A DNA stretch of 64,000 nucleotides from Acidobacteriaceae bacterium. GTDB taxonomy: Bacteria; Acidobacteriota; Terriglobia; Terriglobales; Acidobacteriaceae. Shown here one piece after another: positions 1-64,000 of the stretch. The position numbers were made by a program, and so were the translations under genes. The stretch lies in the NCBI GenBank assembly GCA_025356095.1, contig JANXUR010000075.1:1-64000 (forward strand). Reading direction: 5' to 3'. Within the stretch, counting starts at the first letter, position 1. The number at the start of each line of letters is the position of its first letter. The notes under the pieces are model-generated. The model searched no databases. It had not been told where the DNA came from and saw only the letters and a program-made list of their open reading frames with translations.

Positions 1-378
1 ATTTTTCCGATAGTCCCATCTGACATGACGGTTGAGGTGATCGTCGATGCAATCATCGACTGTGCCAATATGATCGACGAGAGTTTCCTTCAAATCGCGC
101 AACGTGCCCATCACGGTCGGCGTGTGGAAAACAGTGCGCGACCGTTCTAACGCCTCATGTATCTTTTTGCGCATAAAACCACGGCGGCTGTTCCTGTTCT
201 CGATAAGAGGGCTCGCTAAATCCCAATTCGCATAGCGGCGAGCAGATAGCGTTTTGCCGACACCGGCAGCGCCATAACAAAGGCCGACATAGCGATGTTT
301 CCTCACGGCCTCCGCAAACTCCATAAACCGGCGATGCTCCTTCGTAGCAATGAATGTCCCGGCCCTTGGACTGCTCAT
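1..378 (-). CDS. Transposon AAA+ ATPase (TniB/MuB-like), 3' end outside window
   Basis: Reading the minus strand from an ATG at 378 gives 126 codons open to the window edge. Walker A motif GAAGVGKT lies at about residues 36-43, after a short N-terminal segment (MSSPRAGTFIATKEHRRFM). The ATG overlaps the stop of the transposase gene as ATGA, the usual coupling of a DDE transposase and its ATP-dependent target-selection partner in Mu, Tn7 and Tn402 type elements. The Walker B and sensor motifs would lie beyond position 1, so activity cannot be judged. In this family the ATPase binds target DNA and activates the transposase; that role is inferred here. Confidence 0.8.
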   Translation of the reverse strand, partial: MSSPRAGTFIATKEHRRFMEFAEAVRKHRYVGLCYGAAGVGKTLSARRYANWDLASPLIENRNSRRGFMRKKIHEALERSRTVFHTPTVMGTLRDLKETLVDHIGTVDDCIDDHLNRHVRWDYRKN

Positions 379-1859
379 CTATCGTCCTCCTGATAGATAC
401 GAAGCTTTGTCTGGCGCGTGCCGTGTGTGGGTTGACGTTCTTCAGCCTGTGGTTTGGCCGGTGCCGATGCTGGTGCAGGCAAAAAGTCAACAACACGCGC
501 CACACGCTCATTGATGGTCGTGCGCAACGAGCGGCGATGCAACCGCCTCGCCGCTTGAATATCTTTCAGGGTGACGACTTCCCCGGCGTGTTCGTCGCTG
601 ATTGCGCGGCACAGAAATTCATTCCGGTAGAAAACTCTAATTTCAGACAAGTCGCGCGGATCATAGCGGATCGTCACCGCATCGCCGACATATCCCGCCA
701 TGGTCGGGTGCTGATAGCGTAGCCCCTGAAATCGGATGCCGTCGCGCTGCACGGTTCGCGGCTTCGCGTGCATAACGAGCAAAAGGTCAAGTTCTTCTAG
801 ACTTTCAGGAAGACGCGGCAGAAACCCCTTGCCACGCCATGCGTCAAGTGGTGTTTCGTCAATCTCGCTGTGGACACGGGAATGATAAGTGCCGATTATG
901 TAGCGCGTGATTGCCGCGTCCAACTCGGCCAGAGACAACTTTGGCACAGAGGCCGGTTTGCCTTTCACAAGATGTCCGGGCAATTCCGGCAGAAGTTCGG
1001 TATTCAGCGTTCCGAACAGGCGCTCTATTTTGCCGCGCCCTTGCGGTCGGGCAACGGCGGAATAGACAATGCGAAAGCGCAGACTGGCCGCTACTTGATC
1101 GAGGTGCTTGCTGGTGAAGTCGCTCCCGTGATCGACATAGAGCACATCGGGGATGCCACAGACAGGCCAAGTTGCATCACCTTTCCGCCAGATCGCCTGC
1201 CGCAGTGCAAGGCTGGTGTTGAGGATCGACGGCGCTCCGAAAAACACCATGATGCCCGCGACTGCACGGGAATAATCGTCTATCACGGTTGTAAGCCACG
1301 GACGAGCGGGCTTGCCTCTCTGGTCAAGAATAAGCAAATCGAGCATGGTGTGATCGGCTTGCCAGATCGCATTGGCGCTTTCGGCGCGATGCCGGTGTAT
1401 TAGTTCATAGCGGTTGCGAAAGACTGACGCCCCTTCATGCGCCAAAGTCACCATTGCTGGGTCAAGATCAGCAAGGATCGCATAAACGGTGCTGTAGGAG
1501 GGAATGGCCCAGCCTTGCGCCTTCGCCATAGTGCTGATACGTCGATGAATAGCGGCGGCGGAAGCGCGTGGTTTTTTCAGTCCCATGCCCTCAATGACCG
1601 CCAGAAGATCATCTGGCAAACGGCGTGCTTCAGCGTCATTGCGGATTGACCGCGCCAGCCCCGCAAGGCCATTCTGCTGGTAGCGAGCTGCCCAGCGCTC
1701 GGCGGTTCGGATTGAAATCCCGGCTTGACGTGCGGCATGTGTTAACGAAGTGTCCTCTTCGATATGAGGCCGGAGAATGTTAAAGCGTTTCATTGCTAAT
1801 TGGCGCTGCTCTTCTGTCAGAGCGGCAGCGGCGACAGATTTTTCTTTGTCTTGCGCCAT
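375..1859 (-). CDS. Mu/TniA-type DDE transposase
   Basis: A 494-aa protein. An N-terminal helix-turn-helix (about residues 38-68, AARQAGISIRTAERWAARY) is followed by an RNase H-like integrase core. The acidic triad can be seen as D169 (WQADH), D243 (YVDHGSDF) and E279 (GKIERLF); the D-to-E spacing of 35 is typical of this superfamily. The beta-barrel Mu C-terminal region follows (RFQGLRYQHP, GDAVTIRYDP). It catalyses strand transfer of the element and works with the downstream ATPase gene, whose start codon overlaps this stop. All catalytic residues are intact, so the transposase itself looks functional. Closer to Tn402/TniA than to IS481-type proteins, judged from length and the ATPase partner. 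Confidence 0.9.
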   Translation of the reverse strand: MAQDKEKSVAAAALTEEQRQLAMKRFNILRPHIEEDTSLTHAARQAGISIRTAERWAARYQQNGLAGLARSIRNDAEARRLPDDLLAVIEGMGLKKPRASAAAIHRRISTMAKAQGWAIPSYSTVYAILADLDPAMVTLAHEGASVFRNRYELIHRHRAESANAIWQADHTMLDLLILDQRGKPARPWLTTVIDDYSRAVAGIMVFFGAPSILNTSLALRQAIWRKGDATWPVCGIPDVLYVDHGSDFTSKHLDQVAASLRFRIVYSAVARPQGRGKIERLFGTLNTELLPELPGHLVKGKPASVPKLSLAELDAAITRYIIGTYHSRVHSEIDETPLDAWRGKGFLPRLPESLEELDLLLVMHAKPRTVQRDGIRFQGLRYQHPTMAGYVGDAVTIRYDPRDLSEIRVFYRNEFLCRAISDEHAGEVVTLKDIQAARRLHRRSLRTTINERVARVVDFLPAPASAPAKPQAEERQPTHGTRQTKLRIYQEDDR

Positions 1860-1994
1860 AGGTTCAATAACCTTTGTTTTTGCACCTTGCCTCGACTACC
1901 ACGCGAAAATGCCGGAAACGGCCAAAAACAAGTTGCAGAACTATGGTGCAAAAGATATGGTGCATAATAACGCTATCACTTTGGTTTTTGCAAC
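1860..1994. promoter_or_regulatory. Divergent spacer with repeats, candidate resolution (res) site
   Basis: This 135-nt spacer separates the divergent transposase and resolvase genes. It holds an inverted pair, TTTTGCACC (1878-1886) and GGTGCAAAA (1945-1953), a direct repeat ATGGTGCA (1943-1950 and 1958-1965), and a second inverted pair, GTTGCA (1932-1937) and TGCAAC (1989-1994). Serine resolvases of transposons bind short inverted subsites in exactly this position, so a res site plus two promoters is the natural reading. The subsites were not matched to a known res sequence. Confidence 0.45.
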
Positions 1995-2556
1995 ATGAAA
2001 ATCGGTTATGCCCGCGTTTCGACCGACGCTCAGGAAACGCATCTGCAAATGGATGCGCTCAAGCGCTCGAAGTGTGGGCGCGTCTATCAGGAAAAGGCTT
2101 CTGGGGCGAAGACTGAACGCCCGGAACTGATGAAGCTTCTCGACAATGCCCGCAAAGGTGATTGTCGTCATCGTCTGGAAACTGGATCGTCTCGCGCGGT
2201 CACTCCGTCAACTGATCGACACGACGGTGCTGCTCAACGAGCGCGGGGTCGAACTGCATTCCCTCACGGAAAACATCAATACGACGACCCCGAGCGGCAA
2301 GCTGACCTTTCACATTTTCGCCGCGCTAGCGGAATTTGAGCGCGACATACTGCGTCAACGGGTCAATGCCGGTCTCAAGGCTGCGCGGCGGCGGGGCCGT
2401 GTTGGCGGGAGGCCTAAGTCGCTCGGCGAGGCGGATTTAAAGAAGGCGCGAGCGCTGCTGCGTTCCGGCGAATATTCAAAAGTGCAGGTTGCCGAAGAGC
2501 TTCAAGTCAGCCGTCATACCCTTTGGCGTGCTCTCTCGGAGGGGGCGGCAAGGTAA
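1995..2556 (+). pseudogene. Serine recombinase (TnpR/TniR-like resolvase), frameshifted
   Basis: The N-terminal part reads MKIGYARVSTDAQ from 1995, with the catalytic serine in the RVST motif. It stays in frame through KLLDNARKGD near 2160. The rest of the catalytic domain (VWKLDRLARSLRQL, ALAEFERDILRQR) and the C-terminal helix-turn-helix (VAEELQVSRHTLWRAL) continue in another forward frame to 2556. One base is missing relative to an intact gene at about 2156-2165 (GGTGATTGTCGTC, where an extra base would restore VVIVWKLDR). Together the halves give the usual ~187-aa length. Either the element has lost its resolvase or this is a sequencing error. Confidence 0.85.
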
Positions 2557-2569
2557 AAAAGATCGATAC

Positions 2570-2589
2570 TTTCTGAGACGACGGTCTCA
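2570..2589. repeat. Palindrome and possible transposon-end sequence
   Basis: TGAGAC-GACG-GTCTCA (2574-2589) is a perfect 6-bp stem with a 4-nt loop just after the resolvase, and it overlaps the stop of the amidotransferase gene on the other strand. The minus strand of 2570-2582 reads GTCGTCTCAGAAA, which resembles the outer part of some Tn3-family terminal repeats as I remember them. The leading GGGG run is missing. It could be an element end, a short bidirectional terminator, or neither. Confidence 0.3.
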
Positions 2590-3282
2590 TTGAGCAGCTA
2601 AGAAATCCAAGATCATATATAAGGCTCGCCTACAGGCCGCGATGCTCTGCTGTGCTCCGGGCATATGCTCAGCACTCTGAATGGTCGGCGCGGCAACAAG
2701 CTCGTTGCGGCAGTGCGTAATCAGTTCGCAGATGTTGGGCTCGTCCATCTCAAGATGAAACTGGAGCCCGACCACACGTTGTTTGTAGATGAAAGCCTGA
2801 TTGACACATGCCACGCTCGACATCAGAAGCCCAGCGCCTTGGGGCAAGTCGAACGTCTCGCTGTGCCAATGAAATACGGTCATGGTGTGATTCACCCCGG
2901 AAACGATAGGGTGACTGAGCGCCGAATCAACGATGGCGACGGGAAACCAGCCAATTTCCTTAACGCGGTTCGGGTAGACCTTCGCGCCCAGAGAGGCGGC
3001 AATTACTTGAGCGCCCAGACAAATTCCAAGCAGTTTTTTTCCGGCCTCTATGGCTTGCCGTATATGCGTTTTCTCGGCGATGAGCCAAGAATGAGTAGTA
3101 TCCTCGTTCACGCTCATGGGGCCGCCCATAATCACCAAAAAATCGTATGCGTCTATACAAGGAAGCGCCGGAGATGGTTCATAAAATCGAGTGAACGTTA
3201 CCTCATGCTCGTGCGCCTTCGCCCAATCCAGAATCATTCCCGGGGTCTCGAAGGGCACATGCTGAAGGACATGCATTCTCAT
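2587..3282 (-). CDS. Class I glutamine amidotransferase (GATase1), GMP synthase-like
   Basis: A stand-alone 231-aa GATase1 domain. It has the nucleophile elbow GICLGAQ with Cys88, and His176 and Glu178 in QFHLE, completing the Cys-His-Glu triad. The oxyanion segment is VIMGGPMSV (about residues 49-57). It lacks a synthetase domain, so it releases ammonia from glutamine, or hydrolyses gamma-glutamyl bonds, for a partner not seen here. Its ATG overlaps the stop of the MarR gene (ATGA), so it is the last gene of a three-gene operon: thioredoxin-like, MarR, amidotransferase. Base composition is lower in GC than the acidobacterial part of the window. Confidence 0.85.
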   Translation of the reverse strand: MRMHVLQHVPFETPGMILDWAKAHEHEVTFTRFYEPSPALPCIDAYDFLVIMGGPMSVNEDTTHSWLIAEKTHIRQAIEAGKKLLGICLGAQVIAASLGAKVYPNRVKEIGWFPVAIVDSALSHPIVSGVNHTMTVFHWHSETFDLPQGAGLLMSSVACVNQAFIYKQRVVGLQFHLEMDEPNICELITHCRNELVAAPTIQSAEHMPGAQQSIAACRRALYMILDFLAAQ

Positions 3283-3848
3283 GCGGTGCGGCGCTCATGC
3301 TCGTCGCAGTCGATACGAAGCGCCGGTATCGATAACGGCGCTTGCATCAATTTGCAGTAATAGGTGTGGCTGTTGATGTTCTGTCCAAGATGCATGCAGC
3401 TAAAGCACATGCGCTGGCGCGAGATGAGGCCTTGAGATTCCATGGTTCGCAGCAGATTCAGAAGTGCATCCCACAGGGCTTGTTTTTGCCCGTCGGTAAG
3501 AGTGCCGAGCGATTCCAAAAAAGGCGCAGCATAACCGGAAATCTTGGCGATTTCCTGTTTCCCTTTAGTAGTCAGGATAATCAGGTATCCTCTCGCGTCC
3601 GACTCGCTGAAGGATTTTTTAATCAGTTTCTTTTCTGACAAAGCGGCCACCGCATCGCTAACGGTGGGCTTCGACAGTTTCAAATGCTCCGCGAGTTGCG
3701 ACACGCTTGCCGTTTCTCTTTGTTGCAGAAAAAGCATAATCTGTGCCTGCAATGAAGAGACGCCATTTTCACTGACCGATTGTTGCAGGGAAGAGCGGCA
3801 GGCCGTATGAATGCGCTCCAGCGCGGAAAATATTTTTTCTTCAATCAT
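3279..3848 (-). CDS. MarR-family regulator with C-terminal four-cysteine motif
   Basis: A 189-aa protein if started at MIEEKIFSAL (3848); an in-frame ATG 13 codons earlier is less likely because that stretch is not MarR-like. The winged helix covers roughly residues 30-100 (VSQLAEHLKLSKPTVSDAVAAL, then the wing with SDARGYLIILT). After the dimerisation helix comes an unusual tail with Cys148, Cys151, Cys165 and Cys181, ending LRIDCDEHE. Such a CxxC...C...C arrangement would suit Zn or Fe-S binding and redox sensing. It probably represses its own operon through the palindrome at 4203-4221. Confidence 0.85.
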   Translation of the reverse strand: MIEEKIFSALERIHTACRSSLQQSVSENGVSSLQAQIMLFLQQRETASVSQLAEHLKLSKPTVSDAVAALSEKKLIKKSFSESDARGYLIILTTKGKQEIAKISGYAAPFLESLGTLTDGQKQALWDALLNLLRTMESQGLISRQRMCFSCMHLGQNINSHTYYCKLMQAPLSIPALRIDCDEHERRTA

Positions 3849-3904
3849 GCTTGTCCAGCGGAAAAGAGTGTGGGATGCAAGAAGCACCCCACAGCGTCTG
3901 GTTT

Positions 3905-4153
3905 TCAGGCGACGGCTTTCTTTACCTCTTCCATGCTTGCACCATGGTTAATATGCAGCACATTGCCATCAATCACGAGTGCCGGGACGGACTTCACGCC
4001 TGCTTTCTCCGCTTCGCCAATGCGGTGCTTGCCTCCCTTGGCAAAATGCACCACCTCAAGCTGTACCTTGTTTCGGTCAACAATATCAAGCACCTGCTGT
4101 TCGGCAGATACGCACACGGGACAGCCTGCATGATAAAAAACGGCTTTGGTCAT
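3905..4153 (-). CDS. Small thioredoxin/glutaredoxin-like protein (CPVC)
   Basis: An 82-aa single thioredoxin fold with the active site CPVC at residues 11-14 (AVFYHAGCPVC) and a cis-Pro segment VKSVPALVIDG. The start at 4153 is chosen because GGGAG stands 8 nt upstream; an ATG ten codons earlier lies only about 15 nt from the predicted transcription start. No signal peptide, so it is cytoplasmic. First gene of the operon with the MarR regulator and amidotransferase, behind a strong operator-embedded promoter. A disulfide reductase role is known for the fold; the substrate is unknown. Confidence 0.8.
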   Translation of the reverse strand: MTKAVFYHAGCPVCVSAEQQVLDIVDRNKVQLEVVHFAKGGKHRIGEAEKAGVKSVPALVIDGNVLHINHGASMEEVKKAVA

Positions 4154-4201
4154 AAACTTTGCTCCCTTGGTTTCTTCCAACATGATTGCTGGAGAAACTT
4201 T

Positions 4202-4230
4202 ATAGTAAGGAGTCCTAACTACAAAGTCAA
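4202..4230 (-). promoter_or_regulatory. Sigma70-type promoter with embedded MarR-type operator
   Basis: On the minus strand a -35 box TTGACT (4225-4230) and a -10 box TACTAT (4202-4207) are separated by exactly 17 nt. Between and overlapping them lies the dyad TAGT-n-AGGA-n-TCCT-n-ACTA (4203-4221), in which every base outside the three n positions is symmetric. It stands just ahead of the thioredoxin-like gene. The position would let a bound dimer block RNA polymerase; the likely ligand is the MarR protein encoded in the same operon. Confidence 0.75.
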
Positions 4231-4242
4231 CACCAAAGGTTA

Positions 4243-4551
4243 GTGTATTGGGTACCGACGAACCGTCAAATAGCGCTGAAGAAACACCGCCATTTACCGC
4301 CGAAGATCACAGACACCCTCGAACAGGCGACCGACCAAGAGATCACCATCCGCGATCACGGGAAGGAATTGCTGGAGGCCCTCGAACGCGCCTACGAGGT
4401 TCTCGATGGCATCGCCGACAAACTGTTCTTCTCCGACGGCCAGCCCGTCACATCGTTGACCGCCGGCCAGATCGAGAAAATTTACTTCGATGCTCTATCC
4501 GAGCATGTCGCCTTCACTGAACTTATTCGCAGAGCGCGAGGCGAAGCATGA
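4243..4551 (+). CDS. Small hypothetical protein, probably phage or mobile-element derived
   Basis: A 102-aa frame with a GTG start and no clear Shine-Dalgarno site; the 5' end abuts the MarR promoter, so the original N-terminus may have been lost. Seen in it: a helical, charged central region (KELLEALERAYEVLDGIADKL) and an acidic-basic C-terminus. Its stop overlaps the start of the next gene as ATGA, which argues that the pair is a genuine coding unit. I do not recognise a domain. The style and its neighbour point to an alphaproteobacterial phage-like source. Confidence 0.5.
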   Translation: MYWVPTNRQIALKKHRHLPPKITDTLEQATDQEITIRDHGKELLEALERAYEVLDGIADKLFFSDGQPVTSLTAGQIEKIYFDALSEHVAFTELIRRARGEA

Positions 4552-4721
4552 CACAAATCGGTCACAATGGCGGCCCGCTGATCGACGATGACCGCGGGGC
4601 CACAGCAAAGCGCCTTTATCGTGAGGTTCGTTACTGCTTGCGCAACCGCCGGTACGTTGCGTGGGACCCAGCAGGGTCGCCCCCGCGATCATCAGGTATC
4701 CGCGCAGGCGGTGGGTCTTAG
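4548..4721 (+). CDS. Short IGHNGGP-motif protein, likely truncated
   Basis: A 57-aa frame starting MTQIGHNGGPLIDDD and overlapping the previous stop as ATGA. Small proteins opening with IGHNGGP or IGHNxPP are, to my knowledge, common in alphaproteobacterial prophages and unusual in acidobacteria. After about residue 40 (RYVAWD) the sequence turns into a low-complexity Pro/Ser/Gly tail, which suggests the true C-terminus was cut at the junction with the downstream chromosome. Confidence 0.5.
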   Translation: MTQIGHNGGPLIDDDRGATAKRLYREVRYCLRNRRYVAWDPAGSPPRSSGIRAGGGS

Positions 4722-4765
4722 CAGGCAAACGCCACCTCGCGAACCACCGTGCTCAGCACCAAGGC

Positions 4766-5191
4766 TTACGCCTCATCCAACAGTTCAATCACAGATTCCA
4801 TCGCCGCCGACTTACCCAACATGGCGGAAACCGAACAATATTTGGTCTTGGAAAGATGCACCGCATCCTCCACAGCCTTGCGCGACACCTTACCGCCCAC
4901 GCGATAGGTCAGCTTAATCGCGGTAAATATCATCGGGTGGGTATTGGCGCGCTCGGCGTGGGCGCGTACTTCCAGCGTCGTCACCGGCTCGCGCTTCTTG
5001 CGCAAAATGCTCACCACATCAGTCGCGGTACATCCGCACAGGCCGATCAGCACCGCCTCCAGCGGACTGGCCGCCGCCTTTTTCTCACCCGCGTCCAACA
5101 CCATGGCATGGCCGCTGGTGGCTGTACCGACAAATTCATCTGCTGCATCATACGGCCCCGCCCATGTTACTTTTGCATCCATCTTCTGCAT
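4766..5191 (-). CDS. OsmC/Ohr-family peroxiredoxin-like protein
   Basis: A 141-aa OsmC-fold protein. The family removes organic hydroperoxides with a pair of cysteines; here Cys52 or Cys54 (IGLCGCTATDVV) and Cys119 (TKYCSVSAML) lie in the expected helices. The start MQKMDAKVTW sits at the normal N-terminal beta strand. It follows the CDF transporter gene on the same strand after about 60 nt, so the two may be co-transcribed. This is the first gene with the base composition of the rest of the chromosome. Confidence 0.85.
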   Translation of the reverse strand: MQKMDAKVTWAGPYDAADEFVGTATSGHAMVLDAGEKKAAASPLEAVLIGLCGCTATDVVSILRKKREPVTTLEVRAHAERANTHPMIFTAIKLTYRVGGKVSRKAVEDAVHLSKTKYCSVSAMLGKSAAMESVIELLDEA

Positions 5192-5250
5192 CCTCCACCA
5201 CCAGAATAAATCCCATCCGTTACCCAGCCAGTGCGCAACATCACAAAGGA

Positions 5251-6681
5251 TCAGCGCCGGTTGTCCGTCTGCGGCTCCGGATGAATCAGCACCCGAAACA
5301 GCTCCGGCGCAGCCTGCTTAAAGCGAATCTCAAGCTCAGTGCAAACCTCGTGGACCCGCCCCAGCGGCAATTCGTCCTTCATCGTGCAATGGCAAGAAAG
5401 ATACAGCTTTTTGCGCACCCGCTTAATCCGTACCTCATGCACATCATAAATCTCAGGGAATGCTGACGCTTCGCGCCGCAATGCGGCTTCCAGCCGTTCA
5501 TCACGCAACTCTGCTTCGCCCGGCTCAATGGTGGCAGGCTCGCTCTCAATGTGAGTCAAAATCGAAGCGATCTCTGGAATCTTCTCCTGTATTTCCCCCT
5601 CCAGCTTGGTCACCAGATCATGCGCTTCCAACAGTGGCAGCCGCTCATCCAGTTCCAGATGCTGCTCCACATGCAACCGCCCGCCGAAGTTCTGCACGCT
5701 GATGTCGTGCACATTAAAATTATTCTGCGCCGCCACGCCGCGAACCCGGTCGAAGATGCTCTCCTGCCGTCCCGCCCGCGGAACTGTGTGTACCACTACA
5801 TCCACGTCGGGTAAAATGCGCTGCACTGCGGAGGTCACGTCCTGCGTCATTTGCGCAGAACGCTGAAAGGTCAGGTTGCGCTCAAAGGCTGTGGTCACGT
5901 CGGCAAAGTAGCCCGCTCCAGCCCTGCGGATCCGCACCCTCTCCACCGCCAACACTCCCGGCACTCCGCTCAGTTCGCTAATGATGCGGCTGCGCACCCC
6001 ACGCGGCGCGGCATCCAGCAGGGCGTCAATCGTCTTGCGCGCCAGCCGCCAACTCACCCAGATCACCACCCCAGCCACAAACAGCGCGGCAATCGGATCC
6101 GCAATGGCCAGCCAGCCGATGTGGTACGTCCGGCCCACCCACAGCAGCACCAAACCCACAATCACCACGCCGCTCGACCATATATCCGTGGAAAAGTGGA
6201 GTGCGTCAGCTTCCAGCGCCTGGCTGTCGTACTTGGTGGCAATCGCGCCCAGCGCCCGCGAACGCCACCAATCCACGATCATCGAAATCACCATCACCGC
6301 AACGGCCCATACCGAAGGCTCTACCTCAACGGGATGGAAGAAGACCCGACGAATCGCCTCATAGATAATCCAAACGCAGGTCAGCAACAGCAGCCCGGTT
6401 TCAATGAATGCGGAAAAATTCTCCACCTTGCCGTGGCCGTACTGGTGCTCCGCGTCGGCAGGCTTGTCAGATACCCGCACCGACGCCCAAGTGACAATTG
6501 CGGCAATTAAATCCAGCGCAGAGTGTGCCGCTTCCGACAAAATGCCCAAGCTGCCCGTGCTCACCCCCACCACAACCTTGAGCACGGTGATTCCCGCCGA
6601 GGCGAAGACGGAATTACCCGCCACGTTGCGCTTTTCGTCGCGCATCGTGGCGTGCGCCGAGTTGGAAGGGTTCACAGTCAT
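5251..6681 (-). CDS. Cation diffusion facilitator (CDF) efflux transporter
   Basis: A 476-aa protein with six predicted membrane spans in the first ~220 residues. The intramembrane metal site is visible as HxxxD in helix 2 (EAAHSALD, H53 and D57) and again in helix 5 (DALHFSTD), the arrangement of zinc-type CDFs. A His-rich loop has YGHGKVE. The cytoplasmic part is longer than in a 300-aa CDF and holds two ferredoxin-like modules: one around 220-300 and a second after HDLVTKLEGEIQ. It exports divalent cations against protons. Divergent from the PpiC-like gene. Confidence 0.9.
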   Translation of the reverse strand: MTVNPSNSAHATMRDEKRNVAGNSVFASAGITVLKVVVGVSTGSLGILSEAAHSALDLIAAIVTWASVRVSDKPADAEHQYGHGKVENFSAFIETGLLLLTCVWIIYEAIRRVFFHPVEVEPSVWAVAVMVISMIVDWWRSRALGAIATKYDSQALEADALHFSTDIWSSGVVIVGLVLLWVGRTYHIGWLAIADPIAALFVAGVVIWVSWRLARKTIDALLDAAPRGVRSRIISELSGVPGVLAVERVRIRRAGAGYFADVTTAFERNLTFQRSAQMTQDVTSAVQRILPDVDVVVHTVPRAGRQESIFDRVRGVAAQNNFNVHDISVQNFGGRLHVEQHLELDERLPLLEAHDLVTKLEGEIQEKIPEIASILTHIESEPATIEPGEAELRDERLEAALRREASAFPEIYDVHEVRIKRVRKKLYLSCHCTMKDELPLGRVHEVCTELEIRFKQAAPELFRVLIHPEPQTDNRR

Positions 6682-6824
6682 CGCAAGTGGAAGCTTGATT
6701 ATCGCCCGCCTGCGGCATACTCACAACCAGCGCTCCCCGCAACCCGAGAGCCCCCGGGAATCGCAGTGCGGTTTATGCTACGATTTTCATGGAAATACTC
6801 TTGCAGGAGACACACTTCAAAATT

Positions 6825-7859
6825 ATGCGTACCGTAAGTTTTTCTTTGCTATTGCTCTCCGCCTCCCTGCTGGCTCAATCGAATTCTGCCCCGGCTACGG
6901 GCATTCCAATCCTTGACGCCACTGCACCAGTCATCACAATTAACGGCCTTTGCGCGGCTAACACCCCCGCAGCCGACTGCAAGACGGTGATTACCAAAGC
7001 CGACTTCGAGAAGATACTGGAAGTCGCCGGCCCGAATATGCCCACTTCCATGCGGCGCCAAGCGGCCGAGCAGTACGGCCACATGCTGGTTCGTTCACGC
7101 GCCGCGGAAGCGATGGATATCGAGAACAGCCCAAAATTCCAGCAGCAAATGAAGGTTGTGCGGATGCAGGTGCTCAGCTCCTTCCTGACTCGCAGCCTGC
7201 AAGAAAAGGCAGCCGACATCTCCGATGCCGACCTGCAAACGTATTACGACGACAATAAATCGCGCTACGAACAAGTGACCATGGAGCGGGTATACGTCCC
7301 CAAAACACGCGTCCACGCAGAAAAGAAGCCAGCACCCGGCAAGGCCAGGCAAGACGACGAGCCTGCTCCCGATGCCGCCAAAGTTGCTGCGACTGATGAA
7401 GCCGCCATGAAAGCGGTGGCCGAGAGCTTGCATGAGCGCGCCGTCGCTGGGGAGAAATTCGACGTGCTGGAAAAGGAAGCGATGGCCAAAACAGGCAGCC
7501 CCGGCCCCCCACCCAACACCGCGATGGGCAAGATGAGCCGCGGCCAACTGCCTCCGCAACATGCCTCTGTCTTTGACCTCAAATCGGGCGAACTCTCCCC
7601 GCTTATCAGCGATGCCAGCGGCTTTTACTTTTATCGCGTGCTGAACAAGGAATTCCAACCGCTCGATACGGTAAAGACTCAGATCAAGTCGCAGTTGCAG
7701 AGCCAGCGTTCGCAAGATGCCCTGAAAAAGGTGGATGACTCGGCGAAGATCCAAGTAAACGAGGCCTACTTTGGGCCGCCGACTGCCCCGCCTCAGCAAA
7801 TGCACGGCCCTGGGGCCAAGCCCATGCCAGCACCCCACCCCACCAAGCCCCAGCCGTAA
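6825..7859 (+). CDS. Secreted PpiC/SurA-like peptidyl-prolyl isomerase
   Basis: A 344-aa protein from the ATG at 6825 (MRTVSFSLLLLSASLLAQ), which opens directly with a signal peptide; an in-frame ATG 12 codons upstream would spoil it. A SurA-like N-terminal helical domain (ITKADFEKILEV through SFLTRSLQEKA) precedes one parvulin domain (MERVYVPKTRV ... MGKMSRGQLPP ... LISDASGFYFYRVL). The parvulin core is interrupted by a charged linker at about residues 165-195. The C-terminus is Pro/His/Met-rich. Likely a periplasmic chaperone for outer-membrane proteins. The SDR gene follows 6 nt later, so they form an operon. Confidence 0.8.
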   Translation: MRTVSFSLLLLSASLLAQSNSAPATGIPILDATAPVITINGLCAANTPAADCKTVITKADFEKILEVAGPNMPTSMRRQAAEQYGHMLVRSRAAEAMDIENSPKFQQQMKVVRMQVLSSFLTRSLQEKAADISDADLQTYYDDNKSRYEQVTMERVYVPKTRVHAEKKPAPGKARQDDEPAPDAAKVAATDEAAMKAVAESLHERAVAGEKFDVLEKEAMAKTGSPGPPPNTAMGKMSRGQLPPQHASVFDLKSGELSPLISDASGFYFYRVLNKEFQPLDTVKTQIKSQLQSQRSQDALKKVDDSAKIQVNEAYFGPPTAPPQQMHGPGAKPMPAPHPTKPQP

Positions 7860-7865
7860 TCTGCC

Positions 7866-8966
7866 ATGCCCGAAGCTCACCCTACCGTCGTCGTCACCGG
7901 AATCTCCGGCAATCTGGGCCAGCGCCTGCTGGCTCAGTTGCCCGATCATCGTGTCATTGGCGTAGATCTGCTTCCGCCACCCTCCACCGTGGGGCTGGAT
8001 CGCTTTGTGCCGCTCGACCTCGGCTACGAAGCCAGCACCCGGGAACTGGTTCAACTATTTAAAGAAACCCAGCCTGTCGCGGTCGTCCACTTGGCCTTTG
8101 TTCTTGACCCCGTGCGCAACGGCGTCCTCGACGTGGACACGATGTGGCGCATCAATGTCGCGGGCACTTCTCGCGTAATGGAAGCCATCAGCGATGCCAA
8201 CCGTGAGCGTGGAAGTATTGCTACGTTCCTCTATCCCAGCAGCGTCTCAGCCTATGGGCCAGACCTTCCAGAAGCAGTCAACGAAGACTTTCCCCTCGGC
8301 GCTCACACCCTGCCGTATGCCATCCACAAGCGTCAAGCAGATCAAGTGGTGCAAGCACGCGCTGCATCGCTGCTGGAGTGCTCCGCCTTTATCTTACGTC
8401 CGCATATCTTCACCGGTTCCACCGTCCACAACTACATGGTAGGAGCCTTTCGCGGCACCGCGAACGGCCAGAGCGCGTACGCCCACCGCATGGTGCGCGA
8501 AGGCCGCCGCCTGCCATGCGTATTGCCGATAGGTCGGCAGTTTCTAAACAACCGCATGCAGTTTGTACATGTGGACGATATGGCCCGGCTGCTCGCTTTT
8601 CTGCTGCGCCGCATCCGTTTGCCCGAGCCACCGGTCACCATCTTCAACGTCACCGGACGCGGCGAGCCGCTTACCTTCGCCCGCTGCATTGAAATTGCGC
8701 AGGCCAAGCTGATTCGCGTGCCCAATCGCTGGACGATGAAACTGCTGTTAGAAGCTATGTGGAAGATGAAAATTTCTGCGATTCCACCCGAGGCTTTACC
8801 CTACATGACGGGCGAGTACCTGATGGATACCTCGCGTCTGGAAAAATATCTCGACTACGAATACCCGCGGGTCATCCGCTATTCCATGGAGGATGCGTAT
8901 GCCGATTGCTTTGCAGACATGCTGCACGCGGAAGAAGCCGACGCGCACGCCGCTACCAGAGCCTAG
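7866..8966 (+). CDS. NAD(P)-dependent epimerase/dehydratase (extended SDR)
   Basis: A 366-aa extended short-chain dehydrogenase. The Rossmann nucleotide motif TGISGNLG is at residues 11-18, the catalytic YxxxK is Y151-K155 (PYAIHK), and the serine is in YPSSVSAYG (about 124-130). Such proteins act on nucleotide sugars or related carbonyl substrates; nothing here fixes the substrate. The C-terminal half (KLLLEAMWKMKISAIPPEALPYM) forms the substrate lid. It is 6 nt downstream of the foldase gene and convergent with ubiE at 3 nt distance. Confidence 0.85.
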   Translation: MPEAHPTVVVTGISGNLGQRLLAQLPDHRVIGVDLLPPPSTVGLDRFVPLDLGYEASTRELVQLFKETQPVAVVHLAFVLDPVRNGVLDVDTMWRINVAGTSRVMEAISDANRERGSIATFLYPSSVSAYGPDLPEAVNEDFPLGAHTLPYAIHKRQADQVVQARAASLLECSAFILRPHIFTGSTVHNYMVGAFRGTANGQSAYAHRMVREGRRLPCVLPIGRQFLNNRMQFVHVDDMARLLAFLLRRIRLPEPPVTIFNVTGRGEPLTFARCIEIAQAKLIRVPNRWTMKLLLEAMWKMKISAIPPEALPYMTGEYLMDTSRLEKYLDYEYPRVIRYSMEDAYADCFADMLHAEEADAHAATRA

Positions 8967-8969
8967 CTG

Positions 8970-9746
8970 CTACTTCCAGCCCCGGTACAACCCCGCAATC
9001 CCAAAGGTGTAGGGACTCCACTCCGCACGCGCGAACCCAGCGCGCTTCATGCGTTCTACCATCTCGGCTGGCGCCGGAAAGCGCTCTACCGAACGAGGCA
9101 GATATTCATAGGCCTTGCGGTCGCCGGAGATCGCACCGCCCACCGTCGGCAGCACGTACTTAAAGTAAAAACGATAGCCCACACCAACCATGCCCTGCGG
9201 CTCACTGAAGTCGAGAATGCCGCACTCGCCGCCCGGCCTTAGCACGCGCGCAATCTCGCGCAGACCCGCATCATAGTTAGCCAGATTGCGGAAGCCAAAT
9301 GCCGCCGTCACCAGATCGAAGCTGGCGTCTCGCAGCGGTAGATGCAGGGCGTCGGCTTCCAACCACCGCAGATGGGACCCGCGCGCTTCATCCTTCTGTT
9401 TGCCGCGAACCAGCATGGGGTGCGCGAAATCCGCGCCCAGAATCTGCGCCCCGCTCCCGCCCGCCCGCTTGTGCAATGCAAATGACATGTCGCCCGTGCC
9501 GCAACACAGGTCCAGCACCCGCGCCTCGGGTCGCGCAAGAATAGGACGAAACGTCCGCGCCGCCTGCCACCACCACAACCTGTCCACGTTCGCCGATAGC
9601 ACGTGATTCAGCAGGTCATAGCGTGGCGCAATGTCGCTGAACATCTGGCGAACCTGCCGCGACGCCGATTGCTCGTCCGTCGCGCCATCGGGCGTTGCGC
9701 CAATAGTCGCGGGCTTGGTCTCGGCTTTCCCTTCCAAGTCCCTCAT
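8970..9746 (-). CDS. ubiE: Demethylmenaquinone/ubiquinone methyltransferase UbiE/MenG
   Basis: A 258-aa class I SAM methyltransferase. The SAM motif VLDLCCGTGDMS is at residues 77-88, the family block FSDIAPRYDLLNHVLS at 36-51, and the late signature VLRPGGECGILDFSEP is present. It carries out C-methylation of demethylmenaquinone; in an acidobacterium menaquinone is the expected quinone, so menG is an equally good name. An N-terminal extension of ~30 polar residues is not part of the fold. The start overlaps the stop of aroB (ATGA). Confidence 0.9.
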   Translation of the reverse strand: MRDLEGKAETKPATIGATPDGATDEQSASRQVRQMFSDIAPRYDLLNHVLSANVDRLWWWQAARTFRPILARPEARVLDLCCGTGDMSFALHKRAGGSGAQILGADFAHPMLVRGKQKDEARGSHLRWLEADALHLPLRDASFDLVTAAFGFRNLANYDAGLREIARVLRPGGECGILDFSEPQGMVGVGYRFYFKYVLPTVGGAISGDRKAYEYLPRSVERFPAPAEMVERMKRAGFARAEWSPYTFGIAGLYRGWK

Positions 9747-10846
9747 CGCGCCAACCCGCCAATCGCTTTCAGCACCGCCGCATCAGGTACGCCGGTCATC
9801 ACTTCACACTTGCCAATCGCCGTCGGAATCACGAACCGTACCTGCCCGCCACGGGCCTTCTTGTCACTCTGCAAGCGCCGCACAATGTCGCGTGGCTGCG
9901 CATCCACCACAGGCAACTTACTCAATCCGTGCACCACAGCAACAATGCGGTCCCGCGACTCCGCGCCCAACTTGCCAATCCGCTGGGCCACGTCGGCGAT
10001 GGCAATCATGCCCCAAGCCACGGCTTCCCCATGCAGGTAGCGGCGATACTTGCCTTCCGCCTCCAACGCGTGGCCAATGGTGTGGCCCAAATTCAAGTGC
10101 ATGCGTAGGCCGCTCTCGCGTTCATCCAGAGAAACCACCTCCGCCTTCAGCGCCACCGACTCCCTCACAATCTGCTCAACCAGCGCAGGCTCGCGCCGCA
10201 AAATCGCCTCGCGCTGCGTTTCGAATAGTTCAAACAACGCTGGCCGCCCAATCACGCCGCACTTCACCGCTTCATACAAGCCCGCACAATATTCGCGATC
10301 CGGCAGCGTACGCAGCACATCAGGATCAATCAGCACCGCACGCGGCTGGTGAAATGCCCCCACCAGATTCTTGCCCGCGCGCAAATTCACCCCGGTCTTA
10401 CCACCAATCGAAGCATCCACCTGCGCCAGCAAGGTAGTGGGTATCTGCACTACGTCCACGCCGCGCATGTACATGGATGCCAGGAAACCGGCACAGTCCC
10501 CCACCACACCACCACCCAGCGCCACAACCACCGCGCCGCGATCGGCACCTAACTCCACCATCTGCTCGGCCAACATCTCCACCGTGGAAAGCTTCTTGTA
10601 GCGTTCGCCATCCGGCAGGGTGAGCACGTGCGCGGTGAACCCGGCACGCTTCAGCGACCTCTGCAACTTCGCTCCCCAAAGCTGGTTCACAGTGGGCGTA
10701 GTCACAACAAACAACACACGGTCGGCCTTCTTGGTCAACACTGCCGGATACCACTCACGCAACACTTCGCCCGCGCGTGCCAACAAGCCACGCTCCACCA
10801 GCGCGTCATACGGACGTGGCTCCACCACCACTCGAATGCGATTCAT
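9743..10846 (-). CDS. aroB: 3-dehydroquinate synthase
   Basis: A 367-aa enzyme of the shikimate pathway that converts DAHP to 3-dehydroquinate with NAD+ and a metal. Motifs: LPDGERYKKL, the glycine-rich ALGGGVVGDCAGFLAS, PTTLLAQVDASIGGKTGVN, and HLNLGHTIGHALE with zinc-ligand histidines. I start it at MNRIRVVVEPRPYDALV; the frame is open for 19 more codons but that stretch is unlike AroB and has no ribosome site. Coupled to ubiE. Divergent from nadB, with about 90 nt for two promoters. Confidence 0.93.
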   Translation of the reverse strand: MNRIRVVVEPRPYDALVERGLLARAGEVLREWYPAVLTKKADRVLFVVTTPTVNQLWGAKLQRSLKRAGFTAHVLTLPDGERYKKLSTVEMLAEQMVELGADRGAVVVALGGGVVGDCAGFLASMYMRGVDVVQIPTTLLAQVDASIGGKTGVNLRAGKNLVGAFHQPRAVLIDPDVLRTLPDREYCAGLYEAVKCGVIGRPALFELFETQREAILRREPALVEQIVRESVALKAEVVSLDERESGLRMHLNLGHTIGHALEAEGKYRRYLHGEAVAWGMIAIADVAQRIGKLGAESRDRIVAVVHGLSKLPVVDAQPRDIVRRLQSDKKARGGQVRFVIPTAIGKCEVMTGVPDAAVLKAIGGLAR

Positions 10847-10939
10847 CACTCTGATGATAAATGACGCAACCGCCCGCACCATCGCTCCGCGTGATAGCAT
10901 CAAAAGTTTTGTAGGCGTTTTAGAAATGATTTGCCATTT

Positions 10940-12568
10940 ATGAAGAATTCTTCCTCGCTTTCCCGTACTACTTCCCCTGATTTCGTCGTGGTAGGCGCTG
11001 GCATCGCCGGACTTCGCGCCGCGGTTGCGCTGGCCGAAGCGGGCACCGTGCTGGTTTTAGCCAAACGCGAAGTCACTGAGTCCAATACGCAATACGCGCA
11101 AGGCGGCATCGCCGCCGCGCTCAGCGACGAAGATGAAGTTGGTCTGCATCTGCAAGACACGCTGGACGCAGGCGACGGACTGGTGAACGAAGCTGCCGCC
11201 CGTGTTCTGGTGGAAGAGGGCCCCGAGCGCATCGAAGAGCTGATCCACTGGGGTACCGAATTCGACCGCGACGGCACCCGACTTTCCTTTACCCGCGAAG
11301 GTGCCCACAGCCGCAATCGTATTCTGCACGCTCAGGGCGATTCCACCGGTCGTGAGCTGCAGCGTGCGCTCTACGCCAAAGCGCGCACCGTGCCCAACAT
11401 CACCGTTTCTGAGTTCGAGTTTTCCACCGAACTTTTGCTCGATAGCGGCCGCGCTGCGGGCGTCGCCGTGCTTGCCGATGGCAGCGTGCAGCACATCCAC
11501 ACCAGCGCTGTGCTGCTCGCCACGGGAGGCCTGGGCCAGTTGTACCGCGACACCACCAACCCGGAGGTGGCCACCGGCGACGGCGTCGCCATGGCGTTCC
11601 GCGCCGGGGCTGAACTCAGCGACTTGGAGTTCATTCAGTTTCACCCCACGGCCCTGTGCCTCGAAAGTGCGCCGCATTTTTTACTCTCTGAAGCACTGCG
11701 CGGCGAAGGTGCCTACCTGCGCAACGACCAGAAGCATCGCTTTATGCCAGACCAGCACCCGCTCGCCGAACTTGCACCCCGGGACGTGGTTGCGCGAGCC
11801 ATCACCCACGAACTCGCCATCAGCAAAGCCGCTGCGCCTGTCGTCTATCTCGACCTGACGCACCTCGACGCCGAGCACGTGAAGCGGCGCTTCCCGCGCA
11901 TCTACTCCACCTGCCTGCAATACAAAATTGATATTACCCACGATCTGATTCCGATTCGCCCCGCCGCGCACTACGCCATGGGCGGCGTGCGGACAGACCT
12001 CGACGGTGCGACCTCGGTGCGCGGTTTGTACGCAGCAGGTGAGGCCGCCTGCACAGGCGTCCACGGTGCCAACCGCCTGGCAAGTAACTCCCTGCTGGAA
12101 GGTTTAGTCTTCGGCGCGCGCGCGGGCAATGCCATGCGTGGCGACCTGCGTACCGCCACTTCGCTCCATGGCCTTGCCGTCCAGCGCGGCAGCGTAACCC
12201 GCCCGGACGACCATCAGAAACTCGCCGTAGCACAAACCCTGCGGCAGATTCAAGAGTTGATGTGGCAAGAGGTGGGTATCGTCCGCAATGGCGAAGGCCT
12301 GCAACGCGCCATTCTGGAGCTGGAAGAAATCGCCCCCACCCTCGACGAGATCAGCTGGCGGCGTGGACTCGAAGCGCGCAATGTTCTGGACGCGGGTATG
12401 TTAGTAGCGCAATCGGCCCTGGCCCGCGAGGAAAGCCGAGGTGCTCACTATCGCACCGACTTCCCCACCCGCGACGACGAGCACTACCAAAAGCATTCGG
12501 TGGTGACGCCCGGAGCACCCGTTGCAGGGGACATATTTGAAGATCCTACGATTGGGTTTGAACCGTGA
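10940..12568 (+). CDS. nadB: L-aspartate oxidase
   Basis: A 542-aa FAD enzyme that oxidises aspartate to iminoaspartate, the first step of de novo NAD synthesis. FAD-binding VVGAGIAGLRAAVALAE near the N-terminus; NTQYAQGGIAA, HREG-like SFTREGAHSRNRILHAQGD, and the signature HYAMGGVRTDLDG with GLYAAGEAACTGVHGANRLASNSLLE all agree with NadB. ATG at 10940 is preferred to a TTG three codons upstream. The C-terminus is slightly extended. nadA and nadC are not in the window. Convergent with terC. Confidence 0.93.
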   Translation: MKNSSSLSRTTSPDFVVVGAGIAGLRAAVALAEAGTVLVLAKREVTESNTQYAQGGIAAALSDEDEVGLHLQDTLDAGDGLVNEAAARVLVEEGPERIEELIHWGTEFDRDGTRLSFTREGAHSRNRILHAQGDSTGRELQRALYAKARTVPNITVSEFEFSTELLLDSGRAAGVAVLADGSVQHIHTSAVLLATGGLGQLYRDTTNPEVATGDGVAMAFRAGAELSDLEFIQFHPTALCLESAPHFLLSEALRGEGAYLRNDQKHRFMPDQHPLAELAPRDVVARAITHELAISKAAAPVVYLDLTHLDAEHVKRRFPRIYSTCLQYKIDITHDLIPIRPAAHYAMGGVRTDLDGATSVRGLYAAGEAACTGVHGANRLASNSLLEGLVFGARAGNAMRGDLRTATSLHGLAVQRGSVTRPDDHQKLAVAQTLRQIQELMWQEVGIVRNGEGLQRAILELEEIAPTLDEISWRRGLEARNVLDAGMLVAQSALAREESRGAHYRTDFPTRDDEHYQKHSVVTPGAPVAGDIFEDPTIGFEP

Positions 12569-12604
12569 GTTCGGTACCCCGTTCCGGGCGGCGTCCCAGA
12601 GCCG

Positions 12605-13519
12605 CTAGTCCGCAGCCCTCGGCTTCGGCCATACCAAGCTCGCCCCCACCGCCGCGCCCAGCACGCTGACCACGACCAGCAAAGCCCACAGCGTGGGAAT
12701 CTCGAAGTATGCCGACGCCAGCATTTTGGTACCAATGAACATCAGCACCACCGCCAAGCCATAGTTCAAATAGTGGAATGCATCCATCAGTCCCGCGAGC
12801 GCGAAGTACATCGCCCGCAGACCCAGAATCGCAAATACATTGGACGTGTAAACGATAAAGCCATCGCGGGTGATCGCCAGAATCGCGGGAATCGAGTCCG
12901 TGGCAAAGATGACGTCCGTGGTCTCCACCATCACCAGAGTGATAAAGAGTGGAGTCGCCCACAAACCATTGCGCCGGATGAAAAATTTTTCGCCATGAAA
13001 TTCCTTGGTAACAGGAATCAGTTTGCGGACTAGTCGCAGCACCACATTTTTCCCCGGTTCAATCTCTTTCTCCTGCTCCCCGAACAGTCGCATGCCGATA
13101 AAAATCAGGAACGCGCCAAAAATGTAGATAAGAAAGTGAAAGCGCTCAATCAGCGCTACGCCCGACGCGATAAAAACCCCCCGCATCAGCAGCGCGCCCA
13201 GAATGCCCCAGAACAAAACGCTCCGTTGGCTTCCAGCCGGGACCCGGAAGTAGCGGAAGATCAGCAGAAAAACGAACAGGTTGTCTACGCTCAGAGCAAG
13301 TTCTACCAGATAGCCTGTGGTGAACTCCAACGCCGCCTGGTGCCCGCGCTGCGTATACACCAGCCCGGCAAACCCTGCCGCCAGCGCAACCCATATGCCA
13401 CTCCACAGCAGCGCTTCGCGAAAGCTCATAGGCCGGTGCCGACGCTGGACGACGACCAGATCCACCACCAGCATTACCCCGATGAATACGTGAAAGCCAA
13501 TCCAGAAATTAAGTGGCAA
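12605..13519 (-). CDS. TerC/Alx-family integral membrane protein
   Basis: A 304-aa protein with about nine membrane spans. Conserved family features: VDLVVV in helix 1, ELALSVDNLFVFLLIF, and the matching FATDSIPAILAITRDGFIVYTSNVFAILGLRAMYF. The acidic residues in these segments are the ones thought to handle Mn2+ in Alx/TerC proteins, which protect against manganese overload during membrane-protein metallation; tellurite resistance is the historical name. It lies 9 nt downstream of the M28 peptidase gene, so likely shares its transcript. Confidence 0.88.
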   Translation of the reverse strand: MPLNFWIGFHVFIGVMLVVDLVVVQRRHRPMSFREALLWSGIWVALAAGFAGLVYTQRGHQAALEFTTGYLVELALSVDNLFVFLLIFRYFRVPAGSQRSVLFWGILGALLMRGVFIASGVALIERFHFLIYIFGAFLIFIGMRLFGEQEKEIEPGKNVVLRLVRKLIPVTKEFHGEKFFIRRNGLWATPLFITLVMVETTDVIFATDSIPAILAITRDGFIVYTSNVFAILGLRAMYFALAGLMDAFHYLNYGLAVVLMFIGTKMLASAYFEIPTLWALLVVVSVLGAAVGASLVWPKPRAAD

Positions 13520-13528
13520 GCGTCTTCC

Positions 13529-15004
13529 CTAGTCTTTCCGCCCGAGTTCGCCCTTTTGCCATGCATCCCACAAGCCCGCCGCTTTCAGCGAATCGTCCAG
13601 ATGCGTTTCGTGCAGCGTCTGTTCAATCTCTGCACGCCGTAGCCGTTTGCCCACCCGCTCGGCAGAATCCGCCAGCCGATAGGTGAACACGACAGCTTCT
13701 GCCACATGCCTTTTCAGCACCGCAAAATCTACTTTGTCTAGCGTGTCAGAGGTGGCGTGGTAGTTGATCAAATAGTTCCCTTCCTCCTGGTTCGCCACAA
13801 ACGTTGGCACCCCTTCCAGCAGAAAGTCGAAGTTGTCGGTGCCCATATCGCCATCGGTCGTCAGTTTTGCCGCATCCCACGTCTGCAGCGGCTGCACTAA
13901 GTCACTGGCTTTTGCCACCACATCCTTGCGGCCACCCAAGGAAAATCCCGTGACTCGCCCGATGCCGGAATCAAAAATCACTACTCCCGCAGCCTTGTCC
14001 AGTTCGGCCTTGTGAGCCTTCACATAGGCGCGAGAGCCTAGCAGACCTTCTTCCTCGCCAGAAAACAATAGGAAGCGGATACTGCGCTTGGGCTTTAGAC
14101 CCGAGTCATGAATGGCCCGCAACGCGTCAATCACCAGCGCGGCGTTACAGCCATTATCCAGCGCACCCGTGCCAAGCTCCCACGAATCCAGATGCGCACC
14201 CAGCACCACCCATTCATCCGGCTTTTCACTGCCGCGGAGTTCGGCGACAACGTTCGCGGTTGCCACCGGCCCACCCACGTGGTTCGGCACACTCACATCC
14301 ACAAACACCTGCTTGCCAGCAGCCACCAGCCGCGCCATGCGCAACGCACCCTCGCGGGCCAGCAGCAACTGCGGCATCTCCGCCACCCGCCCGGTCTGGG
14401 TATCGGTATGCCGGTACAGCAACGCATAAGGGCGCGTGGACATGAATGCCACCACCAGAGCGTGAGCCTTTGCCGCGCGTTCGGCGATTCCTGGCCCGCG
14501 ATCATATTCCGCAAACAGGTCAGCCCAACTTTTCATCTCGTCCGAATGCACCAGTACCATGGCACCTGCCAGGCGGCCAGCTTTAGCGAATTCCTCGGGT
14601 GATCCATTGCCAACATCCACCACCCGCACATGATGATGCGCCAGCAGGGGCGCGGCCCACCCATGCGAAACCGCGGGTACATTGAATCCCGTGGACTCGG
14701 TCGGCAGGGCACGCACCGACGTGTTGCCCTCCTGCCATGACTGTGCAATCGAAAAAGCTTCCCGATGCACATTCTGACCCCCTGCCGCCTTCAGTGCGCG
14801 TTCCGCCCATTGCATCGCCTTTTCCATCGCGGGCGTGCCCGGCACCCGGCCACCTACTTCATCCGTTAAAACTCGCAGGTTGCCTTCCAGCGCTGAGGGC
14901 GCTTGCGCTTCCTGTAGAAGGCGTGCTTCGTTCTGTGCGGTCGCGGCGATGCTGCCGCACCACAACGCTACAACTGCAACGGCCGTCAGGCGCGATGGTT
15001 TCAT
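13529..15004 (-). CDS. Secreted M28-family aminopeptidase with PA domain
   Basis: A 491-aa zinc peptidase. Signal peptide MKPSRLTAVAVVALWCGSIAATAQ. A PA-type insertion occupies roughly residues 110-250. The dinuclear zinc site can be followed in H271 (VVLGAHLDS), D283 (ALDNGCNAA), the catalytic Glu pair in SGEEEG (317-318) and a later His (NYHATSDTLDKVD). Removes N-terminal residues from peptides outside the cytoplasm; specificity is unknown. First gene of a pair with terC. Confidence 0.88.
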   Translation of the reverse strand: MKPSRLTAVAVVALWCGSIAATAQNEARLLQEAQAPSALEGNLRVLTDEVGGRVPGTPAMEKAMQWAERALKAAGGQNVHREAFSIAQSWQEGNTSVRALPTESTGFNVPAVSHGWAAPLLAHHHVRVVDVGNGSPEEFAKAGRLAGAMVLVHSDEMKSWADLFAEYDRGPGIAERAAKAHALVVAFMSTRPYALLYRHTDTQTGRVAEMPQLLLAREGALRMARLVAAGKQVFVDVSVPNHVGGPVATANVVAELRGSEKPDEWVVLGAHLDSWELGTGALDNGCNAALVIDALRAIHDSGLKPKRSIRFLLFSGEEEGLLGSRAYVKAHKAELDKAAGVVIFDSGIGRVTGFSLGGRKDVVAKASDLVQPLQTWDAAKLTTDGDMGTDNFDFLLEGVPTFVANQEEGNYLINYHATSDTLDKVDFAVLKRHVAEAVVFTYRLADSAERVGKRLRRAEIEQTLHETHLDDSLKAAGLWDAWQKGELGRKD

Positions 15005-15179
15005 GGTTCCCCCTTGCGATAATGTTCAATTAGAAACTAGAGGAGCGGAAAGCGGAAGCAGAAAGCGCTTGTAGAAAGGGATTGTAAAAGCGTCTTGATT
15101 AAATCCCTTGCGGCGAGCATCATGTCGGTGCACGCTGCGCGCTCCGAAGAGCCGCGCCAGCATGGTTCTTTTCATGCTC

Positions 15180-16346
15180 TCATTTGCGGTCGAGCATCTT
15201 TACCGTTTCCAGCGTAGTGCTGCCAACGATCTCCAGGCTCTTCGCGCTCAACTTGTCCACCGTGTCCTGTGGAGTGTGCCAATAAACGTTGTTGTAGCCG
15301 TAGTCGAAGTCAATCAGGTCGGCCACCGGCACGCCGAGTTTCAGAAAGGGAATATGGTCGTCTTCCACCGCAATCTGCCGCTGGAAGAAATATGCCTTGT
15401 AAGTCAAACGATCCGCAGCGTGCTCTACCAAGTCTTCCAGCCATGGCGTGGAGTTGGCTTCACGCATCACGCTCAGGTCGGCGTCGCCGATCATGTCAAG
15501 CAGCAGAAAGGCTTTGATCTTTTTGCTGGTGCCGTCCTTGGCCCAAGCCTCGGCCAAGCGACGCACCCCGTACAGGCTATTGTCGTCGGTCCATGCGATC
15601 TTGTCCGGGCTGATCGCTTCTTCGCCGTCATCCCACACCAGCCACACGGTGTAGCCGGGACGCTTGATGTTCGGGTTCAAGTGCTTGACGCGTCCGGCAA
15701 AATCTAACTGGCGCGCGTAAGCGTCAAGCTCGGCTTGGAACTGCTGTGCCAGCTCCAGTAGCAGGGCGCTGGAACTGGCACCATCATTGGCGCCGACATA
15801 ATTGGTGTTGCGCAGGGGATAGTTGGTGTCGTAGTGGCTGGCGATCACGATAATGCCATCGCGCTGGCCGGGAAACTTTGCGATGAAGTTGCGCATCGGC
15901 AAGGGCCCCACCGGGGTCTGCGCCGTAAAGCCATCCTCTTCTACTTTGGCGTCCGCCACAATCACTTGCAGCCGCTGCCGCAGGTACTCCTCAGCCTTCT
16001 TGTGACCCGGCCCGCCGTTCCAGCGAGGCCCCAGCGCTACCAGTTGCTTGGTGTACTGCAGGGCCCGCTCCCCGCTCACGTGCAAAGGCTCGGGTGCGTC
16101 CTTGTCAATCGCTGCATTGAGTGGCGGCGCAGGTGGTTCCTTGGCTTCGCCGGTCAAATCCGAACGCTGCTCCGGCGTCATCTGCTTCACCTCCGCCCGG
16201 GGCGGCGCGGCCTGGGAACAAGCCGTAAAGGAAAAGGTCAGCAGTATCACCAGAAGCGCCGTCGGTGCCAGCATGGCTGGAATCGCTGGCATGGCCAGCT
16301 TATTTGCCAACTCGCTTGCCAACTTGCTTGCCTGTTTGCCGCTCAT
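15180..16346 (-). CDS. M28-family lipoprotein, glutaminyl-cyclase-like
   Basis: A 388-aa protein beginning MSGKQASKLASELA; this start overlaps the tatC stop (TGATG). A lipobox FTAC follows a hydrophobic stretch (LLVILLTFSFTAC), so it should be a lipoprotein. The catalytic region reads SHYDTNY, then GANDGASSSALLLELA, VWDDGEEA, LLLDMIGDADL and YWHTPQDTVDKL. That combination resembles secreted glutaminyl-peptide cyclotransferases more than classic aminopeptidases. The N-terminus carries an odd alanine/lysine repeat (KLASELANKLA) encoded by near-repeats. Placement in the tat operon is by coupling, not function. Confidence 0.8.
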   Translation of the reverse strand: MSGKQASKLASELANKLAMPAIPAMLAPTALLVILLTFSFTACSQAAPPRAEVKQMTPEQRSDLTGEAKEPPAPPLNAAIDKDAPEPLHVSGERALQYTKQLVALGPRWNGGPGHKKAEEYLRQRLQVIVADAKVEEDGFTAQTPVGPLPMRNFIAKFPGQRDGIIVIASHYDTNYPLRNTNYVGANDGASSSALLLELAQQFQAELDAYARQLDFAGRVKHLNPNIKRPGYTVWLVWDDGEEAISPDKIAWTDDNSLYGVRRLAEAWAKDGTSKKIKAFLLLDMIGDADLSVMREANSTPWLEDLVEHAADRLTYKAYFFQRQIAVEDDHIPFLKLGVPVADLIDFDYGYNNVYWHTPQDTVDKLSAKSLEIVGSTTLETVKMLDRK

Positions 16347-17143
16347 CACTTGCCTGCCGCCTTCTCTGCCCGCTTCTTGCGCTGCTTGGGATGCACCAGA
16401 TACGCCACCGCAATACTCACCACATACAGCACCACCATCGGTGCCGCAAACAAGCACATGTTCATGATGTCAGTCGTCGGCGTAACAATGCCCGCAATCG
16501 CAAAAATAATCAAAATCGAATACCGCAGGTTTCGCCACATCCAGCCAGCATTCACAATGCCGAACAAGGCAAGAAAGAACACCAGGATCGGCATCTCAAA
16601 AATAATGCCCAGCCCGATGATGATCGCCATGAACAACTCAGAGTATTTCTCCACCGTGATCATCTGGGTGAACTGGCTACCGGTGTCAATCAAAAAGTTC
16701 ATGGAAGCCGGAAACACGATGTAGTAGGCAAACGCACCGCCCGCCACAAACAAGCCCACCGTACTGAACATGAACGGCAGCACCAGCTTGCGCTCACTGG
16801 AGTAAAGCGCAGGCGAAATATACAGCCACAATTGATACAGCACGAATGGCGAAGCCAGAAACACTCCCGCCACCAGACCCACGTGAATGTAGGTGTTGAA
16901 GGCGTCAGTCGGGCTCAGCACTACCAGCTTTTCCGGCAATCCGTGGGCATGCAACGCGGCCACAATCGGGCGCTGCATCAAGTCCACAAAATAGGACGAA
17001 TACCACCAACATGCCAGAAAGGCGACGATGACGGAAACAAACGAATACAGAATGCGCCGCCGCAACTCTTCCAGATGTTCCAGAAAGCTCATGGCGGGCA
17101 GTTCAGGATTGTCGTCGGAACCACGCGAGAAAAATTTAGGCAT
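16346..17143 (-). CDS. tatC: Sec-independent translocase subunit TatC
   Basis: A 265-aa, six-span receptor of the twin-arginine export pathway. The start MPKFFSRGSDDNPELP is set where TatC similarity begins (MSFLEHLEELRRRI soon follows); 37 more codons are open upstream but overlap tatB. Recognisable blocks are SPTDAFNTYIHVGLVAGVFLASPFVLYQLW and FEMPILVFFLALFGIV. TatC binds the RR signal peptide and assembles TatA/B. tatB stops inside its first codons and the M28 lipoprotein gene starts on its stop codon. Confidence 0.93.
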   Translation of the reverse strand: MPKFFSRGSDDNPELPAMSFLEHLEELRRRILYSFVSVIVAFLACWWYSSYFVDLMQRPIVAALHAHGLPEKLVVLSPTDAFNTYIHVGLVAGVFLASPFVLYQLWLYISPALYSSERKLVLPFMFSTVGLFVAGGAFAYYIVFPASMNFLIDTGSQFTQMITVEKYSELFMAIIIGLGIIFEMPILVFFLALFGIVNAGWMWRNLRYSILIIFAIAGIVTPTTDIMNMCLFAAPMVVLYVVSIAVAYLVHPKQRKKRAEKAAGK

Positions 17144-17651
17144 CGGTTCCCTTGGCAGCAGTGTCAGCGTGCGGCTGGTTTTCGGTAACAGCGGTCTTCT
17201 CAGTCTCCAGCTTAGTCTCCAGCGCAGGCGCAACCACTGCCTCACCCTGTGCAACTAAGGGCGACTCAGCGTCCCCCAAGGTATGCGGGACGCCTGCCTC
17301 AATCGTAGCCGCGTCAATCGTAACCGGCTCGATGGGCCGCGCGTCGTACCGTTCGCTGCTCGGGGTAACCGCTTCATTCAACATCGCCTGCCCGCGCGCC
17401 ACTAGATGCTGCATCGGGTTGCGGACTGAATCAATGGTTTCGTGAATGCCGCTCAGAGTGCTGCCCAGTTTTGTCTCTTCTTCCAACTTAGCCACTTCGG
17501 CTTCCAGCGTGGACTTAAACTCGTTGCTGGCCGATTTGAAGTCGCTCATCACCTTGGCCAGCGTCCGCCCAATCTCCGGCAGCTTCTTCGGCCCAAACAG
17601 CAGCAGAGCCATCACAAAAATGAATATGATTTCGCCAATCCCTAATTCCAT
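17136..17651 (-). CDS. tatB: Twin-arginine translocase TatA/TatB-type subunit
   Basis: A 171-aa protein from ATG 17651 (MELGIGEIIFIFVMALLLFGPKKLPEIG); upstream in-frame codons are ignored because the conserved N-terminus starts exactly here. One short membrane helix, the FGPKKLPEIGR hinge, an amphipathic helix (TLAKVMSDFKSASNEFK) and a long, acidic, disordered tail. The Glu at position 8 and the length favour TatB over TatA, but acidobacteria often have one mixed-type gene. The stop overlaps tatC by 8 nt. Confidence 0.88.
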   Translation of the reverse strand: MELGIGEIIFIFVMALLLFGPKKLPEIGRTLAKVMSDFKSASNEFKSTLEAEVAKLEEETKLGSTLSGIHETIDSVRNPMQHLVARGQAMLNEAVTPSSERYDARPIEPVTIDAATIEAGVPHTLGDAESPLVAQGEAVVAPALETKLETEKTAVTENQPHADTAAKGTDA

Positions 17652-17889
17652 CCCACGATTATATCCTCGCCCGCTGCCGCGCCAACCCCACTTTTGGGCA
17701 TGTGGGTAACCGAAGTCGCTATTCCTGCGTCTAACCGCCAGTGTTCCTGTTTGGAACCAAAGGGTATCCTCGACGCGACCGGTCGGCACCTCACCCCGTG
17801 CTATACTCCGGCTTAGCACCGCGCACCCGGGTTTGCCTGACGATACGGCGGATTTTAGGCTCTTCCTGAGCTGTAAAGGATTGGACTTC

Positions 17890-19491
17890 ATGGCGCGTTC
17901 CACTCGCAGTTTTCTTCTGGTCGTCGGCTTCCTCACCCTCTGCGGCACCATCGGCGTGCTCTCGGCCCAGCGCCTCGGCCCTGAAACCGTGGACATCAAT
18001 GAGTCCAGCCTGCGCGAGAACCTGAAACAGTTTTCCCAAGTCTATGACCTTGTCGAGCAGAACAACGCCGACCCCGTCAGCGCCGACAAAGCCGTCTATC
18101 AGGGCGCGATTCCGGGTATGCTCCACGTGCTCGACCCCCACTCCAACTTCTTCGACCCCAAGTCGTTTGGCCTGATGCGCGAAGAGCAGCGTGGCAAGTA
18201 CTACGGCGTCGGCATGACGGTCGGCCCCCGTAACAACAAAGTCATCGTCATCGCCCCCTTCGTCGGCACCCCGGCCTACAAGGCTGGCATCCGTCCGGGC
18301 GACATTATCTCTGCGGTAGATGGTAAATCCACCGACAACATGAGCACCTCAGAAGTCGCCGACATGTTGAAGGGTGCCCGTGGCACTCCGGTCAAGATTA
18401 CAATCCTGCGCGAAGGCGCGGATAAGCCCATCGAGTTCAATATTATCCGCGATGAGATTCCCCGCCACAGCGTGGATATCCACTTCACCATTCGTCCCGG
18501 CATCGGCTATATGCACGTCTCTAGCTTTGGCGAAACCACCGAGGAAGAAGTACAGTCCGCGCTCGACGAATTTGGTGACCTGCACGGCCTGATTCTCGAC
18601 CTGCGCGGCAACCCCGGCGGCCTGCTCAACGCCGCCGTGGGTGTCGCTGACAAGTTCCTGCGCAAGGGCCAAGTAGTCGTCTCTCACCATGGACGCTCCT
18701 CACCAGACCGCCGCTACTATGCCACTCATGGCAACGACGGCAAGGATTATCCGATCGTAGTGCTCGTGAACCGCGGCTCTGCCTCCGCCGCAGAAATTCT
18801 TTCCGGCGCCTTGCAGGATCATGATCGCGGCCTGGTTATCGGCGAAACCACCTTTGGTAAAGGTCTGGTGCAGACTGTGTATCAGCTTTCTGAAAATACC
18901 GGCCTTGCGCTCACCACAGCTCGCTACTACACACCCAGCGGTCGCCTGATTCAGCGCGACTACACCAACGTTTCGCTCTACGACTACTACACCCAGCGCC
19001 AAGACGAAAATGCTTCCAAGGCCGATCGCGAAGTCAAGCTGACCGATGGCGGACGCACGGTGTACGGTGGCGGCGGCATCAATCCTGACATCAAGCTCGA
19101 ACAGGAGAAGTCCACCAAGTTCGAAGACAGCCTGGTGCAACACTACGCGCTGTTCAACTTTGCCAAGCACTACTCGATCACCCACAAGATCGCCAAGGAT
19201 TTTGAGGTGGATGAACCCGTGCTGCAGGAGTTCCGCCGCTTCCTCGACACCGAGAAAGTGCCTTACACCGAAGCAGAGGTTCTCGAAGCTCACGACTGGC
19301 TGCGGGCACAGATTCGCGCCGAACTCTTTACCGACGCCTTTGGACAGGAAGAAGGTTTGCAGGTTCGCGCGGAAACCGACTCAGAAATTCAGAAGGCTCT
19401 CGAGTTGCTTCCTAAAGCGCAGGAGCTTGCCCAAGGAGCAAAGAAGGTGGTCGCCGAACGAATGGCGAACGCTCCGGCAGTGCAGCGCTAG
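17890..19491 (+). CDS. S41-family C-terminal processing protease
   Basis: A 533-aa periplasmic serine protease of the Ctp/tail-specific type. The start MARSTRSFLLVVGFLTLCG gives a signal anchor; an in-frame ATG 19 codons earlier is less suitable. A PDZ domain runs about 105-190 (GVGMTVGPRNNKVIVIAP, AGIRPGDIISAVDG). The Ser-Lys dyad is S298 (NRGSASAAEILSGAL) and K324 (TTFGKGLVQT). The C-terminal ~130 residues after the catalytic domain are charged and helical, longer than in minimal Ctp. Degrades or trims envelope proteins from the C-terminus. A hairpin terminator follows. Confidence 0.9.
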   Translation: MARSTRSFLLVVGFLTLCGTIGVLSAQRLGPETVDINESSLRENLKQFSQVYDLVEQNNADPVSADKAVYQGAIPGMLHVLDPHSNFFDPKSFGLMREEQRGKYYGVGMTVGPRNNKVIVIAPFVGTPAYKAGIRPGDIISAVDGKSTDNMSTSEVADMLKGARGTPVKITILREGADKPIEFNIIRDEIPRHSVDIHFTIRPGIGYMHVSSFGETTEEEVQSALDEFGDLHGLILDLRGNPGGLLNAAVGVADKFLRKGQVVVSHHGRSSPDRRYYATHGNDGKDYPIVVLVNRGSASAAEILSGALQDHDRGLVIGETTFGKGLVQTVYQLSENTGLALTTARYYTPSGRLIQRDYTNVSLYDYYTQRQDENASKADREVKLTDGGRTVYGGGGINPDIKLEQEKSTKFEDSLVQHYALFNFAKHYSITHKIAKDFEVDEPVLQEFRRFLDTEKVPYTEAEVLEAHDWLRAQIRAELFTDAFGQEEGLQVRAETDSEIQKALELLPKAQELAQGAKKVVAERMANAPAVQR

Positions 19492-19539
19492 AGGCGGAAG
19501 ACTCGATCACACAGCATACTTTGCGCAACTCGGGACCAA

Positions 19540-19563
19540 AAGGGCAGGCTTCGGCCTGCCCTT
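19540..19563 (+). terminator. Rho-independent-type terminator after the S41 protease
   Basis: AAGGGCAGGC (19540-19549), tetraloop TTCG, GCCTGCCCTT (19554-19563): a perfect 10-bp stem with the stable TTCG loop. The T-tract after it is weak (CGATTT). Confidence 0.75.
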
Positions 19564-19782
19564 CGATTTGCCCGCGTCACATTCTGGCGTTGACCGCGCC
19601 CGCTGCCTCATGAAACAATTTTTATAATGCGCAATGGGGCTCTGGCTGCATCCCGCCCCTCCACTCTTTTCTTGGTTCTTATCTTGGTTCTTATCTTGTG
19701 CCTTGGCAGCACACCTTTGAAATATTTGACTGTAACTCGCGCTACACAGCGGGGCCTGTGCGGTTCCCGTACACCCCGCCGA

Positions 19783-20253
19783 ATGCGGGGCTCGCAGATT
19801 GGCGAGTTCGCGATCGTGCTGCCTCTGGTGTTCTTCTTGCTGTACGGCATTTTCTGGTTTGGGCGCGCTTTTGAGACGTACGAGACCTTGACCCGGGCCG
19901 CCCGCGAAGCCGCCCGCATGGCCACTGCACCCACCTGCGCCACCTGCGGCAACACCTTCTACAGCAATGCTGCCCTGCGCTCGTCGGCCGTGGACCCCAT
20001 CCTCCGCGCCGCCAGCTTAGACCCAGCGGACTTAACTGACGCCAACTTTGTCGTCACCCACAATGTGCTGATGAATCCTGCCACCAGTCCCTTGGGAACC
20101 ACCAATCCCGTCGGTGACATCGGCACGGCGGTCGCCATTTCCTATCCGCTCAAGTTGCCCTTCTACGCATTCAATTGCTGCCCGGTGCAGGTGACCCGCA
20201 TGAATCTCGGAATCATCATCACCACCCAGGTGCAGATGCGCGAGGAGCACTAA
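19783..20253 (+). CDS. TadE-like pseudopilin protein (first of two)
   Basis: A 156-aa protein if started at ATG 19783 (MRGSQIGEFAIVLPLVFFLLYGIF). TadE proteins have one N-terminal membrane helix preceded by basic residues and a Glu in the processing-like segment (GEFAIVLPL), as here. The frame is open back to an ATG at 19627; that extension adds a second hydrophobic run encoded by a 12-nt near-repeat (TCTTGGTTCTTA) and is probably not coding. The 19783 ATG sits at a small hairpin (CCCCGC...GCGGGG, 19774-19790). Extracellular part has CATCG and a Cys pair (FNCCPV). Confidence 0.75.
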   Translation: MRGSQIGEFAIVLPLVFFLLYGIFWFGRAFETYETLTRAAREAARMATAPTCATCGNTFYSNAALRSSAVDPILRAASLDPADLTDANFVVTHNVLMNPATSPLGTTNPVGDIGTAVAISYPLKLPFYAFNCCPVQVTRMNLGIIITTQVQMREEH

Positions 20254-20254
20254 G

Positions 20255-20839
20255 GTGGTACGGCTGAGGCGCACGCCCTGTGGCAGCCAAACCGCCGGGG
20301 TGCAGATTGCTGAATTCGCCTTGATCCTTCCCCTGCTGCTGACCATGGCAGTTGCGGTGATGGACTTTGGCACGGCGGCGAATATGCGGCAGAAGTTAAG
20401 TAACGCAGCCCGCGAAGGCGCCCGCTTCGGTGCCACCCAACCTACATTCGATGTAGATCGAGCTGGCGTCACGCCCCATTCCACCAACGCAGTCTCTGAG
20501 GTTGTCTTCGACTATCTGGTGAACGCCCACGTGCTGCCCAGCGCTGGCCAGGGTAGTTGCGCCCCCTCCGCAGCCAACGCGTTTATGTCCACCGATGGCA
20601 CTTCTACATGGACTTACGTCTATTCCAACTGCCCTTACACGTTGACCATCCGCATCAACCGCAACTTCACCTTGGGTTCCACCACGCAAGGCACCATGCT
20701 GGTGGGTACCAAGGTCGAAGTGGACTATCCGTATCAATGGCAGTTGGGACGGTTTATCGGCCTCATTGCCCCCGGCTCCACCCAATTCTCTGGTGCTACC
20801 CTGCTGGCGGGCGAGGCCGTAATGCCCAACTTGTACTAG
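20255..20839 (+). CDS. TadE-like pseudopilin protein (second)
   Basis: A 194-aa protein with a GTG start at 20255, one base after the previous stop region, so translation is probably coupled. The N-terminal helix VQIAEFALILPLLLTMAVAVMDFG has the same IxEFAxxLPL signature, and it is followed by the typical TadE helix (NAARE-GARFGATQP). The remaining part is extracellular, with a Cys pair (GSCAPS, SNCPYT). Works with the neighbouring TadE and TadG-like proteins; no secretion ATPase, prepilin peptidase or secretin gene is in the window. Confidence 0.8.
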   Translation: MVRLRRTPCGSQTAGVQIAEFALILPLLLTMAVAVMDFGTAANMRQKLSNAAREGARFGATQPTFDVDRAGVTPHSTNAVSEVVFDYLVNAHVLPSAGQGSCAPSAANAFMSTDGTSTWTYVYSNCPYTLTIRINRNFTLGSTTQGTMLVGTKVEVDYPYQWQLGRFIGLIAPGSTQFSGATLLAGEAVMPNLY

Positions 20840-20926
20840 AGGCGCGGAGCCTGCCATTCCCGCTTGCGGCTTGACGTGCAGTCTCCAATTGACGAAGATT
20901 TAGCCAGTCAGCAGAATCAACCAATC

Positions 20927-22252
20927 ATGAACGTCCGCCCGCCTGCGAACCGAATCCGATCCGGCTGCTTGTCACCCCTGCAGCGGAAACCGCGCGGACG
21001 CCCGCAGGAACGCGGGGTGACGGTTTTGCTGGTGGCTGCGGCGCTGGTCTTCATTATTGCCATGGCGGCTCTGGCCATTGATCTGGGCACCCTTTATGTG
21101 GTGCGCAGCGACATGCAGCGCGCTGCCGACGCCGCCGCTCTCGGCGGTGCCCGAGCTTTCGCCGATTCGGGTGTCACTTCCGGCGCTGCCGCCCTGAGCG
21201 ACGCTCAGGCTCTGGCCGCGCAGTACGCCCAGCTTGTGGTCGCTAGTTCGCCCATTGGAGGCCGCCTGCTCGACCCCGCCAGCGAAGTCGCCATCTCCTT
21301 CCCTGACAATGGCGTCGCTTTAGCCACCAATCCCCACATCCGGGTGGTGTTGCAACGTGCGGATCTGCCGGTCTTTTTTGCCCGCGTCTGGGGTACGCGC
21401 TTTGCCACCGTGAGCGCCACCGCCAATGCGGAGGCTTACAATCCGTCTGGCAACACCATGCCCGTGGCCAGCAGCATCAAGCTTTGGGCCATGCCCAATT
21501 GCGACCCCACACACACCGGCTCCGACCCAGCAGTTTGTCAGGGTTTCGCGCAGTTCGTAGACCCCAATTCGGGTGTAGTCGTGAACCCCGACGTGGTCGG
21601 CAAGACCATCAACTTACAAGAACGCCTCGTCGGGGATGTCGAAGGGCCCGGTGTGTATTTCAACCTCGTCCCATCCTTCGATCCCGACGTCTCGGTCTGC
21701 CCGGCTCTGAACAACGCCCCAACTTGTGCGCCCCCTCAGGGCTACGCCACCTACTATGACGGCATTCAGTGCACCACCAATCAGACCGTCCGCTGTCGCC
21801 AGCCCATCTATGCCGCGCCGCAGCACCGCATCAGCGACATGCAGGGTGCTGCCAGTTGCATGATCCATGCCAATACCCTCGGGGCACGACAAGGGCAAGA
21901 CCTGTTCAATCTGGTACCAGGGGCCACTCCCCCAGTGGCCATCACCGCCGGTTACAACAACCTGAATTCTGCTGTGCGCGGTACCCAAATCGCCAGCAGC
22001 GACTCGGTGATTACCGTACCCCTGTTCGAACCCGGCAATCCCGTCGTCAGCGGCTTTTTGCAGCTCGGCGTCACCCAGATCTGTCCTGCCAACAGCCCCG
22101 ATTGTGGCAGCTTACCCCAGTCTGGCCCCCAGGTCATCGTCCTGAACGTGGCCGGATGTAATGGCACAACAGGGGGATATCCCGTCACTGGGTCGGGTGC
22201 CAGCCCGGTCGCCGTCCGTTTAATCGCAAACTCCACCCCCACTCCGCAGTAA
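20927..22252 (+). CDS. TadG-like protein (putative Flp pilus assembly, TadE/G-type)
   Basis: A 441-aa protein from ATG 20927 (MNVRPPANRIRSG); a TTG 21 codons upstream is possible. After a basic stretch with RGRPQERG comes a membrane helix (VTVLLVAAALVFIIAMAALAIDLG) and the TadG hallmark LYVVRSDMQRAADAAALGGARAFAD. The remaining ~340 residues are exported, with many Cys residues (CDPT, VCQG, VCPALNNAPTC, CTTNQTVRC) that may form disulfides. No von Willebrand domain is obvious. End of a three-gene tadE-tadE-tadG-type unit. Confidence 0.78.
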   Translation: MNVRPPANRIRSGCLSPLQRKPRGRPQERGVTVLLVAAALVFIIAMAALAIDLGTLYVVRSDMQRAADAAALGGARAFADSGVTSGAAALSDAQALAAQYAQLVVASSPIGGRLLDPASEVAISFPDNGVALATNPHIRVVLQRADLPVFFARVWGTRFATVSATANAEAYNPSGNTMPVASSIKLWAMPNCDPTHTGSDPAVCQGFAQFVDPNSGVVVNPDVVGKTINLQERLVGDVEGPGVYFNLVPSFDPDVSVCPALNNAPTCAPPQGYATYYDGIQCTTNQTVRCRQPIYAAPQHRISDMQGAASCMIHANTLGARQGQDLFNLVPGATPPVAITAGYNNLNSAVRGTQIASSDSVITVPLFEPGNPVVSGFLQLGVTQICPANSPDCGSLPQSGPQVIVLNVAGCNGTTGGYPVTGSGASPVAVRLIANSTPTPQ

Positions 22253-22613
22253 AATCAATATAACCTGCTTATTATCATTCGCTTAAGCGAATCGAGCGAG
22301 CTGTTATTTCTTGGAAACTCAAACCTCCGCCCTGCTCCCCACCCAGTATATAATAGGACTAAAGTAACTACATCTCCGTCCTATAGTGTGATTAAAGGGA
22401 CACTTATCTCTATACATGTAGGGTCTTTACTCTATATACATTAATCACTAGAGGGAACTGAAACCGAACGACCGATCGGTTTTGCTATTAGGAAGACATT
22501 GCCAAGCAGCTCGGCCCGTCTTGGCATTTCGTCCGCTCGTACACGCCAGCCAAGGAAAACGTGTACAGACGTCTGCTGAGGAGCAGCGACCACCGTAGTT
22601 AGGGGATTCTGAT
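22253..22613. other. AT-rich, hairpin-rich leader before the first beta-helix gene
   Basis: No gene seen. Noticeably more AT-rich than its surroundings. It holds a perfect 16-nt palindrome ATTCGCTTAAGCGAAT (22277-22292), an inverted repeat ATAGGAC/GTCCTAT (22353-22359 and 22378-22384), an AAACCG/CGGTTT hairpin around the ACCGATCGGT palindrome (22461-22482), and CTGCT/AGCAG just before the ribosome site. I could not match these to a known riboswitch. Confidence 0.5.
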
Positions 22614-25600
22614 ATGCGTACATGCAAATCGCTGTTGATTTTCGCAATCTGCGCTCTCTTCGTAACCTCACTGGCCTGGAGTCAGGCTGCGGTGAACGAA
22701 TCGCTGGAAACTGCAACCCTCTGGGTAGATGCCGTCAACGGCAGCGATGCCAATTCGGGCACCCAGAGCAGCCCCCTTCAGACGATTGGTGCCGCCATCA
22801 GCGCCGCTATTTCGAACAACCAAAATTCCATCGGAACCGCAGTCATGGTGCAGCCCGGTACCTACCGCGAGAGTCTGTTTCTAGCCGCGACCTCAAAAGA
22901 CACCAGCCTGCCGATCACCATTCAGGCGGTAACCCCCAGCACGGTCACAGTTTCCGGCGGAATTCAGTCCACAGGCTGGGTGCCCTACGCAGCGAATCCC
23001 GCAATTTACAGCAATGTCTGGACCAATACTTGGGGCCTATGCCAGACGAATGGAGCCGCGCAAGCACCACCCTTCCCCGATATCGTGCTCCGTCGCGAAA
23101 CCGCATTTGTGAACGGCGTTGCCATGACCCAGATGCTGTCGCTGGGGAGTCTGATGCCGGGCACCTTTTTTGTGGACGAAGCGGGCGGCACCATCTACCT
23201 CTACCCACCGGCTGGCGTGAGTCCCACCGCTGCCGACATTGAACTGGGCACCCTGCCCAATCTGGCAAATATCACCCGGCCTCAGGTGGTTCTGAGGGGC
23301 CTGAACTTCCAGTACGCGAACTCCTGCAAAGATGGCTCGGCGATCACCGTGCAAGGTTTGAACACCAACAACATCTTGCTAGACACGCTTTCCATCGCTT
23401 GGAATAACTCCATCGGGCTGAACATCATGAATCCGGCCTCCAATTTTTCCGTCATCAACACCATCGCCAATCACAATGGTCAGGCCGGCATTGGTGCGTA
23501 TCAGGTAAAGAACGGCTTGTGGAGCAACGATACCGCCAGCTACAACAACTGGCGCGGTGCGCAGGGTGCCATCTACAACTGGAATCTCGGGGGATTCCAT
23601 CCCTATCAGGTCCACAGTTCAACCATCAACGGGTTGAATCTATACTACAACCAGACGTATGGAGCCCACTGGGATACCGATCACCGCAATATCACCTCGA
23701 CCTCGATCAACGCGGTAAACAATCTGCTGGTGGGCGACTTTTACGAAAAAAATGAAGGCCCCATCACCATCTCCAACAGTAACTATTGCGGCAACAATCT
23801 GGCCACCACGTCGTTCTCGGCGGCAGGCTCCGGCATGGCGCTCCGCGACACCATGAACCTGACCCTCGACGGCAACTACTACTACAACAATGCCTTCGCC
23901 CAAATCAGCCTCATCGGCACACCCGGCGGCGTCAACTGCACCCCGGTGGCAGGGCCAGAGTGCGTAATTGATTGGGAGACGGGAGTCCCTTACAACCTCA
24001 ACAACCAAAATCTCACTTTCACCAACAATCAGTTCTGGGCGGCCGATGCAACGCAATATGCATTCTCGGATAGCTTGCTGGGCGACGAGAACGGCTTTAG
24101 CGACTGGACCAGCTTCTACACCACCTATGTTGGCAGCGGAAACACATTGTGGAATCCGGCTGCCACCACGGCCTTCCAGATTCCGCCCACTGCGTCGAAT
24201 CCAGCCTCGCAGGCGCTCGACCTTGCGGGCTGGCAGGCTGCCACCGGGCAAGACTCTAACGCAGTATTTGCCCCACCGCCTGCACCGTCCGCTGCCTGTG
24301 CAGCCTCCTTGCCAGCTCAACCGGGCTCGCACCAGTCACTCTCGGCAGTCCCCGCTGATGTCCCCGACTTCTGGTTGATTGCGTCGAATCCTTCCCTTGC
24401 CCTCGACAACACAGGTGCCACCACCAACAGTTTCGCCATTCAACCGGTGGGTAACTTCCCCTCTGACGTCACCGTAACCACTGACGTTTCTGGCGCGCCA
24501 GGCATTACCGCAACCGGTTCGCCGACGACTGTGGCCGGTGGCATCGGTACGGCAAATCTCAGCTACTCCGCCGCGATCGGCACACCAGCAGGCACTTTCC
24601 AGATCCCTGTTATGGCGAGTGGGGGGGGCGTGGTACACACCACCACCTTTTACCTGACCATACCCCCCGGTGGGGCCCGCATCTCCACTTCAAACCTGAG
24701 CTTCCCTACTCAGTTAGCCAACACCACCAGTGCTCCGATGAGCGCCGTGCTCACCAATACGGGTTCAACACCAATCAGCGGCTTCTCGGTTTCCGCGGTA
24801 ACCCTGAGCGGCAACACCGCGATCTTCAGCCAAACCAACGACTGCGGCGCGATGTTGGCAGGTGGCACCAGTTGCACCCTCAACGTCACTTTTTCGCCCA
24901 CCTATGCTGGCTCTTATAGCGGCACTCTTGTCATCAACGATTCCGACCCCTCCAGCCCCCAGAAGGTTTCGCTTACTGGTCAAGGCCAAGCGCTACCGCA
25001 GGTGCACCTCGGCCCATCCAGCCTGTTCTTCGGCAACGCTGACGTCACCACCACTTCATTTCCGCAGACCGCCACCTTCACCAACAACAGCACCACCACC
25101 ATTGCCACCATTGGTAGCGTTGTACCGGGCGGCGATAACGCCAGTGACTTCACCGTCACCAACGACTGCCCTGCCAATCTGTCGCCCGGCACCTTCTGCA
25201 CCTTCACGGCCACGTTCAGTCCCACGGTGGCGGGTTTGCGCACCGCCTCGGTAACCATTTCAGACAACTCCAGTACTGGAACGCACACCTTAAGCCTTCA
25301 GGGGACGGGCGTGGTGCCGGTGCCGTCGGTGAGCCTTGCACCCGGAAATATCGGCTTTGGCAACGTAGATTTGACCGCCAACAGCGCCACCTCTACCGTC
25401 ACTCTCACCAACACCGCCACCGACCCGCTCGCATTGCTGAATCTCAACAGCATCACCATGATTGGTGCCAATCCCGGCGACTTCAACCAGACCAACAACT
25501 GCCCGGCGCAGTTGGGTGCGGGTGCCTCCTGCACCTTTACCCTATGCTTCGCCCCTACCGCCTCCGGATCGCGAGCGGCCACTCTGCAGATCAGCGACAA

Positions 25601-27665
25601 CACCAACAATGGAACCCACGCCGTTTCGCTCACTGGTACTGGCGTGGTTCCGGTTCCCATTGCTACCCTGACTCCCACCAGCCTGCCCTTCGGCACGGTG
25701 GACGTAACACTTTCTAGTGCGCCTTTGGTCGCGACCCTCTCCAACATTGCAACCGATCCGCTGGCGGTGCTCAGTATCAGCAACATCACGCTTAACGGCG
25801 CGAACCCCGGAGACTATAACTACACCACCACCTGTGGAGCGACGCTAGCCATTAACAGCTCCTGCACTTTCAGCATCGTCTTCAAGCCCACGACGTTCGG
25901 CGCTCGGCCCGCAACCCTCCAGGTCACGGACAACACTACCTCTGGACTGCATAGCGTGTCGTTGACCGGCACTGGTTTCATCCCCGTGCCAACCGCCACG
26001 CTTTCGCCCAGCACGTTCAGCTTCGGCAATGTGGACGTCACACTCTCGAGCGCGGTGATGGTTACCACGCTCACCAACACCGCCACCGATCCCGTGGCAG
26101 TGCTTAACATCAGCGGGATTACGCTCACGGGCGCCAATCCCGGCGACTACGTGCAAACCAACACCTGCGGAGTTACGCTAGCCGCGAGTGCCTCTTGTAC
26201 GATCTCGGTCACCTTCAAGCCCACGGCATCGGGTGCCCGCCCCGCCACGTTGCAGGTCAACAGCAATACATCCTCCGGCGTCAATAACCTTACCCTGAAT
26301 GGAACTGGTCTGGTTCCGGTACCCACGGTCACCTTGGTACCGGGCACGCTCAACTTCGGCAACATAGATGTCACCCTCTCCAGTCCGGTAATGACGGCGA
26401 CGCTGACCAACACCGCAACCGACGCGCTGGCCGTGCTGAACCTCAGCAACGTCGCACTTACGGGCGCTAACCCAGGCGACTATACCTACACCACGACTTG
26501 CGGGGCCACGCTGGCGATCAATGCGACGTGCACCTTCACCGTCAATTTCAAACCGACGCTGGCAGGTACGCGCTCGGCAACCCTGCAGTTCACGGACAAC
26601 ACTACGGCGGCATCCCATAGCGTTTCGCTCACCGGCACCGGAGTCAGCCCAACGCCCATCGCTAAGCTCTCATCCACCTCGCTTGCTTTCGGCAATCTGA
26701 ATGACGGCCTAACCAGCACCAAAACGGTGACGCTTACCAATAGCTCAGCCGATCCGCTGGCGCTGATGTTCCTCACCAGCATCAGTAAGTCCACTGACAC
26801 CGATAACGGTGAATACACGGTGACCGACAACTGCCCGCGCTCGCCCAGCACTTTGGCTGCGGGCGGTGTCTGCACCATCACCGTCGTATTCGCACCCACC
26901 AACCTTAACGCCACTTCCGTCACTGTGACCATCACCGATAACGCCAGTCCGGCCACCCAGACGATTACCCTGACCGGCACCGGTACCCAACCCGTACCGA
27001 CCGCTTCCCTCACTCCCGCAACCTTGGCATTTGCCAGCTTGAATGAGGGCCTTACCTCCACCAAAACATCAGTGCTCAAGAATACTTCCACCAATAGCTA
27101 CGCCACCTTGAGCATCACCTCGATCGTCACCACCGGCACGGACGCGGCTGAATACACGGTGACGCACAACTGTCCGCTTGCTCCCAACACACTGGCGGCA
27201 GGTGCCTCTTGCACCATCACCTCGGTGTTCGCGCCGGTGAATCTGGACGTGACCAGCGTGACGGTGAAGATCACCGACAACATCACTGCGGGCTTCCAAA
27301 ACCTGACGATGACTGGCACCGGCACCGTGCCCAAAGCCACAGTCACTTTTCTGCCCGCAGCGCTCACATTCGCGTCCACCAAAGTGGGAGTAACGAGTGC
27401 AGCCCAAAACGCAACGTTAACCAACACCAGCACCAACCCTCTTGCCACACTCGCCATTACCAACTTCACCCTCACTGGCAATAACCCCGGTGATTTCGCC
27501 TCTAACAGCAGCGCCTGCCCCAGCACACTCGCGCCAGGTGCCAGTTGCATCGTCAGCGTAACCTTCACTCCAATCGCCAAAGGCACCCGAAAAGGCAACC
27601 TCAACGCCAACGACAACGGATCCACCACCAAACAGACGATTGCGTTGACCGGCACCGGTTCCTAG
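22614..27665 (+). CDS. Secreted right-handed beta-helix protein with nine ASH repeats (paralogue A)
   Basis: A 1683-aa protein. Signal peptide MRTCKSLLIFAICALFVTSLAWSQ, then a DUF1565-type opening (WVDAVNGSDANSGT, PLQTIGAAISAA, VQPGTYRES) and a parallel beta-helix to about residue 560. Inside it is the family core NNWRGAQGA ... YNQTYGAHWDTD (His352 region). The boundary motif PDFWLI is near 582. Nine Ig-like choice-of-anchor-D/ASH repeats of ~105 residues follow, each with a first strand ending in FGN-like and a Cys pair of the form C-P-x-L-x-x-G-x-S-C-T. It ends at LTGTGS with no anchor or sorting signal. Probably cell-surface or released; the helix suggests a carbohydrate ligand or substrate. 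Own terminator downstream. Confidence 0.88.
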   Translation: MRTCKSLLIFAICALFVTSLAWSQAAVNESLETATLWVDAVNGSDANSGTQSSPLQTIGAAISAAISNNQNSIGTAVMVQPGTYRESLFLAATSKDTSLPITIQAVTPSTVTVSGGIQSTGWVPYAANPAIYSNVWTNTWGLCQTNGAAQAPPFPDIVLRRETAFVNGVAMTQMLSLGSLMPGTFFVDEAGGTIYLYPPAGVSPTAADIELGTLPNLANITRPQVVLRGLNFQYANSCKDGSAITVQGLNTNNILLDTLSIAWNNSIGLNIMNPASNFSVINTIANHNGQAGIGAYQVKNGLWSNDTASYNNWRGAQGAIYNWNLGGFHPYQVHSSTINGLNLYYNQTYGAHWDTDHRNITSTSINAVNNLLVGDFYEKNEGPITISNSNYCGNNLATTSFSAAGSGMALRDTMNLTLDGNYYYNNAFAQISLIGTPGGVNCTPVAGPECVIDWETGVPYNLNNQNLTFTNNQFWAADATQYAFSDSLLGDENGFSDWTSFYTTYVGSGNTLWNPAATTAFQIPPTASNPASQALDLAGWQAATGQDSNAVFAPPPAPSAACAASLPAQPGSHQSLSAVPADVPDFWLIASNPSLALDNTGATTNSFAIQPVGNFPSDVTVTTDVSGAPGITATGSPTTVAGGIGTANLSYSAAIGTPAGTFQIPVMASGGGVVHTTTFYLTIPPGGARISTSNLSFPTQLANTTSAPMSAVLTNTGSTPISGFSVSAVTLSGNTAIFSQTNDCGAMLAGGTSCTLNVTFSPTYAGSYSGTLVINDSDPSSPQKVSLTGQGQALPQVHLGPSSLFFGNADVTTTSFPQTATFTNNSTTTIATIGSVVPGGDNASDFTVTNDCPANLSPGTFCTFTATFSPTVAGLRTASVTISDNSSTGTHTLSLQGTGVVPVPSVSLAPGNIGFGNVDLTANSATSTVTLTNTATDPLALLNLNSITMIGANPGDFNQTNNCPAQLGAGASCTFTLCFAPTASGSRAATLQISDNTNNGTHAVSLTGTGVVPVPIATLTPTSLPFGTVDVTLSSAPLVATLSNIATDPLAVLSISNITLNGANPGDYNYTTTCGATLAINSSCTFSIVFKPTTFGARPATLQVTDNTTSGLHSVSLTGTGFIPVPTATLSPSTFSFGNVDVTLSSAVMVTTLTNTATDPVAVLNISGITLTGANPGDYVQTNTCGVTLAASASCTISVTFKPTASGARPATLQVNSNTSSGVNNLTLNGTGLVPVPTVTLVPGTLNFGNIDVTLSSPVMTATLTNTATDALAVLNLSNVALTGANPGDYTYTTTCGATLAINATCTFTVNFKPTLAGTRSATLQFTDNTTAASHSVSLTGTGVSPTPIAKLSSTSLAFGNLNDGLTSTKTVTLTNSSADPLALMFLTSISKSTDTDNGEYTVTDNCPRSPSTLAAGGVCTITVVFAPTNLNATSVTVTITDNASPATQTITLTGTGTQPVPTASLTPATLAFASLNEGLTSTKTSVLKNTSTNSYATLSITSIVTTGTDAAEYTVTHNCPLAPNTLAAGASCTITSVFAPVNLDVTSVTVKITDNITAGFQNLTMTGTGTVPKATVTFLPAALTFASTKVGVTSAAQNATLTNTSTNPLATLAITNFTLTGNNPGDFASNSSACPSTLAPGASCIVSVTFTPIAKGTRKGNLNANDNGSTTKQTIALTGTGS

Positions 27666-27692
27666 CGCACACAGCGGAATCCGGCCCTCCCG

Positions 27693-27743
27693 CCGGGAAT
27701 AATGCCTCATTCATGGGGCATTGTTCCCGGTTTTCTTGTTTTT
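27693..27743 (+). terminator. Terminator after paralogue A
   Basis: Arms CCGGGAA (27693-27699) and TTCCCGG (27724-27730) extend inward with AATGCC/GGGCATT, followed by TTTTCTTGTTTTT. A classic intrinsic terminator. Confidence 0.85.
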
Positions 27744-28205
27744 GGGAGATACTGCCGCGCCATGTGCGATGGCCCAGAGCCCCTTATTGCACGGGGCGCG
27801 ACGGGTGCAACTCATCGCCCGCGCCCGCCTCTGAACCGGCCCTACATGGAACCAGCAGGGATGACGGGGGTAACCCTGTATTGACTTTTCACTTTACATA
27901 AGCCAGCCATGCCGTTATAAAGTCAGTAGACCAAAAATAAGCAAGGGATTGCACCTCTACTGGCCTCCACCCCTCATAAGGGGTGAGAAACCGAGGAATA
28001 TCCTGTTTCAAAGGGTTCGTCAGTACAAAACAGAAACCCACTGAAGCACGCGTCACAGCGGACTGTGCTGAGCCACCGGCACACCCTTTGTCAAAGTTTG
28101 CGCCAAATTTCTACTGGGCGCGAAGCTTTTGCATTCTCGACTGGCCGAAGTTCTGGCGTTTCATCTCGGGATAAAAAATCGAGTCGCTGCAAGGTGGAGT
28201 TCTGA
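27744..28205. other. Intergenic leader of paralogue B
   Basis: No convincing gene. It has a hairpin CACCCCT-CATA-AGGGGTG (about 27969-27986), a TTGACT near 27881 followed by AT-rich sequence that may be promoter, and GGTGGAG as ribosome site about 5 nt before the ATG at 28206. Short frames here lack coding character. Confidence 0.4.
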
Positions 28206-31200
28206 ATGAAGTCGTTGGTTTGCAAGATCGTATTCGGCTGTGCACTCGCAGGGGTGATGCATGGGCAGTTGTTGGCTCAGGCCGTCGTCAATGAGGGTTT
28301 AGAAACCACTACCCTGTACGTGGATGCGGTTGCCGGGAATGACAACAATCCGGGCACACAAGCGCTGCCCTTCCAGACCATCGGAACCGGGCTGGGTGCT
28401 GCGATCTCCAACAATCAAGCTGGCATCGGCACGCAGGTGATCGTGAACCCGGGCACTTACCGGGAAGTTTTGAGTGCCAGCCAAACCGCGCGCGACACCT
28501 CCCTCCCCATTACTCTCCAGGCTGCCACCCCCGGTACAGTACTGATATCAGGTGGGCAACTGTACACCAACTGGACCAGCTATTCCGGCAACCCTTCTAT
28601 CTACACCACTGCATGGACAAACAACTGGGGGCTCTGCGTACCGAATCCCGGGGGCCCCCCACTCACTGACATCGTGTTACGCCGCGAGATGGTACTGGTG
28701 AATGGTGCACCCATGACGCAAGTGCTCGCGTTGAGTCAGGTGCAGTTTCCCGGTATGTTTTTTGTGGATGAAACAGCTGGAACTCTTTATATCTGGCCCC
28801 CTGCCGGGGTGAACCCAACCACCGCCACGGTAGACGTGGCCACACAACCCACCCTGCTGGCTGTCAACAGCCGCGACAATATCGTGTTTCGGGGGCTTAC
28901 CTTCCAGTACGCCAACAGTTGCCGCGATAACGGGTCGGTCACTGTCGCGGGCACCGTAACCAACGTCATTTTCGACAACGACACGTTCCTGTGGAACAAC
29001 TCGCTAGGCTTGCAAATTTCCGCCCCCACCGTCAACTTCACGGTGGAGAACTCCTCTGCCCTGCACAATGGCGAATCCGGCTTCCAGATCTCGCAAACCA
29101 ATTTCGGGCTCTGGCAGAACGACGTTTCAAACTACAACAACTGGCGCGGCGCGCTGGGCGCTTACTACGCGTGGAATTCCGGCGGCTACCACTTCTACCT
29201 CGCCCACAATGACACCCTGAACAACATCACTGTCGCTTACAACCAGACCCACGGGATTCATTGGGATACCGACCAGTACAACATCACTGCCACCGGGTTG
29301 CATTCGTTCTCCAACGCGCTCAACGGACTGATGGTGGAAGCCAGCGAAGGGCCTGTCACCATCTCCAACAGCACGTCTTGCAATAACGATGTCGCTGTGC
29401 ACGATAGCTACAACTTTCAGGGTGGACTGCTGCTGCGCAATTCTACGAATGTCACTTTGACGGGCAGCACGCTCTATGGCAACTTCGCCGACCAGATCAA
29501 CCTGCAAGGCAACAAAGGCGGCTTGACCGAGACCAACTGGGAAACTGGCGAAGTTTACAACCTGATTACCAGCAACATCACCCTGACGGGCAACGTGATT
29601 GACGCTTTGGACGGCACGCAGGGCGTGTTTAGCGACAGCTACCTGACCGATGGCGACTGGACGCCGTTCGTCACCACGCTGGTTTCCAACTCGAACCTCT
29701 GGTGGAACCCGGCCGACACCGCGTCGTTCGTTGTGCCGACGCCGGTGCAGAGCTCGAAGGACAACTTTGCCGCTTGGCAAGCACTTACCGGGCAAGATGG
29801 TAATTCCACGTGGGCTCAGCCTGCCGATCCCACCGCAGCTTGCAATGTGCCCGCCGAAGCGCCAGATTTCTGGCTCATCTCTTCTACCGACACGCCCTCG
29901 ATCGCTGTGGACGGAACCGCGACCATCACCGCCAGCGTTGCACCCATTGGCGGGATGACGGGCACCGTCAATCTGGCAGTGAACACTTCAGCCGTTCCCG
30001 GACTCACGGCCACGGTTTCCCCCAGCAGCCTTACTCTGGATGGCAAGACTACAGCCACCGCGACCATCACGTACACGGCGAGCACGGCTCTCGCGGCCGC
30101 CACGTATCAGATTCCAGCATTCGCCAATATGGGCAGCGTAACTCGCGCCAGCACGGTGCTTCTCACCGTTCCCGCCACCAGTGTGCGTATCTCCACTAGC
30201 AGTCTGGCCTTCGGGTCGCAAACCATCGGTACCAGCAGCGCGTCGCAGTCACTGACGCTCACCAACATCGGCACCACCACGCTGACCATCACCAGCATCG
30301 GTTCAGGCAGCAACTTTACCCAGACCAATACCTGCGGCAGCAGCGTCAAAGCGGGCGCGAGCTGTACCATTAGCGTCACGTTTGCGCCGGCTCAAGCCAA
30401 CAGCATCATTGGTGGGCTCACTATTACCGATAGCGACACCACCAGCAGCCCGCAAAGCGTGAGCCTGACTGGTACCGGTATCGCCCGCCCCACGGTTACG
30501 CTGACCCCGAACAAGTTGTCGAACGGCACCATCGCGGTGGGGGCCAGCCTCAGCCAATCGGCAACCCTGACCAATAGTTCCACCGGCACCTCGGTGCTCG
30601 CGATCAGCTCAATCGTCATCACTGGTACTAACCCGTTGGATTACAGCCAGACCAATGACTGCGGCAGTCTGCTCGCGGCGGGTGCCACTTGCACGATTAC
30701 GGTGACATTCGCCCCGCAAACAACAGGCTCGTTGCCCGCGACCTTGACTGTGACAGAAAACTCCAATGGCGGTTCCCACAGTGTGACCCTCACGGGCACG
30801 GGTGCGACCGCGGCAGCCGCGAGCTACAGTCCGGCTTCGCTCAGCTTTGCCAACACCACGATAGGCTCTACGGCGACCAGCCAGACCATCACAGTCACCA
30901 ACACCAGCACCACCACCACGTTAACTCTGAACTCGGTCGTTCTGAGTGGAACCAGCCCCGGCGACTTTACCCTGACCGACGGTTGCGGCGGCACCCTGAA
31001 AGCCAACCGCACCTGCACCTTTACTGTTGCCTTCAAACCCACAGCAGCGGGTGTGCGCACGGCCACCATCACGGTCAACGATTCCGCCATACCAGCCACC
31101 CAAACCATCAATCTGACCGGAACGGGCGTGGAAGCCGTACCTCTGGTGGCGGTGGCTCCCGGCTCACTGAGCTTTGGTACCGTTACCACCGGCTCCACCT

Positions 31201-33083
31201 CTGCGGGGCAAACTTTTACCGTCACCAACGCTTCGATTGAGGCTGCGCTCGCCATCACCAGCGTTACGCTTTCCGGCAGCAATCCCGGCGACTTTGCCCA
31301 GACCAACAACTGCCCGGCCTCGTTGGCCGCAGGCGCGAGCTGTACCGTGACTGCCACGTTTACACCGAGCGCGGCGAATGCACGCAGCGCCAATGTGGTG
31401 GTGAATGACAATTCCTCGCCTGCCAGCCAAACCGTAACGCTTTCCGGGACAGGTTCTAGAAGCGCACCCACGGTCACGCTGACTCCGGCGACCTTGACGT
31501 TCCCCAGCACCAACATTGGCAGTTCCAGCACCAGCCAGACGGCCACGCTCAAGAACACCAGTGCCGCAGTACAACTCATCGTAAGCAGCATCGCCCTTGG
31601 CGGCACCAATGGCAGCGATTACACGTTGACCAATAATTGCCCTGCGAGTCTAGGGACGGGAGTAAGTTGTACCCTGACCGCGACGTTTATTCCAACCGCC
31701 GCCGGAACACGTACCGCCACCGTTACAGTGACCGACAACGCCACCGGCAAGACGCAGACGGTGACCCTCACCGGCACGGGCAACAGCCCGACGCCTACCG
31801 TCACCGTGTCGCCAGCTTCGCTCACCTTCGCGGCGACAGCCGTTGGCTCCAGCAGCCTGAGCCAGCAGGTAACCATTAAGAACACCAGCGCTTCCACCGC
31901 GCTGACTATCACATCCATCGCGCTGAGTGGAACCAATAAATCGGACTACTCTTTGAGCAATGGCTGCGGCACCTCGCTGGCCGCAGGGGCAAGCTGCACC
32001 GCCACGCTGACGTTTCTACCCACAGCCAGCGGCACTCGCACCGCCACCCTCACCGTGACAGACAACGCCAACCCGGCCACCCAGACCGTAAGCCTGACTG
32101 GCACAGCAGCCGTCCCCACGGTATCGGTAACCCCTGCTTCGTTGAGCCTTGGCAACGTCATGGTAGGCAGTACCTCGGCGAGCCAGTCGGTGACGATCCA
32201 AAACACCAGCGCGGCTGTTTCGCTGAGCATCACGAGCCTGCTGCTGAGTGGCACCAATGCTAGCGACTATGCTGTCTCGAATGGTTGCGGCTCCAGCTTG
32301 GCGGCCGGTGCCAGTTGTACGGCAACCGTCACCTTCACCCCCACAGTTGCCGCGGCGCGCACAGCGACGCTTACCCTCACCGACAATGCCAGCCCTGCCA
32401 CGCAAACGGTAAGCCTGAGCGGTACTGGGACCGCAATTCCCACGGTCACCCTTTCACCTTCCACCCTGGCATTCGGCAATCTAGGGGTCGGCTCCACCAG
32501 CACGGCGAAGACTGCGACCTTGACCAACACCAGTACCACCGCCGCCTTAACCGTCACCAGTATTGCGCTGGGCGGTGCCAACGCAGGCGACTTTACCGTC
32601 ACCAACACCTGCGGCACATCCCTGGCGGCTGGCGCCAGTTGTACACTGACGGCCACCTTCAAACCAACCGTGATTGGATCTCGCACCGCTACCATCACCA
32701 TCACCGACAACGCCTCGCCGACCACTCAAACGGTTAGCCTCACCGGAACGGGCACTGCGCCGGTGCCTACGGTCACGGTGACGCCGACCACGCTGCACTT
32801 TGGCAAGCTCAAGGTCGGCAGTACCCTGCTAAAGACCGTCACCGTAACCAACACCAGCACCAATGCCAGCGCGGTGCTGAACTTCACCTCAGTGAAGATT
32901 TCCAGCGGCTTGGCATTCGTGCAGACCAATACCTGCACGGCACCGCTGAACGCTGGCCAGAGTTGCACGATCACGGTGACATTCCTTCCGACGGTCACGG
33001 GACTGGTTTCCTCCTCCGTCACCATCACAGACAATGCCTCGCCCAAAACCCAAAAAGTCACGCTGAACGGCACGGGCACCTAG
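28206..33083 (+). CDS. Secreted right-handed beta-helix protein with nine ASH repeats (paralogue B)
   Basis: A 1625-aa paralogue of the upstream gene. Signal peptide MKSLVCKIVFGCALAGVMHGQLLAQ; opening AVVNEGLETTTLYVDAVAGND; helix core NNWRGALGAYYAWN and YNQTHGIHWDTD near residue 352; boundary APDFWLI at about 554. Nine ASH repeats follow. They are more alike to each other than to those of copy A, and carry VGSTSxSQ in place of VDVTLSS, so the repeats have been homogenised within each gene. Cys pairs are kept (NGCGTSLAAGASCTATLTF type). Ends KVTLNGTGT. The bias to A/S/T/G with hardly any charge is typical of extracellular stalks. Confidence 0.88.
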   Translation: MKSLVCKIVFGCALAGVMHGQLLAQAVVNEGLETTTLYVDAVAGNDNNPGTQALPFQTIGTGLGAAISNNQAGIGTQVIVNPGTYREVLSASQTARDTSLPITLQAATPGTVLISGGQLYTNWTSYSGNPSIYTTAWTNNWGLCVPNPGGPPLTDIVLRREMVLVNGAPMTQVLALSQVQFPGMFFVDETAGTLYIWPPAGVNPTTATVDVATQPTLLAVNSRDNIVFRGLTFQYANSCRDNGSVTVAGTVTNVIFDNDTFLWNNSLGLQISAPTVNFTVENSSALHNGESGFQISQTNFGLWQNDVSNYNNWRGALGAYYAWNSGGYHFYLAHNDTLNNITVAYNQTHGIHWDTDQYNITATGLHSFSNALNGLMVEASEGPVTISNSTSCNNDVAVHDSYNFQGGLLLRNSTNVTLTGSTLYGNFADQINLQGNKGGLTETNWETGEVYNLITSNITLTGNVIDALDGTQGVFSDSYLTDGDWTPFVTTLVSNSNLWWNPADTASFVVPTPVQSSKDNFAAWQALTGQDGNSTWAQPADPTAACNVPAEAPDFWLISSTDTPSIAVDGTATITASVAPIGGMTGTVNLAVNTSAVPGLTATVSPSSLTLDGKTTATATITYTASTALAAATYQIPAFANMGSVTRASTVLLTVPATSVRISTSSLAFGSQTIGTSSASQSLTLTNIGTTTLTITSIGSGSNFTQTNTCGSSVKAGASCTISVTFAPAQANSIIGGLTITDSDTTSSPQSVSLTGTGIARPTVTLTPNKLSNGTIAVGASLSQSATLTNSSTGTSVLAISSIVITGTNPLDYSQTNDCGSLLAAGATCTITVTFAPQTTGSLPATLTVTENSNGGSHSVTLTGTGATAAAASYSPASLSFANTTIGSTATSQTITVTNTSTTTTLTLNSVVLSGTSPGDFTLTDGCGGTLKANRTCTFTVAFKPTAAGVRTATITVNDSAIPATQTINLTGTGVEAVPLVAVAPGSLSFGTVTTGSTSAGQTFTVTNASIEAALAITSVTLSGSNPGDFAQTNNCPASLAAGASCTVTATFTPSAANARSANVVVNDNSSPASQTVTLSGTGSRSAPTVTLTPATLTFPSTNIGSSSTSQTATLKNTSAAVQLIVSSIALGGTNGSDYTLTNNCPASLGTGVSCTLTATFIPTAAGTRTATVTVTDNATGKTQTVTLTGTGNSPTPTVTVSPASLTFAATAVGSSSLSQQVTIKNTSASTALTITSIALSGTNKSDYSLSNGCGTSLAAGASCTATLTFLPTASGTRTATLTVTDNANPATQTVSLTGTAAVPTVSVTPASLSLGNVMVGSTSASQSVTIQNTSAAVSLSITSLLLSGTNASDYAVSNGCGSSLAAGASCTATVTFTPTVAAARTATLTLTDNASPATQTVSLSGTGTAIPTVTLSPSTLAFGNLGVGSTSTAKTATLTNTSTTAALTVTSIALGGANAGDFTVTNTCGTSLAAGASCTLTATFKPTVIGSRTATITITDNASPTTQTVSLTGTGTAPVPTVTVTPTTLHFGKLKVGSTLLKTVTVTNTSTNASAVLNFTSVKISSGLAFVQTNTCTAPLNAGQSCTITVTFLPTVTGLVSSSVTITDNASPKTQKVTLNGTGT

Positions 33084-33108
33084 CGTAGTCGCGTATTGTG
33101 CGAGCCAC

Positions 33109-33135
33109 AGGGGGACGCTGAATCAGCGTCCCCCT
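33109..33135 (+). terminator. Terminator after paralogue B
   Basis: AGGGGGACGCTG (33109-33120), loop AAT, CAGCGTCCCCCT (33124-33135): a perfect 12-bp GC-rich stem, followed by CGCTGTTTTCC. Confidence 0.8.
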
Positions 33136-33413
33136 CGCTGTTTTCCACGACCTCGCGTGGACAGCAATCGTCTATCGTTTCCCCGACGTACCATTACCTA
33201 AGGACACCTCCCCGCAGGCCAACCGGCATATTTCGCCTTTGTCCAAGTAGCGGTATAAAGGTTCCAGTAGCAACTGAGTCCTCCACCCGCACTGAGGATT
33301 TAGTCCCCCCCGAAGAGTAATTCCCCGACAGTTCCACACGCGTCGCAAGCGCTGGCCTTAGCGTCAGCAAAAATTCAAAACGCCATGCATATCTGCATCG
33401 TGAGAGGTGTTTT
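33136..33413. other. Intergenic leader of paralogue C
   Basis: No gene seen. Contains GACTGAGTCC-like and CACTGAGG segments that could pair, and ATGCAT-ATC-TGCAT near the end. Ribosome site GAGAGG lies 7 nt ahead of the ATG at 33414. Confidence 0.35.
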
Positions 33414-35993
33414 ATGAGAAGACTGAGTCGGGTGTCCGCCATCGCATTCCTAGTCGCCGCTGCATCCCTTCTGGCTTTCGGCCAGGCGACCGTAAACGAG
33501 AGTCTCGAAACTGCCACGTTGTACGTGGACGCAAATTCCGGCAACGATAATGCCGCAGGTACTGCCTCGCAGCCACTCAAAACGATCTCCGCCGCGCTCT
33601 CTACCGCTGCCTCCAACAATCGCAGCGGCATTGGCACCAACGTGATCGTAAACCCGGGTCTGTATCGTGAGAGCATCAGCATCGGCAACAGCACCCGCGA
33701 CACCGCCTCGCCGATTACCGTGCAGGCTGCAACACCCGGTACAGCTGTGGTAACTGGCGCGGTACAGTACACAGGCTGGCAAACCTATTCCGGCAACCCC
33801 TCGCTCTACACCGTTTATTGGCCCAACTCGTGGGGCTTTTGCCCGGCGAGCGTGGGCGGCCCTACACCACAGCCGATTGTGATGCGGCAAGAAATGATCT
33901 TCGTCAATGGCACTCCGCTGACGCAAGTGCTGTCGCTGGCGCAGATGGTCTATCCCGGCAGCTTCTTTGTGGATGAGAGCCATGCCGCCGTCTATATCTG
34001 GCCGCCCTCGGGCACCAAGATGGCGACCGCCGACGTAGAGGTAGCTACCCTGCCAACGCTGTTGAGCGTCTCTGGCCACGACAACATGGTCTTCCGCGGA
34101 TTGACTTTTGAATACGCGAATACTTGCCGCGACAGCGCAGCCGCCGTTATTTACAGCACGTCGTACAACGTTTTACTCGATCAGATCAATTTTGTTTGGA
34201 ACAACGCCGCGGGCCTGCAAATCACCAATCCGGTGGTTAACTTTACAGTGCAGAATTCGGTGGCCAACCACAACGGCCAATCGGGCTTGAAGGGTACGAT
34301 GACGAAATCAGGCCTGTGGCAGAACAACACAGCCAGCTTTAACAACTGGCGAGGAGCGCAGGGAGCATATTATGTCTGGAACACTGCAGGGGCGCACTTC
34401 TTTGAATCCCACAACGACACCGTGAACGGGCTGACGTTGGCCTACAACCAAACCCACGGTGTGCATTGGGATACCGACAATGCCAACATCACAGTGACCG
34501 GCCTCAAGAGTGTGCAGAACCTTGCCAACGGCATTATGGTGGAAGTGAGTCAGGGGCCAGTAAGCATTGACAGTAGCTATGCCTGCAACAACGACCCTGC
34601 ACCGCACGACAGCAGCGCTTATCAGGGCGGACTGCTGCTACGGAACTCGCAGAATGTGAGCTTCACCAACAGCACGCTTTACAACAACGGCACCGCGCAG
34701 GTAGATATGCAGGGCCAGGCTGGGGGCATCGCCGGAGTGGATTGGGAAACTGGTGCTAGCTACAACCTGGTGACGCAGAATCTGAACCTGAGCCAGAACG
34801 TTATCTACGGCACAGGCGCACAGCCGGTATTCAGCAACAGCGTCCTGGGCGGCGCGGACTGGAGCACCTTCCAAACCACGCTCCTTGCCAGCAAGAATAC
34901 CTACTACAACGCCACCACACCCAAAGCGTTCATCGTGCCAAGTCCCGTAAACGCCACCACAGACGGCTTTAGTGACTGGCAGGGTGTCACGGGGCAGGAT
35001 CTGAGCTCTAGCTGGGCAAAGCCTGCAGACCCAACCACAGCCTGCACCGTAGCCGCCGATGCGCCGGATTACTGGCTGATCGCAGGCACAGGACAAAGCA
35101 CGATCTCGCAAATCGGGGGCGCAACCTCTAACTTCTATCTAGTCCCCATCGGAGGCTTCAGTGGCACCGTCAACTTCGCGGTGGATGCGTCACAGGCACC
35201 CGGCATTAGCGCCACGCTTTCCAGCCCGTCTGCGTCCGGGTCAGCGACCGAAACCGTTACCTTTGCGGCCAGCACCAGCGTCGTTCCGGGCACCTATCCG
35301 GTAACCCTGATCGGCAACAACGGCAACACCAGCCGCGCCGTCACCATCAACGTGGTGGTACCGCAGACTGGCATCCGCCTCTCCACTGGCTCACTTGCCT
35401 TCAGCTCTCAAGTGGTGGGCAGTGTGAGCAGCAGACAGAATTTCACCGTCACCAACATTGGCACCACGGCCATCACGTTTTCGGCGATCGCCACTGGCTC
35501 TAGCTTCGGCGCAACTAGCAACTGCTCCACGTTGGCCGCAGGGGCATCTTGCACCGTGACCGTTACCTTCAGCCCACTGTCGGGTAAGTCCTTCTCCAGT
35601 CAGGTCATCCTTACGGATAGCGACGCGACTGTCACCCAAAGCGTTTCAGTCACTGGCACCGGGCTGGCCCGGCCTTCGATCACTCTCTCACCCGGCACGT
35701 TGAGCTTTGGCTCCAACAAGGTGGGCACCAAGAGCGTGGTGAAGACTACAACTCTCACCAATACCAGCACCACGTCGTCGCTGAACATCAGTAGCCTCGC
35801 GCTGACCGGCAGCTACCCCGGCGACTACACCCAAACCAACACCTGCGGCGCGAGCCTTGCGCCGGGAGCCAACTGCTCCTTCAGCGTCACCTTTACGGCG
35901 GGCGCCAAGGGCAGCCGGAATGCAACGATCACCATCTACGAAAATACTTCCGTCGGCAAGCACAGCGTCACGTTGACCGGCAGCGGTTCGTAG
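33414..35993 (+). CDS. Secreted right-handed beta-helix protein with two ASH repeats (paralogue C)
   Basis: An 859-aa paralogue with the same N-terminal plan: signal peptide MRRLSRVSAIAFLVAAASLLAFG, QATVNESLETATLYVDANSGND, helix core FNNWRGAQGAYYVWN and THGVHWDTDNANIT (His near residue 350), boundary APDYWLI at about 549. Only two ASH repeats remain (STGSLAFSSQVVGS and SPGTLSFGSNKVGT), each with the Cys pair. The helix is conserved at full length, so the number of stalk repeats is what varies in this family. Closest in the helix to paralogue D. Function of the helix is unknown; polysaccharide binding, epimerisation or lyase activity are the usual options. Confidence 0.87.
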   Translation: MRRLSRVSAIAFLVAAASLLAFGQATVNESLETATLYVDANSGNDNAAGTASQPLKTISAALSTAASNNRSGIGTNVIVNPGLYRESISIGNSTRDTASPITVQAATPGTAVVTGAVQYTGWQTYSGNPSLYTVYWPNSWGFCPASVGGPTPQPIVMRQEMIFVNGTPLTQVLSLAQMVYPGSFFVDESHAAVYIWPPSGTKMATADVEVATLPTLLSVSGHDNMVFRGLTFEYANTCRDSAAAVIYSTSYNVLLDQINFVWNNAAGLQITNPVVNFTVQNSVANHNGQSGLKGTMTKSGLWQNNTASFNNWRGAQGAYYVWNTAGAHFFESHNDTVNGLTLAYNQTHGVHWDTDNANITVTGLKSVQNLANGIMVEVSQGPVSIDSSYACNNDPAPHDSSAYQGGLLLRNSQNVSFTNSTLYNNGTAQVDMQGQAGGIAGVDWETGASYNLVTQNLNLSQNVIYGTGAQPVFSNSVLGGADWSTFQTTLLASKNTYYNATTPKAFIVPSPVNATTDGFSDWQGVTGQDLSSSWAKPADPTTACTVAADAPDYWLIAGTGQSTISQIGGATSNFYLVPIGGFSGTVNFAVDASQAPGISATLSSPSASGSATETVTFAASTSVVPGTYPVTLIGNNGNTSRAVTINVVVPQTGIRLSTGSLAFSSQVVGSVSSRQNFTVTNIGTTAITFSAIATGSSFGATSNCSTLAAGASCTVTVTFSPLSGKSFSSQVILTDSDATVTQSVSVTGTGLARPSITLSPGTLSFGSNKVGTKSVVKTTTLTNTSTTSSLNISSLALTGSYPGDYTQTNTCGASLAPGANCSFSVTFTAGAKGSRNATITIYENTSVGKHSVTLTGSGS

Positions 35994-36023
35994 AAGACTT
36001 CCGGCAGCCTCCGCATACGGTTG

Positions 36024-36057
36024 AGGGTCTCTTTTCAAGTAGTTGAAAAAAGACCCT
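36024..36057 (+). terminator. Hairpin terminator after paralogue C
   Basis: A 15-bp stem with one mismatch, AGGGTCTCTTTTCAA (36024-36038), loop GTAG, TTGAAAAAAGACCCT (36043-36057), then TTACC. It is the only A/T-rich stem among the four terminators of this block. Confidence 0.7.
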
Positions 36058-36375
36058 TTACCTTGTCCACATCTCGAAACACTGCAATCCATACCGCCTC
36101 TGAAATCACCTTTTCCTTCTTTCGGTTCCGCAGCCCTTGCGCAAAATGTATCTGATTCGCTAACAAGGAACCTGAATAGTTACTAGACCGTTAGTACACC
36201 CAGCAACGAAAATTCAATGGTTTCAATGATTTACATTGACTAGACCTTCCACGGAAGGTGTGGCAATTTCTCCGTTTTCCACAGGCGGGCAGGCGCCGTT
36301 GCAGGTCGCCGATTCACTCGGTTCGTGGTGTGTCAACTTCTGGGGTAGTTAGCTTCGCAAAGCAAGGGTGAACTG
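36058..36375. other. Intergenic leader of paralogue D
   Basis: No gene seen. Holds CCTTCC-AC-GGAAGG (36247-36260) and GGCGCC-containing GC-rich sequence downstream. TTGACT at about 36236 may be a -35 box. Ribosome site AAGGGTG lies 6 nt before the ATG at 36376. I did not find the conserved core of a c-di-GMP-I riboswitch. Confidence 0.35.
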
Positions 36376-39192
36376 ATGAACAATTGGAAACGGTTTCTCT
36401 CGTATATGGCTATAGGTGTGGGACTTAGCACTTTTGCGTTCAGCCAAGCCACTGTAAATGAAGCGGCAGAAACTGCGATTGTTTACGTGGACGCGGTGAA
36501 CGGCAGCGACGTGAATCCGGGCACCCAGAGCCAGCCATTGGCCTCAATTAACGCGGGCGTGAATCTGGCCGTAGCCAACAATGTGCAGGGAGTGGGTACC
36601 CTCGTCCTTATCAACCCGGGCTTGTATCGGGAATCGTTGATTTTGAGCCAAACACAGCGGCAGACCAGTGCGCCCATCACTGTCCAAGCAGCCACACCCG
36701 GCACAGTAGCGATCAGCGGTGCGCTGCAATATACCGGATGGGTGGCGGCGGGCTCTGGAATCTTTACTAATTCTTGGACAAACAGTTGGGGAAATTGCGC
36801 GCAGAAGCGCAGCGCACCGCCAGCACAGCAAATTGTGCTGCGCCGCGAGATGGTGTTTGTCAACGGTGTCCCGATGACGCAGGTGCTGGCTCAGGCCGAC
36901 CTCGCTCCGGGCACGTTCATGGTGGATGAAACCGCCAACATCGTCTCCGTCTGGCCGCAGAGCGGCGCAGACTTGACCACAGCCGATGTGGAAGTTGCGA
37001 CCCTGCCCAGTTTGCTGCAAGTGCTTGGCATGGACAATATCGTCTTCCGCGGACTGACATTTGAATATGCCAACAGTTGCCTCGATAACGCCGCTGTACT
37101 GGTACAGGGCAGCGCCACCAATGTGATTTTCGACAACGACCAATTCGTCTGGAACAACGCTCTTGGCTTCCGGATTCTCTATCCAGCCACCTACTTCACG
37201 GTGCAGAATTCATCAGCGTTGCACAACGGGCAGTCGGGATTGCAAGGCACACAAACCAAGTATGGTCTGTGGCAGAATGATGCTGCCAACTACAACAACT
37301 GGCGCGGCGCCCAAGGTGCCTACTACTCTTGGAACACCAGCGGTGCCCACTTCTACGAAGTCCACAACGACACCATTGATGGCCTCACTCTGGCCTATAA
37401 CCAAACCCACGGTGTTCATTGGGACACCGACAACAGCAACGTTACCGTGGCTGGGCTGACCAGCGTAAACAACCTGCAAATTGGAGCATTCGTGGAGGCC
37501 AACGAGGGCCCGCTGAGCTTTGATAACTCCTACGTATGCGGTAATGGTGCGGCCTCTATGGCGGCTACCTCTTCCTTGGGCGGCCTGCAACTGCGCAACT
37601 CGCAGTTTGTGACGGTCACCAACAGCGCCATCTACAGCAACAATCCCAACCAGATTAACGTGCAGGGCAAGAAGCTTGGCGTGTGGGTGCAAAACTGGGA
37701 GACCGGACAGCGCACACAGGTGGTCACCAGCAACATCACCATGAACAACAACGTGATCTATGGCGTGGGCAAGCAGTTCCTGTTCAATGACAGCTATCTG
37801 GTGGATCCAGACTGGACGACGTTCGCCAGTTCGCTGACCTCAAACCAAAACACCTGGTGGAATCCCGTTGCCACGAAAGTGTTTAAGGTGGCATCGCCCA
37901 GCGCTGGCACACTAGACGACTTCCCCGCATGGCAGGGTGTAACCGGGCAAGACGTTGCATCGGTTTTCTCCACCGCACCCGACGAGACAACCCCCTGTTC
38001 TGTAACCGCAGATGGTCAGGATTTCTGGTTGATTACCGGCAGCACGGCAGCCAACACGGCCACCACCGGGTACGCTACGATTGCCTTGAGCGTTTCGCCA
38101 GTGGGAGGCTTTGGCAACACAGTGAATCTAACGGCTGATAGCGGCAACAGCCTGATGACAGTGGCATTCGACAACGCGGCGATCGCCGGTTCAGGCACAG
38201 CGAATATGACGGTGACGGCCGATCCTAGCCTCGGCGAAGGAACCTACCCGGTCGTGGTGATCGCCAACAGTGGCGACCTGACGCATACGGTTACGATTCC
38301 CGTAACGGTTTCACGGAGTTCGCTGACACTTTCCACTTCTACGCTCACCTTTGCCGACACTTCCATCGGCAACACGAGTTCGTTGCAGAGCTTCAACATC
38401 ACCAACAACAGTCAATCAGCCATCACGCTGAATAGCATCACGCCATCGCCGGACTACGTGATCAGCAACCTTTGCGGCTCCACCTTAGGGGCGGGCGGAA
38501 CTTGTCGCGCCTACGTCGGATTCAACCCGACGCACGTGGGCACCGACAACGGTACGGTCACCATCCTCTCATCGGACGCTGGCAGTCCCCACATTTTGAC
38601 CACCCTGGGTAACGGGATTGGTATTCCGGGCGTGGATGTACGACCGGGCAGCCTGTACGTGGGCGAAATGCCACTGGGCGTGCAAAGCGCGGCGCAGAAC
38701 ATCACCGTTCGCAACACCAGCGGCAATGGAGCCAGCCTGTTTATCGGCAACGTGACGTTGACCGGAGCCAATCCGGGCGACTTTCTGGAGACATCGGGCT
38801 GCCCTCCGGCACTTTCGCCGGGAGCCTCCTGCACCATTCAGGTCGCCTTCAAGCCCACGGCCCACGGCACTCGCAATGCTACGCTCACCATCTGGGACAA
38901 CGCCGTGCGCGGCCTGCAAGCCATTCCGCTGACCGGCAACACCCGCAGGGATGGCGGTGTGCCAGCGGCACCAACGAGTACGCAGGCCCATGCGGTGGTC
39001 GCGGGTTCGGCATCGGCTCGGGTAAAGACTTCACCCAGCGCCTGGCACGCTGCCGCCCACTCCACCCACCCCGTCCACCCCGTCCACCCTGTCAACCCTG
39101 TCAACCCGACCCACCATACCCGCAGGGGCCATGCGCATCGCCATAAGCACTACGCGCATCGGCACAAGACGACACGGCACCACGCAGGCTAA
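36376..39192 (+). CDS. Secreted right-handed beta-helix protein with two ASH repeats and His-rich tail (paralogue D)
   Basis: A 938-aa paralogue: signal peptide MNNWKRFLSYMAIGVGLSTFAFS, QATVNEAAETAIVYVDAVNGSD, helix core YNNWRGAQGAYYSWN and THGVHWDTDNSNVT (His near 348), boundary QDFWLI near 546, two ASH repeats (STSTLTFADTSIGN and RPGSLYVGEMPLG). Unlike the others it continues about 80 residues past the last repeat: an Ala/Ser linker, a HPVHPVHPVNPVNP run encoded by 9-nt repeats, and a terminal RRGHAHRHKHYAHRHK-type segment. The tail is strongly basic and could bind metal, anionic polysaccharide or the cell surface. A perfect hairpin terminator follows. Confidence 0.87.
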   Translation: MNNWKRFLSYMAIGVGLSTFAFSQATVNEAAETAIVYVDAVNGSDVNPGTQSQPLASINAGVNLAVANNVQGVGTLVLINPGLYRESLILSQTQRQTSAPITVQAATPGTVAISGALQYTGWVAAGSGIFTNSWTNSWGNCAQKRSAPPAQQIVLRREMVFVNGVPMTQVLAQADLAPGTFMVDETANIVSVWPQSGADLTTADVEVATLPSLLQVLGMDNIVFRGLTFEYANSCLDNAAVLVQGSATNVIFDNDQFVWNNALGFRILYPATYFTVQNSSALHNGQSGLQGTQTKYGLWQNDAANYNNWRGAQGAYYSWNTSGAHFYEVHNDTIDGLTLAYNQTHGVHWDTDNSNVTVAGLTSVNNLQIGAFVEANEGPLSFDNSYVCGNGAASMAATSSLGGLQLRNSQFVTVTNSAIYSNNPNQINVQGKKLGVWVQNWETGQRTQVVTSNITMNNNVIYGVGKQFLFNDSYLVDPDWTTFASSLTSNQNTWWNPVATKVFKVASPSAGTLDDFPAWQGVTGQDVASVFSTAPDETTPCSVTADGQDFWLITGSTAANTATTGYATIALSVSPVGGFGNTVNLTADSGNSLMTVAFDNAAIAGSGTANMTVTADPSLGEGTYPVVVIANSGDLTHTVTIPVTVSRSSLTLSTSTLTFADTSIGNTSSLQSFNITNNSQSAITLNSITPSPDYVISNLCGSTLGAGGTCRAYVGFNPTHVGTDNGTVTILSSDAGSPHILTTLGNGIGIPGVDVRPGSLYVGEMPLGVQSAAQNITVRNTSGNGASLFIGNVTLTGANPGDFLETSGCPPALSPGASCTIQVAFKPTAHGTRNATLTIWDNAVRGLQAIPLTGNTRRDGGVPAAPTSTQAHAVVAGSASARVKTSPSAWHAAAHSTHPVHPVHPVNPVNPTHHTRRGHAHRHKHYAHRHKTTRHHAG

Positions 39193-39217
39193 ACGGCTTT
39201 CCTTAAAGGCGGTACCC

Positions 39218-39245
39218 AAACGGCGCTCCTTGCGGAGCGCCGTTT
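39218..39245 (+). terminator. Terminator after paralogue D
   Basis: AAACGGCGCTCC (39218-39229), loop TTGC, GGAGCGCCGTTT (39234-39245): a perfect 12-bp stem, with only a weak T-tract. Confidence 0.75.
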
Positions 39246-39325
39246 GCTGTTCGAGGCAGACTACGACCCCCAAACCACAGGTGGCGCTCTGGTAGCATCG
39301 AAGCGGGTTGAGGGCCCCAAACTTT

Positions 39326-39733
39326 ATGTCCACTCTTGGATTGATTGAATACGCGGAAGCCACGCCCGAAGTGAGGGCAATTTATGACGACATCATCGCC
39401 ACTCGCAAGAGTGACTACATCAACAACTTTTGGAAGGCGATGGCGCACGACCCTGCCTTGCTGCGGCGGACCTGGCAAGCCCTCAAGGAGATCATGGGAC
39501 CGGGCGCGCTCGATCCACTCACCAAAGAGCTGATCTACATCGCCGTGAGCGTGACCAATAGTTGCCACTACTGCATCGCCTCGCACACGGCATCAGCCTT
39601 CGCCAAGGGCATGACCAACGACCAGTTTATGGAACTGCAAGCCGTGGTCGGTATGGCCAACCAAACCAATAAGCTGGTTACCGGCTATCAGGTAGAGATT
39701 GACGAAAAATTTCAGCCGCCGCTGAAGCGGTAG
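39326..39733 (+). CDS. Carboxymuconolactone decarboxylase/AhpD-like protein
   Basis: A 135-aa protein from ATG 39326 (MSTLGLIEYAEATPEVRAIYDDI). The redox motif C80-H-Y-C83 with His87 (SCHYCIASHTASA) matches the AhpD-type CxxCxxxH site, so a peroxide- or disulfide-related function is more likely than lactone decarboxylation. All-alpha. In AhpD this site takes part in hydroperoxide reduction; no ahpC is nearby. Stands alone between the paralogue D terminator and the Rrf2 gene. Confidence 0.85.
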   Translation: MSTLGLIEYAEATPEVRAIYDDIIATRKSDYINNFWKAMAHDPALLRRTWQALKEIMGPGALDPLTKELIYIAVSVTNSCHYCIASHTASAFAKGMTNDQFMELQAVVGMANQTNKLVTGYQVEIDEKFQPPLKR

Positions 39734-39866
39734 GGGGATTGGTGTGGCTCGCCTCCGCGCGAGAAGCGAACCACGGGTTTGTCCTGTGCCCTAAGTTGTT
39801 GCCTCTGCCGCTGAGCGCAGGTTGATTTTTGCCTATTTCTTTTTTCTTGACACCAGCCCGGGTGGC

Positions 39867-39881
39867 TTGACATAGTATGTC
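39867..39881 (+). promoter_or_regulatory. -35 box overlapped by a perfect dyad, upstream of the Rrf2 gene
   Basis: TTGACA (39867-39872) overlaps the perfect 13-nt dyad GACATA-G-TATGTC (39869-39881), about 45 nt before the Rrf2-family start. The layout suggests an operator for autoregulation. The matching -10 box is not clear. Confidence 0.5.
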
Positions 39882-39925
39882 TAGTAGGTTCGTAGGTATT
39901 TGTTTCCCCGAGGAACCCTGTCACC

Positions 39926-40387
39926 ATGAAAATTTCGCAAAAAGGGCTCTACGCTCTTCAGGCTCTGATGATGCTCTCCCGCCACTACAATCAGGGAGCC
40001 ATCAAGATTCGCGATATTGCCTACGAAGAGGCTCTGCCAGAAAAGTTTTTGGAGCTGATTCTGCTGGAATTGAAGAATGCACGCATTGTGGAAAGCGTGC
40101 GCGGAGCCAAAGGCGGCTACCAGTTGCGGCGCGCCGCAAGCGACATCCGCTTGAGCGAAGTGATCCGGTTGATTGATGGCCCGCTCGCACCGTTCGGCGA
40201 CGCCGACTCCCTGCGCGGCCTGATTGAAAAGGATGCCGAGCACCGGGCGTTGTACCAGGTGTTTATGGACGTGCGCGATGCGGCAGCGAAGATTCTGGAT
40301 CACACCACGCTGGCGGATATCAGCCCGCAACCCGAGATTGCCAAGGTGAAGCAGATCCACAAAGCGAAGTTCAAACAGGAAGCGTAA
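39926..40387 (+). CDS. Rrf2-family transcriptional regulator without cysteines
   Basis: A 153-aa regulator. The winged helix is at residues 1-75: MKISQKGLYALQALMMLS, IRDIAYEEALPEKFLELILLELKNA, then the wing SVRGAKGGYQLRR. IscR and NsrR carry three Cys for an Fe-S cluster near residues 90-105; this protein has no Cys at all, so it is of the CymR type and must sense something else, such as a partner protein or small ligand. Its own upstream dyad suggests autoregulation. Confidence 0.88.
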   Translation: MKISQKGLYALQALMMLSRHYNQGAIKIRDIAYEEALPEKFLELILLELKNARIVESVRGAKGGYQLRRAASDIRLSEVIRLIDGPLAPFGDADSLRGLIEKDAEHRALYQVFMDVRDAAAKILDHTTLADISPQPEIAKVKQIHKAKFKQEA

Positions 40388-40405
40388 AACAGAAGAGGAA
40401 CGACA

Positions 40406-40552
40406 TTGCAGAAACTCAATCGCTGGCTCGAATCAATCTCCACTATGTCTGTCATATACGTGTTAGTACTTACAGCTATTGTATTGCTTTCATCCAACGC
40501 GGGCGCTGAAAGGATACTGTGGAACGCCGCCTGCAACCGAAGTGGGGGTTGA
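40406..40552 (+). CDS. Candidate 48-aa single-span membrane peptide
   Basis: A TTG-started frame with GAGGA 8 nt upstream, 18 nt after the Rrf2 stop. It would encode a hydrophobic segment (SVIYVLVLTAIVLLSS) followed by a short polar end with one Cys. The hydrophobic segment and the ribosome site are what support it; it could also be chance. No family recognised. Confidence 0.3.
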   Translation: MQKLNRWLESISTMSVIYVLVLTAIVLLSSNAGAERILWNAACNRSGG

Positions 40553-40564
40553 TCGCATCATCGT

Positions 40565-40627
40565 AGCTAGTAAGTAGCTAGTAAGTAGCTAGTTAGTAGC
40601 TGGGAATTAAGTAGCTAGCAGATAGCT
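40565..40627. repeat. Short tandem repeat of TAGCTAGTAAG units
   Basis: About four to five imperfect copies of an 11-nt unit (GTAGCTAGTAA, with variants GTTAGTAGCTGG and AAGTAGCTAGCAG). CTAG is normally a rare tetranucleotide in bacteria, so the cluster stands out. Non-coding in all frames because of repeated TAG. Confidence 0.6.
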
Positions 40628-40754
40628 CGATACTTTAAGATATTTCGCCTTGTAGTCACCATCCCAGCGACTCGATTGGGCGAATGGCTGCATGGGCGAA
40701 CACGAAAATTGTACCGCTGCAAACCGACACCAAAAGGTGCAACACAGCCAGCTT

Positions 40755-40787
40755 CCGGGCTCCGCCGTCAGGCGGAGCCCGGGTTTT
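40755..40787 (+). terminator. Strong intrinsic terminator with no evident gene
   Basis: CCGGGCTCCGCC (40755-40766), loop GTCA, GGCGGAGCCCGG (40771-40782), then GTTTTT. It is the strongest terminator in the window, but the nearest plus-strand gene (Rrf2) ends about 370 nt upstream, and the minus-strand gene ends at 40880. It may close a non-coding transcript. Confidence 0.85.
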
Positions 40788-40879
40788 TGCGCTTGAGCTT
40801 AGTGGCGGGCCCGTCGGCTACTTCTCGCTCTCTAACCTATCCCGATGAGCCGCGGCACTCCACTGGCTACCGAGTACGA

Positions 40880-41542
40880 TCAATCTGGAGCCACGCCGCC
40901 TTTGACCTTGATGATAGGATCGTGGCCAAAGCTCGCCACACCGCCCGTAGAGGCGGCATAAGCGGTTGCACCGGCATTGATACTGAAGTAGGCATCATTT
41001 GCTTGCGCGTGAATCTGCCCCAGACAGTACGCCCAAGTGGTTGCGATGCCATTAGCATTCTCCACCGTGCAGGGCGCGGGGAAATTTTGCACCATCGCGT
41101 TGTCAAAGTCCACAATGGGGCGCGGATTGCCGGTTGCCCGCAGCGGTGATTGAATATACAGCGCATAGTTTGGTCCGCTCACCGAGTTCGCCGTCGCATT
41201 TCCAAATACAAGGGATGGCCGAAGATTGGTGACGGGCGTTGCCGTACCCGGCGCATCAATCTGAAAAAATCGGACACAAAAATAGTCGAGATTATTCAGG
41301 GGCAGATTGCCGTTGTCAGAATTGCTGCCCGCTGAGGGATATGGGGCCCAGTTGGCTGGATTCAGGTTAGGAATGGGGATGGCCACGTCTCCCCAGTTGG
41401 GCGGGGTAACGGGCACGGTGGCCACAAACCAGGCACAGCTTTGCGCCAAGCCCACATCCACTGATGCGTACGGCTTGAATGAAGCGTATTGAATGTACTG
41501 CGGCTGCATGGAAAATCCAAGATTAAGTAGATAGACTGCCAC
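40880..41542 (-). CDS. Hypothetical protein, 220 aa
   Basis: The start is the GTG at 41542, fixed by a perfect AGGAGG 6 nt upstream on the minus strand; 23 upstream codons are non-coding. No signal peptide or membrane span. The protein is rich in Asn, Pro, Ala and aromatic residues (ASFKPYASVDVGLAQSCAWF, NWGDVAIPIPNLNPANWAPYP), with four Cys. It looks like a compact beta-rich domain. I do not recognise it. The strong ribosome site suggests good expression. It is separated from the kinase gene by about 95 nt and both are on the minus strand. Confidence 0.7.
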   Translation of the reverse strand: MAVYLLNLGFSMQPQYIQYASFKPYASVDVGLAQSCAWFVATVPVTPPNWGDVAIPIPNLNPANWAPYPSAGSNSDNGNLPLNNLDYFCVRFFQIDAPGTATPVTNLRPSLVFGNATANSVSGPNYALYIQSPLRATGNPRPIVDFDNAMVQNFPAPCTVENANGIATTWAYCLGQIHAQANDAYFSINAGATAYAASTGGVASFGHDPIIKVKGGVAPD

Positions 41543-41637
41543 GGTGAACCTCCTTCTGAGTCGGCAAAACCACTTGGCGGGAAGGATAGCACGGCCATCG
41601 CGGCCCGACAATTGGCAAGCTCACTTCGAGGACAGAA

Positions 41638-43875
41638 TTAGTGCGCCGGTGTTGTCGAACTAGAGAGAACTTGTAGATAGTAGCGGGGATCGGCGCGCAG
41701 AGCGGTAAGTTCCGGCTCGTTCTTCAGATCCGAGAGATTCTGTCCGGCCTTGACGGCTGCTGCCAGAACGTCAAGCGCACGGGTGCGGTTACCGGCGAGC
41801 TCCCACGCAATTCCCTCGGCAAGCTGGTCTGCAGCGGAGTTATCCTTTGTGGATGCCAGAGTGCGCAGCTCAGCCACGGCACCATCCTTGTCCCCCGACT
41901 TAGCCAGATACATGGCGAAGTTGGCGCGCAAGTCCGTCTGGTTCGGCGACTTAGTCAACATCTCGCGCATCATCTGCAGGGCCCGTGCATAGGCTTGTTT
42001 GCTCTTAACTGCACCGCCGGGCAACTGTCGGTAGGCATCGCCGAGGTTCGCCCAATTTGCATAGCTATTGGCACTAAGGCTCACAGCCTTATCATAGGCC
42101 GCTGCCGCGTCCGCATAGCGTCCTTGATAGAAGCGGATGGTACCCAAGTTGCTATAGGTATCAGCATCGGGCTGAATGGTGAGGGCTTTCTGTAAGGCAT
42201 CCGCAGCATCATCATCACGCTCCAGCACGTGATACACGCCGCTCAGGCTCTGCAAAGCAAAAACGTTATCCGGATCAAGCGCCAGCGCCTTTTCCCAAGC
42301 CGCAGCCGCATCGTTGTAGCGCGACACATTGTAGGCATTGAGTCCCAGTTCCATAAAAACGGGCCAGTAATCGGGATGATCGGCAGCAATCCGCTTAAGC
42401 TCCTCGCCCGCCTCGGCAGTTTTCCCCTGATCATTGTGCAGGGCGGCAAGGTAGAAGCGCGGCACTACATTCTTCGGGTCTAAAGAGGCGGCGCGCTGGA
42501 ACTCCTTCTCCGCCTCAGCAGGCTGCTTGGAGTCCATGTTCACCAAACCCATCGAAACATGCCCTGCGGCCAGATCAGAATCAATCTCGACGGCGCGGGC
42601 GGAATACTGCCGGGCCAGCTTCATCCATTGCGCATCTGGGTTGGCGTGGTTTTTGTGAAAGTACGCCTCGCCCAACATCGCATAGCTGGCCGCTGAGTTA
42701 GGATCCAGTTGCACCGCGCGTTCCAACATGGTGGCGGCCTTTCCCAGATTGCCTGCCAGATAGTAGCGACCGATGAGCGCAGCCGCTGCCCTGCGCAGCG
42801 CGATCGGTTCGTCCGGCACAGTCGAGCTAGCCGCTTGATTCGCCCCTGATCGCATACGCACATAGCTCCACACGCCGAGGCCAGCGGCCAACAGCAGCGC
42901 GGCAGCCAACCCCAGTACCAGCGCCGGACGCGAGCCTAACTGAGTGGCGGGCACAGCGGCATTCGCCGCACTCACCTCCCGCGGACGCGGCGTCAAGCCG
43001 GTAGCTTTCCCTGCGGAAAATCGTCGCAACGCTGCCGCTACTTCGCCCATGGTTTGAATGCGGTGTGCAGGCTCTTTCTCGAGCATCAGCGAAATTAGAG
43101 TCAGCAAGGGCAGGGGCACGTCGTGGCGCAGTGTGTTCAAGTCCTTGGGCGGCACAAAGTGCAGGTTGTGCAGCATGGAGACTAGCGTCGGTCCCTCAAA
43201 GGGCAAGCGCTGGCTCAGTAGCTCAAACAGTACGATGCCAAGCGAAAAAATGTCGGAGCGGCCATCCACCTTTTCGCCCCGAGCCTGCTCGGGCGACATA
43301 TAAGACATGGTTCCGGTCACGATGCCGGGCGAAGTCAGGAACGAAGCCACCTGCGTCTGGTCGGGATCCTCGGGTTCGGACTGGCTTTCATCGAACTTGG
43401 CCAGACCGAAGTCGAGCACTTTTACCACGCCTTCGCCAGTAACCATGATGTTGGCGGGCTTCAAGTCGCGATGAATCACTCCTGCCTGGTGGGCCTTGGC
43501 CAGTGCGTCGGCAATCTGTATGCCATAACGCACGGTTTCGTCCACCGTCAGCGGGCGTACGCGCAGCAACTTATTGAGTGGCGTGCCGCGAACGTACTCC
43601 ATGACGATGAAGTCCGCGCCATCGTGCTCGGAAATCTCGTAGATGGTGACGATATTGGGATGATTGAGCGCCGATGCCGCAATCGCTTCCCGATGAAAGC
43701 GCAATCGTGAGGCCGGCCGCAGGGAGCGCTCAGCCGTGAGCATTTTGATGGCGACATCGCGCTGCAAGCGCGAATCACGGGCGCAATAGACAACACCCAT
43801 GCCGCCCACGCCCAACTCCGAGGTGATGGAGTAGTGGGAAATTTCCCGACCGATCAAGGAAGGCGCGCCGCTCAT
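41638..43875 (-). CDS. PknB-type Ser/Thr protein kinase with C-terminal TPR repeats
   Basis: A 745-aa membrane kinase. Kinase domain about residues 14-275: GVGGMGVVY glycine loop, K44 (VAIKML), HRDLKPAN with D137, DFG at 155-157, MSPEQARGE. One membrane helix follows at roughly 317-335 (LVLGLAAALLLAAGLGVW). The outside part (to 745) is a chain of TPRs, e.g. AVQLDPNSAASYAMLGEAYF and ALALDPDNVFALQSLSGVYH. Acidobacteria have many such kinases; they phosphorylate regulators in response to a ligand or partner at the TPRs. Substrate unknown. Confidence 0.92.
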   Translation of the reverse strand: MSGAPSLIGREISHYSITSELGVGGMGVVYCARDSRLQRDVAIKMLTAERSLRPASRLRFHREAIAASALNHPNIVTIYEISEHDGADFIVMEYVRGTPLNKLLRVRPLTVDETVRYGIQIADALAKAHQAGVIHRDLKPANIMVTGEGVVKVLDFGLAKFDESQSEPEDPDQTQVASFLTSPGIVTGTMSYMSPEQARGEKVDGRSDIFSLGIVLFELLSQRLPFEGPTLVSMLHNLHFVPPKDLNTLRHDVPLPLLTLISLMLEKEPAHRIQTMGEVAAALRRFSAGKATGLTPRPREVSAANAAVPATQLGSRPALVLGLAAALLLAAGLGVWSYVRMRSGANQAASSTVPDEPIALRRAAAALIGRYYLAGNLGKAATMLERAVQLDPNSAASYAMLGEAYFHKNHANPDAQWMKLARQYSARAVEIDSDLAAGHVSMGLVNMDSKQPAEAEKEFQRAASLDPKNVVPRFYLAALHNDQGKTAEAGEELKRIAADHPDYWPVFMELGLNAYNVSRYNDAAAAWEKALALDPDNVFALQSLSGVYHVLERDDDAADALQKALTIQPDADTYSNLGTIRFYQGRYADAAAAYDKAVSLSANSYANWANLGDAYRQLPGGAVKSKQAYARALQMMREMLTKSPNQTDLRANFAMYLAKSGDKDGAVAELRTLASTKDNSAADQLAEGIAWELAGNRTRALDVLAAAVKAGQNLSDLKNEPELTALRADPRYYLQVLSSSTTPAH

Positions 43876-43963
43876 CTCCGCGATTTTACACGGGAAGGGG
43901 GAAGCAGTGCGTGGTCACCGAGGTGGATCACGCAGTCCTGACCGCAACACCCTCGCCAACCGC

Positions 43964-44491
43964 TTACCGCCGGGCTCGCATCTCGGCCGCTATTGCATCC
44001 AACTCTGCGCCAAGATGCTGTTGCATCGCCGGGAAGACAATCTCTTCTTCGAGGTTCAGGTGAACCTGCCAAAGTTGCTCTAGCTGCAAGGTCTGCTGCA
44101 GCAGACGCGGGGCCAAGCCGCCGATGGTAGCGGGGTTGCGCTTTACCTCCTGCCACAGCGGGAGCAGCGCCGCGAGTACGTCGTCGAGTTCGGCGTGTTG
44201 CTGCAACATCGCGTCATTCGCGGCGAGTGCGGTGGCATCCGCGGCGCTTGCCCGTAGCCGCGGATAGAGCGTCTCATTCTCATCAGCCTCATGCAACGGC
44301 AGGGCTGCCGAGTAGTAGCGGAGCACAGCCTCAGCCGCTTCGGCAAGCTCGGCAGGCGGCGCGTCTGGCATCCGCGCGATACGCAAAGCAACCTGCGTAA
44401 AGTGGCGGATGCGCTGGTGGCAGCCGACGAGCATCGTCAAGGCGTCTTCCTCTGGCGCTGCGGCCGTGCGGGATTGAATCTGGGTCAGCAT
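43964..44491 (-). CDS. Hemerythrin-domain protein
   Basis: A 175-aa four-helix bundle. Candidate metal ligands are visible in the expected order: His in MLVGCHQRIRHF, HEADENE in helix 2, an H-A-E pair in MLQQHAELDD, and HLNLEEEIVFP in the last helix. Binds a di-iron centre and may carry O2 or repair iron clusters (as in YtfE/RIC types). The 5 nt from the M20D gene stop suggests co-transcription; the start codon lies right after that stop. Confidence 0.85.
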   Translation of the reverse strand: MLTQIQSRTAAAPEEDALTMLVGCHQRIRHFTQVALRIARMPDAPPAELAEAAEAVLRYYSAALPLHEADENETLYPRLRASAADATALAANDAMLQQHAELDDVLAALLPLWQEVKRNPATIGGLAPRLLQQTLQLEQLWQVHLNLEEEIVFPAMQQHLGAELDAIAAEMRARR

Positions 44492-44495
44492 ATCG

Positions 44496-45812
44496 TTATG
44501 GCCTTCCTAGCACCTCCAGCAGCGCGGCAACCTCGGCTGTAATGCCTGTCTTCAGCGTCGGCTTGTAATCTGGCGCCCACAGTGACGAGTGCAGGCTGGG
44601 CAGGGGGTCGCCGCTCTTCTTGGCGGCGGCATATTTTTCGGCATTCACGCCTCCAACCCAGAAAATGAGTGAGGGGATGCCGCTGCTGCTGCCGTATTCG
44701 CCGAAGTCTTCTGCGACCATCACTGGGGGCTGCTCAACGACGTTGGCCGTGCCTAGCGCTGCGTTCAGTGCGCCGACGATGCGCTGCGTCAGCTTGGGGT
44801 CGTTGTAAACGGCGCTAGTGCTGTCGGCAAACTCCACCAGCGGCGCCTTGCTCGCGCCTGCAGCAAGGGATTCGGCCTCCGCAATGCGTTTGATCGAAGC
44901 CAGCAGATGTGCGCGAACCTCTGGTTTATAAGAGCGCACCGTAAGGCCCATGTTGACTTCGTCTGGAATAATGTTGTTCTTGGCGCCACCATGAATAGTG
45001 CCTACGGTGACCACAGCAGGATCCAGAGGATTGTTCTCGCGCGAGACAATCGTCTGCCAGGCCATCACGGTGCGGGCAGCGATAACGATGGGGTCAACCG
45101 TGGTTTGCGGGGAGGAACCGTGGCCGCCGCGTCCGAAGATGGTCACGTTCACGGTGTCAGAATTGGCTAACGCAAAGCCGGACGTAAAACCCACGGTTCC
45201 TGCAGGCTGGTTGGCGGAGTCGTGGACGCCGAGGATGTATTCCGGACGCGGAAATTTGGTGAGCAGACCAGCGGCAAGCATGTTTTTTGCACCGCCGATT
45301 ACCTCCTCGGCGGGTTGGCCAATGAAAACCAGAGTCCCCTTCCACGCAGCTTTATTCTTCGCCATCAGCGCCATGGTGCCCATGGCGAGTGCCATGTGCA
45401 CGTCGTGGCCACAAGCATGCATCACTGGCACGTCCATGCCGTGGTCATCTTTTACGCGGACCTTGCTGGCATAGCTCACGCCGGTGCGCTCATCTACTGG
45501 CAGCGCATCCATGTCCGAGCGGAACATGATGACTGGGCCGTCGCCATTCTTCAGCACGGCCACCACCCCGTTGCCCCCAAAGTTCTCTGTCACGTCATAC
45601 CCAAAACCGCGCAGAAGTTTAGCCAGCTTAGCCGCAGTCTGCACCTCGTGCAGCGAGAGTTCAGGGTGCTCATGCAAATCTAAGTAAAGCGCCTCGGCCA
45701 TGGGGTAGACGGCTTCCACTTGTTCAGAGGAAGGCGCACGCCACGGTTCGGCGGCAAAAACAGAGGTGGTGGCGACGCATAACGCGAAGATCGCAACTGA
45801 GAGGCGTAACAT
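44496..45812 (-). CDS. Secreted M20D-type amidohydrolase
   Basis: A 438-aa metal hydrolase from MLRLSVAIFALCVATTSVFA (signal peptide); the frame upstream is not used. The M20D layout is clear: LHEHPELSLHEVQTA, the metal cluster MHACGHDVHMAL, FIGQPAEEVIGGAKNML, and the C-terminal VAEDFGEYG motif. The dimerisation lid lies between. The family cleaves N-acyl amino acids, hippurate or auxin conjugates; substrate here is unknown. In an operon with hemerythrin. Confidence 0.9.
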   Translation of the reverse strand: MLRLSVAIFALCVATTSVFAAEPWRAPSSEQVEAVYPMAEALYLDLHEHPELSLHEVQTAAKLAKLLRGFGYDVTENFGGNGVVAVLKNGDGPVIMFRSDMDALPVDERTGVSYASKVRVKDDHGMDVPVMHACGHDVHMALAMGTMALMAKNKAAWKGTLVFIGQPAEEVIGGAKNMLAAGLLTKFPRPEYILGVHDSANQPAGTVGFTSGFALANSDTVNVTIFGRGGHGSSPQTTVDPIVIAARTVMAWQTIVSRENNPLDPAVVTVGTIHGGAKNNIIPDEVNMGLTVRSYKPEVRAHLLASIKRIAEAESLAAGASKAPLVEFADSTSAVYNDPKLTQRIVGALNAALGTANVVEQPPVMVAEDFGEYGSSSGIPSLIFWVGGVNAEKYAAAKKSGDPLPSLHSSLWAPDYKPTLKTGITAEVAALLEVLGRP

Positions 45813-46002
45813 GAGGAGTCCTTTGCTGGGTTGGAATGGTGCGACAGTGTCGTTAATGCTTGTTAGTTTACTCCCTGCCACTAATCTTGTTCCGGCAAAG
45901 TGCACCAGATGCGGATGGGCACTTGGATGGCGGCTTCGGCTGGTGCTGCAAAAGTGTGCTCTTTCCGGTAACCTTTTCCTTGGGAGCTGCCTCTAACACA
46001 CT

Positions 46003-46779
46003 ATGAAACATCCCTTATTTTCAGCGATTGTGATTTCATCAGCGGTCGGCGCGATAGTTTTGATGGCCGGAATGCGGCTGCAACCCGTATCCGCCGCCAG
46101 CTCGCCAACCCCGGTGGTGGTGGAACTGTTCACCTCCGAGGGTTGCTCCAGTTGCCCGCCAGCCGATGCCCTGCTCATGGAACTCGACAAGCAGAACATC
46201 GCGGGCGTGGAAGTAATTGCCCTTGGCCAGCATGTGGATTACTGGGATCGGCTGGGCTGGCGCGACCGCTTCTCGTCGCGGCAGTTCACCGACCGGCAGC
46301 GCGATTACAGCGAATACTTCCGGCTGGATAGCTCCTATACCCCGCAAATGGTGGTGGACGGGCAGCGTGAGTTCAACGGCAGCAGTCGGTCAGATGCCAT
46401 GTCCGCGATTCAGAAGTCGGCCAAGGCGGCCAAACCTGCCATGGTGAAATTGGAAGCCAGCGGTGCCGACGCGGTCACCGTGGATGTCCACGAGAATGCG
46501 CCCTCGGGTAAACAGGCGGTTTATCTCGCCATCACCGAAAGTGGCATTGAGTCGAACGTGGGCTCGGGTGAAAACTCTGGACGCCACCTGCGGCATACCG
46601 CCGTGGTGCGGAGCCTGAAAAAACTGGGCAATCTGCGCGATGGTTCCTTTACCAGCACTGAAAAGCTTGCGCTCAACAAAGATTGGAACCGATCGCAGTC
46701 TAGGGCGGTAGTTTTTGTGCAAAATGAAGATCGCGGCCAGATCACGGGCGCGGCGTCACTCGCACTGGGCAAGAACTAG
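46003..46779 (+). CDS. DUF1223 thioredoxin-fold protein
   Basis: A 258-aa protein with a signal anchor (MKHPLFSAIVISSAVGAIVLMAGM). After it comes the family signature VVELFTSEGCSSCPPADALL, with C48 and C51 in the CxxC-like site, and later VDYWDRLGWRDRFSSRQFTDRQR and YTPQMVVDG. Known only as a secreted thioredoxin-like domain; function in redox homeostasis is inferred. It stands alone with its own promoter region and convergent to cutC, with a palindromic terminator between. Confidence 0.85.
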   Translation: MKHPLFSAIVISSAVGAIVLMAGMRLQPVSAASSPTPVVVELFTSEGCSSCPPADALLMELDKQNIAGVEVIALGQHVDYWDRLGWRDRFSSRQFTDRQRDYSEYFRLDSSYTPQMVVDGQREFNGSSRSDAMSAIQKSAKAAKPAMVKLEASGADAVTVDVHENAPSGKQAVYLAITESGIESNVGSGENSGRHLRHTAVVRSLKKLGNLRDGSFTSTEKLALNKDWNRSQSRAVVFVQNEDRGQITGAASLALGKN

Positions 46780-46848
46780 AGGCGGAGCGGGTAGAGGTAC
46801 CGTAAGCAGCGGGGCGGGAACAGCCGGGCACTAACGGCGGACGCTCGT

Positions 46849-46867
46849 GCGGGCCCTAGGGGCCCGC
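46849..46867. terminator. Bidirectional palindromic terminator between DUF1223 and cutC
   Basis: GCGGGCCC-TAG-GGGCCCGC, a perfect 8-bp stem; the TAG in the loop is also the cutC stop read on the minus strand. No T-tract on either side. Confidence 0.5.
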
Positions 46868-47635
46868 CTGTTCCCGTAGTTGTGCGACGATCGCCGCCAC
46901 CTCAGCACGATCGGTAATCTCTACGACATCTTCGGAAGGCGACTGTGGCGCGCCAAAGCGCAGCGCCGGATTGTGGGCGCAAGAGGAATCCGCGTAACGG
47001 CGTAGGGCCGCCAAATGGATTTGATCTACACCGGTCTGCCGGATGACTTCGGCGAGGTTGCTGCGGTCAATTCCGCCGCCGGGCAGCACCTGAATGCGTC
47101 CTGATGCCCGTTCCCAAACTTGCCGAATCAGCGCGGCGCCGCGGAGCGAATCCTCCTGCTGGCCGCTGGTAAGGACGCGGGTTACCCCCAACTCAATTAA
47201 CTGGTCCAGCGCAGCGAGCGGAGCAGGTGTTACGTCGAAAGCGCGATGGAAGACGGTGGTACGACCCCGCGCCAGCTTTACCAGTTCCCTGCTGCGCTCG
47301 ACGTCCACAGCGCCATCTTCTTGCAGTATGCCGAAGACGATGCCCTCGGCACCATGCGCGAGCGCGGCTTCGGCGTCACGCCGCATCACGGCAAACTCGG
47401 CGGCGGAGTAGCAGAAACCGCCCGACCGGGGCCGCAACATAACTACAAACGGGACCGTAAGCCTGGCTTCAGCTTCCAGAATGGTGCCAAAAGAAGGTGT
47501 CAAGCCACCCAGATAGAGTGCCGAGCACAGTTCTACGCGGTCGGCACCGCCCTGCTCTGCCTCGACCGCATCGGCCACCGAACCGCAACAGATTTCGAGC
47601 AATACTCTGCGTTCGCCCAATTTTGTAACTCCCAT
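46856..47635 (-). CDS. cutC: CutC-family protein (copper homeostasis)
   Basis: A 259-aa TIM-barrel protein with all main signatures: LLEICCGSVADAVEAEQGGADRVELCSALYLGGLTPS, VMLRPRSGGFCYS, FHRAFDVTPAPL, VTRVLTSGQQEDSLRGAALI and LPGGGIDRSN. The biochemical role is debated despite the copper name. The start could be ATG 47635 (MGVTKLGERR) or a GTG 12 nt further up; I chose 47635 because the sequence before it is the T-tract of a terminator. See the terminator at 47636. Confidence 0.88.
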   Translation of the reverse strand: MGVTKLGERRVLLEICCGSVADAVEAEQGGADRVELCSALYLGGLTPSFGTILEAEARLTVPFVVMLRPRSGGFCYSAAEFAVMRRDAEAALAHGAEGIVFGILQEDGAVDVERSRELVKLARGRTTVFHRAFDVTPAPLAALDQLIELGVTRVLTSGQQEDSLRGAALIRQVWERASGRIQVLPGGGIDRSNLAEVIRQTGVDQIHLAALRRYADSSCAHNPALRFGAPQSPSEDVVEITDRAEVAAIVAQLREQAGP

Positions 47636-47679
47636 AAAAAAAGGCACCTGCGCCCCACTGGTGTGAGACGAAGGTGCCT
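47636..47679 (-). terminator. Terminator of the cytochrome c gene, abutting the cutC start
   Basis: Minus strand: AGGCACCT (47679-47672), a loop of 22 nt with its own small pairing, AGGTGCCT (47649-47642), then TTTTTTT (47642-47636). The cutC ATG follows directly. The 3' arm contains the only AGG available as cutC ribosome site. Confidence 0.75.
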
Positions 47680-47722
47680 GAATTCATCGCCGCAAGTCAA
47701 CTCGCGCTGCGAATTGCCGAAG

Positions 47723-48169
47723 CTATTTGGCAGGCATGGCGTCTTTTTTCGCCAGCGACCGCACGTAGTTTACGATGTGCCAAATATCATCCGGCTTGCC
47801 ACGATTGCCTTCCGCAGGCATTAAGCCCTTGCCAACTCGGATAATGTACGCCAGTTCACCGTCGGTGAACTTCTTGAGAGAATCCGGGTCAGTAAAGTCG
47901 TGCTTGCTGTCAATCGGTACGTCGCCTTTGCCATCGCCGCTTTTGCCGTGGCAGGCAGAACAATCGTAGCCAAATATCGTCTTGCCACGTTCAATGGATT
48001 CGGGCGTGGGCTTAACCGGATTGGCCTTACTAGCCTCATCGGCCGGAATTTTGTACTCCGGTGCAGGAGCCGCAGGAGGCGGCGTCTGTTGCGCACGGCC
48101 CTGAGCACCAGCCGCCAGCAGGAACCCCAATGTTATGGTTGCGATAAGAAAAACTGAGCGTTTCGACAC
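47723..48169 (-). CDS. Secreted monohaem cytochrome c
   Basis: A 148-aa class I cytochrome c. The GTG start at 48169 has GGAGG 5 nt upstream and yields a signal peptide (MSKRSVFLIATITLGFLLAAGAQG). Haem attachment C70-SA-C73-H74, and the distal Met is probably that in GKGLMPAEG near 117. A Pro/Ala linker separates the signal peptide from the haem domain. Likely periplasmic electron carrier. The gene ends in a strong terminator before cutC. Confidence 0.88.
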   Translation of the reverse strand: MSKRSVFLIATITLGFLLAAGAQGRAQQTPPPAAPAPEYKIPADEASKANPVKPTPESIERGKTIFGYDCSACHGKSGDGKGDVPIDSKHDFTDPDSLKKFTDGELAYIIRVGKGLMPAEGNRGKPDDIWHIVNYVRSLAKKDAMPAK

Positions 48170-48211
48170 AATAGCCTCCACGAAAAGATCTGAGCAATCC
48201 CGCAGCTGCAA

Positions 48212-48395
48212 CCGCTAGCATCACCTGATGCTAGCTGGCAGCGACCCGCATCTGAACTACGTATCTAAATCTGAACTACACAACCAGTGTAGGGAGGCGA
48301 TTGCGTGGCTGTCCGTGCGCTGCGTCACTGGAAAACAAAACAGTTATAGGGGTTGGAGTACCGATCCCGCCTGCCCGAAAGCGCACCCAAAACAC
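48212..48395. other. Non-coding stretch between cytochrome c and TonB remnant
   Basis: No gene supported. It is part of a 0.6-kb region of decayed coding sequence and contains the divergent promoter area of the cytochrome c gene. Confidence 0.4.
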
Positions 48396-48638
48396 ACATC
48401 GGTCAGCGTACTGCCGGGTGCCGTCGGTCCTTACGCTGGTCAATTCCCATCGGTACTGGTAAAGCCAGACCGCAACAACATCGCACCCCGCATTGGCATC
48501 ACGTGGAAAGCCAAACCTAAGACTGTCGTCCGAGCAGGCTATGGCATCAACTACAACGGTGGTGCCTACCAGAGCATCGTGCAGCAGCTTGCACTTCAAC
48601 CACCATTTTCCACGACCCAGGCCAATATCCCAGCATGA
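48396..48638 (+). pseudogene. Fragment of an Oar-like TonB-dependent receptor
   Basis: About 80 residues in an open frame read like the beta-barrel segment of the carboxypeptidase-regulatory-like TonB receptors abundant in acidobacteria: PDRNNIAPRIGITWK, then TVVRAGYGINYNGGAYQ and QQLALQPPFSTTQAN. The parent proteins are ~1000 aa with signal, regulatory and plug domains; none of these remain on either side. It has no start codon of its own and is a remnant, not a gene. Confidence 0.65.
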
Positions 48639-48798
48639 GAAGTTTGACTCGGACCCCCGAGCGGGTGATGGCGATCATCTTGGACTTTGTGGCTGACGCC
48701 GACGGTACCAGAAATTGCCTTGCTTGTGGGGTGCCCCGCAGTGAAGAAAGTTCTTGCGCGCGGGCGTTCTTGGGATAGACTTTTTGCGTTGGACTCTA

Positions 48799-49455
48799 AT
48801 GATTGAAAATAGCTCGTGCTCGTCCCTCCCCGACGAGGCTTTGGTGAGACTGTGCGCCACCACGGATGATCCGCTGGCGTGGCGCGAGTTCCTGCGCCGT
48901 TTTACTCCGGTCATCTCCCGCCAAGTGGTCCGCTCCGGTTATGGGTGCCTAGTGGTGGAAAACGTGGAGGATTTGGTTCAGCAGGTGCTTGTCCGCCTCT
49001 GCTCCCGCGACCGCCGCGCGTTACGCGATTTTGATTTCCGCTATCCCGGCGGCATCTACGGCTACTTCAAGAAAGTCGCAACCACCGTGGTCAGGGACCA
49101 CCACAAACGGGAAGCCGCAGATAAACGTCCCAACAAGGACGGTGCCCAGTCGCTGGAGGACTTTGATGTCCCTGACAGCGCCGACCGCCGGGGCCATGCC
49201 GGCCACACCCACCGCCAGACGCTGCTACGGGAGCTGGAACCCTTCGTGCTGGATTGCGCCGGGAGCCGCAACCGCGAGCGCAATGTAACCATCTTCTGGC
49301 TACGCCACAATCAGGGCATGACAATGGCTGAGATCGCTACCCTGCACCGATTAGGGCTGAATGAAAAGGGAGTGGGGGCTCTGGTAGAGCGCATGGTGCG
49401 CTGTGTGCGCGAGAAGCTGGCGGGCGGCCGCGCTATGGCGGGGGTGTCCGGGTAA
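48799..49455 (+). CDS. ECF-like sigma-70 family factor
   Basis: A 218-aa sigma factor from MIENSSCSSLPDEAL; 15 codons open upstream are less likely. Region 2 is about residues 15-100 (ALVRLCATTDDPLAWREFLRRF, ENVEDLVQQVLVRL, GYFKKVATTVVRDHHKR). A long linker (KRPNKDGAQSLEDFDVPDS) separates it from region 4 (ERNVTIFWLRHNQGMTMAEIATLHRLGLNEKGV). Directs RNA polymerase to a special promoter set. The CHAT gene starts 46 nt downstream, so they share a transcript and regulation. Confidence 0.85.
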   Translation: MIENSSCSSLPDEALVRLCATTDDPLAWREFLRRFTPVISRQVVRSGYGCLVVENVEDLVQQVLVRLCSRDRRALRDFDFRYPGGIYGYFKKVATTVVRDHHKREAADKRPNKDGAQSLEDFDVPDSADRRGHAGHTHRQTLLRELEPFVLDCAGSRNRERNVTIFWLRHNQGMTMAEIATLHRLGLNEKGVGALVERMVRCVREKLAGGRAMAGVSG

Positions 49456-49501
49456 TGCAGCATTTTTGCCGGGGTTGTCGTTCTCAGAAGGGAGGACAGT
49501 C

Positions 49502-52500
49502 GTGAGGTCGCACCTTATACGTGACGAAATTGAGCTTCTGTTCTTTTCGGGCTTCGCTGTAGCTTCGCCAATTCCAGAGATGGAGTTGGCTGAGGCGCGG
49601 CGGCATTGGGAGGGCTGTCCGGACTGCCAGGAAGTGGTACGGCGGCATGAGGCATCAGCATCCCAACTGGCGCAACTGGCGCAGCCTGCGCTGCCGTCCG
49701 GAGAAGCTGGCCCGCACTGCCCGCCCGAGCCGGTTTGGGCCGGAGTAGTTGCGGGAACCGCCTCTAGGTCGGAGGAGGAAGCGTGGATGCTGCACGCGGC
49801 ACAATGCAGCCATTGCGGGCCAAGACTGCGCGAAGCGGTTCGCAGCGCTGCCGACACGCTCACGCCGGATGAGGAGGCACTGGTCTTGCAGCTACGAACG
49901 TCACAACCCGACTGGCAAGCCGACTTCGCCCGCACCCTCGCAGCCACGCCGCACGCCAGTGAGCGTCCGGGCTGGAAGAATTGGCTCTCGGTACCTCGGC
50001 TGACCTTGGCCGGGAGCCTAGCTGCTGCACTCGCGGTCGGCGGTTGGTTCGCCTTCCGCCAATGGCAAACGAATGACGTGGACCACCTGCTCGCCCAAGC
50101 CGCCGTAGAACGGCGCGTCACCGAAGGGCGCCTGCAAGGAGCAGACTTTGCCGAAATGAGACAGGATCGCGGCGGCGCTGTGCCGACACCCCAGTCCCTT
50201 CTGGAGGCAGAAGCCCGAATCGGCCGGGAGTTGCTGCAACACCCTGACGATCCACACTGGCTGCAGGCCAGAGCTCAAGCGGCAATGCTCGAAGGCAAGT
50301 GGGACGAGTCCTTGCACGATTTGCAGGAGGCTTTGGCATCTCAGCCCGACTCCCTCGAGCTGTTACGCGATCTTGGGACGGCTTACTATCAACGCGGACT
50401 GACAACGAAGAACAGTGCAGATATCGCCCAGTCCATGGATCTATTCGGAAAGGTGCTGGGCAAGTCCCCGGACGATCCAATCGCCCTCTTTAATCGAGCG
50501 ATCGCCGCTGAAGAACTACGGGAATACCAGCAAGAAATTGACGACCTCGAACACTACCTTCGCCTCGATAGCAGCAGCGGATGGGCGAAGGAGGCCCGCG
50601 CCCGTCTCGCGAGAATCAAGAACAGGGTCAAAGAGAAGCAAGAAGGTCTGGTTCGTCCACTGATGTCGCCGCCGACCCTCATCTCGAAGGCATCAAGCGA
50701 GGATGCTGAAAGCGAGCTGGAATCGCGGGTTGAGGCGTATGACCACGCGGCGCTTTCCAACTGGCTTCCTGTCGCATATCCGGTTGTGACGGTTGCTGCA
50801 CCATCTGACGGATCACAAGGGAGCGTCCGGCAGGCGCTGAAGCTGCTTGCGTCGGTCGGGGAGGTGCGTCACGGAGATCGGTGGCTGGGCGATCTGCTTG
50901 AGCATTCCCGTGACAAGCGATTCCCGCAGGCCGTGACAGCACTGGCGGAAGCAGTTCGAGCCGATGATCACGGTGACTATGCGGCAGGCCGGGCGCATGC
51001 GCGTGCGGCGGCGTCTTGGTTCGCTACCGACGGTAATCTTGCGGGAAAGCTACGGTCGTCCGAAGAAATGATTTACGCGGAGGGTCTTCTGTGGCAAAAC
51101 TGTGAGTCCCCGGCTGCTGCCTTGGACCTCGAGCTCGCCGACTCTGGGTATGCTTGGCTGGTGGCGCAAACCAAACTCGAGCTTTACAACTGCTCTGGTG
51201 TGAATGGACGCGACGGCCGAATGAAGGGTCTTCTCGATGCTGCCCGCAAGCAAGCCGAGTCGCACGGATACCCGTCATTGGGCCTAAGGGCACTCTACTT
51301 CCAGGCTGAGGAACTAGCAGATTCGGGAGACAGCACGACAGGCGTCGAGCTGGCCGAGGAGGGGCTCGCGACCTTCTGGAATAGCCAAGTGGACTTGATG
51401 CAGGGTTATAACTTGTACTCTTCCCTGGACACTGCGGCAGAGACCATGCAGCTCCGCCACTTCCAATTGGCGGTGTGGCGCGATGCCACCGCTTTGATTG
51501 ACATGCATCCAGATATTTTGCTGCGGGCGATGGCGCATTCCTGGTATTGCAAGGCGGCCTATTCGGCTCATGACGAAGTCACCGCCCGGAGAGAACTGGA
51601 TGCTGCCTCGGCCCTGTTCGCGTCCGCGCCCAAAAGTCAGTCCACGGTCCGTGATTGGGTGGATGCCGAAATCTGGCTGGCTCGGCAGGAGGCGCAGGAG
51701 GGTGACTACGAACGCGCCAGCGCCCGTCTGAAGCAGGTTTGGCCAGATCTTAAGCGAGAGAATGGATACGAACCGCAAATGAACTACTACTCCACCCTTG
51801 CCCGAGTAGGCGCAAGCCAGGTGGACTCAGTGAGCGCGGAGAATGCAGTGCGGGCTGCTGTCTTTTTGGCGGAGTGGAAGTTGCGCACAATCAACACGCC
51901 GAAAGCCCGCCAGCTTTGGGCCGAGCAGTCCGCCGGTGCTTACCTCGCTGCTGTCCAGCGGAGACTGGCACAGGGAGACACACAAGGCGCTCTGGAACTT
52001 TGGGAATGGTTTCGCGGCGCTGCATTCCGTGCCGGTGAGCGCGGGCGCCCCAGCGCAGACGCTGTGCCGGATGTTCGGCGGGCTCCCGCCTTGCCGCTGC
52101 TCACAGAAATCAGCGAAGCGGCACATCCCATGGACCACGAGACTGTCCTTAGCTACGCCACGCTGCCGGATGGAGTAGTGGTGTGGGAATTTGATGACCG
52201 TGGTGTGAACTTCCGGCGGATTCAGGAACCGGTAAACAGCGTCCGCGACAAGGCCCTAGCGTTTCACCGGCTGTGCGAAACGCGCAGCTCGTCGCTGGTG
52301 GCTGTGCAAACCGCCGCCAAGGCGCTCTATCGTGCGCTCATCGCGCCAGTGGAGGATCGCTTGGATTCCGCCCGGACGCTTGTGGTGGAGCAGGACGAAA
52401 CCACCGCTCCGATTCCTTTCGAGGCGCTAATGGATGCCCAGGGGCGGTACCTAGCCCAGCGGATTGTGGTGCGGGAAAGTCCCGGCGTCTACTTTGCCCG

Positions 52501-53134
52501 CCATGCGCGGCCATCGCGGGCGATCACCGAGGCTAGCCCTGCTCTGGTGGTAAGTGTGCACGCTCCGGCCGAGAAAGGCGTGATGCCCTTGGCGGACGCC
52601 GCGGCGGAAGCTGACTCGGTGGCCGCGCATTTCTCGGGGTCACGCCGTCTGGAGGACGCCCAGGCGACTCTCGCCGCCGTCCGCAGCCAGATGCATGGGC
52701 AGCAGGTCTTCCACTTTGCCGGGCACGCGGTGGCTTCCCCGAAGCGCACGGGGCTGCTGCTGGGCGAAAGCGAACCCTCGCGCGGTCGGGCTAAGTTGCT
52801 CGATGCGTCCAGCCTGCGCGCTGCTGACTTCGCCGACTTGCAATTGGCGGTGCTTTCCGCGTGCGACACACAGCCGCTGCCCACCACCGAACTGGCGGGC
52901 ACGGAGAGCCTGACCGACACATTCCTGCGCGGCGGCGTGCCCAATGTAGTGGCCAGCCGCTGGCAGGTGGATTCCACACAGACCGCAGAACTCATGCGGC
53001 AGTTTTACCAGCAGCTCGCCGGGGGCCAACGCCCGGCGGCGGCGCTGCACTCCGCCCAAGTGGCAATGGCGGCGCGGCCCCAGGCCGCGCATCCCTTCTA
53101 TTGGGCGGCTTTCGCCGTTCAAGGGGTGAATTGA
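49502..53134 (+). CDS. Anti-sigma-type zinc motifs, TM, TPR and CHAT (caspase-like) protease in one protein
   Basis: A 1210-aa protein. GTG 49502 is preceded by GGGAGG; the longer frame overlaps the sigma gene and is rejected. Two HxxxCxxC motifs (HWEGCPDC near 35-42 and HAAQCSHC near 98-105) are of the zf-HC2/ZAS anti-sigma type. One membrane helix follows at about 167-187 (AGSLAAALAVGGWFAF). Outside are TPR-like helices, then a C-terminal CHAT domain with LVVEQDETTAPIPFEALMD, catalytic His1075 (FHFAGHA) and Cys1121 (LSACDT), and SRWQVD. So the zinc motifs face the cytoplasm with the upstream sigma factor and the protease faces out. Inferred sensor; activation signal unknown. Confidence 0.85.
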   Translation: MRSHLIRDEIELLFFSGFAVASPIPEMELAEARRHWEGCPDCQEVVRRHEASASQLAQLAQPALPSGEAGPHCPPEPVWAGVVAGTASRSEEEAWMLHAAQCSHCGPRLREAVRSAADTLTPDEEALVLQLRTSQPDWQADFARTLAATPHASERPGWKNWLSVPRLTLAGSLAAALAVGGWFAFRQWQTNDVDHLLAQAAVERRVTEGRLQGADFAEMRQDRGGAVPTPQSLLEAEARIGRELLQHPDDPHWLQARAQAAMLEGKWDESLHDLQEALASQPDSLELLRDLGTAYYQRGLTTKNSADIAQSMDLFGKVLGKSPDDPIALFNRAIAAEELREYQQEIDDLEHYLRLDSSSGWAKEARARLARIKNRVKEKQEGLVRPLMSPPTLISKASSEDAESELESRVEAYDHAALSNWLPVAYPVVTVAAPSDGSQGSVRQALKLLASVGEVRHGDRWLGDLLEHSRDKRFPQAVTALAEAVRADDHGDYAAGRAHARAAASWFATDGNLAGKLRSSEEMIYAEGLLWQNCESPAAALDLELADSGYAWLVAQTKLELYNCSGVNGRDGRMKGLLDAARKQAESHGYPSLGLRALYFQAEELADSGDSTTGVELAEEGLATFWNSQVDLMQGYNLYSSLDTAAETMQLRHFQLAVWRDATALIDMHPDILLRAMAHSWYCKAAYSAHDEVTARRELDAASALFASAPKSQSTVRDWVDAEIWLARQEAQEGDYERASARLKQVWPDLKRENGYEPQMNYYSTLARVGASQVDSVSAENAVRAAVFLAEWKLRTINTPKARQLWAEQSAGAYLAAVQRRLAQGDTQGALELWEWFRGAAFRAGERGRPSADAVPDVRRAPALPLLTEISEAAHPMDHETVLSYATLPDGVVVWEFDDRGVNFRRIQEPVNSVRDKALAFHRLCETRSSSLVAVQTAAKALYRALIAPVEDRLDSARTLVVEQDETTAPIPFEALMDAQGRYLAQRIVVRESPGVYFARHARPSRAITEASPALVVSVHAPAEKGVMPLADAAAEADSVAAHFSGSRRLEDAQATLAAVRSQMHGQQVFHFAGHAVASPKRTGLLLGESEPSRGRAKLLDASSLRAADFADLQLAVLSACDTQPLPTTELAGTESLTDTFLRGGVPNVVASRWQVDSTQTAELMRQFYQQLAGGQRPAAALHSAQVAMAARPQAAHPFYWAAFAVQGVN

Positions 53135-53173
53135 CTGAAGGTTTCAAATACCGAACTACCAAGGAGACTCACC

Positions 53174-54430
53174 GTGAAAGGTAAAGCTGGTCGTCTTTCT
53201 GTCTGCCTGGCTCTCGCCGCGCTGCTCACACTCGTTGCCCAAACCGCATCCGCGCAGGCGCCAGTAGAACTCGGCGTTCGTTTCACAGGCCCTTGGGCGT
53301 TCGTTCACGCCAAACGCGCAATTCTCGCCATTGCGCCCTATATGGTGGGGCATCCGCCCGTGTTCGGCGCTGGGGATGGAAAGTGGCTCGCCAGCCCTGG
53401 GTATTACTGCTTTGAGATCGGTTCTTCAAAAACCTGCTCGACTTATTACTCGGCCCAGGCGCCCATCCCAACCCCGCCAGACAATATGGCGGATATGGTT
53501 CAATTGACGATCTCAAAATCTCAGTGGATGACCCTCACGGGTAATCAGCCAGTGAACGGTTCGTTTTGGTATGCAATCAGCTTGCCAGTGCCGACCAATA
53601 TGACAACCGAGGAGAGCGTGGATATGTGGGTTGCCGACAAATGGGACGCAATTCACCCGCCAAGTGACAAGAGCACGGAAGCAGACAAGCGCCCAACCCC
53701 AACCGGTCGCTTTGCGATGAACACCATATTCCACTATTGGCTCCCCCAAAGCGAACTCGCAGGGCTGAACGGAGGCGTCAACGTCTCACTTGCCCTTGCA
53801 TCTGATCCGACGAAGCCGATGATGTGTGACGAGGCCTTTGGTATGGTTTCGTTCCAAATGAATGAGCCATTGGATAACACAAAGTACGGCGAGGGCATGG
53901 AAGGGGGTTTAGGGCCATTCCACTGCGACAGGCACGCCAAACTCGCGTTTAGCATGCTCGACAGTCTGCTCCAGCCGAAGTTAGGTGATCCCGCGACTAA
54001 GTTCATAGATATCGCCCACAGTAAGGATCAGGAGTGTCGGCCGTGCGACCCTCAGAACCCTAGTGGCGTAAGCTGCCCGCCAATACCGATGTCGTTTACT
54101 CTTCGATCAAACCAGGCTCTGCTGGACGGGCTGAATAGCGTATGGCACGGCGGCGGGACGGTGCATTGCGGCAAAAGCAAGCCTGAGGCCAGCGGGACAC
54201 TGGCGCTCGATACCTTACTGATACAAGCTGGCGGTCTGATCCCCTGCGACGCATCCCTTCTGGACCCAACCGCAGAATCCAAGTTCCTTGATGATTTACA
54301 AAAAATATATCAAGCATTGCCTCTAAATAATAAAAAACCCATTGCCACATTCTACGATGTGGTCGTCATGTTCAGCCCGACCAGCGGCAAGGCTTGCCGC
54401 GGATCGCAGATTAATGTAAGCATGCAATAG
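53174..54430 (+). CDS. Secreted protein of unknown function downstream of the CHAT gene
   Basis: A 418-aa protein with a GTG start and AAGGAG 9 nt upstream. Signal peptide MKGKAGRLSVCLALAALLTLVAQTASA. The mature part has about ten Cys, several in pairs (ECRPCDP, GVSCPP), and no membrane span, so it is probably disulfide-bonded and released or outer-membrane associated. Blocks such as MTLTGNQPVNGSFWYAISLPVP look beta-rich. I recognise no family. It follows the CHAT gene by 39 nt and is likely co-transcribed; it is a candidate target or partner of that protease. Confidence 0.75.
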   Translation: MKGKAGRLSVCLALAALLTLVAQTASAQAPVELGVRFTGPWAFVHAKRAILAIAPYMVGHPPVFGAGDGKWLASPGYYCFEIGSSKTCSTYYSAQAPIPTPPDNMADMVQLTISKSQWMTLTGNQPVNGSFWYAISLPVPTNMTTEESVDMWVADKWDAIHPPSDKSTEADKRPTPTGRFAMNTIFHYWLPQSELAGLNGGVNVSLALASDPTKPMMCDEAFGMVSFQMNEPLDNTKYGEGMEGGLGPFHCDRHAKLAFSMLDSLLQPKLGDPATKFIDIAHSKDQECRPCDPQNPSGVSCPPIPMSFTLRSNQALLDGLNSVWHGGGTVHCGKSKPEASGTLALDTLLIQAGGLIPCDASLLDPTAESKFLDDLQKIYQALPLNNKKPIATFYDVVVMFSPTSGKACRGSQINVSMQ

Positions 54431-54463
54431 CCGTGTTCATTTCCTTGGAGTAGACCTAAGACT

Positions 54464-54489
54464 GGCCGGGTGGCGATAGCCGCCCGGCC
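54464..54489 (+). repeat. GC-rich hairpin in the operon spacer
   Basis: GGCCGGGTGGC (54464-54474), loop GATA, GCCGCCCGGCC (54479-54489), 11 bp with one wobble pair and no T-tract. It separates two genes of the sigma/CHAT cluster and could be a weak terminator, mRNA stabiliser, or part of the leader of the next gene. Confidence 0.45.
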
Positions 54490-54650
54490 CCCCGCTCCCC
54501 CCGCCTGCCCACCGCTCAAACTTCTTTCCCGAAGTTGCAGGAATTTTCCAGCCGTCTTCGTTTTTCTGATTATGGAGCGTCCCCCACGGGCTTTCGCCCT
54601 TCCGGGAATCGAGCCGTTGTGCGCAAGCCTCCCGTCGCTCCCCAAGGAGA

Positions 54651-57125
54651 ATGAACATGAAAGCTCAACTCACCCTCGCTCTGTGTGTCTTCGTCCTCTT
54701 GCTGGGCACGATGTCCGCCCAGACCAGCCGCAAGCCTTCAGCGAAGCATGCGGCATCAGCCAGCCCCACCGCGACCGGGACCACCGACAAGACAGACAAG
54801 ACCGACAAGACCGATAAGACCGATAAGACAGACAAAAAGCCGTCGCAAGCCATCAACGGCAAGATTGTGGATGCCGTCACTAACGCATATGCCGCCCCGG
54901 ACGACCACCTGCTGTGCGAATTTACCCTGCCGCAGTTGCTCGAACTGCAACCAATACGAGGCGTCGCGTACCTCACCGAGGCGGATGATAGCCGGATCAA
55001 GACCGAGGTAATCCGCAGCATCAATTCCCCCGAAAACAGCGATGGCATGAGCTCGGATCAGATTCAACTGTTCATAGATGCTATCCAGAAGCTGGATCTT
55101 GCCGGGCGGACCCCGGGACAGGGTCTCGCGGCCATCATGCAGACGCTGTACCGCGCTCAGTTGGACGCTACCAAAGAGGTGGCGAAGAAAAAGGTGGATT
55201 CGATTCCCGGGTTGGCGGCTGAGAACAGCAGCTACAAGGCGGAGATCGACTCGGCAAAGACGCGGCAGGTGGTTCAGGCGATCATGGGCGAGGCCGCCCA
55301 AAAGAGTCGTGATAACAAAGCTGGGTTAGGAGAAACTGCGGCTGCCTCGGCAGAAGCCGCAGCTGCGTCAGCGGAATCCGCGGTAAGCAACACCATCTCT
55401 CAGGCCACAAGTCTGTCGAGCGCCGTCTCCAAGTCGGCCCGCGGGGCCGTCAGTGCACTGGTGAAGCCGCTCGACGTGGGCTGCTCATTCCAGATTCTGA
55501 CCTGGCAGGACACCCGGCTCACCTTTGGCCGCAGCGTGGCGGATCACTTTATCGCCGTGCAATTCACGGTGCGCAACGTGAACGACAAGGAGGAATTCAT
55601 CGTCCACGACGCTCAGGTGCAGGTGAATCACGACATCAACAAGTCGCTTGGCCGTTACTTTGCTGGCGTGGATAAGGTGCACATTGAAGCCTTCAACAAC
55701 GCCGGCGAAGCTCTGACCAAGCGGGGAATCGCAACAAACATTCTGTCGGCGGCGGGAGCGATGCTCAGTACGCTCCAACCGATTGTGGTGGTGGACAATT
55801 TCAGCAACGCGGTGGCCGCGTTCAACGGAGGCGCTCTGCCCGGGTTCAAGAACACGGTGCAGGACCACCAGAAAGACCAACTGCTCGCCATTGCCAACAA
55901 CGGATTCTCCGCCACCAGCACCTTCAAGACCGTGGTAAGCAAGTCGGGCTCCGCCACGTTCTACACCTGGATTCCGGTGGAGCAGCTTCTGGAAGGATGG
56001 TGGGTTCAGGACTGCGCCCGGAAGTTGATACTCCCAGGTGCTCCGCGGCAGGGGCAGACCGTTGGTCTCGATATCGCCCGCGCTCAGCAAGTCTGCAACG
56101 ACCTCACGCCGGAAACTCTAACCAAGGTCGAGTACCGGCAGTGGTCGCCAACCGCGCAACAGATCTTTCGCGATCTCACACACGGTGTGATTGCGGGCAT
56201 CCACGTGCGGGAAGACTCCAAGAATCAGATCTCCATGACCGACCTCAAGTGCCCGGTTACGCCGACGGGCGAGATTGACTTCACCCACGCGGTCAACGGG
56301 GCCATCAGTTGCGATGCCGCGGGCCAGAACCTAGACAAGGTGAAGAGCGTGCAGTTCATCAATGCCGACAACGATGTTGACCCCGCGGTGGGCACGGGCA
56401 CGGTGAGCGTCCATGGCGACAATACTGCCGCCACCGTCGAGTTCATGGTGGCGCAGCTCTCTGGCTTGACCGGAACCGCGTATAACGTGTTCGCGATAGC
56501 CACGGACGGAACTCAAACCGCAACCGGGCTCAAGGTGCACCTCGGCTCCGGCGCGAGCTTGAACAGTCCGCAGAACCTGACGCTCGACTTGGCCAGCCCT
56601 GACAAGGTGGTGTTGGCGGGGCGCAACCTCAACACCTTGGACAAGGTCTGCTTGGTGCTTGATAAGGCTAGCGACACGGTGAGCGTGACCAAGGACTCTG
56701 CGACGCAAGCTTCGCTGGCAGAGGCGGATTTGGTTACCGCCAAGCTGACGGTGGGCAAGTGGGGAGTTTATGCCGGCGCGTGCCCGACGACGGCGACAGA
56801 TAGCAAGGTGGTGATCGAAGTAACCACGTCGGCTCCGGTGATCAAGAGCCTTTCCGAAGCTAACGCCAAAGTGGGCGATTCTATAAAGATTCAAGGCATC
56901 AATTTGGCTGTGGTGACGAAGGTGACCTTCGGAGGGCAGGCGTCGGCAAGTCCAACGGCTGTGACCTCAACTGAGGTGGACGTGGAGGTGCCGACCGGTG
57001 CGAACAACGGTGCTCTGACGGTCTCGGGATCAGGCGGAACTTCGGCACCGTCGGCCAAGGAATTGACGGTGACGCAGGCTGCTGCAACACCAAAGAAGCC
57101 CAAGACTCGGAAGGATAAGCATTAG
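54651..57125 (+). CDS. Large secreted protein with TDK repeats and C-terminal TIG/IPT-like domain
   Basis: An 824-aa protein. Signal peptide MNMKAQLTLALCVFVLLLGTMSA. Then a low-complexity TDK tract (six units, encoded by 9-nt repeats at about 54781-54837), a helical region, an Ala/Ser-rich segment, a beta domain around the FQILTWQDTRLTFGRSVADHF block, and at the end one TIG/IPT-like Ig domain (APVIKSLSEANAKVGDSIKIQG) with a basic tail. Cys are few. Placed last in the sigma/CHAT cluster after a 220-nt spacer. Function unknown; surface adhesion or envelope scaffold is plausible. Confidence 0.75.
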   Translation: MNMKAQLTLALCVFVLLLGTMSAQTSRKPSAKHAASASPTATGTTDKTDKTDKTDKTDKTDKKPSQAINGKIVDAVTNAYAAPDDHLLCEFTLPQLLELQPIRGVAYLTEADDSRIKTEVIRSINSPENSDGMSSDQIQLFIDAIQKLDLAGRTPGQGLAAIMQTLYRAQLDATKEVAKKKVDSIPGLAAENSSYKAEIDSAKTRQVVQAIMGEAAQKSRDNKAGLGETAAASAEAAAASAESAVSNTISQATSLSSAVSKSARGAVSALVKPLDVGCSFQILTWQDTRLTFGRSVADHFIAVQFTVRNVNDKEEFIVHDAQVQVNHDINKSLGRYFAGVDKVHIEAFNNAGEALTKRGIATNILSAAGAMLSTLQPIVVVDNFSNAVAAFNGGALPGFKNTVQDHQKDQLLAIANNGFSATSTFKTVVSKSGSATFYTWIPVEQLLEGWWVQDCARKLILPGAPRQGQTVGLDIARAQQVCNDLTPETLTKVEYRQWSPTAQQIFRDLTHGVIAGIHVREDSKNQISMTDLKCPVTPTGEIDFTHAVNGAISCDAAGQNLDKVKSVQFINADNDVDPAVGTGTVSVHGDNTAATVEFMVAQLSGLTGTAYNVFAIATDGTQTATGLKVHLGSGASLNSPQNLTLDLASPDKVVLAGRNLNTLDKVCLVLDKASDTVSVTKDSATQASLAEADLVTAKLTVGKWGVYAGACPTTATDSKVVIEVTTSAPVIKSLSEANAKVGDSIKIQGINLAVVTKVTFGGQASASPTAVTSTEVDVEVPTGANNGALTVSGSGGTSAPSAKELTVTQAAATPKKPKTRKDKH

Positions 57126-57163
57126 GCCCTCGCCCTCGACGGATGTGAGGTCTACCGAACTGG

Positions 57164-57196
57164 GCAGAGGCTCCGGATATTTTCCGGAGCCTCTGC
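57164..57196 (+). terminator. Terminator-like hairpin closing the sigma/CHAT cluster
   Basis: GCAGAGGCTCCGGA (57164-57177), loop TATTT, TCCGGAGCCTCTGC (57183-57196): a perfect 14-bp stem without T-tract. It ends the plus-strand cluster before the tRNA. Confidence 0.7.
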
Positions 57197-57376
57197 GTGT
57201 TGGGGCAACAGCCACCAGAACGGAGAAACTGGCCCACGGGAGAGGCCTGTAACAGCTCAATTGTAGTGCGGCGCGCCTAGCGCGAAAGCGCCCGCAGTTT
57301 TGTTGGCCAATTTGTAGGTTGACTCCCATGCAAAAATCCGCCCGTCACTCGTTTGTATGCGCTTGTTAAGTAAACT

Positions 57377-57452
<76 letters not shown>

Positions 57453-57594
57453 ACTTGCGCGTCCGTGGCCCGGGAGGGCCGACGCGGTGTTTCCGGGTCA
57501 ACACTTCTATTTTAGCAATCCCGTGGCCTTCGCGCCACTCTCGCCGTGTCGCTGGCTGTGAATCTTGGCGTCCCCTACTATAATCAAAGCAGTG

Positions 57595-58227
57595 ATGGAA
57601 CATTCCAGTACAGTTCGGCAAGTTGCCAACGCAGATTTCCCCACCCGCTGGGGGCAGTTCCGCATTCTGGGCTTTGAAGGCGAAGGCAAGCCCTCGCCCG
57701 GAATGTTCTCCGATGCGCGCAAAGAGGCCGCCGTAGCGCTGGTGATGGGTGACGTCCACACCACGCCGCCGCTGGTGCGCATCCACTCGCAATGCCTCAC
57801 GGGCGATGTGTTCGGCTCATTGCGCTGCGATTGCCGCGCCCAACTTGAAATGGCAATGGAGATGATCGAGGCCGAAGGCGCGGGCATTTTGCTGTATGAG
57901 CAGCAGGAGGGACGCGGCATCGGCCTGATGGCCAAGCTGCAGGCTTACGAATTGCAGGATCAAGGCCGCGACACCGTCGAAGCCAACGAAGATCTAGGGT
58001 TTGAAGCGGATCAGCGCGATTTCTCGTTGCCAGCGCAGATTCTTAAGCACTTGGGCGTAGGCAGGGTTCGGCTGCTGTCGAATAACCCCGACAAAGTTGC
58101 CGCTCTGGCGAGTGCAGGTATTTCAGTGGTGGAACGGGTGCCCTGCGAAGTTGAGGCCAGTGAACACACCGAAACCTATTTGAAGACCAAAAAACTGAAG
58201 ATGGGCCACCTGCTGACGTCGCTATAG
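57595..58227 (+). CDS. ribA: GTP cyclohydrolase II
   Basis: A 210-aa enzyme from ATG 57595 (MEHSSTVRQVANADFPTRWG); ten further codons are open upstream. It opens the riboflavin pathway by converting GTP to the diaminopyrimidine ribosyl phosphate. Zinc ligands C67, C78, C80 (SQCLTGDVFGSLRCDC) and the active-site block YEQQEGRGIGLMAKLQAYELQD are intact. Alone, without the ribB domain usually fused in many bacteria. A 3' region of about 80 nt precedes the convergent DUF2520 gene. Confidence 0.92.
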   Translation: MEHSSTVRQVANADFPTRWGQFRILGFEGEGKPSPGMFSDARKEAAVALVMGDVHTTPPLVRIHSQCLTGDVFGSLRCDCRAQLEMAMEMIEAEGAGILLYEQQEGRGIGLMAKLQAYELQDQGRDTVEANEDLGFEADQRDFSLPAQILKHLGVGRVRLLSNNPDKVAALASAGISVVERVPCEVEASEHTETYLKTKKLKMGHLLTSL

Positions 58228-58310
58228 CGGACGTCGCAGGAACCGGCCGTGCTGACTGAGGCCGGGGTTTCAAGCACAGCCGTCCCGCCACTTAATTCAA
58301 TTCGCTGCGA

Positions 58311-59390
58311 TCATTTGCGGCGCGGCAATCGCTTTGGTTTTGCCTTTGCCTTTGATTCCCCCGCTTCCCTCAATGCAGCGATCAACCCTATGGGATGCCC
58401 CACCGGCAGAGTTTCAGTTGCGGCGCGAGCTAACGCAAGATAGCTCTCACGCTCCAGCGGCAACTCGTCCAGCACCTGTAAGTGGCGGCGCACCGTTGCC
58501 ACATCGCCGCGCACCAGCGGGCCACTAAAGCCCCGCGCCGCGCCGAGTTCGCTATAGTTGGCAATGGTCTGGCGCAAAATAGGCGTAAGAATCCGGCGGG
58601 CCGCCGGCCCCGGTGCGACACCCGCCAACTCGCCCACCCGTTCGGCCGATGCCAGCAGGCAAGTCAGCAGCGGACACGCAAACGTACAGAACGCATGGTA
58701 GGCTGGCTTTTCTTCTTTTGCGATCTGGAACGGAGCGCCACCCAGAGTTCGCACTAGTTGGCGCGCTACGCGCAGCGCGCGTGCAGTGCCTTCCGTGGCA
58801 AAGGGCACGCCTCTGAGCGGTGGCGACGATCCCTTCACAAACGTCATCAATGGATGCACTGACGCAACCGCAAGCCCCAAACGCGCCAATGGGGCAAGTT
58901 CGCCGCTAGTCAGCAGGCCTGAACTGTGGAAGACAACGAGGTTTTGGGCCATTGGGCGCGTGGCTGGTCGTGTCGCTGATTTGGCGGACTGGTTCCCGGC
59001 GCTTTGGTTGCGAATCGCCCACAGGCGCGTGGTCAATTCCTCGGCCACTGTCCCGATGCGCTCGTCCGGGACGCAAATCCATACGACGTCGGCATGCAAT
59101 TTCGCCGTGGCGATAGCCGAAACCTTGGCGCCTAGCGGCTTGGCCACGGCTTGGGCACGGCGTTGGGGCTCGGCACCAGACCGGGCGACGATTTCAGTCA
59201 CGGCAATTCCGGCTGCATGCAAAGCTGCGGCCAAGGTCGCGCCAAGCCGACCCGGCCCAACAATCGCCACACTGCGAATCGCTTTGGGTTGGAGACGCGT
59301 CGCGCCGTGCGTCGCGGGCAGGGGGGCCTCGCCCCCGCTTCGCTTGCTGCCTTTACCGTTGGGGAACGGCTTACTGCTCTTGGTTCTCAT
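58311..59390 (-). CDS. DUF2520/Rossmann-like oxidoreductase
   Basis: A 359-aa protein from MRTKSSKPFPNGKG; about 20 more codons upstream are open. An extra Lys/Ser-rich N-terminus of ~35 residues precedes the Rossmann fold (VAIVGPGRLGATLAAALHAAG, GxGxxG). Then WICVPDERIGTVAEEL, FHSSGLLTSGEL and HPLMTFV form the typical ProC-like pattern, followed by the all-helical DUF2520 domain. Probably NAD(P)-binding; no substrate assigned. Divergent from the Nudix gene. Confidence 0.8.
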   Translation of the reverse strand: MRTKSSKPFPNGKGSKRSGGEAPLPATHGATRLQPKAIRSVAIVGPGRLGATLAAALHAAGIAVTEIVARSGAEPQRRAQAVAKPLGAKVSAIATAKLHADVVWICVPDERIGTVAEELTTRLWAIRNQSAGNQSAKSATRPATRPMAQNLVVFHSSGLLTSGELAPLARLGLAVASVHPLMTFVKGSSPPLRGVPFATEGTARALRVARQLVRTLGGAPFQIAKEEKPAYHAFCTFACPLLTCLLASAERVGELAGVAPGPAARRILTPILRQTIANYSELGAARGFSGPLVRGDVATVRRHLQVLDELPLERESYLALARAATETLPVGHPIGLIAALREAGESKAKAKPKRLPRRK

Positions 59391-59489
59391 TGCGGGGAGC
59401 ATAGCAGGCACGGGTGCCCTCCCGCTACTTTTAGTACCACAGCCTTTTGGCACTACGGCCGCGCTGCGCCAGTCCCGTATAGTGAAGAG

Positions 59490-60119
59490 ATGGCTATCCA
59501 GAAAAATGCAATGCCCAAGTTGGCTGGTTCGTCCGCATCCGGCAGCTCAAAACCCTCAAAACGCAAGCCAGCCAAGGGCAAGATTCTGTCCTCCAAAGTG
59601 GTGTACGACGGCCCGCTATTCCGCGTGACCGCCGACGACGTACTGGAACCCAGTGGCGTCCGGGCGCGGCGCGACATTGTGCGCCACAATGGTTCTATTG
59701 TGGTAATCGCTGTAGAAGAGATTGCCGGGCAAGAGCCGCGTGTGTTGTTAGAGCATCAGTACCGCCACGCCGCTGCCGACTATATGTGGGAGCTGCCGGC
59801 CGGTCGCATTGACGCAGGGGAGGCAGAGCTTTCCGCCGCCAAGCGCGAGCTGAAGGAAGAAACCGGATACTCCGCCGCGCGCTGGAAGAAGGCGCTGATG
59901 TTCTATGCCAGCCCGGGCTTCCTGCAGGAAACCATGGCGGTCTTCCTCGCTCGCGGCCTGCGCGCCGGTGTCGCCACGCCTGAAGCAGACGAAGTCATCC
60001 GCGTGAAGTTTGTGCCACTATCGGAGTGCGTCAAGATGGCCATCAACGGCAAATTCCACGACGGAAAGACGATTGCCGGGGTGTTGTGGCTGGCTCAGGT
60101 GTTGAAGACGAACGGCTAA
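59490..60119 (+). CDS. Nudix hydrolase, ADP-ribose-pyrophosphatase type
   Basis: A 209-aa protein; the real start is ATG 59490 (MAIQKNAMPKLAG), as the longer upstream frame is antisense to the DUF2520 gene. The Nudix box GRIDAGEAELSAAKRELKEETG fits G-x5-E-x7-REUxEE, residues 105-126. Upstream VRHNGSIVVIAV and MWELPAGR are features of the NudF-like subfamily that hydrolyses ADP-ribose or similar nucleotide diphosphates. A basic 30-residue N-terminal tail is unusual. Not in an operon. Confidence 0.85.
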   Translation: MAIQKNAMPKLAGSSASGSSKPSKRKPAKGKILSSKVVYDGPLFRVTADDVLEPSGVRARRDIVRHNGSIVVIAVEEIAGQEPRVLLEHQYRHAAADYMWELPAGRIDAGEAELSAAKRELKEETGYSAARWKKALMFYASPGFLQETMAVFLARGLRAGVATPEADEVIRVKFVPLSECVKMAINGKFHDGKTIAGVLWLAQVLKTNG

Positions 60120-60270
60120 TTCGCCGATCCCCTACGTTCAACCGCACTTTGCGGTTGACTCCCGCCAGAAGTGCTATCACAATAAATGTAACGGGTTTGC
60201 AGTTTTTGGGTCTCCGGGCGCAGCTTGCTGAGAGCGAGTTTGCTGCCGGGAATGCTTGGGAAAAATCATC

Positions 60271-60316
60271 GGTTGAGCGGCAGGCACAAGTGTGCCGCTC
60301 AACCTAATTTTTCGGA
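60271..60316 (+). promoter_or_regulatory. Leader hairpin upstream of the cold-shock gene
   Basis: GGTTGAGCGGCA (60271-60282) pairs with TGCCGCTCAACC (60293-60304), and the T-rich TAATTTTTC follows before the ribosome site CGGAGG. A nested alternative pairs GGCAC with GTGCC. The form is that of a terminator, but it sits inside the leader, so it may be an attenuator or temperature-sensitive element for the csp gene. Confidence 0.6.
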
Positions 60317-60326
60317 GGTTTCCCAA

Positions 60327-60536
60327 GTGAGTCGTATTCGAGGCACGGTCAAGTGGTTTAACAACGCAAAAGGTTTTGGATTCTTAGGGCACGATGGCGG
60401 CGCGGACGTCTTTGTCCACTACACTGCCATTGAGGCCGACGGCTATAAGTCGCTCGCGGAAAACGATGCGGTCGAATTCGAAATTGTACAAGGCCCCAAA
60501 GGCCCGCAAGCTGCCAACGTAACCCGCGTCGATTAG
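60327..60536 (+). CDS. Cold-shock protein (CspA-type)
   Basis: A 69-aa OB-fold RNA/ssDNA-binding protein with GTG start and CGGAGG 7 nt upstream. RNP1 is KGFGFLG and RNP2 VFVHYTAI; both aromatic patches are present, and N-terminal [11 protein letters not shown] is canonical. It melts RNA structure at low temperature or during growth changes. A structured leader lies immediately upstream. Stands alone. Confidence 0.93.
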
Positions 60537-60580
60537 GCGGAAAACCTCCAACACAAGTCACCCTGTCGCCAGCACCAGCG

Positions 60581-60608
60581 CTCCGGCCACGATTCGAATC
60601 GGCCGGAG
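60581..60608 (+). repeat. Hairpin downstream of the cold-shock gene
   Basis: CTCCGGCC (60581-60588) pairs with GGCCGGAG (60601-60608), and the loop carries the palindrome GATTCGAATC. No T-tract; likely an mRNA-end structure for csp. Confidence 0.5.
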
Positions 60609-60765
60609 TCTGGCGGCTGCTTCCTGCCGTTCCTACTTGTCATTGGAATTGCACCAAAGCCGTTGCCCTGCGCCCGGCCACGCAGCTACATATGACGCTA
60701 CACATGAAGCATCTACAATGGCTACATCGGAAGCGAAGCCTGTGAGCCGCCGCCGACTTTGACCT

Positions 60766-62580
60766 ATGGACAACGCCAGCATTGCCCGCATCCTGAGTGA
60801 AACCGCCTCCCTGATGGAAATTGATGGCGGCGACTCGTTCCGCATTCGCAGCTATCGCAACGCAGCGGAAGCCATTGAGGCCCTGCCCCAGCAGGTTAGC
60901 GACCTTGTGGCCGACCCCAGAAAGTTGCTCGCCATCCAGGGCATTGGCAAAGGTATGGTGGCGAATCTTCAAGAACTGACACAGCAGGGCAAGCTTTCCA
61001 AGCACACGGAACTCGTCGCAAAGTACGGTGCGGGAATGCTGGAATTGTTGAAGATTCAAGGTCTGGGCCCGAAGACCATTGCGCTACTGTGGAGCGCGCA
61101 TCAGGCGTGCTCGCTGGATGCCGTGGCGCAACTGGCACGCGAGGGCAAGATTCGCGAGCTGCCCCGCATGGGCGAAAAACACGAGCAGAAGATACTGAAG
61201 GCGATTGACGACTATCGCCGCATCGCCGGGCGTTTTCTGATTGACGACGCCGAGGCAACGGCCCGTCAGCTCACCGCATATCTGATGCAGCCGCCGTTTG
61301 GCGATGGAATTGAAAAGATTACGCCCGCCGGTTCGCTGCGGCGAGGTCGCGAAACCGTGGGCGACCTTGACATCCTCGTTACTGGCCCGGGATGCGTCAC
61401 GCCGCCGGGTCGGCAGAAACTGATCGAGCACATACTGCAATTCCCTGCCTTGGCCGACGTACTGGCCAAGGGCGACAACAAGATCAGCTTCCGCGTGCAT
61501 ACCGGCCTGCAGGTAGACGTGCGCCTGCTCGCTCCAGAAAGCTTCGGCGCAGCCATGTGTTACTTTACAGGGTCGAAATCGCACAACGTAGCGCTGCGCC
61601 AGCGCGCACTGCGCATGGGTTACACGCTCAATGAATATGCGCTCGCCGAGTTGGCCGAAGATGGCACAGCAGGCAAACCTATCGCTAGCGCAACCGAAGC
61701 AGATATCTACGCGGCGCTCAAGCTACCGTACATTCCACCAGAAATGCGCGAAAACTTGGGCGAGATAGACGCCGCAGAACACGGTAAGCTGCCGGAGCTA
61801 ATTACTCTGACGGATATTCGTGGCGATGTGCACATGCACACCACCGAAACCGACGGTAAGAACTCTATTGCTGAAATGGCCGACGCGGCCATCGCACGCG
61901 GCTATCAGTACATCGCCATCACCGACCACAGCAAGGCACTCGCCTTCGCGAATGGACTCGACGACAAGCGCGCCCTGGAACATATTCGTCGCATTCGCCA
62001 GGTGGACGCGCAAACCTCGGCCGAGGCTGCTTCCAGCAGGCAGTCAGGCAATAAGTCGGACAAGCCGTCGGGCATCCGAATCCTCGCGGGCATCGAAGTG
62101 GATATTCTCGCCGATGGTTCGCTCGACCTCTCCGACGAAGTGCTGGCGCAGATGGACCTTGTGATTGCCAGCGTCCACAGCCACTTTAATCAGGACCGCG
62201 CCCAGATGACTGACCGCCTGCTGCGCGCGTTGGCCAATCCGCACGTTTGCATCCTCGGGCACCCTACCGGACGCTTGCAGTTGCGCCGCGCGGCTTACCC
62301 GGTGGATATGGAGCAGTTACTACAGGCCGCCAGGCAGCACAAAGTCGCGATGGAACTGAACTCTTACCCTGACCGACTCGACCTGAATGACGTGCACCTG
62401 CGCATGGCCCGCGAGCACGGCGTTAAAATCGTAATCAACACCGACTCGCACCACACCTCACACATGGAGAAGATGAGTTACGGCATCCTGCAAGCTCGCC
62501 GCGCCTGGCTCACCAAGGACGATGTGCTGAACACGCTGCCAGCAGATAAGTTCGTCGCTGCGGTAAAGAAGGGGTGGTAA
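60766..62580 (+). CDS. polX: Family X DNA polymerase/3'-5' exonuclease PolX
   Basis: A 604-aa repair enzyme. N-terminal helix-hairpin-helix motifs (GIGKGMVANLQEL, GLGPKTIALLW) lie in about the first 120 residues. The nucleotidyltransferase core follows with GSLRRGRETVGDLDIL, then the thumb. The C-terminal PHP domain (about 345 on) has DVHMHTTETDGKNSIAEM, ITDHSKALAFANGL, SVHSHF and NTDSHHTS metal motifs. Gap filling in base-excision repair. Its stop lies inside a short tandem repeat. Confidence 0.92.
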   Translation: MDNASIARILSETASLMEIDGGDSFRIRSYRNAAEAIEALPQQVSDLVADPRKLLAIQGIGKGMVANLQELTQQGKLSKHTELVAKYGAGMLELLKIQGLGPKTIALLWSAHQACSLDAVAQLAREGKIRELPRMGEKHEQKILKAIDDYRRIAGRFLIDDAEATARQLTAYLMQPPFGDGIEKITPAGSLRRGRETVGDLDILVTGPGCVTPPGRQKLIEHILQFPALADVLAKGDNKISFRVHTGLQVDVRLLAPESFGAAMCYFTGSKSHNVALRQRALRMGYTLNEYALAELAEDGTAGKPIASATEADIYAALKLPYIPPEMRENLGEIDAAEHGKLPELITLTDIRGDVHMHTTETDGKNSIAEMADAAIARGYQYIAITDHSKALAFANGLDDKRALEHIRRIRQVDAQTSAEAASSRQSGNKSDKPSGIRILAGIEVDILADGSLDLSDEVLAQMDLVIASVHSHFNQDRAQMTDRLLRALANPHVCILGHPTGRLQLRRAAYPVDMEQLLQAARQHKVAMELNSYPDRLDLNDVHLRMAREHGVKIVINTDSHHTSHMEKMSYGILQARRAWLTKDDVLNTLPADKFVAAVKKGW

Positions 62581-62602
62581 AGAAGGGGTGGTAAAGAAGA
62601 GT
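62562..62602 (+). repeat. Three tandem copies of a 14-nt unit at the polX stop
   Basis: GGTAAAGAAGGGGT at 62562-62575 and 62576-62589 (both exact), and GGTAAAGAAGAGT at 62590-62602 (imperfect). The polX TAA falls in the second copy. A 14-nt unit shifts frame, so copy number changes would alter the last residues of PolX. Confidence 0.8.
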
Positions 62603-62764
62603 GGTAGTAGTAGCTTCACCCCGCTTTCTTTCGACGCTATCTACGCTGCTATGCTCGCCTTCCGCTTCTCGACGTCTTCCTTGGTTCCTCCTCAGCCCGC
62701 CCGGTCGTCGGGCGTCCAATTTGGCTTCGGCGGAATGCGCGAACGCCATAGCACAAAGGCGCTG

Positions 62765-63292
62765 TTAGCTCTGTTTGCGGTTCAAGAATCGCAGCCTACG
62801 GTGGCTACCTTTGTCGGAGCTATTCACGTCGTCGTACTTCAGCACGCTGACTGCGCCATCTACTTCCAGCACGGCTAAAGCTACGTCTTTGCAGTCGAGT
62901 ACGTTATGCTCGCGCATGGCGCGGTTCAATTCATCAATGGTCATGTTCTCTTTTTCAAGATTTGCAGTAAGCACCTGACCATTGTGAATCAGCAGGCGGG
63001 GTTCACCTTGGATAAGCTTACGCGCTTTCCGGCTCTTGTCGCTAAGTTTAGCGACGCCAGCATTGAGAAGCAGCAGAGTAGCCGCAGCCGCTGCGCCACC
63101 ACTTACCGAGGTGTCCGGCCCAGTCATAGCGTTTTGCACTGAGTTACTCAGCAAAAGCAACAGCACGAGGTCGAATGGCGTCATCTGCCCGACCTCGCGC
63201 TTGCCGGATAGCCGGAGACCGATCAGCACCAGCACATACACAATCGTGGTGCGGAGAACGATCTCCAGCAAGCCTTGTGGAGTAGAGAACAC
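62765..63292 (-). CDS. DUF421 (YetF-like) membrane protein
   Basis: A 175-aa protein with three membrane spans at the N-terminus (LLEIVLRTTIVYVLVLIGLRL, MTPFDLVLLLLLSNSVQNAM) and a soluble YetF domain after LIQGEPRLLIHNGQVLTANLEKENMTIDEL. Known members sit in the cytoplasmic membrane; function is unknown, though effects on stress and sporulation have been described. Its ATG is 2 nt from the stop of the coiled-coil gene, so they form one transcript. Confidence 0.85.
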   Translation of the reverse strand: MFSTPQGLLEIVLRTTIVYVLVLIGLRLSGKREVGQMTPFDLVLLLLLSNSVQNAMTGPDTSVSGGAAAAATLLLLNAGVAKLSDKSRKARKLIQGEPRLLIHNGQVLTANLEKENMTIDELNRAMREHNVLDCKDVALAVLEVDGAVSVLKYDDVNSSDKGSHRRLRFLNRKQS

Positions 63293-63294
63293 GC

Positions 63295-64000
63295 TTAGTT
63301 CGCCGTGACTGGTACGGGGGCATTCTTGGGCGTGCTTACATAGCCGGTAACCTTGTTCTTATCTACGGTCCACACCACTAACTCATACAGCAGGTGGTCG
63401 CGACCGGAGTAGAACTGAATCGGCTCTGCCATGTTACGATCCTTCTTCTCAATGGTCTTGTCGTCCGACGTAACGTTGAGGGTGAACTTACCCCGCTTGG
63501 CGTCTGCCTTCTTCAGTTGCAGCGAGACGGTGGAAACTACTTGCGGCGAAGCACCTTTATTCAGGGCAAACTCATAGTAGTTACGGTCGCCCTTGTGCTT
63601 CAGCACATCCAGATCATCACGAGTATGGGCAATCAGGCCGCTCTGCAATCCCAGATCACCCTTCATGCTGTCGAACTTGGTGCCCAGTTGGGCCAGGTCC
63701 GTCTTAGTCGAAGCCACATCTGTTTTGGTGGAAGCCACCTCCGTCTTGACAGATGACACTTCCCCGCTTACCGCTCCAATCTGCTTCTGAGCTTCAGCAG
63801 TTTCCTGTGCCAGCTTGGTAGCGGTAGCGCGTTGGGCGCTCTGTTCGCGCTGCAAGGTTTCGGCGCGCGCCGAAAGCTGCTTCTCGGTGATACCAAGCTG
63901 TGAGGCTACCGACTGGGTCTCGGCCTCGCCTTTGCTAATGCGGGCGGCAAGCTCCTTGGCTTCAGCCTGCGCTGCCGTCTGCAACTTCTCGGCCTTTTCG
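63295..64000 (-). CDS. Coiled-coil protein, 5' part outside window
   Basis: Open to the right edge, so the N-terminus is missing. Visible: a long Ala/Glu/Lys/Gln coiled coil (KELAARISKGEAETQSVAS, LTQEQ-like heptads) with a repeated VKTEVASTKTDVASTKTD segment, then a compact C-terminal domain beginning DDLDVLKHKGDRNYYEFAL. No membrane span in this part. Related proteins with a coiled coil plus this type of domain occur in acidobacteria, mostly as hypotheticals. Followed by the DUF421 gene. Confidence 0.7.
   Translation of the reverse strand, partial: EKAEKLQTAAQAEAKELAARISKGEAETQSVASQLGITEKQLSARAETLQREQSAQRATATKLAQETAEAQKQIGAVSGEVSSVKTEVASTKTDVASTKTDLAQLGTKFDSMKGDLGLQSGLIAHTRDDLDVLKHKGDRNYYEFALNKGASPQVVSTVSLQLKKADAKRGKFTLNVTSDDKTIEKKDRNMAEPIQFYSGRDHLLYELVVWTVDKNKVTGYVSTPKNAPVPVTAN

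Follow-up and report, generated by a model that had tools for sequence, protein, structure and literature searches.

The four neighbouring proteins described here, P0001 to P0004, are probably secreted and active retaining glycoside hydrolases that belong to an uncharacterised family distantly related to family GH120. Their genes lie in the first 64,000 nucleotides of contig JANXUR010000075.1 of an Acidobacteriaceae bacterium, and we refer to this whole stretch as the window. The first-pass annotation had described four beta-helix/ASH paralogues, and the four same-strand open reading frames were confirmed at the positions given for them on the forward strand (Table 1). The parts that it had listed, i.e. 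a signal-like N-terminus (judged by eye), a helix, a PDFWLI-like motif and an ASH stalk, are found in all four proteins. After the hydrophobic N-terminus, which by eye ends near AQA or SQA in each protein and is suggestive of secretion, the chain continues with some 530 residues of helix, then a D(F/Y)WLI motif and finally the ASH repeats. The 82-residue tail of P0004 (HPVHPVHPV..., HAHRHKHYAHRHK) is absent from the other 29 proteins compared; this tail of His, Arg and Lys residues might bind metals or polyanions.

Table 1. Positions in the window of the four genes, their predicted domains and the terminator-like hairpins.
Feature	Position	Strand	Basis
Gene 1 (P0001), 1683 aa: signal-like N-terminus, head, Ig-like linker, 9 ASH/choice-of-anchor-D repeats	22614..27665	+	
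Gene 1 beta-helix head, residues 25-583, boundaries approximate	22686..24362	+	homology to P0003 model
Gene 1 conserved segment NNWRGA...HWDTD, residues 311-356	23544..23681	+	
Gene 1 Asp354, aligned with XylC nucleophile Asp382	23673..23675	+	
Gene 1 Glu378, aligned with XylC acid/base Glu405	23745..23747	+	
Gene 1 Ig-like linker from PDFWLI, residues 584-681	24363..24656	+	homology to P0003 model strands 554-649
Gene 1 stalk, 9 ASH repeats, residues 682-1682	24657..27659	+	
Terminator-like hairpin after gene 1, 18 pairs, T-rich tail	27692..27731	+	
Gene 2 (P0002), 1625 aa, 9 ASH repeats	28206..33083	+	
Gene 2 beta-helix head, boundaries approximate	28284..29861	+	
Gene 2 conserved segment, residues 311-356	29136..29273	+	
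Gene 2 Asp354, candidate nucleophile	29265..29267	+	
Gene 2 Glu378, candidate acid/base	29337..29339	+	
Gene 2 Ig-like linker domain	29862..30164	+	homology to P0003 model
Gene 2 stalk, 9 ASH repeats, residues 654-1624	30165..33077	+	
Terminator-like hairpin after gene 2, 12 pairs	33109..33135	+	
Gene 3 (P0003), 859 aa, 2 ASH repeats; protein used for modelling	33414..35993	+	
Gene 3 beta-helix head, residues 25-550	33486..35063	+	AlphaFold2 pLDDT 87, pTM 0.87
Gene 3 conserved segment, residues 310-355	34341..34478	+	
Gene 3 Asp353, candidate nucleophile, 25/25 in clade	34470..34472	+	
Gene 3 Glu377, candidate acid/base, 25/25 in clade	34542..34544	+	
Gene 3 Ig-like linker, residues 551-647	35064..35354	+	nine strands, blocks mostly pLDDT 70-87
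Gene 3 stalk, 2 ASH repeats	35355..35987	+	
Gene 4 (P0004), 938 aa, 2 ASH repeats and His-rich basic tail	36376..39192	+	
Gene 4 beta-helix head, boundaries approximate	36448..38016	+	
Gene 4 conserved segment, residues 307-352	37294..37431	+	
Gene 4 Asp350, candidate nucleophile	37423..37425	+	
Gene 4 Glu374, candidate acid/base	37495..37497	+	
Gene 4 Ig-like linker domain	38017..38304	+	homology to P0003 model
Gene 4 stalk, 2 ASH repeats, residues 644-856	38305..38943	+	
Gene 4 C-terminal tail rich in His, Arg and Lys, residues 857-938	38944..39189	+	

The segment from NNWRGA to HWDTD had been called almost identical in all four proteins. It is indeed more conserved than the rest, with pairwise identities of 60-81% over residues 300-356 of P0001, as opposed to 48-59% in the preceding part of the protein, 39-53% in the following one and 36-53% among the ASH repeats. 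The densest 46-column stretch in the four window proteins has 25 invariant columns, a value matched in 69 of 5000 column shuffles. The conservation is graded, however, and weaker in the 25 members of the family clade, where the best stretch of 47 columns is no longer unusual (matched by 734 of 5000 shuffles) and the best one of 30 columns lies elsewhere, at 29-58 (2845 of 5000 shuffles). Twelve residues in or just past the segment are invariant in all 25 clade members, namely Asn310, Trp312, Gly314, Tyr320, Asn345, Asp353, Thr354, Asp355, Asn369, Glu377, Gly381 and Pro382 in the numbering of P0003. The His of HWDTD is kept in 21 of the 25, and the candidate catalytic Glu is located outside the segment that had been pointed out, 24 residues after the first D of HWDTD.

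Structure prediction, which had been proposed as a check, was run on the P0003 head and gave a confident right-handed parallel beta-helix, i.e. the core fold of GH120 (AlphaFold2 with 15 homologues, pLDDT 87, pTM 0.87). The 15-homologue alignment was drawn from 13 loci and leaves out L016, whose gene starts in another frame, and the fragment L021; L016 is back in the 54-homologue count and the tree described below. Foldseek ranks the GH120 beta-xylosidase XylC first for the head model (E 2.5e-16), followed by BT_1002 and the AlgE epimerases. BT_1002 (PDB 5mqp, Foldseek E 8.7e-14), which we take to be a GH141 enzyme, also has a shared N-terminal start in the profile search (E 1.8e-11), where its alignment is reliable for the N-terminal part only and stops short of the catalytic region. 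VIA-align superposes XylC on 450 residues at 2.7 A (Z 27.9), the longest among the 50 matches listed, but places AlgE4 first by Z (36.5 over 329 residues), which counts against a GH120-like reading. As the two methods put different proteins at the top, the fold alone is not decisive for function; GH136, GH110, PL6, Pel9A and other beta-helix families match at the fold level as well. According to the DSSP listing of the model, Asp353 ends the strand 348-353 and Glu377 ends the strand 374-377, one coil apart; the two strands take corresponding places in successive rungs.

More specific evidence comes from three alignments in which the first Asp of HWDTD and the nearby Glu fall on the catalytic pair of XylC. 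In a profile search of the PDB with the 15-homologue alignment, XylC (3vst) was the best match (E 1.1e-22) and the two acids were placed on Asp382 and Glu405, residue numbers that we checked and that are both found in the third aligned stretch. When the same alignment was compared by hhalign with three bona fide GH120 sequences (L070, L069 and L083), the match had a probability of 99.4% and an E value of 3.1e-21, again pairing Asp with Asp and Glu with Glu, and in a MAFFT alignment the Asp and Glu of the family share columns with the GH120 catalytic pair. One of the three, L070, comes from the same family of genomes; its sequence, which matches XylC at E 4.5e-146, marks it as a genuine GH120. 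When the query was reduced to the four window rows, hhalign matched just the N-terminal third, so the alignment of the catalytic pair depends on the wider family. The passage of PMC8954004 that deals with these residues names Asp382 as the nucleophile and Glu405 as the acid/base of XylC, and reports that activity was lost in alanine mutants of the equivalent residues in three GH120 enzymes.

Both acids are present in all 25 members of the family clade and in 48 of 54 distinct homologues, including proteins from Actinomycetota, Bacteroidota, Rhodothermota and Verrucomicrobiota, although the latter count leans towards conservation since the profiles used for gathering homologues include the D and E columns. 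The 54 were counted after open frames below 60 bits and duplicates of one protein had been dropped; the exceptions are L081 (D/S), L078 (S/N), three proteins without coverage of the site and one that is cut before the Glu. The position of both acids on the XylC pair, together with the lack of conservation at the AlgE residues (see below), argues for the active site of a retaining glycosidase and not for that of a lyase or epimerase. Judged from these alignments, the conserved segment is most likely part of such an active site. Of the roles first suggested for the segment, an active site fits best, while the enzyme classes that were suggested along with it are not supported.

Three other explanations were considered. 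The proteins could be carbohydrate-binding surface proteins derived from GH120, in which the sugar site was kept, cleavage was lost and the ASH stalks present the site as an adhesin. Long repeat stalks of variable copy number are typical of adhesins, and the window proteins carry such stalks; in addition, there are no sugar-use genes nearby and Glu353 of XylC is not kept. However, binding alone would not obviously require the two acids that are retained in 25/25 clade members and 48/54 homologues overall, and ASH repeats are missing altogether from several members; we consider this explanation unlikely. It is far less probable that the proteins are polysaccharide lyases or mannuronan C5-epimerases, as had been suggested at first. 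The AlgE mannuronan C5-epimerases (2pyg, 5lw3) have the beta-helix core in common with the window family, and AlgE4 and AlgE6 combine the top VIA Z of 36.5 with profile E values of 5e-10 and 3e-9; XylC is nevertheless better by profile and by Foldseek, and over more residues. The catalytic residues speak against this reading: the passage of PMC7385640 on the active site of AlgE4 names Tyr149, Asp152, His154 and Asp178, all of which fall on non-conserved positions of the window family in the profile alignment, and AlgE4 and AlgE6 have Gln and Lys where the family has its invariant Asp and Glu (residues counted by hand). We rejected the lyase/epimerase reading on these grounds. A structural or surface-layer protein without a sugar site, whose conserved residues are buried determinants of the fold, would account for the many invariant Gly, Asn and Cys residues, typical of beta-helix turns and ladders, and for a segment that is not unusually dense in 25 sequences, but it is hardly credible given that two invariant acids at strand edges fall, in each of three alignments, on residues of established catalytic function.

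The repeat counts of 9, 9, 2 and 2 given by the first-pass annotation were reproduced by an iterated HMM and by the NCBIfam model NF012200 (choice_anch_D), the sole NCBIfam model above cut-off in the four proteins, which scores 462, 577, 106 and 104 bits for P0001 to P0004 against a curated cut-off of 45. All stalk repeats are ordinary members of the choice-of-anchor D/ASH type (NF012200, PF15780); inspection by eye of the window proteins revealed no recognisable C-terminal anchor after them, and a literature search for 'choice-of-anchor D' or 'ASPM-SPD-2-Hydin' together with acidobacteria gave no result among the papers searched. The number of repeats varies beyond the window too, from 0 to 11 among the Acidobacteriota members (a count that includes G010d, which is cut by a contig end), and several members are devoid of them. 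The simplest reading is that the ASH stalk is an optional spacer.

An extra Ig-like domain, previously overlooked, is situated between the helix and the repeats. In a second model of P0003, which is weak overall (pLDDT 68, pTM 0.48) and poorer than the first in its helix part, residues 554-649 form an Ig-like sandwich of nine strands. PDFWLI is the first strand of this sandwich in the model, and we no longer regard it as a special boundary motif. The repeats had also been described as homogenised within each gene. There is a slight within-gene excess of 4.5 points over all repeats (within minus between genes; reached in 0 of 2000 shuffles, maximum 3.2), but strong homogenisation is not supported, as the mean repeat identity is 43% within P0001 vs 42% to P0002, and 49% within P0002 vs 42%. 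Only blocks stand out, i.e. repeats 3-6 of P0001 at 55-68%; repeats 7 and 8 of P0001 are closest to repeats 7 and 8 of a gene on contig C52 (65% and 61%, respectively), and first repeats resemble first repeats across genes. Block duplications (P0001 repeats 3-6 and 7-8) and positional likeness between genes describe the repeats better than homogenisation does.

Other arrangements occur among the relatives. The protein at 2038-7821 of L013 has the reversed order, with six ASH repeats first and the helix last, and by eye a lipobox-like FSGC near its N-terminus that would tether the stalk to the membrane. In L014 (5758-8184, Rhodothermia) and L015 (4261-6501, Bacteroidetes) a C-terminus that by eye resembles a type IX secretion sorting domain replaces the ASH stalk, and in L014 another helix gene is found at frame 3926.

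Eight copies of the gene are present in this genome: four in the window, two on contig C52 and a single one on each of C115 and C90. At E 1e-20 the family is found in six of 100 genomes, among them the present one. A wider profile has matches in 32 of 297 members of the phylum at 1e-10; apart from the present genome these are at the family level only in G006 and G010, the others being remote. Named homologues were found in Acidobacteria, Rhodothermia, Bacteroidetes, Verrucomicrobia, Actinomadura and Nocardioides. A quick IQ-TREE of 55 rows places the eight paralogues in one clade (support 96) that splits into P0002, P0003, P0004 and the C115 gene on one side and P0001, the two C52 genes and the C90 gene on the other. 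P0001 pairs with a C52 gene (support 99) and P0003 with the C115 gene (92), i.e. with genes on other contigs, so the tree does not support a recent four-fold tandem duplication as the origin of the four neighbours. GH120 proper is a clade of its own in this tree (support 100) and the window family another (98). A search for a true GH120 in the genome of the window found none, the matches being the window family itself. Six other beta-helix proteins of the phylum (L057, L059, L066, L067, L068 and L075) fall together with GH120 proper in the tree (support 99) and retain both acids, which makes them further GH120-like candidates.

No sugar-use operon was seen around the four genes, which counts against the glycosidase reading, and by eye no operon is common to the neighbourhoods of the relatives; GH43 and GH10 domains gave one partial match each, which is too little for naming a substrate. 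Tad-type pilus-like genes lie upstream, with TadE, TadE and TadG-like genes (Pfam PF07811, PF13400) at 19627-22252 directly before the four genes, and a TPR kinase, a hemerythrin and an M20 peptidase follow downstream. The terminator-like hairpins after genes 1 and 2 (Table 1) suggest separate transcripts; they were judged by stem length, the region having 12 hairpins where 17.5 were expected. A shared upstream element was rejected, as none of the four upstream stretches, each searched internally, contains repeats of at least 14 bases and the identity between the stretches is only scattered. An Rfam search gave no match except a tRNA. Further along, a TPR-CHAT protein (49403-53134) is followed at 53174-57125 by two ORFs of 418 and 824 aa that look secreted and have no Pfam match at 0.001; the second has a run of TDK repeats after a signal-like N-terminus.

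What the computations themselves show is the fold, the homology to GH120, that the two acids are conserved and aligned with the GH120 pair, the order of the domains and the variation in repeat number; catalysis, retention, the part played by each acid, secretion and the role of the stalk are inferred. We propose that the head is a beta-helix with an additional module between its first coils, of the type present in GH120, in which the first Asp of HWDTD (Asp353 in P0003) would act as the nucleophile and Glu377, on the next coil at the same edge of the helix, as the acid/base. The NNWRG loop and a Trp-Asn pair, at the place of His352-Glu353 in XylC, probably shape a pocket for a sugar beyond, or other than, xylose, and the Ig-like linker with 0-11 ASH modules would serve as an optional and expandable spacer. 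We give about even weight to a broader view: a new extracellular retaining-glycosidase family that is a sister group of GH120 without belonging to it and has NNWRG and DTD motifs as its hallmarks, expanded to eight copies in one acidobacterial genome and mounted on an Ig spacer of 0-11 units, with paralogues perhaps differing in glycan or in distance from the attachment point. If this is true, proteins that would be named in databases only after their repeats (NF012200) gain a named catalytic pair, and catalysis of the GH120 kind would extend to a set of secreted enzymes with several paralogues, whose relatives occur in Acidobacteriota, Bacteroidota, Rhodothermota, Verrucomicrobiota and Actinomycetota. 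The homologues with 0 to 11 stalk units would then be a natural series for the effect of stalk length.

It is useful to compare the window family with its closest characterised counterpart, XylC, the GH120 beta-xylosidase of Thermoanaerobacterium saccharolyticum (PDB 3vst/3vsu/3vsv), which is the best PDB match both by profile and by Foldseek. Both have a beta-helix, in the window family with a candidate inserted module, and their Asp and Glu residues stand in shared alignment columns. The description of the GH120 fold in PMC6887791 has an Ig-like beta-sandwich interrupting the beta-helix core, and the stretch VNG...FFVDE...VEVAT of the window family is aligned by hhalign, i.e. in sequence and not in coordinates, to this insert. 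The low identity, the separate clade and the replacement of Glu353 weigh against the GH120-like reading. The window proteins are 16-20% identical to XylC and 17-22% to two other GH120 sequences, whereas XylC and L070, both within GH120, are 50% identical. His352 of XylC, which the relevant passage of PMC6887791 places in the active site and for which another GH120 enzyme has Trp, corresponds to Trp, Cys or Phe in the window family (16, 6 and 3 of 25, respectively), and Glu353 is replaced by Asn in 17, Gly in 4, Asp in 2, Ala in 1 and Ser in 1 of the 25. NNWRG is present in the window family and not in GH120 in the hhalign alignment, and the window proteins add a signal-like N-terminus, an Ig-like linker and an ASH stalk to what is found in XylC. 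With identities of 16-22% and a clade of its own, the window family does not group with the characterised GH120 enzymes and is not GH120 itself. The proteins are best described as ordinary repeat modules that carry a probable extracellular glycosidase related to GH120, like that family in the predicted catalytic pair and yet not filed as GH120.

Follow-up and report, generated by a model that had tools for sequence, protein, structure and literature searches.

The locus lies in a 64,000-nucleotide stretch of an Acidobacteriaceae genome (contig JANXUR010000075.1), referred to here as the window. It comprises a sigma factor gene, a large anti-sigma gene, and a third gene, all on the forward strand, with the following features.

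48799–49455, + strand: P0001, ECF-type sigma factor gene, 218 aa
49490–49496, + strand: GGGAGGA, a good ribosome-binding site for the anti-sigma gene, read from the sequence
49502–53134, + strand: P0002, DdvA-like anti-sigma gene, 1210 aa, with two zinc anti-sigma (ZAS) domains, a transmembrane (TM) helix, TPRs, and CHAT, in the order ZAS-ZAS-TM-TPR-CHAT
49604–49627, + strand: first zinc motif, H35xxxC39xxC42
49718–49828, + strand: second zinc domain, with C73, H98, C102, and C105
50006–50071, + strand: transmembrane helix, residues 169–190
50084–50173, + strand: juxtamembrane segment, residues 195–224, candidate cleavage or docking site
50192–52021, + strand: TPR superhelix, residues 231–840
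52310–53125, + strand: CHAT caspase-like protease domain, residues 937–1208
52724–52726, + strand: His1075 codon
52862–52864, + strand: Cys1121 codon
53174–54430, + strand: P0003, third module gene (GPFA family), 418 aa, with a Sec-type signal

An initial annotation of this DNA had placed a sigma gene 46 nt before a gene for a 1210-aa protein, and the boundaries of both genes hold, with P0002 beginning at a GTG codon at 49502. On sequence grounds, P0001 is a divergent ECF sigma factor, a short protein made up of region 2 and region 4. Its residues 28–207 match TIGR02937 at 5.6e-8, below the model cut-off, and a profile of the P0001 family matches solved ECF sigma factors (the sigma-E/sigma-H structures) at 4.3e-6 over most of their length. 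The resemblance of P0001 to general sigma factor models is weak. A search for the classic ECF promoter (GGAAC...GTC) 5′ of the sigma genes did not find it. A promoter-like block, TGTAnAATCC, recurs in many related loci, divergent ones among them, some 25 to 45 nt 5′ of the sigma start, and the copy in the window, at 48772–48781, reads GGGATAGACT. This block looks like a −10 element, unlike the classic ECF promoter.

The N-terminal part of P0002 contains both of the HxxxCxxC motifs reported initially, H35xxxC39xxC42 and H98xxxC102xxC105. The first is kept in 42 of the 52 relatives that have this stretch. In the second zinc domain, C73, H98, C102, and C105 are invariant across the 63–64 rows that have the stretch, as well as in all 44 rows of alignment A7. 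HxxxCxxC together with a fourth ligand upstream, the pattern by which ZAS domains are recognized, is therefore present in P0002, supporting the assignment of a zinc anti-sigma domain. The zinc domain of P0002 itself has no match to Pfam zf-HC2 (PF13490), which counts against the anti-sigma reading; with an E threshold of 0.5, the same model detects 27 of 44 relatives, the strongest at 2.5e-6.

A single membrane helix follows, as had been proposed: the sole hydrophobic helix of P0002 has its Kyte-Doolittle peak near residue 167 and is modeled by AlphaFold at about residues 169–190. Just beyond it, residues 195–224 show the highest conservation of any 30-residue window in P0002, with R205 conserved at 97% and R210 at 99%, although a window within CHAT (residues 1140–1169) practically equals it in conservation. 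The TPR superhelix is supported by Pfam TPR matches from about residue 250 onward and by the AlphaFold model, and the C-terminal domain matches CHAT (PF12770) with E = 6.9e-53. The dyad His1075/Cys1121, reported as intact in the initial annotation, is so in P0002 and occurs in 67 of 67 intact close relatives as well as in 20 of 20 distant ones; the sole exception, at locus L134, has an apparent frameshift. The AlphaFold model of residues 11–1210 is confident, having a mean pLDDT of 88.5 and a pTM of 0.82, with the linker after the second ZAS domain poorly predicted. Two further cysteines, C534 and C564, occur in every one of 68 sequences and would suit a disulphide. Residues 1154–1158 (window 52961–52975) read WxVDS, with the serine present in 63 of 68 sequences, whereas other CHAT proteins often have WxV[DN]D; this difference may alter substrate preference.

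Several indirect lines suggest that the CHAT part of P0002 is outside the cytoplasm. In close homologues of the ZAS-ZAS-TM part at loci L049, L050, L054, and L055, a domain with a CxxCH haem-c motif replaces TPR-CHAT, and c-type haem motifs of this kind are filled only outside the cytoplasm. The free-standing TPR-CHAT proteins of split loci (L036, L142, and L233) have N-terminal membrane anchors. Together, the haem-type variants and the anchored split proteins would place the TPR-CHAT side outside the cytoplasm. The distant TPR-CHAT proteins of L239 and L241 carry lipobox-like sequences, and the charges flanking the helix are biased in the same sense, albeit weakly, the N-terminal flank being richer in Lys and Arg in 42 of 66 sequences. 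The haem-type genes (L049:4467-5567, L050:4683-5786, L054:4880-6094, and L055:1259-2383) encode short proteins that end in CMVCH and are paired with related sigma genes.

The sigma gene is found directly upstream, on the same strand, in 63 of 64 full-length fused loci of the Acidobacteriota, where the order is sigma gene and then ZAS-TM-TPR-CHAT gene, so the pairing is not a matter of chance, and the gene pair is conserved in other genomes. In the analysis of domains, membrane helix, and gene order, no outcome arose that the initial annotation had named as refuting its reading. Distances among the sigma factors correlate with those among the anti-sigma factors (Mantel r 0.83, n 57), a correlation to which shared ancestry contributes. 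Relatives of P0002 at E ≤ 1e-60 occur in 77 of 398 genomes and 18 of 79 genera of the window's own family, Acidobacteriaceae, and an even draw across the phylum found relatives at 1e-90 in 30 of 396 genomes. Named relatives come from Acidobacteriaceae, Candidatus Sulfotelmatobacter, Candidatus Angelobacter, and Silvibacterium, and a named isolate, Granulicella aggregans, is represented by locus L193. Scanning contigs with P0002 alone returned zero relatives, whereas the TPR alignment as query recovered them.

Among 80 neighbor proteins of related loci, most are housekeeping proteins and no defence-island setting was found, and PADLOC gave no match for P0001–P0004, the four proteins checked for defence and type III-E CRISPR components (Cas7-11, Csx30). 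The only other CHAT gene of the same genome, at L053 (contig 6, 24000–40000), is convergent to genes for an HxxxCxxC membrane protein and an ECF sigma factor (Sigma70_r2, 1.8e-18). Other exported CHAT proteins, at L045, L046, and L047, have an apparent PDZ-like N terminus, and those of L045 and L047 adjoin sigma-like and anti-sigma-like genes.

The initial annotation ended the unit at 53134, overlooking both a conserved third gene and the gene that takes its place in some loci. P0003 (53174–54430) also belongs to the module, so the unit extends past that point. P0003 has no match in Pfam, and its relatives follow the anti-sigma gene in 56 of the 64 fused loci. They share a pattern near the N terminus, hxVxhxGP(F/W)A...P....H, along with LPxP, LxY, and a late cysteine; from this motif, we coined the name GPFA for what, judging from the sequences, is a previously undescribed family. 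Among the GPFA matches listed at E ≤ 0.001 in the 396 phylum genomes, each lies directly beside an anti-sigma/CHAT gene. Fold searches with a GPFA model (mean pLDDT 62, pTM 0.62) gave no confident match (best E 2.7, best Z 3.8). By eye, about two thirds of GPFA proteins have a Sec, Tat, or lipoprotein export signal, and about one third have none visible.

Six of the eight fused loci that do not have GPFA carry a convergent clostripain-like (C11) gene at that position. These loci (L132, L136, L137, L138, L141, and L143) form one clade of the tree; the Peptidase_C11 match was confirmed in the three of the six that were tested (best E 1.1e-27), and the C11 proteins that we read have no evident export signal at their start. 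The split loci L036 and L142 keep GPFA with the CHAT gene, apart from the sigma/anti-sigma pair, and look like fissions because they are nested within the tree of fused loci, which has a midpoint root only. The next gene, P0004, was considered as a module member and rejected, its homologue being found in one locus only, L161. P0004 (window 54651–57125) encodes an exported protein of 824 aa that carries a (DKT)n repeat early in its sequence, and the L161 homologue (4.2e-49) lies beside a sigma and ZAS-TPR pair.

Twenty further loci from the phylum, more distantly related (L223–L242), combine the TM-TPR-CHAT body with a zinc domain, with a zinc-less N-terminal domain, or with neither. The zinc-less domain (xYLLG...EDELIDDY) is seen in the DdvA-like proteins of L224, L226–L229, L231, L232, L234, and L236, each after a sigma-like gene. 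In all ten distant loci tested, the upstream gene matches sigma factor models, and in nearly all distant loci a gene for a protein of about 240–330 aa lies downstream. These third genes resemble GPFA in size, position, and N-terminal pattern. In a GPFA search, the third gene outscored all other ORFs in 6 of 18 loci, E-values ranging between 0.15 and 120, and hhalign compared the two groups at E 0.012 with a probability of 3.6%; kinship with GPFA is suggestive only.

A Foldseek search with the P0002 model returned DdvA, titled "transmembrane anti-sigma factor," as its first two matches (8rw5, E 2.8e-18). DdvA is also the best match over the whole length of the fold: VIA-align superposes 842–866 residues of P0002 and DdvA with Z about 23, and a profile alignment has histidine and cysteine kept in DdvA at the dyad positions. 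We identified the 991-aa PDB chain as DdvA from its zinc segment, which is identical to that of the 90-aa DdvA entry, and from the entry titles, which describe a cryo-EM structure of a dimeric transmembrane anti-sigma factor. According to PMC12288465, which cites NAR 2018 gky475 and Sci Adv 2024 eadp1053 on this pair, DdvS controls a defence island of the CBASS/CRISPR kind and has DdvA as its transmembrane anti-sigma factor. The DdvA/DdvS pair of Myxococcus xanthus (PDB 8rot, 8rw5, and 8rlz) thus has the same plan as P0002: a zinc anti-sigma domain, one TM helix, an outer part ending in CHAT, and a cognate ECF sigma factor. The two proteins differ in that identity is 16–17% and that one zinc motif is matched in DdvA and two in P0002; the P0002 locus also differs in its conserved GPFA or C11 neighbor and in that no defence island was seen nearby. 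With ZAS, one TM helix, and TPR-CHAT predicted in one chain and an ECF sigma gene adjacent, P0002 would belong to the DdvA-like class on both sequence and model. The initial annotation knew of related pairings and of no described mechanism, a view that holds only in part, since DdvA, already known, is a transmembrane anti-sigma factor that ends in CHAT.

Other systems share parts of this design. Csx29, the TPR-CHAT protein of type III-E CRISPR, has the same TPR-CHAT fold (Z about 23–30), and it cleaves a separate protein, Csx30 (PMC10028731). The Csx29/Csx30/CASP-sigma system couples a CHAT protease to the release of an ECF-type sigma factor, as we propose for P0002. There, however, protease and anti-sigma factor are two different proteins, and Cas7-11 together with target RNA acts as the switch (PMC10028731), whereas P0002 unites both in one membrane protein. 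Membrane anti-sigma factors of the RseA/RsiW type likewise adjoin their sigma factors, and the RsiW zinc motif matches the P0002 family profile weakly (E 0.2). Site-1 cleavage of RseA is performed by another protein, DegS (PMC10028731); unlike RseA, P0002 contains a protease domain. Separase also joins TPRs to a caspase-like protease fold (Z about 20–28) but is a eukaryotic protease of cohesin, unconnected with sigma factors.

Taken as a whole, P0001–P0003 probably form a DdvA-type signaling operon in which P0002 serves as anti-sigma factor and sensor. The cytoplasmic zinc domain or domains of P0002 would hold the P0001 sigma factor at the inner membrane, one helix would span the membrane, and the TPR superhelix and CHAT would occupy the periplasm, where they would act as a sensor and a latent cysteine protease. 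A signal, with P0003 or a ligand of P0003 as leading candidate, would activate the CHAT unit, and P0002 would then be cut at or near the juxtamembrane segment 195–224, in cis or within a dimer. Release of the sigma factor would be completed by RseP-type and cytoplasmic proteases; the genome does have genes for M50 site-2 proteases, which nearly all bacteria possess. That sigma gene and CHAT gene are instead unrelated neighbors is extremely improbable given how consistently the pair is kept, and we found no evidence in favor of it.

The step that invites most discussion is the one assigned to CHAT, whose role as the site-1 protease of P0002 we rate at slightly below an even chance. The unbroken His/Cys dyad indicates that the protease matters, and a site-1 cut would need to lie in the conserved stretch that adjoins the membrane on its outer side; together, they favor regulated proteolysis over the two other roles that CHAT might have. 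It might act as a conformational sensor only, a ligand moving the TPR-CHAT dimer and the helix relaying this so that the sigma factor is freed without self-cleavage or by other proteases. Such a role would agree with the nearest relative, DdvA, being a structurally characterized dimeric transmembrane anti-sigma factor, and the haem-type variants, in which the same anti-sigma framework bears a domain that is not a protease, indicate that the outer part can serve purely as a sensor. A pure sensor would, however, be expected to lose the dyad in some lineages, which neither the close nor the distant relatives have done, and we regard this role as rather unlikely. Alternatively, CHAT might target another protein, for instance GPFA or the C11 protease that one clade has instead, with the anti-sigma part reporting the state of the reaction or supplying more components. 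The regular position of GPFA after the gene, its retention with the CHAT gene rather than with the sigma/anti-sigma pair in the two split loci, the C11-like gene in its place in six loci, and the cleavage of separate Csx30 by Csx29, which is similar in fold (PMC10028731), all speak for such a target. Many GPFA proteins, and the C11 proteins read, are without an evident export signal, however, and so may not meet a periplasmic CHAT; we regard a separate target as likewise rather unlikely. The same GPFA proteins without a visible signal do not suit a purely periplasmic partner in the self-cleavage scheme either. The fully specified version of that scheme, a self-cleaving caspase-type switch in which periplasmic CHAT, gated by GPFA, cuts its own dimer near R205/R210 and frees the sigma factor, we consider doubtful in that exact form.

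The DdvA architecture was known before; what is new is the GPFA partner family and the spread of the module through the phylum. A single solved structure is thereby extended to a widespread class in the Acidobacteriota, in which the protease dyad is invariant, a third gene is shared, and a C11 variant occurs, and within the DdvA-like class the outer and anti-sigma modules are exchangeable. The question of whether a built-in extracytoplasmic caspase-like protease controls transcription by cutting the anti-sigma factor becomes testable. A soil bacterium of the Acidobacteriota may hold a switch with its protease built in, and dozens of relatives keep the pair and the third protein.
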